Source: Polytrichum commune
Lineage: Eukaryota; Streptophyta; Polytrichopsida; Polytrichales; Polytrichaceae
Direction of reading: 5' to 3'
DNA length: 64,000 nucleotides
Assembly: GCA_950295325.1 (NCBI GenBank)
Contig: OX485804.1
Span: 26,784,001-26,848,000 of the forward strand
A program made the position numbers and the translations under genes. This document shows, piece by piece, positions 1 through 64,000 of this stretch; position 1 is the first letter of the stretch, and each line of letters begins with the position of its first letter. The notes under the pieces are model-generated. The model was not told where the DNA came from. It worked only from the letters and a program-made list of their open reading frames with translations, and searched no databases.

Positions 1-3000
1 TGATGTGAGGTCTAGATATGCTAGTATTAAGGTCAAACTGATGTGAGGTTAGATATGTGGGTAACAAGTGCAATCTGATATGAGGTTAGTTTGGACTTGT
101 GGGTATAAGGGTGATTTGATGTAAGCTTAGAAATGTCTGAAATTCCAGGGCCGAGTTTGAGTGTCTCGGTGCCGAGACACAATTTTTGGTATTGAAACTG
201 TAAACCCTACAATGATATTTGATATGGAAATCTAGATTTATTTGGTATAAGGGTACTCTGATTTGACACCAAACATGTGTGTTTGAAGTGCAATCTGATG
301 TGAGGTCTAGATATGCTAGTATTAAGGTCAAACTGATGTGAGGTTAGATATGTGGGTTACAAGTGCAATCTGATATGAGGTTAGTTTGGACTTGTGGGTA
401 TAAGGGTGATTTGGTGTAAGCTTAGAAATTTTTGAAATTCCAGGATCGAGTTTGAGTGTCTCGGTGCCGAGACACAATTTTTGGTATTGAAACTGTAAAC
501 CCTACAATGATATTTGATATGGAAATCTAGATTTATTTGGTATAAGGGTACTCTGATTTGACACCAAACATGTGTGTTTGAAGTGCAATATGATGTGAGG
601 TCTAGATATGCTAGTATTAAGGTCAAACTGATGTGAGGTTAGATATGTGGGTTACAAGTGCAATCTGATATGAGGTTAGTTTGGACTTGTGGGTATAAGG
701 GTGATTTGATGTAAGCTTAGAAATTTTTGAAATTCCAGGACCGAGTTTGAGTGTCTCGGTGCCGAGACACAATTTTTGGTATTCAAACTGTAAACCCTAC
801 AATGATATTTGATATGGAAATCTAGATTTATTTGGTATAAGGGTACTCTGATTTGACACCAAACATGTGTGTTTGAAGTGCAATATGATGTGAGGTGTAG
901 ATATGCTAGTATTAAGGTCAAACTGATGTGAGGTTAGATATGTGGGTTACAAGTGCAATCTGATATGAGGTTAGTTTGGACTTGTGGGTATAAGGGTGAT
1001 TTGATGTAAGCTTAGAAATTTCTGAAATTCCAGGACCGAGTTTGAGTGTCTCGGTGCCGAGACACAATTTTTGGTATTCAAACTGTAAACCCTACAATGA
1101 TATTTGATATGGAAATCTAGATTTATTTGGTATAAGGGTACTCTGATTTGACACCAAACATGTGTGTTTGAAGTGCAATCTAATGTGAGGTCTAGATATG
1201 CTAGTATCAAGGTCAAACTGATGTGAGGTTAGATATGTGGGTTACAAGTGCAATCTGATATGAGGTTAGTTTGGACTTGTGGGTATAAGGGTGATTTGAT
1301 GTAAGCTTAGAAAATTTTCAAATTCCACGACCGAGTTTGAGTGTCTCGGTGCCGAGACACAATTTTTGGTATTCAAACTGTAAACCCTACAATGATATTT
1401 GCTATGGAAATCTAGATTTATTTGGTATAAGGGTACTCTGATTTGACACCAAACATGTGTGTTTGAAGTGCAATTTGATGTGAGGTCTAGATATGCTAGT
1501 ATTAAGGTCAAACTGATGTGAGGTTAGATATGTGGGTTACAAGTGCAATCTGATATGAGGTTAGTTTGGACTTGTGGGTATAAGGGTGATTTGATGTAAG
1601 CTTAGAAATGTCTGAAATTCCAGGGCCGAGTTTGAGTGTTTCGGTGCCGAGACACAATTTTTTGGTATTCAAACTGTAAACCCTACAATGATATTTGATA
1701 TGGAAATCTAGATTTATTTGGTATAAGGGTACTCTGATTTGACACCAAACATGTGTGTTTGAAGTGCAATCTGATGTGAGGTGTAGATATGCTAGTATTA
1801 AGGTCAAACTGATGTGAGGTTAGATATGTGGGTTACAAGTGCAATCTGATATGAGGTTAGTTTGGACTTGTGGGTATAAGGGTGATTTGATGTAAGCTTA
1901 GAAATTTTTGAAATTCCAGGATCGAGTTTGAGTGTCTCGGTGCCGAGACACAATTTTTGGTATTGAAACTGTAAACCCTACAATGATATTTGATATGGAA
2001 ATCTAGATTTATTTGGTATAAGGGTACTCTGATTTGACACCAAACATGTGTGTTTGAAGTGCAATATGATGTGAGGTCTAGATATGCTAGTATTAAGGTC
2101 AAACTGATGTGAGGTTAGATATGTGGGTTACAAGTGCAATCTGATATGAGGTTAGTTTGGACTTGTGGGTATAAGGGTGATTTGATGTAAGCTTAGAAAT
2201 TTTTGAAATTCCAGGACCGAGTTTGAGTGTCTCGGTGCCGAGACACAATTTTTGGTATTCAAACTGTAAACCCTACAATGATATTTGATATGGAAATCTA
2301 GATTTATTTGGTATAAGGGTACTCTGATTTGACACCAAACATGTGTGTTTGAAGTGCAATATGATGTGAGGTGTAGATATGCTAGTATTAAGGTCAAACT
2401 GATGTGAGGTTAGATATGTGGGTTACAAGTGCAATCTGATATGAGGTTAGTTTGGACTTGTGGGTATAAGGGTGATTTGATGTAAGCTTAGAAATTTCTG
2501 AAATTCCAGGACCGAGTTTGAGTGTCTCGGTGCCGAGACACAATTTTTGGTATTCAAACTGTAAACCCTACAATGATATTTGATATGGAAATCTAGATTT
2601 ATTTGGTATAAGGGTACTCTGATTTGACACCAAACATGTGTGTTTGAAGTGCAATCTAATGTGAGGTCTAGATATGCTAGTATCAAGGTCAAACTGATGT
2701 GAGGTTAGATATGTGGGTTACAAGTGCAATCTGATATGAGGTAAGTTTGGACTTGTGGGTATAAGGGTGATTTGATGTAAGCTTAGAAAATTTTCAAATT
2801 CCACGACCGAGTTTGAGTGTCTCGGTGCCGAGACACAATTTTTGGTATTCAAACTGTAAACCCTACAATGATATTTGCTATGGAAATCTAGATTTATTTG
2901 GTATAAGGGTACTCTGATTTGACACCAAACATGTGTGTTTGAAGTGCAATTTGATGTGAGGTCTAGATATGCTAGTATTAAGGTCAAACTGATGTGAGGT

Positions 3001-6000
3001 TAGATATGTGGGTTACAAGTGCAATCTGATATGAGGTTAGTTTGGACTTGTGGGTATAAGGGTGATTTGATGTAAGCTTAGAAATGTCTGAAATTCCAGG
3101 GCCGAGTTTGAGTGTTTCGGTGCCGAGACACAATTTTTTGGTATTCAAACTGTAAACCCTACAATGATATTTGATATGGAAATCTAGATTTATTTGGTAT
3201 AAGGGTACTCTGATTTGACACCAAACATGTGTGTTTGAAGTGCAATCTGATGTGAGGTGTAGATATGCTAGTATTAAGGTCAAACTGATGTGAGGTTAGA
3301 TATGTGGGTTACAAGTGCAATCTGATATGAGGTTAGTTTGGACTTGTGGGTATAAGGGTGATTTGATGTAAGCTGAGAAATTTTTGACATTCCAGGGCCG
3401 AGTTTGATTGTCTCGGTGCCGAGACACAATTTTTGGTATTCAAACTGTAAACCCTACAATGATATTTGATATGGAAATCTTGATTTATTTGGTATAAGGG
3501 TACTCTGATTTGACACCAAACATGTGTGTTTGAAGTGCAATCTGATGTGAGGTGTAGATATGCTAGTATTAAGGTCAAACTGATGTGAGGTTAGATATGT
3601 GGGTTACAAGTGCAATCTGATATGAGGTAAGTTTGGACTTGTGGGTATAAGGGTGATTTGATGTAAGCTTAGAAATTTTTGACATTCCAGGGCCGAGTTT
3701 GATTGTCTCCGTGCCGAGACACAATTTTTGGTATTCAAACTGTAAACCCTACAATGATATTTGATATGGAAATCTAGATTTATTTGGTATAAGGGTACTC
3801 TGATTTGACACCAAACATGTGTGTTTGAAGTGCAATTTGATGTGAGGTCTAGATATGCTAGTATTAACGTCAAATTGATGTGAGGTTAGATATGTGGGTT
3901 AAAAGTGCAATATGATATGAGGTAAGTTTGGACTTGTGGGTATAAGGGTGATTTGATGTAAGCTTAGAAATTTTTGAAATTCCAGGACCGAGTTTGAGTG
4001 TCTCGGTGCCGAGACACAATTTTTGGTATTCAAACTGTAAACCCTACAATGATATTTGATATGGAAATCTAGATTTATTTGGTATAAGGGTACTCTGATT
4101 TGACACCAAACATGTGTGTTTGAAGTGCAATCTGATGTGAGGTGTAGATATGCTAGTATTAAGGTCAAACTGATGTGAGGTTAGATATGTGGGTTACAAG
4201 TGCAATCTGATATGAGGTTAGTTTGGACTTGTGGGTATAAGGGTGATTTGATGTAAGCTTAGAAATTTATGAAATTCCAGGACCGAGTTTGAGTGTCTCG
4301 GTGCCGAGACACAATTTTTGGTATTCAAGCTGTAAACCCTACAATGATATTTGATATGGAAATCTAGATTTATTTGGTATAAGGGTACTCTGATTTGACA
4401 CCAAACATGTGTGTTTGAAGTGCAATATGATGTGAGGTGTAGATATACTAGTATTAAGGTCAAACTGATGTGAGGTTAGATATGTGGGTTACAAGTGCAA
4501 TCTGATATGAGGTTAGTTTGGACTTGTGGGTATAAGGGTGATTTGATGTAAGCTTAGAAATTTTTGAAATTCCAGGACCGAGTTTGAGTGTCTCGGTGCC
4601 GAGACACAATTTTTGGTATTCAAACTGTAAACCATACAATGATATTTGATATGGAAATCTAGATTTATTTGGTATAAGGGTACTCTGATTTGACACCAAA
4701 CATGTGTGTTTGAAGTGCAATATGATGTGAGGTCTAGATATGCTAGTATTAAGGTCAAACTGATGTGAGGTTAGATATGTGGGTTACAAGTGCAATCTGA
4801 TATGAGGTTAGTTTGGACTTGTGGGTATAAGGGTGATTTGATGTAAGCTTAGAAATTTTTGAAATTCCAGGACCGAGTTTGAGTGTCTCGGTGCCGAGAC
4901 ACAATTTTTGGTATTCAAACTGTAAACCATACAATGATATTTGATATGGAAATCTAGATTTATTTGGTATAAGGGTACTCTGATTTGACACCAAACATGT
5001 GTGTTTGAAGTGCAATTTGATGTGAGGTCTAGATATGCTAGTATTAACGTCAAATTGATGTGACGTTAGATATGTGGGTTACAAGTGCAATCTGATATCA
5101 GGTAAGTTTGGACTTGTGGGTATAAGGGTGATTTGATGTAAGCTTAGAGATTTCTGAAATTCCAGGACCGAGTTTGAGTGTCTCGGTGCCGAGACACAAT
5201 TTTTGGTATTCAAACTGTAAACCCTACAATGATATTTGATATGGAAATCTAGATTTATTTGGTATAAGGGTACTCTGATTTGACACCAAACATGTGTGTT
5301 TGAAGTGCAATATGATGTGAGGTCTAGATATGCTAGTATTAAGGTCAAACTGATGTGAGGTTAGATATGTGGGTTACAAGTGCAATCTAATATGGGGTTA
5401 GTTTGGACTTGTGGGTATAAGGGTGATTTGATGTAAGCTTAGAAATTTTTGAAATCCCAGGGCCGAGTTTGAGTGTCTCGGTGCCGAGACACAATTTTTG
5501 GTATTCAAACTGTAAACCCTACAATGATATTTGATATGGAAATCTAGATTTATTTGGTATAAGGGTACTCTGATTTGACACCAAACATGTGTGTTTGAAG
5601 TGCAATCTGATGTGAGGTCTAGATATGCTAGTATTAAGGTCAAACTGATGTGAGGTTAGATATGTGGGTTAAAAGTGCAATATGATATGAGGTTAGTTTC
5701 GACTTGTGGGTATAAGGGTGATTTGATATAAGCTTAGAAATTTCAGAAATTCCAGGACCGAGTTTGAGTGTCTCGGTGCCGAGACACAATTTTTGGTATT
5801 GAAACTGTAAACCCTACAATGATATTTGATATGGAAATCTAGATTTATTTGGTATAAGGGTACTCTGATTTGACACCAAACATGTGTTTTTGAAGTGCAA
5901 TTTGATGTGAGGTGTAGATATGCTAGTATTAAGGTCAAACTGATGTGAGGTTAGATATGTGGGTTACAAGTGCAATCTGATATGAGGTTAGTTTGGACTT

Positions 6001-9000
6001 GTGGGTATAAGGGTGATTTGATGTAAGCTTAGAAATTTTTGAAATCCCAGGGCCGAGTTTGAGTGTCTCGGTGCCGAGACACAATTTTTGGTATTCAAAC
6101 TGTAAACCCTACAATGATATTTGATATGGAAATCTAGATTTATTTGGTATAAGGGTACTCTGATTTGACACCAAACACGTGTGTTTGAAGTGCAATCTGA
6201 TGTGAGGTGTAGATATGCTAGTATTAAGGTCAAACTGATGTGAGGTTAGATATGTGGCTGAAAAGTGCAATATGATATGAGGTTAGTTTGGACTTGTGGG
6301 TATAAGGGTGATTTGATGTAAGCTTAGAAATTTCTGAAATTCCAGGACCGAGTTTGAGTGTCTCGGTGCCGAGACACAATTTTTGGTATTCAAACTGTAA
6401 ACCCTACAATGATATTTGATATGGAAATCTAGATTTATTTGGTATAAGGGTACTCTGATTTGACACCAAACATGTGTGTTTGAAGTGCAATCTAATGTGA
6501 GGTCTAGATATGCTAGTATCAAGGTCAAACTGATGTGAGGTTAGATATGTGGGTTACAAGTGCAATCTGATATGAGGTAAGTTTGGACTTGTGGGTATAA
6601 GGGTGATTTGATGTAAGCTTAGAAAATTTTCAAATTCCACGACCGAGTTTGAGTGTCTCGGTGCCGAGACACAATTTTTGGTATTCAAACTGTAAACCCT
6701 ACAATGATATTTGCTATGGAAATCTAGATTTATTTGGTATAAGGGTACTCTGATTTGACACCAAACATGTGTGTTTGAAGTGCAATTTGATGTGAGGTCT
6801 AGATATGCTAGTATTAAGGTCAAACTGATGTGAGGTTAGATATGTGGGTTACAAGTGCAATCTGATATGAGGTTAGTTTGGACTTGTGGGTATAAGGGTG
6901 ATTTGATGTAAGCTTAGAAATGTCTGAAATTCCAGGGCCGAGTTTGAGTGTTTCGGTGCCGAGACACAATTTTTTGGTATTCAAACTGTAAACCCTACAA
7001 TGATATTTGATATGGAAATCTAGATTTATTTGGTATAAGGGTACTCTGATTTGACACCAAACATGTGTGTTTGAAGTGCAATCTGATGTGAGGTGTAGAT
7101 ATGCTAGTATTAAGGTCAAACTGATGTGAGGTTAGATATGTGGGTTACAAGTGCAATCTGATATGAGGTTAGTTTGGACTTGTGGGTATAAGGGTGATTT
7201 GATGTAAGCTTAGAAATTTTTGAAATCCCAGGGCCGAGTTTGAGTGTCTCGGTGCCGAGACACAAATTTTGGTATTGAAACTGTAAACCCTACAATGATA
7301 TTTGATATGGAAATCTAGATTTATTTGGTATAAGGGTACTCTGATTTGACACCAAACACGTGTGTTTGAAGTGCAATCTGATGTGAGGTGTAGATATGCT
7401 AGTATTAAGGTCAAACTGATGTGAGGTTAGATATGTGGCTGAAAAGTGCAATATGATATGAGGTTAGTTTGGACTTGTGGGTATAAGGGTGATTTGATGT
7501 AAGCTTAGAAATTTCTGAAATTCCAGGACCGAGTTTGAGTGTCTCGGTGCCGAGACACAATTTTTGGTATTGAAACTGTAAACCCTACAATGATATTTGA
7601 TATGGAAATCTAGATTTATTTGGTATAAGGGTACTCTGATTTGACACCAAACATGTGTGTTTGAAGTGCAATCTGATGTGAGGTGTAGATATGCTAGTAT
7701 TAAGGTCAAACTGATGTGAGGATAGATATGTGGGTTAGAAGTGCAATCTGATATGAGGTTAGTTTGGACTTGTGGGTATAAGGGTGATTTGATGTAAGCT
7801 TAGAAATGTCTGAAATTCCAGGGCCGAGTTTGAGTGTTTCGGTGCCGAGACACAATTTTTTGGTATTCAAACTGTAAACCCTACAATGATATTTGATATG
7901 GAAATCTAGATTTATTTGGTATAAGGGTACTCTGATTTGACACCAAACATGTGTGTTTGAAGTGCAATCTGATGTGAGGTGTAGATATGCTAGTATTAAG
8001 GTCAAACTGATGTGAGGTTAGATATGTGGGTTACAAGTGCAATCTGATATGAGGTTAGTTTGGACTTGTGGGTATAAGGGTGATTTGATGTAAGCTTAGA
8101 AATTTTTGAAATTCCAGGATCGAGTTTGAGTGTCTCGGTGCCGAGACACAATTTTTGGTATTGAAACTGTAAACCCTACAATGATATTTGATATGGAAAT
8201 CTAGATTTATTTGGTATAAGGGTACTCTGATTTGACACCAAACATGTGTGTTTGAAGTGCAATATGATGTGAGGTCTAGATATGCTAGTATTAAGGTCAA
8301 ACTGATGTGAGGTTAGATATGTGGGTTACAAGTGCAATCTGATATGAGGTTAGTTTGGACTTGTGGGTATAAGGGTGATTTGATGTAAGCTTAGAAATTT
8401 TTGAAATTCCAGGACCGAGTTTGAGTGTCTCGGTGCCGAGACACAATTTTTGGTATTCAAACTGTAAACCCTACAATGATATTTGATATGGAAATCTAGA
8501 TTTATTTGGTATAAGGGTACTCTGATTTGACACCAAACATGTGTGTTTGAAGTGCAATATGATGTGAGGTGTAGATATGCTAGTATTAAGGTCAAACTGA
8601 TGTGAGGTTAGATATGTGGGTTACAAGTGCAATCTGATATGAGGTTAGTTTGGACTTGTGGGTATAAGGGTGATTTGATGTAAGCTTAGAAATTTCTGAA
8701 ATTCCAGGACCGAGTTTGAGTGTCTCGGTGCCGAGACACAATTTTTGGTATTCAAACTGTAAACCCTACAATGATATTTGATATGGAAATCTAGATTTAT
8801 TTGGTATAAGGGTACTCTGATTTGACACCAAACATGTGTGTTTGAAGTGCAATCTAATGTGAGGTCTAGATATGCTAGTATCAAGGTCAAACTGATGTGA
8901 GGTTAGATATGTGGGTTACAAGTGCAATCTGATATGAGGTAAGTTTGGACTTGTGGGTATAAGGGTGATTTGATGTAAGCTTAGAAAATTTTCAAATTCC

Positions 9001-12000
9001 ACGACCGAGTTTGAGTGTCTCGGTGCCGAGACACAATTTTTGGTATTCAAACTGTAAACCCTACAATGATATTTGCTATGGAAATCTAGATTTATTTGGT
9101 ATAAGGGTACTCTGATTTGACACCAAACATGTGTGTTTGAAGTGCAATTTGATGTGAGGTCTAGATATGCTAGTATTAAGGTCAAACTGATGTGAGGTTA
9201 GATATGTGGGTTACAAGTGCAATCTGATATGAGGTTAGTTTGGACTTGTGGGTATAAGGGTGATTTGATGTAAGCTTAGAAATGTCTGAAATTCCAGGGC
9301 CGAGTTTGAGTGTTTCGGTGCCGAGACACAATTTTTTGGTATTCAAACTGTAAACCCTACAATGATATTTGATATGGAAATCTAGATTTATTTGGTATAA
9401 GGGTACTCTGATTTGACACCAAACATGTGTGTTTGAAGTGCAATTTGATGTGAGGTCTAGATATGCTAGTATTAAGGTCAAATTGATGTGAGGTTAGATA
9501 TGTGGGTTAAAAGTGCAATATGATATGAGGTAAGTTTGGACTTGTGGGTATAAGGGTGATTTGATGTAAGCTTAGAAATTTTTGAAATTCCAGGACCGAG
9601 TTTGAGTGTCTCGGTGCCGAGACACAATTTTTGGTATTGAAACTGTAAACCCTACAATGATATTTGATATGGAAATCTAGATTTATTTGGTATAAGGGTA
9701 CTCTGATTTGACACCAAACATGTGTGTTTGAAGTGCAATTTGATGTGAGGTCTAGATATGCTAGTATTAACGTCAAATTGATGTGAGGTTAGATATGTGG
9801 GTTAAAAGTGCAATATGATATGAGGTAAGTTTGGACTTGTGGGTATAAGGGTGATTTGATGTAAGCTTAGAAATTTTTGAAATTCCAGGACCGAGTTTGA
9901 GTGTCTCGGTGCCGAGACACAATTTTTGGTATTGAAACTGTAAACCCTACAATGATATTTGATATGGAAATCTAGATTTATTTGGTATAAGGGTACTCTG
10001 ATTTGACACCAAACATGTGTGTTTGAAGTGCAATCTGATGTGAGGTGTAGATATGCTAGTATTAAGGTCAAACTGATGTGAGGTTAGATATGTGGGTTAC
10101 AAGTGCAATCTGATATGAGGTTAGTTTGGACTTGTGGGTATAAGGGTGATTTGATGTAAGCTTAGAAATTTATGAAATTCCAGGACCGAGTTTGAGTGTC
10201 TCGGTGCCGAGACACAATTTTTGGTATTCAAACTGTAAACCCTACAATGATATTTGATATGGAAATCTAGATTTATTTGGTATAAGGGTACTCTGATTTG
10301 ACACCAAACATGTGTGTTTGAAGTGCAATCTGATGTGAGGTCTAGATATGCTAGTATTAAGGTCAAACTGATGTGAGGTTAGATATGTGGGTTAAAAGTG
10401 CAATATGATATGAGGTTAGTTTCGACTTGTGGGTATAAGGGTGATTTGATATAAGCTTAGAAATTTCAGAAATTCCAGGACCGAGTTTGAGTGTCTCGGT
10501 GCCGAGACACAATTTTTGGTATTGAAACTGTAAACCCTACAATGATATTTGATATGGAAATCTAGATTTATTTGGTATAAGGGTACTCTGATTTGACACC
10601 AAACATGTGTGTTTGAAGTGCAATATGATGTGAGGTCTAGATATGCTAGTATTAAGGTCAAACTGATGTGAGGTTAGATATGTGGGTTACAAGTGCAATC
10701 TGATATGAGGTTAGTTTGGACTTGTGGGTATAAGGGTGATTTGATGTAAGCTTAGAAATTTTTGAAATCCCAGGGCCGAGTTTGAGTGTCTCGGTGCCGA
10801 GACACAAATTTTGGTATTGAAACTGTAAACCCTACAATGATATTTGATATGGAAATCTAGATTTATTTGGTATAAGGGTACTCTGATTTGACACCAAACA
10901 CGTGTGTTTGAAGTGCAATCTGATGTGAGGTGTAGATATGCTAGTATTAAGGTCAAACTGATGTGAGGTTAGATATGTGGCTGAAAAGTGCAATATGATA
11001 TGAGGTTAGTTTGGACTTGTGGGTATAAGGGTGATTTGATGTAAGCTTAGAAATTTCTGAAATTCCAGGACCGAGTTTGAGTGTCTCGGTGCCGAGACAC
11101 AATTTTTGGTATTCAAACTGTAAACCCTACAATGATATTTGATATGGAAATCTAGATTTATTTGGTATAAGGGTACTCTGATTTGACACCAAACATGTGT
11201 GTTTGAAGTGCAATCTGATGTGAGGTGTAGATATGCTAGTATTAAGGTCAAACTGATGTGAGGATAGATATGTGGGTTAGAAGTGCAATCTGATATGAGG
11301 TTAGTTTGGACTTGTGGGTATAAGGGTGATTTGATGTAAGCTTAGAAATGTCTGAAATTCCAGGGCCGAGTTTGAGTGTTTCGGTGCCGAGACACAATTT
11401 TTTGGTATTCAAACTGTAAACCCTACAATGATATTTGATATGGAAATCTAGATTTATTTGGTATAAGGGTACTCTGATTTGACACCAAACATGTGTGTTT
11501 GAAGTGCAATCTGATGTGAGGTGTAGATATGCTAGTATTAAGGTCAAACTGATGTGAGGTTAGATATGTGGGTTACAAGTGCAATCTGATATGAGGTTAG
11601 TTTGGACTTGTGGGTATAAGGGTGATTTGATGTAAGCTTAGAAATTTTTGAAATTCCAGGATCGAGTTTGAGTGTCTCGGTGCCGAGACACAATTTTTGG
11701 TATTGAAACTGTAAACCCTACAATGATATTTGATATGGAAATCTAGATTTATTTGGTATAAGGGTACTCTGATTTGACACCAAACATGTGTGTTTGAAGT
11801 GCAATATGATGTGAGGTCTAGATATGCTAGTATTAAGGTCAAACTGATGTGAGGTTAGATATGTGGGTTACAAGTGCAATCTGATATGAGGTTAGTTTGG
11901 ACTTGTGGGTATAAGGGTGATTTGATGTAAGCTTAGAAATTTTTGAAATTCCAGGACCGAGTTTGAGTGTCTCGGTGCCGAGACACAATTTTTGGTATTC

Positions 12001-15000
12001 AAACTGTAAACCCTACAATGATATTTGATATGGAAATCTAGATTTATTTGGTATAAGGGTACTCTGATTTGACACCAAACATGTGTGTTTGAAGTGCAAT
12101 CTGATGTGAGGTGTAGATATGCTAGTATTAAGGTCAAACTGATGTGAGGTTAGATATGTGGGTTACAAGTGCAATCTGATATGAGGTTAGTTTGGACTTG
12201 TGGGTATAAGGGTGATTTGATGTAAGCTTAGAAATTTCTGAAATTCCAGGACCGAGTTTGAGTGTCTCGGTGCCGAGACACAATTTTTGGTATTGAAACT
12301 GTAAACCCTACAATGATATTTGATATGGAAATCTAGATTTATTTGGTATAAGGGTACTCTGATTTGACACCAAACATGTGTGTTTGAAGTGCAATCTAAT
12401 GTGAGGTCTAGATATGCTAGTATCAAGGTCAAACTGATGTGAGGTTAGATATGTGGGTTACAAGTGCAATCTGATATGAGGTAAGTTTGGACTTGTGGGT
12501 ATAAGGGTGATTTGATGTAAGCTTAGAAAATTTTCAAATTCCACGACCGAGTTTGAGTGTCTCGGTGCCGAGACACAATTTTTGGTATTCAAACTGTAAA
12601 CCCTACAATGATATTTGCTATGGAAATCTAGATTTATTTGGTATAAGGGTACTCTGATTTGACACCAAACATGTGTGTTTGAAGTGCAATTTGATGTGAG
12701 GTCTAGATATGCTAGTATTAAGGTCAAACTGATGTGAGGTTAGATATGTGGGTTACAAGTGCAATCTGATATGAGGTTAGTTTGGACTTGTGGGTATAAG
12801 GGTGATTTGATGTAAGCTTAGAAATGTCTGAAATTCCAGGGCCGAGTTTGAGTGTTTCGGTGCCGAGACACAATTTTTTGGTATTCAAACTGTAAACCCT
12901 ACAATGATATTTGATATGGAAATCTAGATTTATTTGGTATAAGGGTACTCTGATTTGACACCAAACATGTGTGTTTGAAGTGCAATCTGATGTGAGGTGT
13001 AGATATGCTAGTATTAAGGTCAAACTGATGTGAGGTTAGATATGTGGGTTACAAGTGCAATCTGATATGAGGTTAGTTTGGACTTGTGGGTATAAGGGTG
13101 ATTTGATGTAAGCTTAGAAATGTCTGAAATTCCAGGGCCGAGTTTGAGTGTTTCGGTGCCGAGACACAATTTTTTGGTATTCAAACTGTAAACCCTACAA
13201 TGATATTTGATATGGAAATCTAGATTTATTTGGTATAAGGGTACTCTGATTTGACACCAAACATGTGTGTTTGAAGTGCAATTTGATGTGAGGTCTAGAT
13301 ATGCTAGTATTAACGTCAAATTGATGTGAGGTTAGATATGTGGGTTAAAAGTGCAATATGATATGAGGTAAGTTTGGACTTGTGGGTATAAGGGTGATTT
13401 GATGTAAGCTTAGAAATTTTTGAAATTCCAGGACCGAGTTTGAGTGTCTCGGTGCCGAGACACAATTTTTGGTATTGAAACTGTAAACCCTACAATGATA
13501 TTTGATATGGAAATCTAGATTTATTTGGTATAAGGGTACTCTGATTTGACACCAAACATGTGTGTTTGAAGTGCAATTTGATGTGAGGTCTAGATATGCT
13601 AGTATTAACGTCAAATTGATGTGAGGTTAGATATGTGGGTTAAAAGTGCAATATGATATGAGGTAAGTTTGGACTTGTGGGTATAAGGGTGATTTGATGT
13701 AAGCTTAGAAATTTTTGAAATTCCAGGACCGAGTTTGAGTGTCTCGGTGCCGAGACACAATTTTTGGTATTCAAACTGTAAACCCTACAATGATATTTGA
13801 TATGGAAATCTAGATTTATTTGGTATAAGGGTACTCTGATTTGACACCAAACATGTGTGTTTGAAGTGCAATATGATGTGAGGTGTAGATATACTAGTAT
13901 TAAGGTCAAACTGATGTGAGGTTAGATATGTGGGTTACAAGTGCAATCTGATATGAGGTTAGTTTGGACTTGTGGGTATAAGGGTGATTTGATGTAAGCT
14001 TAGAAATTTTTGAAATTCCAGGACCGAGTTTGAGTGTCTCGGTGCCGAGACACAATTTTTGGTATTCAAACTGTAAACCCTACAATGATATTTGCTATGG
14101 AAATCTAGATTTATTTGGTATAAGGGTACTCTGATTTGACACCAAACATGTGTGTTTGAAGTGCAATTTGATGTGAGGTCTAGATATGCTAGTATTAAGG
14201 TCAAACTGATGTGAGGTTAGATATGTGGGTTACAAGTGCAATCTGATATGAGGTTAGTTTGGACTTGTGGGTATAAGGGTGATTTGATGTAAGCTTAGAA
14301 ATTTTTGAAATTCCAGGACCGAGTTTGAGTGTCTCGGTGCCGAGACACAATTTTTGGTATTCAAACTGTAAACCATACAATGATATTTGATATGGAAATC
14401 TAGATTTATTTGGTATAAGGGTACTCTGATTTGACACCAAACATGTGTGTTTGAAGTGCAATTTGATGTGAGGTCTAGATATGCTAGTATTAACGTCAAA
14501 TTGATGTGACGTTAGATATGTGGGTTAAAAGTGCAATATGATATGAGGTAAGTTTGGACTTGTGGGTATAAGGGTGATTTGATGTAAGCTTAGAGATTTC
14601 TGAAATTCCAGGACCGAGTTTGAGTGTCTCGGTGCCGAGACACAATTTTTGGTATTCAAACTGTAAACCCTACAATGATATTTGATATGGAAATCTAGAT
14701 TTATTTGGTATAAGGGTACTCTGATTTGACACCAAACATGTGTGTTTGAAGTGCAATATGATGTGAGGTCTAGATATGCTAGTATTAAGGTCAAACTGAT
14801 GTGAGGTTAGATATGTGGGTTACAAGTGCAATCTAATATGGGGTTAGTTTGGACTTGTGGGTATAAGGGTGATTTGATGTAAGCTTAGAAATTTTTGAAA
14901 TCCCAGGGCCGAGTTTGAGTGTCTCGGTGCCGAGACACAATTTTTGGTATTCAAACTGTAAACCCTACAATGATATTTGATATGGAAATCTAGATTTATT

Positions 15001-18000
15001 TGGTATAAGGGTACTCTGATTTGACACCAAACATGTGTGTTTGAAGTGCAATCTGATGTGAGGTCTAGATATGCTAGTATTAAGGTCAAACTGATGTGAG
15101 GTTAGATATGTGGGTTAAAAGTGCAATATGATATGAGGTTAGTTTCGACTTGTGGGTATAAGGGTGATTTGATATAAGCTTAGAAATTTCAGAAATTCCA
15201 GGACCGAGTTTGAGTGTCTCGGTGCCGAGACACAATTTTTGGTATTGAAACTGTAAACCCTACAATGATATTTGATATGGAAATCTAGATTTATTTGGTA
15301 TAAGGGTACTCTGATTTGACACCAAACATGTGTTTTTGAAGTGCAATTTGATGGGAGGTGTAGATATGCTAGTATTAAGGTCAAAGTGATGTGAGGTTAG
15401 ATATGTGGGTTACAAGTGCAATCTGATATGAGGTTAGTTTGGACTTGTGGGTATAAGGGTGATTTGATGTAAGCTTAGAAATTTTTGAAATCCCAGGGCC
15501 GAGTTTGAGTGTCTCGGTGCCGAGACACAATTTTTGGTATTCAAACTGTAAACCCTACAATGATATTTGATATGGAAATCTAGATTTATTTGGTATAAGG
15601 GTACTCTGATTTGACACCAAACACGTGTGTTTGAAGTGCAATCTGATGTGAGGTGTAGATATGCTAGTATTAAGGTCAAACTGATGTGAGGTTAGATATG
15701 TGGCTGAAAAGTGCAATATGATATGAGGTTAGTTTGGACTTGTGGGTATAAGGGTGATTTGATGTAAGCTTAGAAATTTCTGAAATTCCAGGACCGAGTT
15801 TGAGTGTCTCGGTGCCGAGACACAATTTTTGGTATTGAAACTGTAAACCCTACAATGATATTTGATATGGAAATCTAGATTTATTTGGTATAAGGGTACT
15901 CTGATTTGACACCAAACATGTGTGTTTGAAGTGCAATCTGATGTGAGGTGTAGATATGCTAGTATTAAGGTCAAACTGATGTGAGGATAGATATGTGGGT
16001 TAGAAGTGCAATCTGATATGAGGTTAGTTTGGACTTGTGGGTATAAGGGTGATTTGATGTAAGCTTAGAAATTTCTGAAATCCCAGGGCCGAGTTTGAGT
16101 GTCTCGGTGCCGAGACACAAATTTTGGTATTGAAACTGTAAACCCTACAATGATATTTGATATGGAAATCTAGATTTATTTGGTATAAGGGTACTCTGAT
16201 TTGACACCAAACATGTGTGTTTGAAGTGCAATCTGATGTGAGGTGTAGATATGCTAGTATTAAGGTCAAACTGATGTGAGGTTAGATATGTGGGTTACAA
16301 GTGCAATCTGATATGAGGTTAGTTTGGACTTGTGGGTATAAGGGTGATTTGATGTAAGCTTAGAAATTTCTGAAATCCCAGGGCCGAGTTTGAGTGTCTC
16401 GGTGCCGAGACACAAATTTTGGTATTGAAACTGTAAACCCTACATTGATATTTGATATGGAAATCTAGATTTATTTGGTATAAGGGTACTTTGATTTGAC
16501 ACCAAACATGTGTGTTTCAAGTGCAATCTCATGCGAGGTGTAGATATGCTAGTATTAAGGTCAAACTGATGTGAGGTTAGATATGTGGGTTACAAGTGCA
16601 ATCTGATATGAGGTTAGTTTGGACTTGTGGGTATAAGGGTGATTTGATGTAAGCTTAGAAATTTCTAAAATTCCAGGACCGAGTTTGAGTGTCTCGGTGC
16701 CGAGACACAAATTTTGGTATTCAAACTGTAAACCCTACAATGATATTTGATATGGAAATCTAGATTTATTTGGTATAAGGGTACTCTGATTTGACACCAA
16801 ACATGTGTGTTTGAAGTGCAATTTGATCTGAGGTCTAGATATGCTAGTATTAACGTCAAATTGATGTGACGTTAGATATGTGGGTTAAAAGTGCAATATG
16901 ATATGAGGTAAGTTTGGACTTGTGGGTATAAGGGTGATTTGATGTAAGCTTAGAAATTTTTGAAATTCCAGGACCGAGTTTGAGTGTCCCGGTGCCGAGA
17001 CACAATTTTTGGTATTGAAACTGTAAACCCTACAATGATATTTGATATGGAAATCTAGATTTATTTGGTATAAGGGTACTCTGATTTGACACCAAACATG
17101 TGTGTTTGAAGTGCAATATGATGTGAGGTGTAGATATGCTAGTATTAAGGTCAAACTGATGTGAGGTTAGATATGTGGGTTACAAGTGCAATCTGATATG
17201 AGGTTAGTTTGGACTTGTGGGTATAAGGGTGATTTGATGTAAGCTTAGAAATTTTTGAAATTCCAGGACCGAGTTTGAGTGTCTCGGTGCCGAGACACAA
17301 TTTTTGGTATTGAAACTGTAAACCCTACAATGATATTTGATATGGAAATCTAGATTTATTTGGTATAAGGGTACTCTGATTTGACACCAAACATGTGTGT
17401 TTGAAGTGCAATCTGATGTGAGGTCTAGATATGCTAGTATTAAGGTCAAACTGATGTGAGGTTAGATATGTGGGTTACAAGTGCAATCTGATATGAGGTT
17501 AGTTTGGACTTGTGGGTATAAGGGTGATTTGATGTAAGCTTAGAAATTTTTGAAATTCCAGGACCGAGTTTGAGTGTCTCGGTGCCGAGACACAATTTTT
17601 GGTATTCAAACTGTAAACCCTACAATGATATTTGATATGGAAATCTAGATTTATTTGGTATAAGGGTACTCTGATTTGACACCAAACATGTGTGTTTGAA
17701 GTGCAATATGATGTGAGGTGCAGATATGCTAGTATTAAGGTCAAACTGATGTGAGGTTAGATATGTGGGTTACAAGTGCAATCTGATATGAGGTTAGTTT
17801 GGACTTGTGGGTATAAGGGTGATTTGATGTAAGCTTAGAAATTTTTGAAATTCCAGGGCCGAGTTTGAGTGTCTCGGTGCCGAGACACAATTTTTGGTAT
17901 TGGAACTGTAAACCCTACAATGATATTTGATATGGAAATCTAGATTTATTTGGTATAAGGGTACTCTGATTTGACACCAAACATGTGTGTTTGAAGTGCA

Positions 18001-21000
18001 ATCTGATGTGAGGTCTAGATATGCTAGTATTAAGGTCAAACTGATGTGAGGTTAGATATGTGGCTTAAAAGTGCAATATGATATGAGGTTAGTTTGGACT
18101 TGTGGCCATAAGGGTGATTTGATGTAAGCTTAGAAATTTCTGAAATTCCAGGACCGAGTTTGAGTGGCTCGGTGCCGAGACACAATTTTTGGTATTCAAA
18201 CTGTAAACCCTACAATGATATTTGATATGGAAATCTAGATTTATTTGGTATAAGGGTACTCTGATTTGACACCAAACACGTGTGTTTGAAGTGCAATCTG
18301 ATGTGAGGTGTAGATATGCTAGTATTAAGGTCAAACTGATGTGAGGTTAGATATGTGGCTGAAAAGTGCAATATGATATGAGGTTAGTTTGGACTTGTGG
18401 GTATAAGGGTGATTTGATGTAAGCTTAGAAATTTCTGAAATCCCAGGGCCGAGTTTGAGTGTCTCGGTGCCGAGACACAATTTTTGGTATTGGAACTGTA
18501 AACCCTACAATGATATTTGATATGGAAATCTAGATTTATTTGGTATAAGGGTACTCTAATTTGACACCAAACATGTGTGTTTGAAGTGCAATCTGATGCG
18601 AGGTGTAGATATGCTAGTATTAAGGTCAAACTGATGTGAGGTTAGATATGTGGGTTAGAAGTGCAATCTGATATGAGGTTAGTTTGGACTTGTGGGTATA
18701 AGGGTGATTTGATGTAAGCTTAGAAAATTTTGAAATTCCAGGGCCGAGTTTGAGTGTCTCGGTGCCGAGACACAATTTTTGGTATTCAAACTGTAAACCC
18801 TACAATGATATTTGATATGGAAATCTAGATTTATTTGGTATAAGGGTACTCTGATTTGACACCAAACATGTGTGTTTGAAGTGCAATCTGATGTGAGGTG
18901 TAGATATGCTAGTATTAAGGTCAAACTGATGTGAGGTTAGATATGTGGGTTACAAGTGCAATCTGATATCAGGTTAGTTTGGACTTGTGGGTATAAGGGT
19001 GATTTGATGTAAGCTTAGAAATTTCTGAAATTCCAGGACCGAGTTTGAGTGTCTCGGTGCCGAGACACAATTTTTGGTATTCAAACTGTAAACCCTACAA
19101 TGATATTTGATATGGAAATCTAGATTTATTTGGTATAAGGGTACTCTGATTTGACACCAAACATGTGTGTTTGAAGTGCAATCTGATGTGAGGTCTAGAT
19201 ATGCTAGTATTAAGGTCAAACTGATGTGAGGTTAGATATGTGGCTTAAAAGTGCAATATGATATGAGGTTAGTTTGGACTTGTGGCCATAAGGGTGATTT
19301 GATGTAAGCTTAGAAATTTCTGAAATTCCAGGACCGAGTTTGAGTGGCTCGGTGCCGAGACACAATTTTTGGTATTCAAACTGTAAACCCTACAATGATA
19401 TTTGATATGGAAATCTAGATTTATTTGGTATAAGGGTACTCTGATTTGACACCAAACATGTGTGTTTGAAGTGCAATCTGATGCGAGGTGTAGATATGCT
19501 AGTATTAAGGTCAAACTGATGTGAGGTTAGATATGTGGGTTACAAGTGCAATCTGATATCAGGTTAGTTTGGACTTGTGGGTATAAGGGTGATTTGATGT
19601 GAGCTTAGAAATTTCTGAAAGTCCAGGACCGAGTTTGAGTGTCTCGGTGCCGAGACACAATTTTTGGTATTCAAACTGTAAACCCTACAATGATATTTGA
19701 TATGGAAATCTAGATTTATTTGGTATAAGGGTACTCTGATTTGACACCAAACATGTGTGTTTGAAGTGCAATTTGATCTGAGGTCTAGATATGCTAGTAT
19801 TAACGTCAAATTGATGTGAGGTTAGATATGTGGGTTACAAGTGCAATCTGATATGAGGTTAGTTTGGACTTGTGGGTATAAGGGTGATTTGATGTAAGCT
19901 TAGAAATTTCTGAAATCCCAGGGCCGAGTTTGAGTGTCTCGGTGCCGAGACACAATTTTTGGTATTGGAACTGTAAACCCTACAATGATATTTGATATGG
20001 AAATCTAGATTTATTTGGTATAAGGGTACTCTAATTTGACACCAAACATGTGTGTTTGAAGTGCAATCTGATGCGAGGTGTAGATATGCTAGTATTAAGG
20101 TCAAACTGATGTGAGGTTAGATATGTGGGTTAGAAGTGCAATCTGATATGAGGTTAGTTTGGACTTGTGGGTATAAGGGTGATTTGATGTAAGCTTAGAA
20201 AATTTTGAAATTCCAGGGCCGAGTTTGAGTGTCTCGGTGCCGAGACACAATTTTTGGTATTCAAACTGTAAACCCTACAATGATATTTGATATGGAAATC
20301 TAGATTTATTTGGTATAAGGGTACTCTGATTTGACACCAAACATGTGTGTTTGAAGTGCAATCTGATGTGAGGTGTAGATATGCTAGTATTAAGGTCAAA
20401 CTGATGTGAGGTTAGATATGTGGGTTACAAGTGCAATCTGATATCAGGTTAGTTTGGACTTGTGGGTATAAGGGTGATTTGATGTAAGCTTAGAAATTTC
20501 TGAAATCCCAGGGCCGAGTTTGAGTGTCTCGGTGCCGAGACACAAATTTTGGTATTGAAACTGTAAACCCTACAATGATATTTGATATGGAAATCTAGAT
20601 TTATTTGGTATAAGGGTACTTTGATTTGACACCAAACATGTGTGTTTCAAGTGCAATCTCATGCGAGGTGTAGATATGCTAGTATTAAGGTCAAACTGAT
20701 GTGAGGTTAGATATGTGGGTTACAAGTGCAATCTGATATGAGGTTAGTTTGGACTTGTGGGTATAAGGGTGATTTGATGTAAGCTTAGAAATTTCTGAAA
20801 TTCCAGGACCGAGTTTGAGTGTCTCGGTGCCGAGACACAATTTTTGGTATTCAAACTGTAAACCCTACAATGATATTTGATATGGAAATCTAGATTTATT
20901 TGGTATAAGGGTACTCTGATTTGACACCAAACATGTGTGTTTGAAGTGCAATCTGATGTGAGGTGTAGATATGCTAGTATTAAGGTCAAACTGATGTGAG

Positions 21001-24000
21001 GTTAGATATGTGGGTTACAAGTGCAATCTGATATGAGGTTAGTTTGGACTTGTGGGTATACGACTAATGTGATTTAATTTTCGATATTTCTGAAATTCCA
21101 GGACCGTGTTTGAGTGTCTCGGTGCCGAGACACAATTTTTGGTATTCAAACTGTAAACCCTACACTGATATTTGATATGGAAATCTAGATTTATTTGGTA
21201 TAAGGGTACTCTGATTTGACACCAAACATGTGTGTTTGAAGTGCAATCTGATGTGAGGTGTAGATATGCTAGTATTAAGGTCAAACTGATGTGAGGTTAG
21301 ATATGTGGGTTACAAGTGCAATCTAATATGAGGTTAGTTTGGACTTGTGGGTGTAAGGGTGATTTGATGTAAGCTTAGAAAATTTTGAAATTCCAGGCCC
21401 GAGTTTGAGTGTCTCCGTGCCGAGACACAATTTTTGGTATTGAAACTGTAAACCCTACAATGATATTTGATATGGAAATCTAGATTTATTTGGTATAAGG
21501 GTACTCTGATTTGACACCAAACATGTGTGTTTGAAGTGCAATATGATGTGAGGTGTAGATATGCTAGTATTAAGGTCAAACTGATGTGAGGTTAGATATG
21601 TGGGTTACAAGTGCAATCTGATATGAGGTTAGTTTGGACTTGTGGGTATAAGGGTGATTTGATGTAAGCTTAGAAAATTTTGAATCTCCAGGACCGTGTT
21701 TGACTGTCTCGGTGCCGAGACACAATTTTTGGTATTGAACAGTAAACCATACACTGATATTTGATATGGAAATCTAGATTTATTTGTTATAAGGGTACTC
21801 TGATTTGACACCAAACATGTGTGCTTGAATTGCAATCTGATGTGAGGTGTAGATATGATAGTATTAAGGTCAAACTGATGTGAGGTTAGATATGTGGGTT
21901 ACAAGTGCAATCTGATATGAGGTTAGTTTGGACTTGTGGGTATAAGGGTGATTTGATGTAAGCTTAGAAAATTTTGAAATTCCAGGACCGTGTTTGACTG
22001 TCTCGGTGCCGAGACACAATTTTTGGTATTGAACAGTAAACCATACACTGATATTTGATATGGAAATCTAGATTTATTTGGTATAAGGGTACTCTGATTT
22101 GACACCAAACATGTGTGTTTGAAGTGCAATATGATGTGAGGTGTAGATATGCTAGTATTAAGGTCAAACTGATGTGAGGTTAGATATGTGGGTTACAAGT
22201 GCAATCTGATATGAGGTTAGTTTGGACTTGTGGGTATAAGGGTGATTTGATGTAAGCTTAGAAAATTTTGAAATTCCAGGACCGTGTTTGACTGTCTCGG
22301 TGCCGAGACACAATTTTTGGTATTGAAACTGTAAACCCTACAATGATATTTGATATGGAAATCTAGATTTATTTGGTATAAGGGTACTCTGATTTGACAC
22401 CAAACATGTGTGTTTGAAGTGCAATATGATGTGAGGTGTAGATATGCTAGTATTAAGGTCAAACTGATGTGAGGTTAGATATGTGGGTTACAAGTGCAAT
22501 CTGATATGAGGTAAGTTTGGACTTGTGGGTATAAGGGTGATTTGATGTAAGCTTAGAAAATTTTGAAATTCCAGGGCCGAGTTTGAGTGTCTCGGTGCCG
22601 AGACACAATTTTTGGTATTCAAACTGTAAACCCTACAATGATATTTGATATGGAAATCTAGATTTATTTGGTATAAGGGTACTCTGATTTGACACCAAAC
22701 ATGTGTGTTTGAAGTGCAATCTGATGTGAGGTGTAGATATGCTAGTATTAAGGTCAAACTGATGTGAGGTTAGATATGTGGGTTACAAGTGCAATCTGAT
22801 ATCAGGTTAGTTTGGACTTGTGGGTATAAGGGTGATTTGATGTAAGCTTAGAAATTTCTGAAATCCCAGGGCCGAGTTTGAGTGTCTCGGTGCCGAGACA
22901 CAAATTTTGGTATTGAAACTGTAAACCCTACAATGATATTTGATATGGAAATCTAGATTTATTTGGTATAAGGGTACTTTGATTTGACACCAAACATGTG
23001 TGTTTCAAGTGCAATCTCATGCGAGGTGTAGATATGCTAGTATTAAGGTCAAACTGATGTGAGGTTAGATATGTGGGTTACAAGTGCAATCTGATATGAG
23101 GTTAGTTTGGACTTGTGGGTATAAGGGTGATTTGATGTAAGCTTAGAAATTTCTGAAATTCCAGGACCGAGTTTGAGTGTCTCGGTGCCGAGACACAATT
23201 TTTGGTATTCAAACTGTAAACCCTACAATGATATTTGATATGGAAATCTAGATTTATTTGGTATAAGGGTACTCTGATTTGACACCAAACATGTGTGTTT
23301 GAAGTGCAATCTGATGTGAGGTGTAGATATGCTAGTATTAAGGTCAAACTGATGTGAGGTTAGATATGTGGGTTACAAGTGCAATCTGATATGAGGTTAG
23401 TTTGGACTTGTGGGTATACGACTAATGTGATTTAATTTTCGATATTTCTGAAATTCCAGGACCGTGTTTGAGTGTCTCGGTGCCGAGACACAATTTTTGG
23501 TATTCAAACTGTAAACCCTACACTGATATTTGATATGGAAATCTAGATTTATTTGGTATAAGGGTACTCTGATTTGACACCAAACATGTGTGTTTGAAGT
23601 GCAATCTGATGTGAGGTGTAGATATGCTAGTATTAAGGTCAAACTGATGTGAGGTTAGATATGTGGGTTACAAGTGCAATCTAATATGAGGTTAGTTTGG
23701 ACTTGTGGGTGTAAGGGTGATTTGATGTAAGCTTAGAAAATTTTGAAATTCCAGGGCCGAGTTTGAGTGTCTCCGTGCCGAGACACAATTTTTGGTATTG
23801 AAACTGTAAACCCTACAATGATATTTGATATGGAAATCTAGATTTATTTGGTATAAGGGTACTCTGATTTGACACCAAACATGTGTGTTTGAAGTGCAAT
23901 ATGATGTGAGGTGTAGATATGCTAGTATTAAGGTCAAACTGATGTGAGGTTAGATATGTGGGTTACAAGTGCAATCTGATATGAGGTTAGTTTGGACTTG

Positions 24001-27000
24001 TGGGTATAAGGGTGATTTGATGTAAGCTTAGAAAATTTTGAAATTCCAGGACCGTGTTTGACTGTCTCGGTGCCGAGACACAATTTTTGGTATTGAACAG
24101 TAAACCATACACTGATATTTGATATGGAAATCTAGATTTATTTGGTATAAGGGTACTCTGATTTGACACCAAACATGTGTGCTTGAATTGCAATCTGATG
24201 TGAGGTGTAGATATGATAGTATTAAGGTCAAACTGATGTGAGGTTAGATATGTGGGTTACAAGTGCAATCTGATATGAGGTTAGTTTGGACTTGTGGGTA
24301 TAAGGGTGATTTGATGTAAGCTTAGAAAATTTTGAAATTCCAGGACCGTGTTTGACTGTCTCGGTGCCGAGACACAATTTTTGGTATTGAACAGTAAACC
24401 ATACACTGATATTTGATATGGAAATCTAGATTTATTTGGTATAAGGGTACTCTGATTTGACACCAAACATGTGTGTTTGAAGTGCAATATGATGTGAGGT
24501 GTAGATATGCTAGTATTAAGGTCAAACTGATGTGAGGTTAGATATGTGGGTTACAAGTGCAATCTGATATGAGGTTAGTTTGGACTTGTGGGTATAAGGG
24601 TGATTTGATGTAAGCTTAGAAAATTTTGAAATTCCAGGACCGTGTTTGACTGTCTCGGTGCCGAGACACAATTTTTGGTATTGAAACTGTAAACCCTACA
24701 ATGATATTTGATATGGAAATCTAGATTTATTTGGTATAAGGGTACTCTGATTTGACACCAAACATGTGTGTTTGAAGTGCAATATGATGTGAGGTGTAGA
24801 TATGCTAGTATTAAGGTCAAACTGATGTGAGGTTAGATATGTGGGTTACAAGTGCAATCTGATATGAGGTAAGTTTGGACTTGTGGGTATAAGGGTGATT
24901 TGATGTAAGCTTAGAAATTTTTGACATTCCAGGGCCGAGTTTGATTGTCTCCGTGCCGAGACACAATTTTTGGTATTCAAACTGTAAACCCTACAATGAT
25001 ATTTGATATGGAAATCTTGATTTATTTGGTATAAGGGTACTTTGATTTGACACCAAACATGTGTGTTTGAAGTGCAATATGATGTGAGGTGTAGATATGC
25101 TAGTATTAAGGTCAAACTGATGTGAGGTTAGATATGTGGGTTACAAGTGCAATCTGATATGAGGTAAGTTTGGACTTGTGGGTATAAGGGTGATTTGATG
25201 TAAGCTTAGAAATTTTTGACATTCCAGGGCCGAGTTTGATTGTCTCCGTGCCGAGACACAATTTTTGGTATTCAAACTGTAAACCCTACAATGATATTTG
25301 ATATGGAAATCTTGATTTATTTGGTATAAGGGTACTCTGATTTGACACCAGACATGTGTGTTTGAAGTGCAATATGATGTGAGGTGTAGATATGCTAGTA
25401 TTAAGGTCAAACTGATGTGAGGTTAGATATGTGGGTTACAAGTGCAATCTGATATGAGGTAAGTTTGGACTTGTGGGTATAAGGGTGATTTGATGTAAGC
25501 TTAGAAATTTTTGAAATTCCAGGGCCGAGTTTGAGTGTCTCGGTGCCGAGACACAATTTTTGGTATTCAAACTGTAAACCCTACAATGATATTTGATATG
25601 GAAATCTAGATTTATTTGGTATAAGGGTACTCTGATTTGACACCAAACATGTGTGTTTGAAGTGCAATATGATGTGAGGTGTAGATATGCTAGTATTAAG
25701 GTCAAACTGATGTGAGGTTAGATATGTGGGTTACAAGTGCAATCTGATATGAGGTAAGTTTGGACTTGTGGGTATAAGGGTGATTTGATGTAAGCTTAGA
25801 AATTTTTGAAATTCCAGGGCCGAGTTTGAGTGTCTCGGTGCCGAGACACAATTTTTGGTATTCAAACTGTAAACCCTACAATGATATTTGATATGGAAAT
25901 CTAGATTTATTTGGTATAAGGGTACTCTGATTTGACACCAAACATGTGTGTTTGAAGTGCAATATGATGTGAGGTCTAGATATGCTAGTATTAAGGTCAA
26001 ACTGATGTGAGGTTAGATATGTGGGTTACAAGTGCAATCTAATATGGGGTTAGTTTGGACTTGTGGGTATAAGGGTGATTTGATGTAAGCTTAGAAATTT
26101 TTGAAATCCCAGGGCCGAGTTTGAGTGTCTCGGTGCCGAGACACAATTTTTGGTATTCAAACTGTAAACCCTACAATGATATTTGCTATGGAAATCTAGA
26201 TTTATTTGGTATAAGGGTACTCTGATTTGACACCAAACATGTGTGTTTGAAGTGCAATTTGATGTGAGGTCTAGATATGCTAGTATTAAGGTCAAACTGA
26301 TGTGAGGTTAGATATGTGGGTTACAAGTGCAATCTGATATGAGGTAAGTTTGGACTTGTGGGTATAAGGGTGATTTGATGTAAGCTTAGAAATTTTTGAC
26401 ATTCCAGGGCCGAGTTTGATTGTCTCCGTGCCGAGACACAATTTTTGGTATTCAAACTGTAAACCCTACAATGATATTTGATATGGAAATCTAGATTTAT
26501 TTGGTATAAGGGTACTCTGATTTGACACCAAACATGTGTGTTTGAAGTGCAATATGATGTGAGGTGTAGATATGCTAGTATTAAGGTCAAACTGATGTGA
26601 GGTTAGATATGTGGGTTACAAGTGCAATCTGATATGAGGTAAGTTTGGACTTGTGGGTATAAGGGTGATTTGATGTAAGCTGAGAAATTTTTGACATTCC
26701 AGGGCCGAGTTTGATTGTCTCGGTGCCGAGACACAAGTTTTGGTATTCAAACTGTAAACCCTACAATGATATTTGATATGGAAATCTTGATTTATTTGGT
26801 ATAAGGGTACTCTGATTTGACACCAAACATGTGTGTTTGAAGTGCAATATGATGTGAGGTGTAGATATGCTAGTATTAAGGTCAAACTGATGTGAGGTTA
26901 GATATGTGGGTTACAAGTGCAATCTGATATGAGGTAAGTTTGGACTTGTGGGTATAAGGGTGATTTGATGTAAGCTTAGAAATTTTTGACATTCCAGGGC

Positions 27001-27560
27001 CGAGTTTGATTGTCTCCGTGCCGAGACACAATTTTTGGTATTCAAACTGTAAACCCTACAATGATATTTGATATGGAAATCTAGATTTATTTGGTATAAG
27101 GGTACTCTGATTTGACACCAAACATGTGTGTTTGAAGTGCAATTTGATGTGAGGTCTAGATATGCTAGTATTAACGTCAAATTGATGTGAGGTTAGATAT
27201 GTGGGTTAAAAGTGCAATATGATATGAGGTAAGTTTGGACTTGTGGGTATAAGGGTGATTTGATGTAAGCTTAGAAATTTTTGAAATTCCAGGCCCGAGT
27301 TTGAGTGTCTCGGTGCCGAGACACAATTTTTGGTATTGAAACTGTAAACCCTACAATGATATTTGATATGGAAATCTAGATTTATTTGGTATAAGGGTAC
27401 TCTGATTTGACACCAAACATGTGTGTTTGAAGTGCAATTTGATGTGAGGTGTAGATATGCTAGTATTAAGGTCAAACTGATGTGAGGTTAGATATGTGGG
27501 TTACAAGTGCAATCTGATATGAGGTTAGTTTGGACTTGTGGGTATAAGGGTAATCTGATT
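1..27560. repeat. 295-bp satellite array, about 93 monomers
   Basis: The same unit of about 295 bp repeats head to tail from the window edge, so the array continues to the left. Monomers are mostly over 95% alike; some are 296 bp (one extra T in a T run) or 294 bp. Each carries a HindIII site (AAGCTT), XbaI sites (TCTAGA), a telo-box-like AAACCCTA and a palindrome with 9-bp arms, GTGTCTCGG-TG-CCGAGACAC. The monomer is itself built from diverged sub-repeats of about 40-50 bp around AAGTGCAATCTGATATGAGG. Variant patterns recur every 5 monomers (1,476 bp), 8 monomers (2,358 bp), 12 monomers (3,542 bp) and 32 monomers (9,446 bp), so there is higher-order structure. An 81-codon minus-strand frame occurs in most monomers but is not credible as a gene. 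Confidence 0.97.
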
Positions 27561-28147
27561 TAAGCTTCGAAATTTCTGAAATTCCAGGGCCGAATTTGAG
27601 TGTCTCGGTCCCGAGACACATTTTCTGGTTTTCAAAGTCTACTACCTACAATCATAGTAGATATTGATATCTAGATTTGCTTGTTATATGTGTACTATGA
27701 TATGATGTTAGAAATGTTTGTTAGAAGTTTAATCTGATCTAAGGTTTGATATCTGTAAGGATAGGTATGTTTGAAATTGAATTTTAGAGTTGATTTCTAG
27801 TTTCTCGGTCCCGAGAGACTATTTGAGACTATTAAACTCTTCCACCTCACTATGACTTCAGGGGCTATAAGTGTAATCTGATATAAGAGTAACCTGATAT
27901 GAGTGTAATCTGATATAAGTGTAACTTGATATAAGTGTAATTTGATATATTATAAATTTGCAATGTGAGCTAAGAGGGTGATCCGATGTAAGGATCACTA
28001 TTTCATGAGTTGAATATTTGTGCCTAGTACTAGTGTCTCGGTCCCGATACATGTCTTTTGATGGTCAAACAATACCACATACACTTATAACTGATGGCAG
28101 CTGAGCTCATGTTCTCTCCTTGATTTACTAGTACATATATTTTGCAG
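27561..28147. repeat. decayed satellite-related repeat, ending in a splice acceptor
   Basis: Beyond the regular array the sequence keeps the short motifs (TAAGTGTAATCTGATATRAG) and three diverged copies of the palindrome (near 27,600, 27,803 and 28,034, with core CTCGGTCCCGA) but loses the 295-bp period. It ends in a pyrimidine-rich stretch and TTTTGCAG, a good 3' splice site at 28,146-28,147. The stretch, and perhaps the array itself, may therefore be intron of the gene that follows. Confidence 0.75.
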
Positions 28148-31103
28148 GTAGAGAACAACGCAATGGAGGATGTTCCTGCTCTTTCTTTGTTTTCTCTAGA
28201 CTATTTTGAAGAGGGTCAGGATGATGATGAAGAGGGGCTTGGAGATAGAGATCCATATGAAGGGGATGAAGATGATATCAGGACCCGACAGAAACTTAAT
28301 TCTGTTGCCACGATTTCTCGACTGAGAGTCCAACCCCTGAGTTCTTCAAAGTTCCCTATTCCCTTGTGCAGAATGTTGGCCATGCCTATGGTGAGGCCAA
28401 CTCTCCCAAGTGATCTTGCTAAATTGGAGCAGGAGTTTGTGCATGGGTATAGAGAGGGTGCCTCGGTATTTTATGTGACAATAACAAATGAAGAAAGGAA
28501 AACACATGAGGTTACTGAGGCTGATAAGGCATCGTGGGGTCCTATTTGGAGTGCCAAAAATGAACAATTCAACTCCTTTCTTTTGTTCGTTCCAGAGTTA
28601 GCCGGTTTTACGAATTTGATGTTCTTTGTTTGTGACGGGAACCATAGGCGGCAGGCTTGGTTGAACCATATTGAACGACTTCACAAAACAGAAGAGTCCT
28701 GGCATTTTTTGGTGGATAGCATCCTCCTTGATACCAAGGGAAAAATTGATATTGTTATGCAAGTTATGCATAATATCAACAAGTAAGTTTTCTAAGTCCA
28801 TTTTTTGAGGTTTTCATCTATGTACATATATTATGTTGTTCTTGTCTTTAATATATGATTGTTACTTGTAGACATACGGAAGACTCTCACGTGAAGACAA
28901 ACACAGTTCACACTCTATTTAGGGTGCAGAAGTATGGACTTATGCCGCTCGAACAGTACCAAGACATTTTGACTCCCTCTGACTTTAAAAGGTGCAAGAA
29001 ATCTCAAACTTCAAAGAAGACATGGTATTCATTAAATCTACATGTATTCACGAGCTTCATCTTCCAGGTATGATGTGATGTTGATGCTTGATGATGTGAT
29101 TACTCTTATATCTAATCCTGTCGCAACCCTTGCTAGCCCCCCCTTGACCATCTTGCCAATTTTCAATTCTAGCAAAGGTTACGAGCGCTAACCATTCGCA
29201 TTCCGCCATGCTAATGGTTAGCTCCTCCTACCCCGGACCTTATAGTTCATAGGAGGGAACCAACCCTCCTACTTTGCTTTCGGGACTCACCCTTTAATCG
29301 GTAACCCATTCCTAGATGTGGACTTCCATCCATGGAAGTCCAATCCCATGTTGATCATCGCATTGCCGGAGCAACACTACAACAACCCGAAGCATACTAG
29401 GCAACTATGGCTTCACAATGGGCCAATGCCCATGGAGGCCTTGCCGTTCGGCCTCGGGTGGGTGAGGCCACACCACCTCACCCATATAAGCCTCTAGGAC
29501 TTCACGCGGGGCCCCTATCCCACCGTCAACCAACCTCTTGTCTCTCTACCAAGAGTTGGGGCCAAGTGGACATTTTCCTTTAGCTGCTGGGCCTAGAACC
29601 CCCCAGCAGCTTCAGACCATCATAACTTCCTTGTATGATGTCTGATCATAACAACCAACCACTCCATCCTCATCTACGCTTCACGTACATGCCGATGGAC
29701 ACCTCACTTGCCCCATTCGGGCAAGTATTGAGGAAGTAATGCCTGTTTGAACCTTGGCAGTCCCGGGAATCACTCCCAGGCACTGCTGTAGCAGGGCGCT
29801 GTCCCGGGACAGCGCCCCACTCAAATGGCCATAACTCCTAGCTCACACCTCCGATTGAGGTGTTCTTGAGCATTCTAGAATCACCACGCCATGAGCTACG
29901 CATAGCATATGGCCTTACCCTTGTGCCTCCTAGTCTTTGTGGGTGGGAGGCGTTCCCAACGCCCGGGGCCCTCACCCACACTAGGATCACTTGGGCCCTC
30001 TCACCAACGGCGCCACAAGTCCCGGGTGTCACTCCGGGGTCCCCCTTGTGCCCATGGTGTTTCGGGCACTCCTCATGGAGAGGTGCGCGACAAATCCCTT
30101 TCAACATTTGGTACTTATAATTGATGTTTGAATGTTTTTGTTTCTTTATGTGCTTTCATAACACCTTTTTGTCGCAGTTGTTTGATTACAAACTAACCAT
30201 GGTAATCCCTGTCCAGCACGAATTGGCACTTGCTGCAGATGAGGGCGTTCGTCAACTTCTTGAGCAAACGGATGGAGAGGTGTCTGCTGCTGAAAAAGCA
30301 GCCGCCATGAAGGTCGCTGCTTCAAAGAGAGCCGAGGCACTTCATAAGAAAATGTCAAAACTAGTTTGTGTGGCAAACCCCGACTTGACAGATGGATGGC
30401 TTCGGGAGGTATGTCCACTACTTTAAAACCCATTCTACATTTTTCAAGTAATTCATTAATCTCCATGATCTTAATATATTGCTCTATGGGTCACAGATTG
30501 CGCGTCACTATACTCTTAACTCAATTGCACCCGAGCTCAACTTAGAGAAATTGCAGTTGATCGCTACTGCAAAAGCATCACCCGCTTGTAAAATCAAATG
30601 GTTGGAATATTTCAATTCCTCTTCATCAACACGTGAGGCTCGCAAACTGCCAACCAAGCCCACCAATGAGGACAAATTGCAGGCATTCCTAGCCAAGGCA
30701 TGTTTTTGGGAAGGAGTGAGTACATAATCCCCTATGTACCCTTTAGTTCGGTGTTACTTGATTTGATCCCTTACATTAATTGGTCTTTCTCTTGGTTTCA
30801 CGGTTATTTCAATATATGAATCGATGTTGCTCAAATTCTTGTTCATATTCACTCTCTGTATATACAGATATCCGATCAGGCTTCCATTATATTTGAAGAC
30901 ACTTTGCGCCAAGACAGACTTGCTATCAACTTTGCACTACCCAGCGAGCCCTTGACCTTGGTTGCATACATCGAGGACTGTAGAATGAAATTATGGGACA
31001 ACGCGTTTCCCACATTCTTCCGAGGGCAGGAGGCCTTTAACAAAACTCACGAATTTGAGGGATTTAACGGGACAGACTTGATTGTCCGAAGAGTTATCTT
31101 TCG
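28148..31103 (+). CDS. gene A, five internal exons; protein with a DGNHR (ParB/DGQHR-like) motif
   Basis: Five exons join without a frame break: 28,148-28,782 (donor GTAAGT), 28,872-29,067 (GTATGA; an earlier donor GTATTC is possible), 30,178-30,408 (GTATGT), 30,497-30,715 (GTGAGT) and 30,868-31,103 (GTGAGT). Together they give about 505 codons. Matching phases at four junctions support a real gene. The first exon opens with an acidic stretch (EEGQDDDEEGLGDRDPYEGD), then holds FVCDGNHRRQAW. That motif resembles the DGxHR/GNHR signature of ParB-like and DGQHR-domain proteins; the family assignment is inference. A central lysine- and alanine-rich helical segment follows. No start codon is identified and a 5' acceptor precedes the first exon, so earlier exons lie left of it, possibly beyond the satellite. 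The product is unknown. The next intron holds the CACTA element. Confidence 0.7.
29119..30092 (-). mobile_element. solo LTR of a Ty3/gypsy family, in an intron of gene A
   Basis: This 974-bp sequence begins TGTCGCAACCC and ends GTGCGCGACA. It matches, in reverse orientation, the LTRs of the broken gypsy element at 31,807-38,857. A perfect 5-bp target duplication AATCC lies at 29,114-29,118 and 30,093-30,097. No internal element sequence is present, so it is a solo LTR left by LTR-LTR recombination. It sits within the intron 29,068-30,177 and leaves the flanking splice sites intact. Confidence 0.93.
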
Positions 31104-31136
31104 GTGAGTTCTCTCCTTTCATACTACAGTTCTATA

Positions 31137-31165
31137 CACTACAACAGATTGGGTATTTTGTGACT
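31137..31165. repeat. left terminal inverted repeat of the CACTA element
   Basis: Twenty-nine bases beginning CACTACAACAGATTGGGTAT and ending in TTTTGTGACT are an exact inverted match to 61,236-61,264; base 30 differs. It is preceded by ATA, one copy of the target duplication. Confidence 0.95.
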
Positions 31166-31801
31166 AGGGAAATATGACTGGGGATGACTGGTGACTACAT
31201 GCAGTCACATTTTGGCAGGCCTCGACCTTTGTCGGGTACGAAATTCAAAAATATGACTCGCAGTCATATTTTTGTGTCGTATTCGGCAAATGTACTGTAT
31301 ATGGCGTATGGGAACGGCGAGTGCCTTTATAGGGAACGACGGGGAACGTCTATGGTGGACGCCCAGTCATGTGTGGCAGTCACATTTTTCTGCGAGTCAT
31401 ATTCTTCAGTCACATTTTGACTAGGACCATTTTTTTCCTTCTTTTGGGCAGCCCTTGATAATTCAGGCTGCCCTAGATGGGCCTCTTGTGTTTTTGCCCC
31501 ATGACTCATTATCTAGTATTATGGTGTGGAGTATTTATTTAATAATGACAGATATTGGTCAAAATTAAGTACTTTGTGTGTTATAGTATGAACGGCAATG
31601 AGAATTGGGAATGGCCCATGTTTATTTATTGAATAATTACTTGATTGATGTTTTAGGGAGTATAGGGGGGAAATTGGGGAGGAAATTTGATTTTTACTAT
31701 TGCCAAGAGACTAATTGAACATGTATATAATTGAAATTAAATATATAAAAAACCTAAGTTTCATTTATACAACTTCTTGCACGGACGGGAAGTCAATCAC
31801 C
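31166..31801. repeat. left subterminal region with ATGACT/AGTCAT motifs, 3' end of the transposase gene
   Basis: The first 120 bp hold paired motifs such as GCAGTCACATTTT and ATGACTCGCAGTCATATTTT. In En/Spm elements arrays of this kind bind TNPA. The rest, about 31,300-31,790, is AT-rich with no credible gene. The natural stop of the leftward transposase (TGA) lies at about 31,793-31,795, so this stretch is its 3' untranslated region. Confidence 0.7.
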
Positions 31802-31806
31802 GTCCG

Positions 31807-32785
31807 TGTCGCGCACCTCTCCATGAGGAGTGCCCGAAACACCATGGGCACAAGGGGGACCCCGGAGTGACACCCGGGACTTGTGGCGCCGTTGGTGAGA
31901 GGGCCCAAGTGATCCTAGTGTGGGTGAGGGCCCCGGGCGTTGGGAACGCCTCCCACCCACGAAGATTAGGAGGCACAAGGGTAAGGCCATGAGTTATGCG
32001 TAGCTCATGGCGTGGTGATTCTAGAAAGCTCAAGAACACCTCAATCGGAGGTGTGAGCTAGGAGTTATGGCCATTTGAGTGGGGCGCTGTCCCGGGACAG
32101 CGCCCTGCTACAGCAGTGCCTGGGAGTGATTCCCGGGACTGCCAAGGTTCAAACAGGCATAACTTCCTCAAGACTTGCTCAAATGGAGCAAGTGAGGAGT
32201 CCATCGGCATCTACGTGAAGCGTAGATGAAGATGGAGTGGTTGGTTGTTATGATCAGACATCATACAAGGAAGTTATGATGGTCTGAAGCTGCTGGGGGG
32301 GGGGGGGTTCTAGGCCCAGCAGCTAAAGGAAAATGTCCACTTGGCCCCAACTCTTGGTAGAGAGACAAGAGGTTGGTTGACGGTGGGATAGGGGCCCCGC
32401 GTGAAGTCCTAGAGGCTTATATGGGTGAGGTGGTGTGGCCTCACCCACCCGAGGCCGAACGGCACGGCCTCCATGGGCATTGGCCCATTGTGAGGCCATA
32501 GTTGCCTAGTATGGTTCGGGTTGTTGTAGTGTTGCTCCGGCAACGCGATGATCAACATAGGATTGGACTTCCATGGATGGAAGTCCACATTGGGGAAATG
32601 GGTTACCGATTAAGGGGTGAGTCCCAAAAGCAAAGTAGGAGGGTTGGTTCCCTCCTATGAACTATTGGTCCGGGGTAAGAGGAGCTATCCATTAGCATGG
32701 CGGAATGCGAATGGTTAGCGCTCGTAACCTTTGCTAGAAACGAAAATTGGCAAGATTGTTAAGGGACCTAGCAAGGGTTGCGACA
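31807..32785 (+). repeat. 5' LTR (979 bp) of the broken gypsy element
   Basis: Starts TGTCGCGCACC and ends GGTTGCGACA. It contains several near-perfect palindromes, for example GGCGCTGTCCC / GGGACAGCGCC and GGACTTCCAT-GG-ATGGAAGTCC, and a run of 13 G near 32,295. Confidence 0.95.
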
Positions 32786-33459
32786 CGTGGTATCAGAGCA
32801 GGGTTCCAATATTTGAGCTAGCACTTTGAGGGAGACATGGCTATCAAATAAGCGGGTTATGATGGTGACCCGGGGTTTCCAAAAGATTGTGAGGCTCAAA
32901 TTGGAACAAAGATCATGTGTAAATGGAATTTGACCATACCATTGGTTCTAATGACAATGGTGGGCATGAGGGTGGATTTGGTAAGGAAAATGGAGGAGTG
33001 CTTTGAAAAGGGCTCCCCCAAACCTCAAAAAACATTTGGGGCCTAGAATACCGAAAGCACCCAAAACCTTGGAGGGCATTAATGTTGGATTGAAATTCCA
33101 ATTCGAAATGCTTGGAAGGTATTGATGTTGGAATGAATTTGGTGCTAACGAGGCACCCGGAGCCTCTTAAGGCCTATGTGCGCTATTCAAACGTACAAAT
33201 GAAGGATACACCTAAAACGGACGAGGTTTCTAAGAAATGCATCCTTTAGGTGGGGTTTTAAAAGCGGGTGGTGGATGCCTTGTTTAAGTCCCCAAGGCTT
33301 CTTGAGGACATGGTGGGGACCATCAAGTTTGCAAGAGCATTAAAGCCGATGGTCCCAAAGAGAAGTTTGGCGGCGCATCACCACAAGTGGCTTTAACCAA
33401 AGTAGGTCCCAAAGAAATGAGTGCAAATTGTTTGGTCCATTTTACTTAGGCAAAACATG

Positions 33460-33775
33460 TTGGTGCCGCGGACGGAATGTTGAAAGGTGGCTTTATGCTT
33501 CCAAAGCAAATCATACTTGTGCCGCGGACGGAATGTTGGGAGGTGGGTTTGTCCTACCAAGGCAATTCATGTTTGTGCCACGGACGGAGTGTGGGAAGGT
33601 GGCTTTGTGCTACCAAGGCAAAACATGTTTGTTTTGCGGACAAACTATTAGAAATTGGTTTTGTGGCACCAAACCAATTTGTCCCGCGGACGAAATGTTT
33701 GAAGTTGGCTTTGCGGACCAAGCCAAGCCAAGTTGTGGAGGACCAAATGTAAGACGATGGCATTGTGGCCAAGGC
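33460..33775 (+). repeat. tandem repeat of about 70 bp within the broken gypsy element
   Basis: About five diverged copies of a unit containing GCGGACGGAATGTTGGAAGG and GGTGGCTTTGTGCTACCAA follow one another. The related whole element carries this segment once, between its zinc-knuckle and protease regions, so it expanded locally in this copy or its parent. Confidence 0.7.
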
Positions 33776-36700
33776 TAGTAGCCTTAAGCCGAGGCCAAGT
33801 CTTTTGTACCTTGAGGCTCAAATGAATGGGAGATATGTCTCATGAGTTGACAAAGAGGCAATGGACTCTTTCATGAGCCCAAAGCTCACAAGGGAGTTGG
33901 GGGTTGCCAATTGATAGAGCGGGCAAGCCCACCAAGGTGCGGTTTGGAAAGGGCGAACCGCATGAAACGAAGGAGTTCGCGATGCATGTAACCTTTCAAT
34001 GTGGGACATTGGATTTTTGTCAAAATTTCACATCAAGTGAAATAGATGAAATGCATGTCATTGTGAAGGCCGCCTTCTTTAAAACTCACATGATAGATGT
34101 GAGGTGCAAGCCAGTGTGCTTGCGGTGCATTATGATGTGTCATAATGGCAAAGAATTGAAGTTCAAATTGACAAGAACTCCTATAGTAGGAGGACCCGAG
34201 TCGAATTTGGTCTTAATAGACCAAATGAAAAATAGAAAACATAATGGTCGTGGTTCAATTGGAGCAACTCCACGGAACGTATGGGGAGGCTAGGAAAGAT
34301 GGGCCTCCCCCAAACCACATTGGTGGGATGTTGGTGAAATACAAGGATGTATTCACCAATGTGTCGCCCAAAAAGTTACCGCCAAGGAGTGAAAAAGACT
34401 TTGCTCAACGAGAGATTGAGTTCTTGAGGTATGTGGTGACAAAGGAAGTTGGTGGACGAACATGAAGAATGTCAAGGCAATCCAAAAGGAGAATTGGCCC
34501 TTCATTCAAAAAGGGCTTAGGTCATTTGTTGGCCTAGCCAACTACTACCACCACTTCATTCGAGAGTTTTTGAAGGTTGCTAGGACCTTATTCAACTTAT
34601 TGAGGGAAATGGCTATCCCAAGAGTGGGATGAGCCTTGTCGCCAAGCCTTTGGGAAGCTCAAGAGCAAGTTCTCTTCACAAGATGTGGTTAAGTTTCCGG
34701 GTTTTCATAAGCATTTTGAGGTGCACATGGAGGCGAAGGATTTTACCATTGTTGGATGTTGATCCAAGATGGACGACCATTGCTTATAGGAGCATTAAGC
34801 TCCATGGTTGTAGAAGCTTGTCCAACTTGTGCAAGAAATGGCTATCCCAAGAGTGGGATGAGCCTTGCCACCAAGTCTTTGAGGAGCTTAAGACCAAGTT
34901 CCTCTTTACCACCCGTGTTCAAGTTCGCGGAGCTTGAAAAACCTTTTGAGGTGCATACGGGGGGCGAGTGACTTTACCATTGGCGGATGTTGATGCAAGA
35001 TGGATGGCCATTGCATATGAGAGCATGAAGCTCGATGGTTCGACTTGTGAAAGAAATGGCTATCCCAAGAGTGGGATGATGTTTGTCATGAATCTTTGGG
35101 GAGCTTAAGACCAAGTTCTCTTCGCCGCCCGTGCTCAAGTTCGCGGAGCTTGACAAACCTTTTGAGGGGTGCATACGGGGGTGAATGACTTTGCCAATGG
35201 TGGATTATGTGTAAGATGGATGGCCATTGCATATGCGAGCATGAAGCTCGATGGTTGTCAAAGAAGACAACCAACTCATGACAAAGAATTTCTTTGCGGT
35301 AGTGCATTGCTTGAAGATGTGGCGACACTAGTTGGGGTCGCACAAAGTAAAGGTCTACAAGGACAATGTGTCCTAAAAGTATTTTGACATACAAGCGCAA
35401 GTGAGCGCCAAGTCATTGCGTTGGCATGATAGCTTGGCGCTTATGAAGGTGGATCTAATCCATAAACCGGACCGTGGAAATGTGGTGCCGGATGCGCGAA
35501 GTAGACCGGAAGAGTTCCAAGCAATGAGAACCATCCAAACCTTGTGGCTAATGTGTGCCGGCGAAGGAAACTTATGATGCAAGATACGGGAGGGGTAAAT
35601 TAATTACCCCAAAGCACAAAAGCTTTTAGGTGAGCTTCGCAAGAGCAAGGTGCTCAAAGAGGTTAAGTTGGTGGACGGATTGTTCAAGTGCAAACAAAGT
35701 CGGGTATTTGTGCCACAAGGCAAGTTGAGGCTATCGGTTTTGAAGGAAAAATGTGATAGCCCTATTGCCGGCCATAGAGGAGAAAGAAAAGAAAAAACCG
35801 CCATAGAATGGTGTCATGGAGGTACCATTGGCGGTGCATAAAGGAAGATATAGCCCACTTTGTGAAGGCTTGAATCAAGGTTCAAATGAACCGAGCCTCT
35901 TACGAAAAGCAAGGCGGTTTCTTGCAACCGTTGCCTATCCCGTCGGCGCCATGGCATAGTATGTGCATGGATTTGATCACAAGTTTGCCGGAGTCACATG
36001 GGTATGATGCCATCTTGTTGATGGTAGAGCGGTTTGCCAAGTTGGCAAACATGGTGCCCATTGTGGGAGCCGCCACCGCGTTGAAGACCGCATAGCCTTT
36101 TCTCAAAGGATGGTTGAGGCACCACGGGTTGCCAAGAGTGATTGTGTGGGATCAAGATCCAAAGTTCACAAGTGCATTTTCAATGCATTTCTCTAAGGAG
36201 GTCGGAAGGAAACTAAGGTTTAGCACGGCCTTGCATTCCCAAGTGGATGGGAAAACGGAGCGTGTGAATGGAGTCTTGAAGCAATACTTGAGGAACTTGG
36301 TGGGGGCGGACCAAGGAGATTGGGCGGACTATGTGGGTCGAGCGGAGTGTAATTGCAATGTAGCCACGAACTTGGCTACCAAGGGGTGGTCTTTGGTGGT
36401 GGCTTATGGAGTGGATGCGCTCCAACCTATTAACCTAGCTCTCGAGGGGGCACATTCAACACTAGAGTTCAACCAAGATGGTGAGGACTTGGCCAAGAAT
36501 GTAAACAAGTCTTGGAGATGACCAAGTTGTTGGTGGAGAAAGCCCGAATGTGCTACGAAGTGCAAGTCAATGCCGGAAGACGCGAAGTGGAGAATGAGGT
36601 GGGCCAAAAGATGTTGTTGAATGTGAACAACTTCACTTAGCCGGAAGGCCTCACTCCAAAGGTCATGTCCAAAATTGGAGCTTCATTTCCCATTGTGGAA

Positions 36701-37882
36701 CAAGTGTTCAAGGACATGTATAAGTTGGAATTACCGCCCGAGATCAAAGTGCATCCAACATTTCATGTCTCATTCCTAAAGCCATTTAAGGACGACACCT
36801 TGTGGCCCAATTACAAGCAAGTGATTAGGCCACCTCCCGACCTTGTGGATGTCATTTGGAACATGAGGTAGGAGGGCATCCTCAAGTGTAGGAAGCCCAA
36901 GTGAAAAAGCAAGAAAATGAACAAAGGAGTACTTGGTGAAATGGTGAGGATACCATGAGAAAGAAGCCGTTTGGGTAGCGGCAAGAGACATGATGAACGG
37001 CAAGGAATTGGTAAAGCACTTTGAAGAAATTAAGGCTAGACATTCCAATAAAATGAAGCGTAGGCATTGATGAGGACATCAATCTCCTTTAGTGGGGGAG
37101 AGACGTTAGTAGCACACTTAGCTTCGAGGCTAATTGCTCCACAACATTAACTTGTTCTTTGGCTTGAGGGAATAAAGTCCAAACTTTAGTGGTGCAAAGA
37201 GAAAAGTATGAGATGAGGTCCTAGTCTTGTACTTGTGCTTGGTTAATGGAAGAGGGGGAATAGATATGCCAAACTAGGTTGGGTAAGCCGAGTAATTGGG
37301 GGCCATGGCTTGGAGGGGCCTTGGATAAAACCAAGAAACTTCTTAGTTGTGGGCTTGTCCGGGCGGGGACAAGGTGATGGCGCGTGCTCATAAAAGTGCT
37401 ACCCGCGAGCTAACGAGAGTTGGCGCATGGGAGTCATGAACCCATGTCTCGAAAGAGCAAAGTGGGAACCGAGTCGGGCGGGACTTGGCATCACCCCCGT
37501 GCGATCGAGGCGTGGCTTAACAATGGAAAGCCATCTCGGAGTTGCAACCGAGACAACTTAGTGGAAGCGTTGAGGTCTCGCCTAGATGTGTCACGTTAGG
37601 CTAGTGGAGCCTAACGGGGGAGGCCCCAAAGGAGGGGCAACCCAAGTGAGTCCCAAAGTAGGTGGGTCTAGTATAGGTTAGGTCCTTGGAGGAGTTCCAA
37701 GGTCGCTAACGGAACACCTAGTAACGACACCTTTGGGACTATGCCAAATTTAAAGATGCATTGTGGGGGTCGCGCCCTAAGGTAAACACAATGCCGCACC
37801 ATAGAGGATGGCAACTTGAGAATTGGTGTGCCGACTACGAGTATAGTCGATGAGGGCATCGACTCCGTTTGGTGGGGGTGAG

Positions 37883-38857
37883 TGTCGCGCACCTCTCCAT
37901 GAGGAGTGCCCGAAACACCATGGGCACAAGGGGGACCCCGGAGTGACACCCGGGACTTGTGGCGCCGTTGGTGAGAGGGCCCAAGTGATCCTAGTGTGGG
38001 TGAGGGCCCCGGGCGTTGGGAACGCCTCCCACCCACGAAGATTAGGAGGCACAAGGGTAAGGCCATGAGTTATGCGTAGCTCATGGCGTGGTGATTCTAG
38101 AAAGCTCAAGAACACCTCAATCGGAGGTGTGAGCTAGGAGTTATGGCCATTTGAGTGGGGCGCTGTCCCGGGACAGCGCCCTGCTACAGCAGTGCCTGGG
38201 AGTGATTCCCGGGACTGCCAAGGTTCAAACAGGCATAACTTCCTCAAGACTTGCTCAAATGGAGCAAGTGAGGAGTCCATCGGCATCTACGTGAAGCGTA
38301 GATGAAGATGGAGTGGTTGGTTGTTATGATCAGACATCATACAAGGAAGTTATGATGGTCTGAAGCTGCTGGGGGGGGGTTCTAGGCCCAGCAGCTAAAG
38401 GAAAATGTCCACTTGGCCCCAACTCTTGGTAGAGAGACAAGAGGTTGGTTGACGGTGGGATAGGGGCCCCGCGTGAAGTCCTAGAGGCTTATATGGGTGA
38501 GGTGGTGTGGCCTCACCCACCCGAGGCCGAACGGCACGGCCTCCATGGGCATTGGCCCATTGTGAGGCCATAGTTGCCTAGTATGGTTCGGGTTGTTGTA
38601 GTGTTGCTCCGGCAACGCGATGATCAACATAGGATTGGACTTCCATGGATGGAAGTCCACATTGGGGAAATGGGTTACCGATTAAGGGGTGAGTCCCAAA
38701 AGCAAAGTGGGAGGGTTGGTTCCCTCCTATGAACTATTGGTCCGGGGTAAGAGGAGCTATCCATTAGCATGGCGGAATGCGAATGGTTAGCGCTCGTAAC
38801 CTTTGCTAGAAACGAAAATTGGCAAGATTATTAAGGGACCTAGCAAGGGTTGCGACA
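37883..38857 (+). repeat. 3' LTR (975 bp) of the broken gypsy element
   Basis: It matches the 5' LTR except for two substitutions and a G run of 9 instead of 13. The DUF4216 reading frame of the CACTA transposase runs into its last bases on the minus strand and stops there. Confidence 0.95.
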
Positions 38858-41800
38858 GTCCGATACGCAGTGCTCGGAGTCATCTACCGATGCGTCATCC
38901 GGTCCCTCTAGACATTCTAGTGCCTTGGCAACCACTCCTGGCCCTACTTCCACTGCATCGTCCAATATGGGTGTTCTCGGTACGATATCGTCCTGAAACG
39001 CCGTCACTTGTAATCCGGGAAAATCAGAAGTCCTACCTAGTGCTATGCACTGTACTTCATCCGTTCTTTGTTGTTTGGAGAATACCCGAACCCCTCTCGG
39101 TTCCTTGTGCAAAACAACTTCCCATCCACACTTCGCTACGTCAGGTGCAAAAAAAACTTGTTCGATGTGGAGAGGAAATGCAAATGATTGTGCTGAGAAC
39201 GGGATCAATCTGTCAAAGTTTACACTGGTGAAACCATAGTCGTCGCGCTTCATCGTCGCCCCATCTCCCTTAATGTTTGCAACGACCCAATTGCAATAGA
39301 GGACCACCACCTCGAAGAATCCATAGTCCACAGATAGGATTTCCTCCACCCAACCCACATACTCCAACTCCGCTGCCTTTGGATTTGTGTCCTTCAGGCC
39401 CGAGCGACATAATTGTCGAAATGTTGCGGCCACCCCAGAGTCCATCGTTGTCAATTGCGCCTGTGCGCTTCGGACACGGATGTGGTTTCTAAACGCATAC
39501 ATGGATCGATACGACTTCGCTGCATCCGATGGAGGTAACATCAAGGCCCTAACGTCTTCATGTACCTCCTCCGTGCCTTCTTCTATGGTGCGCATCACTG
39601 CTTTTGGAAACCAAATGTGGAAATCCTCGTCGCGCAGCTCCGCTGGGTACATTACCCGCGCCTTCCGCTTCTTGCGCCTGTATTCGTGCCGCTCACATTC
39701 CCGCCGTGACATGTCATCCTCGTGTTTCCTGCATTTTGGATACAACCCACCACATCATTACCCGTGACTTGCTGAAATCACTAAGGGCAGTCATATTTGC
39801 ATACAACAGTAGTCGTACTGTGTCGCGATAACTACAACGAAATGCATATTTTACGACTACATTTTGTGATTGTACTCAGTCATAAATCCCAAAATATGAC
39901 TGACTGTAGTCATATTTTTTTGTCACAAAAGATGTGTTTTGTTATAGTTCGTATGGTCTGCACTGTTGTTCTATGAGAGGTGGTGCATTTAAGGTTCTTC
40001 TACTAAAATGTGAACTCACCTCCTCCACTCCTCCAGTGGTGCCGCATTGTTCACCACGAACTCATGTATCCATTGTCGAAGGTCGGATGGGAGATGACGC
40101 GCCCGCCCGCCACCTTCGAGGATCTCATCATACATTGATGGGTCTTCTTTGTCATCCCACACTCTTCGAGTGGTGACTGTATATTCTTGCATATACTCCG
40201 TACAAAATCCCAATGCCTCTACTATGGCGTAGCCTTCAGCCATGCAACCCTCTGGGCGAGTACGGTTTCGGACATACCCTTTTAGAGTCTTCAGGTACCT
40301 CTCGATAGGGTACATCCAACGTGTATGTACGGGTCCACAAATTTCCACTTCCTCCACGAGATGCAGGACCAAATGGCTCATGATGTCAAAAAATGATGGC
40401 GGGAATTCTTTTTCCAACATGCATAGTGCTATGGCCGCTTCACACCTCATCTCCTGTATTGTTGCAGGATCAATGGACTTAGCACACACCCTCCTGAATA
40501 CACGGCTCAACATTATTATTGATGTCCGCACTTCCTTTTCCATTGTGCAGCGCACACATAGTGCCAACACTTGCTGCATGAGGACATGGTAGTCATGGGA
40601 TTTCAGGCCTTTAATTTGCCCATCTACGTTTACGCGCTTCTTCAACTGTCCCACATAGTGAGTGGGGGTTCGCAGTGCACGCACTTGCTCCACAAAGACT
40701 TCACGCTCTTCTTTCGTCATAACGTACGAGGATCGAGGTAGAATCACGCTACCGGGTTTTGTTCCTGCTACGGGCCAAAGATGCGGGCGTATACACGCCT
40801 CCTTCATGTCCAGACGAACTCCAAGTGTATCCTTCTCTCCAAATATGGTTTTCATCACATTCTCAGCGATGTTTTTCTCACAGTGCATAACATCCAACGT
40901 GTGTCGAATTAGAAGATCCTGCACAATGACTCGACCCAGTGAGAAATTTTCCAGAGCGAATCACAATATCACTACGTGCAATCATGTGACTGTACATGAC
41001 TACGTCCACTCACATAATACTCATAAACAATATTACTATATGCAATCATGTCACTACGTCCACTCCCTTAATTCTCATAATAAGAAACACGTACTTTCCA
41101 GTATGGAAGGTCATATAGACATGTCCTCCTCTTCACTCCATGTTCGTGTACGGGGTCTGTCGTCTGCCCAGTTTGGTTTCTGTAGTGTTTTTTCGTCCAC
41201 TCTTCTCGCTCGTTCGCATATCGCAATTGTTCTCGACCACTCATCCTTCTTGGCGGTGGTCTCATCTCCGGCTGCCCATCAAAATTGGACCTTTGTCGTC
41301 TCCATTGGTGGGTCATTGGCAGTTGTCGTCTATGCCCAAGGTAAACATTTGTTTTCAGCGCTTTGGAACGCCGTGTTGCCACGTTGGGGCCACACACGGG
41401 GCAAGCCCTATGTCCTTTTGTTACTTGCCCCGAAATCAAACCGTACGCGGGGAAGTCATTCACCGTCCACAAAAGCATGCCATGTAGCTTAAATGTTTTA
41501 TCTTTGGGGTTTCCTTGCGATCCGTCCAAGCAATCGATCCCTTTCCAAAGCTCTTGGAGCTCTTCAATCAACGGTGCCATGTACACATCCACGTTCCTGT
41601 CCTTTACACTCTCTTTTCCTGGTATGATTAGCGCAAGCATCATGAAGAAGTTTTTGGTCACTAACCAAGGGGGGAGATTGTAGTTTAGCATGACCACGGG
41701 CCAAGTAGAGTGGCTGAGACTTTGGTTCCTAAATGGATTTACGCCATCCAGTGCAAGGCCAAGCCTAACGTTCCGTTCATCTTCCGCAAACCATGGCCAC

Positions 41801-42720
41801 CTATTATTTACGTGGTCCCAAGCCTTCGAGTCCACCACGGACCTCATCACCTTGTCCTTACTTTTCCCACCTACATGCCACTTCATTAGGCCCGCGATCC
41901 GTGTGCAGCTGTACATCCTTCGCAAACGAGGAATCAAGGGAAAGTGTCTCAAAACTTTGACTGGAATTGTACCGGAGTTCTCTACAAAGCGCGATTTGTG
42001 GCATGTTGGGCACTCCGTTGCATTCTCCAATTCTTTCCGAAACAAACAACATCCATCTCTACACGCATGTATTGAGTTGTAGGACAACCCCAACTTCATC
42101 AACAAGCCTTTCGCCTCGTTAAATGATTTCGGTAGTGTGTTGTCCTTGGGTAAAATTGTCTCCTTCAACAACTTCAACAACTCATCCACAAAGTTGTTTG
42201 GTACAGCGAATGTGGTGCAACACAATAGTATCAAGAGTGTCGATGTGAGACGGTTCGAGGGGCTTCCCTCATACAGTGGAGTTCCAGCTTCGCATAAGAG
42301 CTTCTGGTGGTCTACCCCACTGGGGTCCTCACTGTTCATCGTACTCCCTCTTGTTTCCATGGGGTCATTCGTTTCTTCCCTTTCCCCCTCGCTACCTTCA
42401 CTGTCCTTCGTTGTGAAACCATCCTCCCCTTCATCGTCTTCAACCAATGCATCCCCGAGTCCCTCATGTATTGTGGCTTCGGTTTCGTATCCATAAAATT
42501 TGAGGTCATCGTACTTGCCAAAGCACTCTGCCACCATACGTAGAACCTGAACTTCTCCTTCTTGTCCATCGTTTGTGTTAGGGTATGTCTGGCTTCTTTG
42601 CCCAATCCGGGGTGCATGGGAGAACAAGTCAATCGGGCTGTACTCGTCCTGCAGATAGTGATAAATTTGTTCGCACGTTATATATTTTCGCTTTGGCAGA
42701 AACATACGACAAGGACTCAT
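38840..42720 (-). CDS. CACTA transposase TNPD (TNP2 / DUF4218 / DUF4216), three exons
   Basis: This is the catalytic transposase that would cut and join the element ends. Exons 42,720-41,095, 40,918-40,020 and 39,728-38,840 join in phase (donors GTACGT and GTGAGT; acceptors GTGCAG and ATGCAG) to about 1,137 residues. The first junction restores LPYWK-DLLIRHTLDVMHCEKN, the hallmark junction of TNP2 and DUF4218. TNP2 motifs include ALDGVNPF (residue about 325), WTVNDFPAYGLISG (about 420) and KGHRACPVC. DUF4218 fills the second exon; DUF4216 (YVGWVEEILSVDYG, VVLYCNWV) lies in the third. The start is the ATG before SPCRMFLPK; the usual N-terminal zinc region is absent and may sit in the neighbouring SET gene. 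An LTR element inserted three codons before the natural stop replaces the end with five residues. Both introns carry AGTCAT motifs. Confidence 0.93.
39830..39949. mobile_element. MITE-like 120-bp relic with CACTA-type ends in transposase intron 2
   Basis: The left end ACTACAACGAAATGCATATT aligns with the element's own terminal repeat. The right end TGTCACAAAAGATGTGTTTT, then GTTATAGT, resembles the inverted terminus with more changes. Between them are ATGACTGACTGTAGTCAT and similar motifs. No 3-bp target duplication is evident (GAT and CGT flank it). It may be a decayed short deletion derivative of the same family, or terminal-like regulatory sequence. Confidence 0.5.
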
Positions 42721-43175
42721 AACAATGACGATCATAGAACACGGACTGTATATAACGTGCACATATTATATACAAATGTATAAAAACGACAAGGAGCAAT
42801 CACAAGTAACATTGTATCACATGGATGAGTCATAAATTTGTGACTTCTGTGTTACATGATTCTGTCATAAAATGTGTAATGTATCTACGAGGGGCAATCA
42901 TGAAACGCCGAATATAACATGAACTTGTAACATGCGTGGGGGGGGGATGTTCATCGATTATGAAGACAAGAGTGTGTTAGGTAAAAGAAATTTCATGCAC
43001 CATACAAATACAAGCATTGGATGTAAAAAATTGATCATGTTCCACATACACATGTATACCGTGGTCTGGACATGTATACAAAATTTTGTCAAAACAAAAT
43101 ATGACTTCGTGTAGTCATGTTAGTGAACACATGGCACACTTTAGTCATTCCGAATGTGGACGGATGGGTGTCAGC
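42721..43175. other. spacer between the SET gene and transposase, no gene seen
   Basis: This AT-rich spacer has scattered ATGACT/AGTCAT-like motifs (for example near 42,830-42,870 and 43,105) and a short G run at 42,939. It should hold the SET gene's 3' end and the transposase promoter, unless the two are spliced together. Confidence 0.5.
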
Positions 43176-44161
43176 CTACAATGCGGTGTGCGGGTTCAAA
43201 GAGTAATGTGCATACAACTCTTCTCCGACCATAATGTCCTTTGTGGCCATGGTGATTACATACCCCCATTCCTGTTTGTTCCAGGGTTTTGGCAACATGC
43301 GAAATTCCCACACCACATTTCCTATTTCTTTGCGTCCTATGGAACTATTTATGAAGCCTGCGACATTCCCTTTCATTACATCTCCATCGATGTACAAGTC
43401 CGGCTCAACTTGCATCGCATATGACTTCACTCGAGGTTGTGCCTTCTTCAAGGCACTGTATTCTCCCTTGGTGTATTGTGGTCCTACGAATGGAAGCAGT
43501 TCCTCTCCCTCTTTGGCGGGTTGAAGTGCAAAGAGACCCCAACCCATGAATGGGAAGTTGGACACCCTTACTTCCCATTCTCTATTCCAGTATGAAAACT
43601 TTATAAATTTTGGGATGGACCCGTCACACCACTGTCCGTCATACACGTTTGACCCCCATGACTGCAAGGCTCGTACTCTTGCAGACGCAGTGTTTGGCAT
43701 TGACTGTGAAGGCATTTCGTGTCCTCCTAGAAACTTTCTCAGGGATGTCTTGCAAGCAGCTTTTACAATGGGTCTCCATCGGGCCTACAAAATTCATGTA
43801 CACAAAGATGAAAACTCGCTCAAAGCAGGACCACCCGCTGACGCTCATTCACAAGTTGTTTCATGGAATGACTCACCAAGATAGAGGCTGTAAACACGGG
43901 GTCCCTTTTTTTGCTGCGAAGATGCTTTCGAATTGTGGCTCGATCGAGGACTTTCCCTCCTGCACACTCCATGCAAGGGCATGGGTACTTGGATAGCCGC
44001 ATTGCATCTGCTTGGACCTCTTCTTCTTGCCATAACTGTAGATGCTTCAAGCTTTCGACCTCCCCTCCTGCCATCCTGTGGTGTGCACGGCATACGCGCT
44101 GGGTCAATTTGTGATATGGGAATACCTTACAAGGAGGAAGTGCTCGTATGCACGCAGTCAC
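43176..44161 (-). CDS. SET-domain protein with N-terminal CxCxxC motif, encoded within the CACTA element
   Basis: Two exons fit: 44,161 (5' limit uncertain; first ATG 44,074) to 43,877 with donor GTGAGT, and 43,784-43,176 with acceptor TTTTGTAG. The 92-nt intron joins them in phase 0. Exon 1 ends KYPCPCMECAGGKVLDRATI then RKHL, which resembles the zinc motif that starts TNP2 transposases (Transpos_assoc). Exon 2 is a SET fold: WEVRVSNFPFMGWGLFAL (GxG motif), GEELLPFVGPQY, DLYIDGDVMKGNVAGFINSS, NVVWEF, and ITMATKDIMVGEELYAHY with the C-terminal tyrosine. The usual N-H-S is N-S-S, so methyltransferase activity is uncertain. SET proteins methylate lysines, often on histones. The gene lies between the transposase and the divergent promoter. 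It looks like captured host sequence fused to a transposase N-terminus; splicing onward to the transposase is not excluded. Confidence 0.8.
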
Positions 44162-44189
44162 CTATCTATGTGGATTAATACGGTCTAAG

Positions 44190-44350
44190 GGAAGTCAAAT
44201 AACCCAAGGCAGTCATATAACACAGGGGAGTCATATAAGACATGACAGTCATATGACACAGGGTAGTCATATAAGACATGGCAGTCATAGAACACACGGG
44301 GGTCATATAACACATGTCAGTCATATAAGACATGACAGTCATCAGCTCAT
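44190..44350. repeat. tandem AGTCATATAA motif cluster
   Basis: About nine copies of a 17-20-bp unit such as GACAGTCATATAAGACATG stand in tandem just upstream of the leftward SET gene. They resemble the element's subterminal motifs, so they could be binding sites for its own TNPA-like protein in the central promoter region; that role is inference. Confidence 0.7.
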
Positions 44351-44410
44351 GACTAGAAGGCGTGAAAATACTCTAACCGAAGCCGTGAAGCAACTTGAAG
44401 GAATATTATG

Positions 44411-45724
44411 AAACATCATGAACCCAATCCACTTTGTATGAATCTTCTTTTACAACATTCATGAACGTGTTTGATAAATCGTGGCATATGATTGTATGAT
44501 TTAAATAAAAGTATCCTAGTTGAGTTGGTTGAGAAGACTCGACTGGTCATAAACTAAGTAGCTCATTCTCTTTGAGTTGGATAAGGGTTGTTTTCAATAT
44601 GAGATCAAGGGCTGCGAGGAAAGAAAATTAGGATGTCTCATTGTCCAAAAACCACGACCATCGGATATTCACGTCACTTTTTAAAGCCTTGATCATGGGA
44701 CATGTTGTGAAGCATACTTAGGGAAATGGCTATGGGCACAATTTGGATTTGCTAATCATTTTGCACTAATTGTGTATTTCACATCCTATGAGAAGAGGGT
44801 TTAAAGAGAGTTGTGTTTATTCAAGACCCACTTACCTTAGTGACCACTAATGTGACCTTATGGACCATTGTGCACAATATGTATCTTCTTGGTCATTGAG
44901 TGTCCACAATTATATATGGGAGCTCACACATAGTGAGCTAAAGTTTCCTATTTTCAAAGCCGAGCAAACACCAAGCATTACTTTCATTTGATTTAATTAT
45001 AGTCATGAGAAATGCATAACATTTGTTGATTTCTTAACTAAATACGCGGGTTCTCCCAATTGTGTTCATTGTTCAATGTAGAGTAGTTCTTTGAATTTTG
45101 AAGACGTATTCCAATCTTTTCTAAACATATGTCTTTATGATATTTTCTTTTTGATGATCCTCACCGAACCAATTATCAATCATATCTAGGGGTCCGATTA
45201 AAGAAGGACTCAACTTAAGCCCATCTACCTTACATACTTAGAAAAGGTGGTACCAAGGGACCATTTCAACATCAACAGTTCTTTTCGCTCCTAAATGAAA
45301 ACTCGTCCTAGAAGTGCAAAGCAGACTCAATGAACACCGACCTGAAGGATGGGTTTCATTTGTTAACAAAACACTTGAATATTAAGAAGGTACCAAATAC
45401 AATCTCAAAGGGTGAATAGGTATTATATTAAGTTATAATTGACCACTATTATGTCCGTATAATGTCAAGTCATCCAATGTGGATGAAGGGGATTTAGTTT
45501 AAAAAAGGTCCCCGTTAAGGTTGAGGGTCGATTTATTCCAACTAGACTCCATAAGATTAATTTAGGGACTTTGATGTGTAATTTGATGTCAATTTCATAA
45601 TGGATGAGTTTACATAGACACCACGAATCCCTCGTCAAGTTCATGCCTTATAAACTTATATTGGTATAAAAGATCACATGGATAATGAAGTAAGTGTCAT
45701 GAAGCCCATATATACTTTTTTGGT
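44411..45724. other. AT-rich stretch with no recognised gene
   Basis: I see no coding potential, no matching repeat elsewhere in the window and no terminal structure. It may be an old decayed insertion or part of the spacer between the divergent transcription units. Confidence 0.5.
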
Positions 45725-45855
45725 AAAAGTAATTTCGAATGTTGAGAATGTAAAAGTAATTTCAAATGTTGAGAATGTAAAAGTAATTTCAAATGTTGAG
45801 AATGTAAAAGTAAAGAGAATGTTGAGGATGTAAAAGTAAAGAGAATGTTGGGCTT
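45725..45855. repeat. 27-bp minisatellite, about five copies
   Basis: Three near-identical 27-bp units (AAAAGTAATTTCAAATGTTG then AGAATGT) and two shorter variants (AAAAGTAAAGAGAATGTTG) follow each other. Confidence 0.85.
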
Positions 45856-46010
45856 TAATTTGGTTGATGGATGAACTCATCCGTCCACGACAATGTTTGA
45901 TGACTTTTTCATAGCCCAATATTTGTTACTATAAAAAAATGTAAAATTTCACTATTTACGTGCAAATTAAAGTTTCTGATCTATTTTAAAGAGGTCTATT
46001 TTTATAATTT

Positions 46011-46079
46011 ATCTCTCCCTCCCTCTCTCTCTCTCTCTCCCTCCCTCTCTCTCCCTCCCTCCCTCCCTCCCTCCCCCTC

Positions 46080-46119
<40 letters not shown>

Positions 46120-46375
46120 CCTCTCTCTCTGTCCCTCCCTCCCCCTCCCCCTCTCTCTCTCTCTCTCTCTCTCTCCCTCCCTCTCTCTCTGTCCATCCCT
46201 CCCTCCCTGTCCCTGCCTCGCCCTCCTCGTCCCCTCCCCCGCACGCGCTCCCTCAGCCGCAGTCCCTCACTCGTGCCTCCTACCCTCCCCCGCCCTCCAT
46301 CCCTCGCTCTCCTCCTCCCCGGACCTCCCTCCCTCCCCCGCCCTCCATCCCCTCGCTCTCCTCCTCCCTCATCTG
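46011..46375. repeat. polypyrimidine (CT/CCCT) tract
   Basis: About 200 bp of nearly pure CTCTCT/CCTCCC on the plus strand grade into a C-rich stretch with CGCCCTCC-type units. Long CT tracts occur near plant promoters. This one lies 1.1 kb upstream of the rightward gene's first recognised exon and could be part of its promoter or 5' leader, which is inference. Confidence 0.8.
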
Positions 46376-46380
46376 TCACA

Positions 46381-47448
46381 ACTTTGAGGATTCAGATTTA
46401 ATTTATAGCAGATTCAGGTGAGAGGCAGATTCAGGCTCGAAGACATGGTTTAGGGATCGCGAAATTTGATGTGGTTTAGGGTGGCAGACTCTTTGGATTC
46501 GGTGGCAGACTCGAAGGATTCGGCACCTGCCTCGAAATCTCCGCAGCCTCAATACATTTGGCTCATTCAGGTGAGGTGGTGGGTGAGAGGGTTTTGTGAG
46601 AGTTGTGTTGGGTGAGGTGGTGGGTGGTGGGTGGTGGGTGGTGTGCATGTATCTAGAGAGCTGGTTGTGTGAGGTGGTGGGTGGTGGGTGGTGGGTGCCG
46701 AGAGGGAGTGGGTTTCGAGAGAGGGAGTGGATTTTGCGGCAGCAGGTGGGTTTCGGGAGACAGGTATACATTGGCCATTTTTGAGTTTAAATAGACACCA
46801 GATTCGGTGTCGGAGCTGCTGGCTGGTGGGTGCAGCTTCCTCCACCCCCCGACTTCGGTGGTGGGTGCACCTCGGCACCACATTTGATGTTATTTGTGCA
46901 GGTAATGTGGCAGCAGGGTTTTCAGAGGCAGACCTCTCTCCTAAACTTTTCAGGGTTTTCCCTCTCTCCACCACTTCCACTCACCCTCCAAGGTTGTGCA
47001 CTCTCCCATCTCCAAGGAGAGTAATTTTAGTTTAAGTATTTCATAATACTTCAAAAACTTCAAAACTTGTGCTTTGAAAGACGACATCTAAATTGAAAAA
47101 TGATGAACCCTATTTCGGACACAAAATCGGGTCTCAATGTATTATTCTACATGTCACGAATGAAAGTTATTCTAATCCGGTCACTTATCTTAGTCAAACA
47201 CCTAAATATCATGCTAAAACCCCGCACACACAATCGAATACCTGTGGAGAAAGTTGACCTCACCTATATTCGCAACTCCCTTGGCATTTGTTGTAGAGGA
47301 GCTGGTTGTTCAATCCCTTATCCGCTAACCTGTAGCATCCACAAAAAATTGATGAGGACTGGTAGGGAATACAAAACAAACATCAAAAATGTATACAACC
47401 TGTTTGTATTCTAGTGAACACTAATGTGGATTATGGTTTTGCAGAATC
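46381..47448 (+). promoter_or_regulatory. probable promoter/leader of the TNPA-like gene with two G-quadruplex-type runs
   Basis: Two stretches (46,617-46,644 and 46,672-46,697) consist of four GGG runs separated by TGGT, which fits the G-quadruplex pattern. No plausible long coding frame is present. The stretch 47,100-47,440 looks like intron and ends in GGTTTTGCAG at 47,444, just before the ATG at 47,449, so upstream non-coding exons are likely. Confidence 0.4.
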
Positions 47449-50400
47449 ATGGAGGAAGAAATTCCGGAGTATGAGAGGATACGGAAGAAAAACATCGAGG
47501 CCAACAACCAGAAGCTGAGGGAACTCGGTCTGACACCAATTGGGACCTCTCATTTCAAGAGGCCTGAGGACCCCGGGTATGTAACCCCAAACCCTAATAC
47601 AACGGACCTGCTACCGCTAGCTTTGCTTATGAAGTTTGAAACTTTTATGAATCTTTGTAGTCATAAATTGCATACAACTTGCTGAAGACATGACTGTTTG
47701 CAGTCATAGTTCATAGTATTATGACTCTCTGTAGTCATAATTCAGAATATTATGACTTCCTGTAGTCATACTTTAAGGTCTGTATGACACAGTCCAGTCA
47801 CATTTTTGTGAGTGTGAGTCTTCCCAGTCCTAAACATATTGTAACTTCTTCGAACATCCATGTTGTTGTGCATCATATGTGGCTTCTATTGGTTGTCTAT
47901 GATCGTGCATTTATGATCATGTGTATGAACAATGTTTTTGTTTGACATCACATAATGAATGAATAATTCCATACTACCCAACAGTCCAGAGTTACCAAAT
48001 TTGAAAGGGAATTGAAACCATAATGCATAGGCTAAATATTTCGGGTGTCATATTGAGTAACAATGTAGCGAGGGCTAACTAAGCTGCCCACATGCATGAT
48101 TGGTTGGTGCCCGTGATGATAATGAAAGTTTGAATCATTGGAACTCAATTATTACTAGCTAGAGCACGTGTATGTGTTTGTTACATATTCCTTTCGTAAG
48201 ATGAATTCACAAAGGTTCAAACTCAATTTTATGTGTTGACAATGTGTATGTGTTGTGTATGTGTTGTGTATGTGTTGTGTATGTGTATGTGTATGTTATG
48301 ACAACATGTATGTGTGGTGTATGTGTTGTGTATGTGTTGACAATGTGTATGTGTTGTCAACTCTGCAATAGATTCATAACATTCAATTTCAATTTTTATT
48401 TTCAACCATCCTCAATCCATGTTGTGAACAATTTCATGATTATGACTCCTCCCAGTCAAAAAAATGTGGAGACCACATGACTCATTTGAGTCATGTTACA
48501 GCATTGGCAGTCGTTTACCTTTCAATTTTTGTGGGATGTAATGTCCGTCTAATAACTCACGCTCGTACTGAACAGTGTGGTTCCCGTGACTTCCACCAAA
48601 AATGCCGAAATGAACAATGTACTTGTCAATTTGATAACAAAAATAGCTAATCTGCCTGATGGCATGCAAGTGGAAGTTTTTCGCACAATTGCTAGTTTCC
48701 CGGCAATTACATTGCCGGTTTTGGAAATGACTTCGAATGAGGTTGCGCGTGTTTTTGAGAGCAGCCGTGGCGTGCCTGTGGGAGAGCCGGGCCCATCTGT
48801 AGAGCAGGGTGGTGGCTGGGGTGTGACCACTAGAGCGAAGGGAAAAAAACAACTTCCTGAAACGGACCTCGATGATGACGAGGACGAAGAGGACGAAGAG
48901 GAGACTTCCGAGGACGAGCGGCCCAGACCAAGGAGGCGGAAGGTAAAAACATAAATCTCCGTAGTTTCTTGCACTTGGAAACGCATTTAGTCGTTCGCGT
49001 TACTTGGGTCTCATTCCAAACACATATAGAAAAAATGTTGATAACATATGTCCGTATATGCATATCACTCCAGGAGGTCATAATCTGACCCCGAACATGA
49101 TACTTAGTGCAGTCATGTAATATGACTATAGGTAGTCATATGACTTTGTCCAGTCATATTATGCAATCATATCCTTCCACTCGGCCATGTAGTGTGACTC
49201 GATGCAATCATGTAACTTACTACAGTCATGTAGGGTGACTCCACTGTCTCATATAGCATACTGTACGACTGGGTGTGTAGGGTAATGCAAATGAACCCAG
49301 GTCATGGCCGTTGCAATCTAGCGGAAAGAAGGGCAAGGCGGTCGAGGAGGAGGATATCCTGCTGTCCCAAGACATGCAAGATACTCTCCGGGCTTGTGAG
49401 ATGGACGCCGACGAAGCATCGGCGGACAGCGAGGAGGCAGACATAGGCATAGGGCATCGTAACGAGCTCCTTGACGAGCTGGAGCTCCGGGAAGTAAGCA
49501 TTTTGCGGCGTATGGCTCAAAAAGGAGTCGATCCGACAGAACTTCGGGAGAAGGTGCGTTGCCTTGGCCGGACGGCAGAGGTTGAAGGCGGCGACGGAAG
49601 CGCGCGGCTTCGACAGTCGAAGTTGAAGAACCTTAGGCGGTCCTTGAAGAAGAGTGACGAGATGCACAGTTCCAGTGGTGGTCAGCGTTTGTGGGTCGAG
49701 GTCGACGAGGCCGGGTGCCCGACAGGGATACACAGGCCTGACTGGCTGACGCGACTACGCGGGTACTCTCGCGACCTCGACTGGAGCGTCGACAACTTCA
49801 GGGCACACCCACGGCCCTTGTTGTTGGCAATTAAAGACAAGATGGCCGCACAGTTCGAGTACCGTGGTGGACTCGGAGACGTGCCTGAAGCTATTTTTTT
49901 CCAGATTTTGCGGCAGCAGATGCGCACTCGCAGGTCGAACATGAAGAAACTCATAGAGAGTTGTGGCCCGCTCCCACCGTATGTGAAGAAGGCGCACGTC
50001 GACAACTTCAAGAGGTTAATTGCCTGGACGGACAAAATCGCGGAAGCCACGCGCATGAAAGCCGCACGGCAGACCGTGCAGACCTTGTCGTATTCTGGAA
50101 GGTCCGAAGGGGAGGTGCGCTCTAGACTGGTAAGTGATTTTGTGTGCAAGTCATTCAAACATAAATATGTGACAACCTGAAGTCATATAATGAATGATAT
50201 CACTTTACATAATCACACCGGAAGTCGTATGACCATAGATAGTCACACGCTGCCTGAATATGACTTCACATAGTCATATTCAGAGACATATGACTTCACC
50301 TAGTCATATTGTGATTCATATGACTTCACCTAGTCATATGTTGAGTAATATGACTTCAGCTAGTCATATTCTTAGTAATATGACTTTCCATAGTCATATT

Positions 50401-53400
50401 TAGTATGTTTACGTATTTTTCATGGATCCACAGTTGCTCCTTTCACAGGCCGCAGATTTAGAGCGGCCCCCCACGCAGCTGGAGGTGGAAACCGAGCTAG
50501 CGACACCCGGGAAATCAGGACGGGGCCGGTCCTCGTCATCCAGAGGGCCACTCCCAAATGCAAGAGCGGGAGATAGAGCCCTCTTTGTTACGCGGACAGA
50601 GCTGCACGACTTCCAAGATAGCATGAAGGGGGAGATGGAAGATGTGAAGGCTATGATGAAGCAGCTTCTGCTGGAGGTGCAGAAGCGAACGACGGCCACG
50701 GACATGGAACCGCCAGCCACGGCGGAAGCGGGAGTCGACGTGATCCAAGTAACCGCCGAAAAGGTTGCGTCTGTATACCCTCTAGTACTCCAGTCGAATA
50801 CATGTATGGAACACATTTGCTTCAGCAATGTTGTATGTCATGCATTAGGATCGTTCACTAATACACGCCTCATGTGGATCATTAGAACATTGTCGCGACC
50901 CTTGCTAGTTTTTCTCCACTTAGCTCAATCGCTTTCCAACTCTAGCAAGTGTCCCGAGCGCTAACCTGCACATCCCACGCACATGCATGGTTAGCTCCCA
51001 AAACCGCGGACCTTCAATCCCATATTTGGTCACCAAACCCTCCTACACATGCATTCGGGACTCTTTCCCCTTAGTAGGTAACCCATCGCTAAGGTGGACT
51101 TCCATCCATGGAAGTCCACTCCCTACTTGGTCATAGTGTTGCTAGGACAACACTACAACCACCCGGAGCACATTGCCAAGTATGCTCCGGGGGGGGTCGG
51201 TCGGCAAAGCCGCCTCACCCATATAAGCCTCTAGGACTTTTGGCGGGGCCCCTCCCCCACCGTCAACATCCCTTTTGTCTCTCTACCAAGAGTTGGGGCC
51301 AAGTAGACATTTTCCCTTAGCCGCTGGGTCTAGAAGCCTCCCTGCAGCTTCAGACCTTCATAACTTCCACGTGCGGTCTCTGAATCTAACAACCAACCAC
51401 TCTATCGTCATCTACATTTCACGTAGATCCCTATGGACACCTCACTTGCCCTATTCGGGCAAGTATTGAGGAAGTTATGCCTGTTTAAACCTTTGCAGTC
51501 CCGGGAGCCACTCCCAGGCCCCTGCTGTTCCAGGGCGCTGTCCCGGGACAGCATCCCACTCAAAGTGCCATATCTCCTAGCTCACACCTCAGATTGAGGT
51601 GTTCTTTAGCATTCTAGAATCGGGACGCCATAAGCTACTCATAGCTTATGGCTTTACCCTCATGACTCCTAGTCTTTGTGGGTGGGAGGCGTTCTAAACG
51701 CCCGGGGCCCTCACCCACCTTAGGATCACTTGGTCCCTCTCACCAATGGCGTCACAAGTCCCGGGTGTCACTCCGGGGTCCCCCTTGTGCCCATGGTGTT
51801 GCGGGCACTCCTCATGGAGAGGTGCGCGACACTCACCCCCACCAAATGGAGTCGATGCCCTCATCGACTATACTTATAGTCGGGCACACCAATTCTCAAG
51901 TTGCCATCCTCTCTTGGTGTGGCATTGTGTTTTCTTTAGGGCGCTACCCCCACAATGCATCTTCAAATTTGGCAAAGTCTCAAAGGTGTCGATCCTAGGT
52001 GGTCCGTTTAGGAAAACCCCGGACATCTTGTCCAAGGACCTAAACTACACTAGACTCACCTACTTTGAGACTTACTTGGGTGACCCTTCCTTTGGGGCCA
52101 CCCAAGTTAGGCTCCACTAGCCTAACTCTATCATTTTGACACAACTAGGTTGGACCTCAACGCTTCTACTAAGTTGCCTCGGTTGCCACTCCGAGATGGC
52201 TTTCCTTTGTTAAGCCACGTCTCGATCGCACGGGGGTGATGCCAAGTCCCGCCCGACTTGGCTCCCACTTTGCTCTTTCGAGACATGGGTTCATGACGCC
52301 CATGCGCCAACTCGCATTGGCTCGTGGGTTGCACTTTTATAAGCACGCGCCATCACCTTGCCCCCGCCCGGACAAGACCATGGCTAAGAGGTTTTTGGTT
52401 TTATCCAAGACCCCTCTAAGCCATGGTCCCCATTACTCGGCCTACCCAACCTAGTTTAGCATATATATTCCTCCCTCTTCCACTAACCAAGCACAAGTAC
52501 AAGACTAGGACCTCATCTTATACTTTTCTCTTTGCACCACTAAAGTTGAACTTTATTGCCTTAAGCGAAAATGAACAAGTACATAATGTGGAGGACATTG
52601 CCTCCAAGTTAAGGGTGCTACTAACATCTCTCCCCCACTAAAGGAGATTGATGTCCTCATCAATGCCTACGTTTCCTTTTGTTGGACCCTCTAGCCCTAG
52701 TTTCTTCAAAGCGCTTCACTATCTCCTTGGCATTCACCATGTCCCTTGCCGCTACCCAAGTGGCTTCTTTCTCATGAAACCCCCGCCACTTCACCAAATA
52801 CTCCTTTCCTTTTCGCTTGTGGTTCCTACACTTGAGGATGCCTTCTACCTCGTACTCCAAATGATCTCCTACAAGGTCGGGAGGTGGCCTAATCACTTGC
52901 TTACGATTAGGCCATAAGGTGTCTTCCTTGAACGGCTTTAATAGTGAGACATGGAATGTCGGATGCACTTTGATCTCGGGCGGCAACTCCAACTTATAAA
53001 CATCTTTGAAAACTCGTTCAACAATCGGAAACGGACCCGCAAATTTTGACATGAACTTTGGAGTGAGGCCTTCGGGCATTGTGAAGTTTTTCACATTCAA
53101 CAACACCTTTTGGCCCACCTCATACTCCACTTCGCGTCTTCCGGCATTGACTTGTTTTTCATAGCGTTTTTGGGCTTTCTCCAACAACAACTTGGTCTTC
53201 TCCAAAACTTGTTCACGCTTTTTGGCTAAGTCCTCACCATCTTGGTTGAACTCTAGTGTTGAATGTGCCCCCTCGAGAGCTAGGTCGGCGGGTTGGAGCG
53301 GATCCACTCCATAAGCCACCTTGAATGGCGATTGCTTGGTCGCCGAGTGCGTGGCCGCATTATAACTAAACTCCGCTAAACCCACATAGTCCGCCCAATC

Positions 53401-56400
53401 TCGTTGGTCCGCACTCACAAAGTTCCTCAAGTATTGGTTCAAGACTCCATTCACACGCTCGGTTTGGCCATCCGTTTGGGGATGGAAGGCCGTGCTAAAG
53501 GTTAGTTTTGTTCCAACCTTCCTAAAGAAATGCCTCCAAAATGCGCTTGTGAACTTCGGATCTCGATCGGATACAATCACTCTCGGCAACCCGTGATGCC
53601 TCCACCATGCATTGAGAAAGAGCTTTGCGGTCTCCAAAGCGGTTGCCGTTCCCACGGTTGGCACCATATGCGCCAACTTACTAAACCGGTCCACCATCAC
53701 CAAGATGGCATCGTAGCCTCGTGACTCCGGCAAACTCGTGATGAAGTCCATGGACACACTATGCCATGGCCCCGGCGGGATAGGCAACGGTTGCAATAAG
53801 CCGGCTTGCTTTTGATAAGAGGCTCGGTTTAATTGGCATTTGACACAAGTCTTCACAAAGTGGGCGATTTCTTCTTTCATGCATGGCCAATAATACCTCC
53901 TTGACACCGCCGCTATGGTGGCTTTTTCTCCTCTATGGCCGGCGATGGGACTATCATGTTCCTCCTCCAAAACCAATAGCCTCAACTTGCCTTGTGGCAC
54001 ATACACCCGACTTTGCTTATACTTGAGCAATCCGTCCACCAACTTGATCTCCTTAAGCGCCTTGCCTTTGCGAAGCTCGCCTAGAAACACTTGTGCTTCG
54101 GGATCGTTGACGTACCCCTCCCTTAACTTACGATGCAAGTCACATTCACCTTTGTACATTAGCCACAAGCTTTGACTTGTGCCCATTTCTTGGAACTCTT
54201 CACGTCTACTTAACGCGTCCGGCACCACATTATCACGGCCCGGTTTGTGGATCAACTCCACGTTCATAAGCGCCAAGGTATCGTGCCACCGCAATTGCTT
54301 GGCGCTCACTTGCGTTTGTGTCTCGAAATACTTCAACGACACGTTGTCCGTGTACACCTTGGTCTTGTGCAACCCCAAATAATGTTGCCACGTCTTCAAG
54401 CAATGTACTACGGCGAAGAGCTCTTTTTCATGAGTTGGCCATCGTCTTTGACAACCATCGAGTTTCTTGCTCTCATAAGCAATGGGCCGTCCATCTTGCA
54501 TCAATACTCCGCCAATTGCAAAATCGCTCGCATCCGTATGCACCTCAAAAGGCTTGTCAAACTCCGGGAACTTTAGTACGGGCGGCGAAGACAATTTGCT
54601 CTTGAGCTCCCAAAAAGCTTGGTGACAAGGTTCGTCCCATTCTTGGGATACCCCTTTCTTCAACAAGTCGGACAAAGGCCTAGCAACCTTAGAAAAATCT
54701 CGAATGAAGCGGCGGTAGTAATTGGCTAGGCCAAGGAACGACCTAAGCCCTTTTTGAGTCGATGGCCGCTTCCATTCTTGAATCGCCTTTACCTTTTTCA
54801 TGTCCGGCTTAATTCCATCCTTGGTCACCACATGGCCTAAGAACTCAATTTCATTTTGAGCAAAATCGCTCTTCTCCCCGTTAGCATACAACTTGTTGTC
54901 CCTTAGTTTTCGAAGCACCACCTCAAGGTGCCGTGCATGCTCCTCCGCCGTCTTGGAATACACCAAGATGTCGTCGATATAGATTATTACGAAATCGTCG
55001 GTTTCCTCTCGAAAGATGGTATTCATAAGGGTTGTGAATGTCGAGGGCGCATTACACAACCCGAAAGACATCACCAAAAACTCGTAAGACCCATACCTTG
55101 TGCGGCACGCCGTCTTTTCAACATCTTCATTCGCGATTCGAATTTGATAATACCCGGATTTTAAGTCAATACGACTAAAATACTTAGCTCCCGCCAATCG
55201 GTCGAAAAGATCATCAATCCGAGGTAGCGGGTAGTTGTTTTTGATAGTCACCTTATTCAAGGCCCTATAATCGATGCACATGCGTAGCTTGCCATCTTTT
55301 TTATCCACAAAGAGCACCGGGGCCCCATATGGTGATTTACTCGGCCTAATGTAACCTCTTGATAGCAAGTCATTGAGTTGTTTCTTCAATTCTAGCAACT
55401 CTTTTTGGTTCAATCGATAAGGTGCCTTGGACGGTGGCTCGGACCCCGGGATCACCTCGATCTTGTGATCGACTTCTCTCGTTGGCGGTAACTCTTGGGG
55501 CAACTCGTCGGCGAGTACATCCTTGTACCTCCCTAATACATCGCGAATGTGCTTTGGAGGAGGCCCATCGGTTTTAGCCTCCTCGTGAGTTCTTTGGTGT
55601 TGCTCCATTCGGACCACCACAACCATTTGTACTTTGGACATTCGGTCTATCGAGACCAAATTCAACTTGCCTCCTCCCGCCAGAGGAGTCCTCGTCAACT
55701 TTAAAGTCATTTCCTTGCCATTACGACAAACTACAAGCCGCACCGGCTTGCGCCTCACATCCACCGTGTGAGTCTCGAAGAAGGTGTCCCCCAAAATGAG
55801 GTCCACCTCATCCATTTCACAAAGTGTGAAATTCTCCTTAAACTCCAACGTCCCACACTTTAAGTTCACGTTCAACGCTACCTCCTTCGTCTCATGCGGC
55901 TCGCCCTTTGCGAACCGCACGTTAATGGGCTTGCCTGCTCTACCCGTTGGCAAGCCCAATTCCTTCGCAAGTTTCGGGCTCATGAAGGAGTGCGTTGCCC
56001 CTGTATCAACCAAGCATGAGACATTCCGACCATTGATTTCGGCTTCAAGGAACAAAAGACTTGGCCTTGGCTTAAGGCTACTAGCCTTGGCCACAAAGCC
56101 ACCTTCTAGCATTTGGTCGGCGGTACAACCACGATTTGTCTTGACACTCACCTTGTTGTCGGGGCACGCCGCTTGAAAATGACCAAGTTTGCCACATTTG
56201 TGGCACCGCTTGTCCTTCATGTCGCCTCCTTTAATTCCTACATTGGGTGGTTTTCCTCCTTGGTAGCCACCCTTGGTGGAATTTGTCCCGTCGGGTTGTC
56301 CTTTGAAATGGTTGGATGGCCCAAATTTCTTGCGCTCTTTGCCTCGAGACATATTTCGACTCGAGCCGCTTTGTTGTGCGGGGCCGCTTGACTTTCTTTC

Positions 56401-59400
56401 GGGGCCGTCGGCTTCAATTCTCTCCGCGATCTTAATGATCCCCGCCACGTCCTCGGGAAGCTTTGGAAACTTGAACAAGGCGTCTACCACCCACTTTTGT
56501 AAGCCACCTAAGAAAATGCATCTCTTGGCAAATTCATCCATCTTAGGTGTAGCATTCATTTGGGCGTTAAAATCGCGCACATAGGCCTTAAGGGACCCCG
56601 TGTGCCTCATTTGCACCAAGTTCATTCCCTCCCGCAATTCTTGGTACTCCGGCGTGAACCTATCAACAAGCAATTCCTTGAAGCCGACCCAAGTCAAGTT
56701 TGCCACCAACTCGGGCTCTTGTTCTTTTTTGCTCGTCCACCATTGGAGCGCATGGTCTTTCAAAAAGGCCACCGCTATGGAGACCTTGTCGTCTTCATCG
56801 GGCCTTTGGACATCGTAGTAGTTGTCCATTTCCAATAAAAATTCTTTGACCTTTATTGCCTTACCAAGCCCCGAAAAGGTACTTGGCATATTTACCTTGG
56901 CCAACTTCTTTGTTGAAGAAGAAGGCCTAGCCCCTTGCATCATAAGGAGCTCGATCATTTTGTCTTGGCGAGCTCTCTCGTCCTTGACACGCTTGAGCTC
57001 TTGATTCACGGAGTCCATGAACTCAAGCATTTTGAGTTGGAATTTTAATCCAACATCACCACCTTCCAAGCTTTCGGGCGCATTTGGAAGTCTAGCCCCC
57101 GAATTTTCTTCGAGGTTTTCGGGACCCCTTTCTAGGGACTCCTCCACTTCCTCACCGGTTGCACCATCATCCCCACCATTGTTAATAGACTCAATGGCGG
57201 GGTCAACATCCTCTTCAACATGATCTTTGTTCCGTTTTGAGCGTCGCAACTTTTTAGAAGTCCCCGCCTCACCATCGTTACCCGCACGTTTGGTAGCCAT
57301 CTCTCCTTCAAAGTGCTAGCTCAAAGACGAAACCCTGCTCTGATACCACGTGTCGCGACCCTTGCTAGTTTTTCTCCACTTAGCTCAATCGCTTTCCAAC
57401 TCTAGCAAGTGTCCCGAGCGCTAACCTGCACATCCCACGCACATGCATGGTTAGCTCCCAAAACCGCGGACCTTCAATCCCATATTTGGTCACCAAACCC
57501 TCCTACACATGCATTCGGGACTCTTTCCCCTTAGTAGGTAACCCATCGCTAAGGTGGACTTCCATCCATGGAAGTCCACTCCCTACTTGGTCATAGTGTT
57601 GCTAGGACAACACTACAACCACCCGGAGCACATTGCCAAGTATGCTCCGGGGGGGGTCGGTCGGCAAAGCCGCCTCACCCATATAAGCCTCTAGGACTTT
57701 TGGCGGGGCCCCTCCCCCACCGTCAACATCCCTTTTGTCTCTCTACCAAGAGTTGGGGCCAAGTAGACATTTTCCCTTAGCCGCTGGGTCTAGAAGCCTC
57801 CCTGCAGCTTCAGACCTTCATAACTTCCACGTGCGGTCTCTGAATCTAACAACCAACCACTCTATCGTCATCTACATTTCACGTAGATCCCTATGGACAC
57901 CTCACTTGCCCTATTCGGGCAAGTATTGAGGAAGTTATGCCTGTTTAAACCTTTGCAGTCCCGGGAGCCACTCCCAGGCCCCTGCTGTTCCAGGGCGCTG
58001 TCCCGGGACAGCATCCCACTCAAAGTGCCATATCTCCTAGCTCACACCTCAGATTGAGGTGTTCTTTAGCATTCTAGAATCGGGACGCCATAAGCTACTC
58101 ATAGCTTATGGCTTTACCCTCATGACTCCTAGTCTTTGTGGGTGGGAGGCGTTCTAAACGCCCGGGGCCCTCACCCACCTTAGGATCACTTGGTCCCTCT
58201 CACCAATGGCGTCACAAGTCCCGGGTGTCACTCCGGGGTCCCCCTTGTGCCCATGGTGTTGCGGGCACTCCTCATGGAGAGGTGCGCGACAAACATGCAG
58301 GCAACTGGGAGGTCGGCGGAATCCGGGCATACTGGGTCGACCGCGGCATCGGAGCCCCTGCGTAACACCCTAGCAGATATGGGTTGCCAACCCGTCATTG
58401 AAAAGAAGAAACCCATAGCCAAGAAGAGGAAGGGCGAAGCGGAGAAGCTATTGGCGGAACACGATGCACGGCCTACCCGGCGTGCAATGGCTCGACAGAA
58501 AGAGGTTGGCATTCATGTCATATGCACATTATACTTGTCCGATAGTTATACTTACGTGCAAGCTTTGTATCTTTGATGTGGCCTCAACATTGGACAGTCA
58601 TATGACTATGTCACATGATATGACTGAAGGCAGTCATATCACATGACTCTAGGCAGTCATGTTATACGACTATAGGCGGTCATAGTATATGACTCAATGC
58701 AGTCATAAACATGACAAGTAGCAGTCATATAACATGACATGAGGTTATCACAAGCAGTCGTGTATGACAGGGCCGAGTCATATTCTAACGCTAGAGTGTT
58801 ATTGGGTCGTGGCCTCCCAGGTTATGACGGTTGGAGCGAGTGAAGATCAACCCGTAGACTTGCAGGAGGACGAGGACCATGAGGCGCCTGCGACGAAGAG
58901 GCCAGCAAAACGGGCACATAAAGGAGGCAGTCCACAGAAGAAGAAGAAGAAGGCTGGCAATGCTCCGAAGATTCAGCCGTTACCCCCGAAGGTCCCCTCG
59001 GTAAGAGGTCGGACTCCGGGCGTAGGAAAATTATAGTGTTGAATGTTGTAGGACTTCTTTGCGATATCAGACCTCTGCACGATAGGAGAGAGTGGGGCCC
59101 GGATCTAGTCATCCACCACGCAAAGGACCTGAATGTGAAAATCAAAAAAAGGACCGACTGCGACAAGTTTTTGTCGATGTTGTTCTCTAATTTTGATGTC
59201 GGAATATGGTCCCCCGTAGAGCAGAACGTACTAGAGGTTGTAGGCGCATTTCTTGCATCGGGAACGACAACTCAATGGAGCTTTCTGTGGGGGAGGACTT
59301 ACCCCCTCCAGAACCCAATAAGAGACCTCCGCAATCTATTTGATATGATTCCGGACCCCACGCACGGCTCAACACGGTGTCTCCAAATCGATTGGGATAC

Positions 59401-60445
59401 AACGGCGACGGCGCGTTCCCCCCCCTCAAATGTCCTAAACTTTCCGCGCTGGGATCCCCTAAACCCCAACGATGACTTCCTGGGCAGAATTTGCGGGCCA
59501 TTCGAAGGATTGGCCCGCAAGCAATCCGACATTGAATATTACTTGGCGTATCTGACCAAGGAGGTCCATCTAGCGTCGGTACCTGCGAACCTGGTAGGTT
59601 CATCGACACAGGTAAGCTGCTCTTGGATATTTTTTGTTTCTATTTGGTTCTCACTCCAATCGTAAACAAGGAAAATGCTGATAACACATGTCCGCATAGG
59701 TATGTCACTCCACGAAGCAATATGAGGACCTTAGGCGAATGTGTTACTTTTTGTGGTCATTCTAATATGACTATGTCCAGTCATATGACTATGGTCAGTC
59801 ATAGGCAATATGACTATGTTCAGTCACATGACTATGGCTAGTCATGGGTTATATGACTGTGTCCAGTCATATGACTATGTTCAGTTATAGGTCGCAATTA
59901 TATTACTCATTGTTGTCATATCTGATGACTACGGTGCGGTATATGAGTATGTCCTATCATATTATGCAATCATGGCCTAGTGTGAGGTCATATATTGAGT
60001 ATTGAAGCTCCAGTAACTCCACGCGGATTGTTTTGATTGTTGATAATTACGTTTTCTGCTGCAGACACAAGCAGAAGAGGTCACCGCCGTATTGTCGGAG
60101 ACGCCTAATGCGATGGTGGAGGACGCACCCTTGCCGTTGGCCACGGGGTCCAATGTCGCATTGTTTGACCTGGACGATGAGAACAAGGCCAAGGCGAACG
60201 TAGTGGCGCAAGGCATCATCGTGAGCCTTGCAGGAGGTTCACTCCACGGGCGCCTCATTGAGGAGGGCAACGTATCAGTTTGCGTGTCCTCGATTGAGCC
60301 AGGAGCAGAGTCCGTGTTGCTGTACGAGGGCAACAACGACGACGATCCTCCGATGTTGCGTCTGGGCGATGCACTGAAGTCCATTACCAAGTGGCCAGTG
60401 GAAGCACTGAAGGCTATCCCGCTGGAACCTCAACAAGCCACTTAG
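47449..60445 (+). CDS. TNPA-like CACTA gene with embedded FCP1/NIF-type domain and DUF8039-like C-terminus
   Basis: Exons: 47,449-47,576; 48,576-48,942; 49,281-50,129; 50,434 (or 50,449)-50,748 (or 50,763); 58,301-58,504; 58,821-59,612; 60,065-60,445. The junctions between them agree in phase, but inside the sixth the frame must change near 59,000. About 1,000 residues. Order: [20 protein letters not shown]; acidic tail ([13 protein letters not shown]); Transposase_24-like part ([20 protein letters not shown]); coiled coil; basic linker with KKKKKAG; FCP1-like domain ([66 protein letters not shown]); C-terminal DUF8039-like part ([30 protein letters not shown]). TNPA proteins bind subterminal repeats. 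FCP1 domains dephosphorylate the polymerase II tail, but here LDVNG reads LNVVG and the DD pair reads DW, so it is probably inactive. A gypsy element fills the fourth intron. Confidence 0.75.
47690..47830. repeat. ATGACT...AGTCAT inverted motifs in intron 1 of the TNPA-like gene
   Basis: Three hairpin-type pairs, such as TATGACTCTCTGTAGTCATA, stand about 40 bp apart, followed by looser AGTCACATTTT copies. Confidence 0.8.
47831..48575. other. remainder of intron 1 with a TG-rich microsatellite
   Basis: The stretch 48,241-48,360 is built of TGTATGTGTTG units. ATGACTCATTTGAGTCAT lies at 48,477. Otherwise this is AT-rich intron with no gene seen, ending in ACTGAACAG at 48,575. Confidence 0.6.
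48943..49280. repeat. intron 2 of the TNPA-like gene, filled with AGTCAT motifs
   Basis: Between 49,095 and 49,260 motifs such as CAGTCATGTAATATGACT and GGTAGTCATATGACTTTG recur in both orientations every 20-30 bp. Confidence 0.75.
50165..50405. repeat. tandem hairpin repeats in intron 3 of the TNPA-like gene
   Basis: Five copies of a unit of about 38 bp, each an inverted repeat such as ATATGACTTCACCTAGTCAT, run from 50,255 to 50,400. Looser copies precede them. They match the subterminal motif, so intron 3 is a ready-made array of probable TNPA-type sites. Confidence 0.85.
50891..51831 (-). repeat. 3' LTR (941 bp) of the whole-looking gypsy element
   Basis: On the plus strand it begins TGTCGCGACCC and ends GTGCGCGACA. 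It carries the palindromic core GCTGTCCCGGGACAGC. Confidence 0.95.
52660..57300 (-). CDS. gag-pol polyprotein of the gypsy chromovirus (1,546 codons)
   Basis: A single frame carries gag, a CCHC zinc knuckle (about residue 363), an aspartic protease (about 428), a reverse transcriptase (active-site YIDD about 775), RNase H, an integrase with HHCC zinc region (about 1,120-1,158) and DDE core, and a C-terminal chromodomain (about 1,480-1,537). The order protease, RT, RNase H, integrase and the chromodomain mark it as a Ty3/gypsy chromovirus. Gag and pol form one frame. The start is the first ATG after the primer site. It looks whole. Confidence 0.96.
57351..58291 (-). repeat. 5' LTR (941 bp) of the whole-looking gypsy element
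   Basis: I saw no difference from the copy at 50,891-51,831. The primer-binding site lies directly inside it on the minus strand. Confidence 0.95.
58505..58820. repeat. intron of the TNPA-like gene with AGTCAT motifs
   Basis: From 58,595 to 58,790 units such as GGCAGTCATATCACATGACT and GCAGTCATAAACATGAC recur in both orientations. The intron ends in GGCCTCCCAG at 58,820. Confidence 0.75.
59613..60064. repeat. last intron of the TNPA-like gene with AGTCATATGACT repeats
   Basis: From 59,755 to 59,960 CCAGTCATATGACTATG and close variants occur about five times. The intron ends in TTCTGCTGCAG at 60,064. Confidence 0.8.
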
Positions 60446-61235
60446 ATTTCGATAGTTTACGCATTTAGGGGTCATGTAGGAAAGATGAACACATTTGGAT
60501 ATGCTTGGAGACATGGACTACATAAAGTCGTTCAAGTTATTGAAATTTATGTACTCAATTTGTGTGCTCAATTTCTTACTTGGCTCAGTCATGTAGCGCA
60601 TGACTTGAATGTGTCATCATTGCTTGGGATGTGGCACGAAATGTGACTGACATTCAGAATTACAAGTAATACGAATCTAACTCAATACAGTTATCACAAC
60701 GCACAAAGAACTACGCAATGTGACTCTCCATCTACGCGAATATCACTCCATCATGTCATATTGTGCAGAACATGTTACTAAGAATATGACTACAGAACGT
60801 TATATAACAATGTCATCCCCGCAGAAAATGTGAGTAACGCCCCAAAAAACATGACTACAAGCAGTAAAAAAACTAGCAGTCACATTCCACGTAGCCTGCC
60901 ACGTCGGCAAAATTATGACGCATGCAAGTCATATTACACGTCAGCAGAGAACATGATCACATGGAGTCACATTCCACGTAGGTTTGGTATTTTTTCTGCC
61001 CGGGCAGGTCAAAAAAGGGCACTGACTCCAAGGCTAGTCAAGGTATGCCCCACGTGCAGTGGGGATCGTAGAAACTGTCCTTTTATACGCCTCCACAACC
61101 GTATATGTTCATATGACTCATGTCCGAAGCGACTCGTCGGTAATGACTAGACCCAGTCACCGCGCGCGTCATCCTCATCCGGAGCCTCGTCAGTCATATT
61201 TTGGGATTTTATGACTTAAGGCAGTCATAAATTTC
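60446..61235. repeat. 3' end of the TNPA-like gene and right subterminal region
   Basis: Past the TAG at 60,443-60,445 there is no credible gene. From about 60,590 to the terminus ATGACT/AGTCAT motifs recur, densest at 60,840-61,235 (for example TTTATGACTTAAGGCAGTCA). A GC-rich island with CCGCGCGCGTCATC sits near 61,160. Confidence 0.75.
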
Positions 61236-61264
61236 AGTCACAAAATACCCAATCTGTTGTAGTG
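61236..61264. repeat. right terminal inverted repeat of the CACTA element
   Basis: Exact inverted copy of 31,137-31,165, ending in TGTTGTAGTG and followed by the ATA target duplication. Confidence 0.95.
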
Positions 61265-61526
61265 ATATGTGTGTTATAAGTGTACTCTCATATGATGTTA
61301 GTATGCACTTTGAGGTATTAGGGTAATCTGATATGAGGTTAGAAATTTGTGTTATATGTGAAATATGGTGTGTGCTCTACATTTGGTTGTATTAAGGGTT
61401 ATATGTGAAATCTGATATGAGGTTATATATGGTTGATATAAGTTTAATCTCATATAAGGTTAGTTAGCAATGTTTGATATCTACAGGTACTTCTTATAAG
61501 TGTACTATGATATGAGGCTAGATATG
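61265..61526. repeat. satellite-like intronic repeat right of the CACTA element
   Basis: Imperfect units of about 45 bp, such as ATAAGTGTACTCTCATATGA and GGTAATCTGATATGAGGTTA, repeat the sub-motif of the 295-bp satellite without its long period. The CACTA element inserted into this sequence. Confidence 0.75.
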
Positions 61527-62498
61527 TGTCGCAACCCTTGCTAGGTCCCTTAATAATCTTGCCAATTTTCGTTTCTAGCAAAGGTTACGAGCGCTAACCC
61601 TTCGCATTCCGCCATGCTAATGGATAGCTCCTCTTACCCCGGACCAATAGTTCATAGGAGGGAACCAACCCTCCTACTTTGCTTTGAGGGCTCACCCCTT
61701 AATCGGTAACCCATTTCCCCAATGTGGACTTCCATCCATGGAAGTCCAATCCTATGTTGATCATCGCGTTGCCGGAGCAACACTACAACAACCCGAACCA
61801 TACTAGGCAACTATGACCTCACAATGGGCCAATGCCCATGGAGGCCGTGCCGTTCGGCCTCGGGTGGGTGAGGCCACACCACCTCACCCATATAAGCCTC
61901 TAGGACTCTACACGGAGCCCCTACCCCACCGCCAACCAACCTCTTGTCTCTCTACCAAGAGTTGGGGCCAAGTGGACATTTTCCCTTAGCTGCTGGGCCT
62001 AGAACCCCCCCAGCAGCTTCAGACCATCATAACTTCCTTGTATGATGTCTGATCATAACAACCAACCACTCCATCCTCATCTACGCTTCACGTAGATGCC
62101 GATGGACTCCTCGCTTGCCCCATTCGGGCAAGTCTTGAAGAAGTTATGCCTGTTTGAACCTTGGCAGTCCCGGAATCACTCCCAGGCACTGCTGTACCAG
62201 GGCGCTGTCCCGGGACAGCACCCCACTCAAATGGCCATAACTCCTAGCTCTCACCTCCGATTGAGGTGATCTTGAGCATTCTAGAATCACCACGCCATGA
62301 GCTACGCATAGCTCATGGCCTCACCCTCATGCCTCCTAGTCTTTGTGGGTGGGAGGCGTTCCCAACGCCCGGGGCCCTCACCCACACTAGGATCACTTGG
62401 GCCCTCTCACCAACGGCGCCACAAGTCCCGGGTGTCACTCCGGGGTCCCCCTTGTGCCCATGGTGTTTCGGGCACTCCTCATGGAGAGGTGCGCGACA
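61527..62498 (-). mobile_element. solo LTR of the same gypsy family
   Basis: This 972-bp sequence begins TGTCGCAACCC and ends GTGCGCGACA. It is flanked by the perfect target duplication ATATG (61,522-61,526 and 62,499-62,503). It belongs with 29,119-30,092 and the LTRs of 31,807-38,857, and sits in the old satellite-like repeat. Confidence 0.93.
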
Positions 62499-62634
62499 AT
62501 ATGTGTGTTATAAGTGCATTCTGATGTGATTTCTAGATATGCTTGTATTAAGGTCAATCCGATATGAGGTTAGATTTGTGTGTTATAAGTTTAATATGAT
62601 GTGAGGGTAATATGATGTGAGGGTAATATGTCAG
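62499..62634. repeat. satellite-like repeat continuing to a splice acceptor
   Basis: GTTATAAGTGCATTCTGATG and GATATGAGGTTAGATTTGTG repeat the satellite sub-motif; GATGTGAGGGTAATAT is then duplicated. ATATGTCAG at 62,634 is the likely acceptor of the next exon. Confidence 0.65.
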
Positions 62635-64000
62635 TCGTATGGAAGAACCTGAACGCTCTCATGGCTCAACATGGAGTGGACAAAGTCAATTTTAAAGGTT
62701 TCATGGCCGACAGTGCCCAAGCCAACTGGAATGCTGTTCGAATCATATACGGAAGTGGAGATGCGTCTGAGAAGATGGTGGATAGAGAGAGGACTTGTCT
62801 TTTCCATTGGACGCAGTCCTTGGAGAAACATACCAAGGCCGATATCCGTCAAGACCTGCAATATCAACATCGAATACTATGCCAACAATACAAGAATGCG
62901 AAATCGATGGCGGAGGCCGAAACAAAGTTTCTGGCAATTCGGGCATGGTGGATGTCATCCGGTGCAGCAACTGAACAAGGTCTACCTCGACTGGAGCTCT
63001 GGCTGGCCTTCTGGCATTTCCGTTACCGCCAATGGGGTGGATTTATGGAGTTGGTAAATCTATGCTTCCCTCTATATTTCCTGTATAATTCCCACTTTAT
63101 GCTTCAACTACATTGATTCCGCCATTATTCTAATTCGGACTGTATGGGCATTGCAGGATCTTAGTGAAGCTGAACTAGCGGAAATGCCATCCTGTAACCT
63201 TGCTGAATCTATCCATAACAAGTGGAAGCAGCAATCCGGCGATCGAGGCAGCGACCTTTATGTGGCAACAGGCGATGATTTCGTGCGTGCTTTCATGCAG
63301 TGCTCAGCATATTCCCAATTCCTGAAGGGAGACAACCCTGGAACTGGACCGTCAAAGGAGGAATTGAAGCTGAGGCGTGCTCAAAGGTGTGCCGCTAAAA
63401 CATGAATCTCGAAACCGCTGCATGAGGCCATCTTGAAGATGTCTGGCGGTGACGAGTGGTGCACTAGGACTCCCCACCTCGAAGGGGAAGAGGTATTTGT
63501 TTCTCTGAAGCGTAAACCGGACACTGCTTTTGGTGACGAACGTGAATCTCACAGGCCAGACAAGATCAGTATATCCCGACCTCGCGTCCAAACCAGATCT
63601 TCCCGAGTTGACGTTTGTCAACCTCCTGTGACAATTCCAGATTCTCCCACAACTGCAGATGAAGAGCAGCTGCAACTTCCAACACACGACGTTCCGCAGC
63701 AGGTAGATCGACACCACGTCACCGCGATTGAGGAGACATTATGCAACCCTGCCCAGTGGCACATCGCACGGCTGCCTAAGACATCTGCGAAGGCTTGCTT
63801 TGCTCTACAAGCAATTACCAAGAAGAAGTGCGTCGCTCGGATTGTACAAGACGGGAAGAGCACCGCTGCACCTACCTACTCAGGCCTCATGGATAACTAT
63901 CGGAAGAAGAGATTGGACCCTCAAGACTTCTTTTTCTGCAATGACGACATTGAGAGATGCGTTAAGGGTACAAAAAGGAGGTGGGTGGTCTCAGTCCCGA
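62635..64000 (+). CDS. MULE-like transposase or domesticated transposase gene, possibly the 3' part of gene A
   Basis: Exon 62,635-63,053 (donor GTAAAT) joins exon 63,157 onward (acceptor GGCATTGCAG) in phase 0. The protein reads FKGFMADSAQANWNAVR, then RERTCLFHWTQSLEKHT, a long helical region, and CNLAESIHNKWKQQS. An aspartate after a hydrophobic strand, the C-x-F-H-W step and the N-L-A-E-S-x-H-N step resemble the DDE core of MULE/FAR1-type transposases; the family call is inference. A TGA occurs in frame at 63,403-63,405, and the same frame then stays open for 198 codons to the window edge (GGDEWCTRTPHLEGEEVFVS; later FFFCNDDIERCVKGTKRRWV). So the copy is probably mutated, or read another way. 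The acceptor phase does not match the last exon of gene A, so their union is unproven. Confidence 0.55.

Follow-up and report, generated by a model that had tools for sequence, protein, structure and literature searches.

A catalytically degenerate FCP1/NIF domain in the apparent regulatory gene of a CACTA transposon family from Polytrichum commune

Analysis of a 64,000-nucleotide stretch of Polytrichum commune DNA (hereafter the window) revealed a CACTA element in which the penultimate exon of an apparent regulatory gene encodes an FCP1/NIF (CTD-phosphatase-like) domain, whose fold in other settings trims the RNA polymerase II tail. Computation established the fold of this domain, the loss of its catalytic residues, its fixation in the transposon family and signs of purifying selection. 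The absence of the catalytic residues from a domain that selection nevertheless seems to keep suggests gripping rather than cutting; the domain is most likely a non-catalytic binding module, and the exon probably represents a fixed, selected FCP1/NIF unit that holds on to a phosphorylated peptide but does not cleave it. Features of the element are listed in Table 1.

Table 1. The CACTA element of the window and its parts
Feature	Position	Strand	Evidence
CACTA element, ~30.1 kb with its two nested LTR-type insertions counted in	31137..61264	.	inverted terminal repeats and ATA
Transposase gene of TNPD type in three open stretches	38840..42765	-	Pfam matches
SET-domain reading frame adjoining the transposase	43176..43784	-	PF00856, E=7.8e-10
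Regulatory (TNPA-like) gene, upstream open stretches, predicted	48556..50890	+	contiguity in fetched loci, selection per stretch
Open stretch with lysine-rich (nuclear-localisation-like) segment, approximate borders	58301..58508	+	no stop in 21 copies
Linker within the FCP1 exon, first acidic and then rich in lysine	58821..59004	+	splice acceptor kept; frameshifted relative to the domain here
Catalytically degenerate FCP1/NIF domain	59,021-59,611	+	Pfam, model fold, residues, selection
Last exon with stop codon, C-terminal domain without Pfam match	60065..60445	+	Pfam scan
3′ subterminal region with repeated AGTCAT/ATGACT motifs, where the gene product presumably binds	60446..61264	+	motif density

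The element is bounded by exact 20-bp terminal inverted repeats (31137-31156 on the plus and 61245-61264 on the minus strand) which start with CACTA, as expected of this transposon type, and for which 100 shuffles gave 0 matches. A 3-bp target-site duplication, ATA, flanks it on both sides, three bases being few enough to agree by chance. The transposase matched Transposase_21 (E=2e-72), which places the element in the CACTA (En/Spm) superfamily, and DUF4218 (E=9.9e-38); its match to DUF4216 (E=2.3e-6, 28.5 bits) lay under the cut-off of 30.6. Repeat-rich subterminal regions, as known from CACTA elements, were likewise found, the AGTCAT/ATGACT motif occurring 12.2 times per kb in the 3′ and 10.5 times in the 5′ subterminal region, against 0-0.5 in the nested retroelements and beyond the element's borders (0-0.3 in the flanks). 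Its density was 24.3 per kb in the intron following the FCP1 exon, 18.9 in 58292-58820, which comprises one exon and an intron, and 2.5 in the FCP1 exon itself. The element also carries a SET domain.

In the window copy an LTR element nested at 50891-58291 interrupts the regulatory gene, and in the 20 fetched loci the gene's upstream stretches are contiguous with the downstream part. The first-pass annotation had placed the domain in the element's own TNPA-like gene, ahead of a DUF8039-like end. The domain is indeed encoded within a gene of the element that has several exons, but with E-value limits of 1 or 10 none of the exons scanned gave a TNPA/TNP1/Transposase_24-type match in Pfam, and the DUF8039 label found no backing, the last exon having matched nothing in Pfam at E-values of up to 10.

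An open frame at 58,922-59,665 on the plus strand holds the domain with all of the motifs originally quoted. The interval first proposed for it, 58821..59612, is not one continuous frame, because a one-base frameshift ahead of the domain breaks the window copy; the linker, from 58,821 to ~59,005, is read in a different frame, and the exon ends at 59,611. This frameshift is unique to the window copy, being absent from the 20 fetched loci and from L031. Both the GT donor at the exon end and the splice acceptor of the linker are retained in the 21 other copies reaching the respective point, and a C-run inside the exon differs in length between copies.

Pfam NIF (PF03031) recognized the trimmed window domain with 28.8 bits (cut-off 21.8, E=1.1e-6). 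When nine relatives were scanned, five exceeded the cut-off and four fell below it (17.5-20.6 bits); the relative P0027, with 19.3 bits, was below. A Foldseek search with the predicted model of the domain, which is of moderate confidence and least certain within residues 89-134, corresponding to motifs III and IV, returned FCP1-type chains as all of its best 31 matches, so that an FCP1-type HAD fold is indicated on that model. The profile of the transposon family scored 30.0-32.6 bits against the genome's own three LDVNGLL/LDVDGLL-type proteins, whereas the top score among 3,000 shuffled versions of these host proteins was 9.8 bits. Chance similarity to NIF was ruled out by the Pfam score, the family profile compared with the shuffles and the Foldseek matches. 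As PDB sequence searches, queried with the family profile and with the window frame, gave no FCP1 chain, the fold assignment depends on Pfam and the model, and at this level of profile and prediction the FCP1/NIF domain read from the motifs in the first-pass annotation was confirmed.

Numbered from 59021, the residues at the catalytic positions of the window domain are N8, V10, S64, R101, D124 and W125. Relative to active enzymes, the nucleophile Asp is replaced by Asn, the next catalytic position by Val, Lys by Arg and the Asp pair by DW, exactly as initially read. In place of the nucleophile Asp of DXDX(T/V), or of the plant DXNG, Asn was found in all 22 genome copies, the second catalytic position being Val in 21 of these and Ile in one. 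Asn was also present in 44/44 database relatives having that region, which is absent from four of the 48 proteins (P0011, P0028, P0037 and P0039); in P0024 what matched the nucleophile pattern falls outside the aligned part and may be due to chance. In motif IV, Trp or Cys stands where the second acidic residue would be. These residue patterns support a loss of the catalytic residues throughout the family, in line with what had been claimed for the aspartates.

S64 (motif II), R101 (motif III, Arg for Lys) and D124 (first Asp of motif IV) are retained in the domain, and this bears on the possibility that the fold persists only as a scaffold, needed to fold, to oligomerise or to touch other proteins in the transposition complex, with no phosphopeptide bound. 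Many invariant residues are hydrophobic (including F50, L54, F58, V60, I62, W63, W86 and W90 in a 19-row alignment that leaves out P0019-P0026), and Tim50 is a precedent for the fold serving without catalysis. We nevertheless regard a purely structural role as rather unlikely, as the positive residue of motif III and the Ser of motif II, the would-be phosphate holders, occur in every readable row, and a mere scaffold would have no need for both.

The FCP1 domain belongs to one CACTA family as a fixed component. The terminal repeat of the element was at the expected place in 18 of the 20 fetched loci (16 exact, 2 with one mismatch). Merging 84 domain-search matches by hand, with three host-gene rows excluded, gave 47 genomic places of the FCP1 exon, and at 36 of them the transposase lies upstream on the opposite strand, counting rows of at least 83% identity. 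A SET row was located upstream, again on the opposite strand, at 35 of the 47 places (63 of the 150 SET rows listed were used), one pairing being 40.8 kb apart and one probably shared by two neighbouring places. Relatives with 55-66% identity are present in other sources, and in one of these, P0027, a similar C-terminal domain, as judged by eye, follows FCP1; scans of viral and GTDB contigs gave no relative. The recurrence of the domain in other family members, on which the original proposal depended, was thus observed, although stops interrupt the domain frame in eight of the 22 genome copies. Three stop changes are each common to at least two copies, and some broken copies must therefore have multiplied. 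The counts of residues and stops in the 22 copies, and the omega values given below for the linker and the wrong frames, exclude L032, of which there are 342 nt only.

Comparison of dN/dS across copies, another proposed check, gave signs of purifying selection on the domain. Shared changes were contrasted with single ones, with no branch fitting and with the codons at the C-run (59412-59432) excluded, and omega was ~0.26 for shared changes and 0.86 for singletons (p ~0.001), while the wrong reading frames gave shared values of 1.25 and 1.50. The omega of the FCP1 exon is the lowest among the gene's exons, but in the per-exon comparison, which excludes copies covering less than half an exon, it was not significantly lower than that of four of the five others (p 0.09, 0.43, 0.18 and 0.15; p 0.03 for the fifth). 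The linker had an omega of ~1.1, the last exon ~0.62 (shared changes) and 0.61 (single ones), and a short intron used as control a shared value of 0.56 on 10 changes. A functionless fragment of a host phosphatase, taken up in Pack-CACTA style and spread by hitch-hiking, would agree with the lost catalytic residues, the stops and their sharing, the frameshift of the window copy and the variable C-run. Such a passenger is improbable, as shared omega is low in the correct frame only and differs from that of single changes, as relatives this divergent, one of like domain order, exist in other sources, and as the splice sites are retained.

The genome contains a more abundant repeat family, here group B, which carries NIF domains retaining the catalytic residues (D and K kept, DD mostly kept) and which is called CACTA-like from a reading of its 3′ end. 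The dead version is therefore a single form within a broader picture. On a possible common origin of the window family and the more abundant NIF groups, constraining the repeat-borne NIF rows used to one clade against three host rows cost 1.10 log units (p-AU 0.38); in this test the B and C labels followed frame length and score, not every row being read, and L033 and L048, long branches in the NIF tree, were left out. Between the window family and the abundant NIF groups, hhalign gave a probability of 0.1 for the upstream gene parts in both comparisons, and the NIF parts aligned with E=0.0016 at a probability of only 15.9. That the domain of the window family is still an active enzyme of FCP1 type, its active site being unusual or its reaction altered, might be argued from the retained S64, R101 and D124 and from these intact NIF domains, but is very improbable given the Asn throughout, the Trp or Cys in motif IV and the requirement of HAD phosphatases for a nucleophile Asp.

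The preferred reading remains that of a non-catalytic module binding a phosphorylated peptide. In Scp1, Asp96 is the nucleophile and D96N acts as a substrate trap; the domain would likewise hold its peptide uncleaved, as a natural counterpart of such a mutant. The regulatory protein would sit on the element's repeats, at its ends as well as in its introns. Its ligand might be the phosphorylated Pol II tail, an identification we put forward only tentatively, in which case the bound protein would tether or stall polymerase there and so control how the element is transcribed or spliced, or how it escapes silencing. It is more speculative still that FCP1/NIF is a recurrent CACTA-type module in this plant lineage, in intact and dead forms, acting on a polymerase tail (Pol II or silencing) at its own repeats, the window family being a natural substrate trap that with SET makes up a small transcription/chromatin control kit. 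Taken as a whole, the first-pass interpretation is partly supported. Binding of the polymerase tail by the domain, if real, would open a direct route to studying how a DNA transposon links its transcription to DNA binding at its ends and how it copes with silencing, and the occurrence of the fold with and without catalytic residues in the same genome provides a natural comparison of catalysis with binding.

Host-type regulatory domains on transposons are known already, whereas a CTD-phosphatase-type fold on one was not found described: a literature search, which left most subscription papers outside, gave no account of such a transposon, dead or alive, and among the matches listed no SET-bearing CACTA element was evident by title or abstract start. 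Plant-type LDVNGLL FCP1/NIF proteins (L029 and L030), reached outside the family by a domain-query search, have the motif order of the window domain at 23-26% identity and themselves match NIF with E ~1e-21 to 1e-23, but, unlike it, still have an Asp as nucleophile, the Lys and the complete Asp pair, and no sign was seen of a transposon gene around them. The small CTD phosphatases Scp1 and Scp2 are active enzymes, unlike the window domain, and yeast Tim50 uses the fold non-catalytically, but as a mitochondrial import protein and not in a transposon. With CACTA (En/Spm) TNPA the window gene shares the element type, repeat-rich ends and separation from the Transposase_21 gene, but it differs in having no Pfam TNPA-type match and in its strand, opposite to the transposase; the word 'phosphatase' is absent from the one TNPA paper searched (PMC2613891). 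TET/JBP dioxygenases are carried by fungal DNA transposons (PMC12730594), and these elements also bear a host-type regulatory domain, albeit a different one in other hosts, whereas the domain of the window appears catalytically dead.

A gene of several exons within a CACTA element holds the FCP1/NIF interval, and the placement of the domain in such an element by the first-pass annotation was borne out by the terminal inverted repeats, ATA flanks, Transposase_21 and end-concentrated repeats. The 20-bp terminal repeats had 0 matches in 100 shuffles, ATA (3 bp) flanks the element on both sides, its minus strand carries a Transposase_21 transposase together with DUF4218 and a sub-threshold DUF4216, and AGTCAT/ATGACT repeats are concentrated in its ends and noncoding parts. 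Two LTR-type insertions lie within the element. The nested LTR-type element probably entered the CACTA gene recently, its two ends being 100% identical over three stretches of 300 bases. The tandem array elsewhere in the window has a strong and even GC skew of about 0.38-0.40.

Coordinates of the features discussed (window positions)
Feature	Position	Strand	Details
CACTA element	outer ends 31,137 and 61,264		exact 20-bp inverted terminal repeats
SET-domain frame	43176-43784	-	PF00856, E=7.8e-10; adjoins transposase
Nested LTR-type element	50891-58291		open frame of 1,551 residues, 52660-57315 (-)
Linker	58821-59004	+	same exon as FCP1/NIF domain
FCP1/NIF domain	59021-59611	+	in the apparent regulatory (TNPA-like) gene
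C run	59418-59425		in FCP1 exon
Tandem array	1-27705		295-bp unit, 93.9 copies, 96% matches

Searching the 408 Mb genome with the FCP1/NIF domain gave 84 matches, merged by hand into 47 places. In the 20 places fetched with flanks, the upstream gene part and the FCP1 part were contiguous without exception, and the terminal repeat of the element was present at the window-equivalent position in 18 (16 exact, two with one mismatch). In 36 of the 47 places the opposite strand carries the transposase upstream within 45 kb (within 20 kb in 35), and in 35 places it carries a SET frame, likewise upstream of the FCP1 exon. The FCP1 exon retains both its acceptor and its donor splice site in the 21 further copies that extend to them. 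The FCP1/NIF domain is a fixed part of this CACTA family. The SET domain seems to belong regularly to two or more CACTA subfamilies in this genome, since a transposase relative occurs no more than 5 kb away from 18 of the 21 SET rows that show 53-58% identity.

The window copy itself is dead and other family copies are more intact. Its domain is shifted by one base against the linker, a frameshift absent from the 21 other copies, and its gene is also interrupted by the nested retroelement; no stop was found within the domain in nine of the best 15 of the 84 genome matches. The C run varies in length between copies, differing from the window by a non-multiple of three in six of the 20 fetched loci and in a further family locus, L031.

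Selection was estimated from 22 copies against the expectation from the observed mutation spectrum, changes in two or more copies being counted as shared and the shared-versus-single contrast serving as a proxy for internal versus terminal branches. The domain has 18 nonsynonymous and 31 synonymous shared changes (17 and 31 after realignment) and 71 and 39 singletons, with omega values of about 0.26-0.27 and 0.86, respectively (Fisher p 0.0017; 0.0009 in a second count). The linker gave an omega of 1.12 (domain versus linker, p 0.0036), the wrong frames of the domain 1.50 and 1.25, and a short intron control a shared omega of 0.56, from 10 changes. Values for the other five exons of the gene were 0.54, 0.39, 0.51, 0.92 and 0.62, with no significant difference between shared and single changes (p 0.29, 0.09, 0.27, 1.0 and 1.0). 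The FCP1 omega is the lowest among the exons, being significantly below the 0.92 exon only (p 0.03) and not significantly different from the remaining four (p 0.09, 0.43, 0.18 and 0.15). Stops occur in the domain in eight of the 22 copies, three stop changes being shared between copies. On dN/dS across copies, a check named in the first-pass annotation, the low shared omega is a sign of purifying selection, limited by the use of a proxy, the intron control value and the stop-bearing copies. That the domain is a passenger, a captured host phosphatase fragment spread without function, is rendered slightly more probable by the shared stops and the overlapping omega estimates of the exons, and is on the whole unlikely.

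The loss of catalytic aspartates, first noticed in the window copy, extends family-wide: the nucleophile and the second Asp of motif IV are gone. The nucleophile position is Asn in all 22 readable genome copies (window copy included), in 18/18 readable rows of a 19-row alignment, and in 44/44 protein relatives holding the region among P0001-P0048, the combined lists of two protein searches, in which the match of P0024 at this position could be fortuitous. At the catalytic position that follows, genome copies and aligned rows have Val or Ile. The motif II Ser is kept, and Arg replaces the motif III Lys, in 22/22 genome copies and 19/19 aligned rows; the first Asp of motif IV is kept in 22/22 and 17/18, and at the second position of this motif all 22 copies have Trp and the 18 aligned rows Cys (14) or Trp (4). 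Judging from these counts, the residues that would make or break the phospho-bond are gone and the would-be phosphate-holding residues are largely kept. That the domain is still an FCP1-type enzyme, with an unusual active site or a changed reaction, is most improbable.

The first protein search returned 26 relatives, 55-99% identical over the aligned part, and the second, queried with the alignment, 48 among the 7,999 candidates sharing most words, to which scoring was confined. The catalytic loss predates the divergence from those relatives that show 55-66% identity. In one relative from another source, P0027, the FCP1/NIF domain is followed by a C-terminal domain resembling, by eye, that of the window gene, and P0055 is a relative of the upstream exon. 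Domain relatives and upstream-exon relatives may well lie on the same contigs, since equal sizes recur in both sets (4,893, 54,026 and 133,432 bases); the longest contig is 9,700 bases for both P0027 and P0055. The computations show an FCP1-type fold that is catalytically dead, has become fixed in a gene of the CACTA element and bears signs of selection.

Of the 965 first-look candidates that a Pfam NIF search yielded in the genome, 150 were scored. The matches listed comprise a few host-gene-like rows and then mostly NIF frames of near-equal score (55-62 bits), mostly of 255-283 residues and on all seven large contigs, with an internal stop in eight rows by our own count. Loci L038-L046 and L050-L052 are abundant repeats whose NIF frames keep catalytic residues, forming group B (FDLNGVLCHT..., read at L038, L039, L040, L042, L044 and L051) and group C (LDLNGVLVQC..., L050 and L052). 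The nucleophile Asp and the Lys are kept at all eight places read and the Asp pair at six, L040 and L051 having DN. Comparison of two copies indicated a group B 3' end reading CACTATATTCGGTA inwards, a 14-mer with 404 occurrences in the genome versus three for the reversed control, and situated some 1.6 kb beyond the domain in 15/23 frames of contig C1 classed B and 0/7 classed C. Group B has a CACTA-like 3' end; its noncoding parts hold TTTACGAACGNNCGTTCGTAAA-type palindromes, and its gene parts upstream of NIF had no similarity to the upstream exon of the window family. Separately, L048 (G000:C4:45236653-45237198) has a NIF frame LILNVHG...IVDHH with Asn at the nucleophile position, and L029 (G000:C2:43148500-43152700) two neighbouring near-duplicate NIF frames, LDVDG and LDVNG.

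The FCP1/NIF domain would probably bind a phosphopeptide with no turnover. Tentatively, this peptide could be the Pol II tail, by which the presumed regulator of the element might seize polymerase, or stall it, at the element's repeats. Among 5.39 million open-access papers, the listed search results showed no description of a transposon with an FCP1/NIF domain; a transposon bearing a host-type regulatory domain is already known in kind. The TNPA protein of Spm/En reportedly binds subterminal repeats and blocks polymerase advance (PMC2613891), and in other plant transposons VANC proteins are reported to act on noncoding repeats and undo silencing (PMC10398659). A reader of the polymerase tail could fit either role, TNPA-like or VANC-like.
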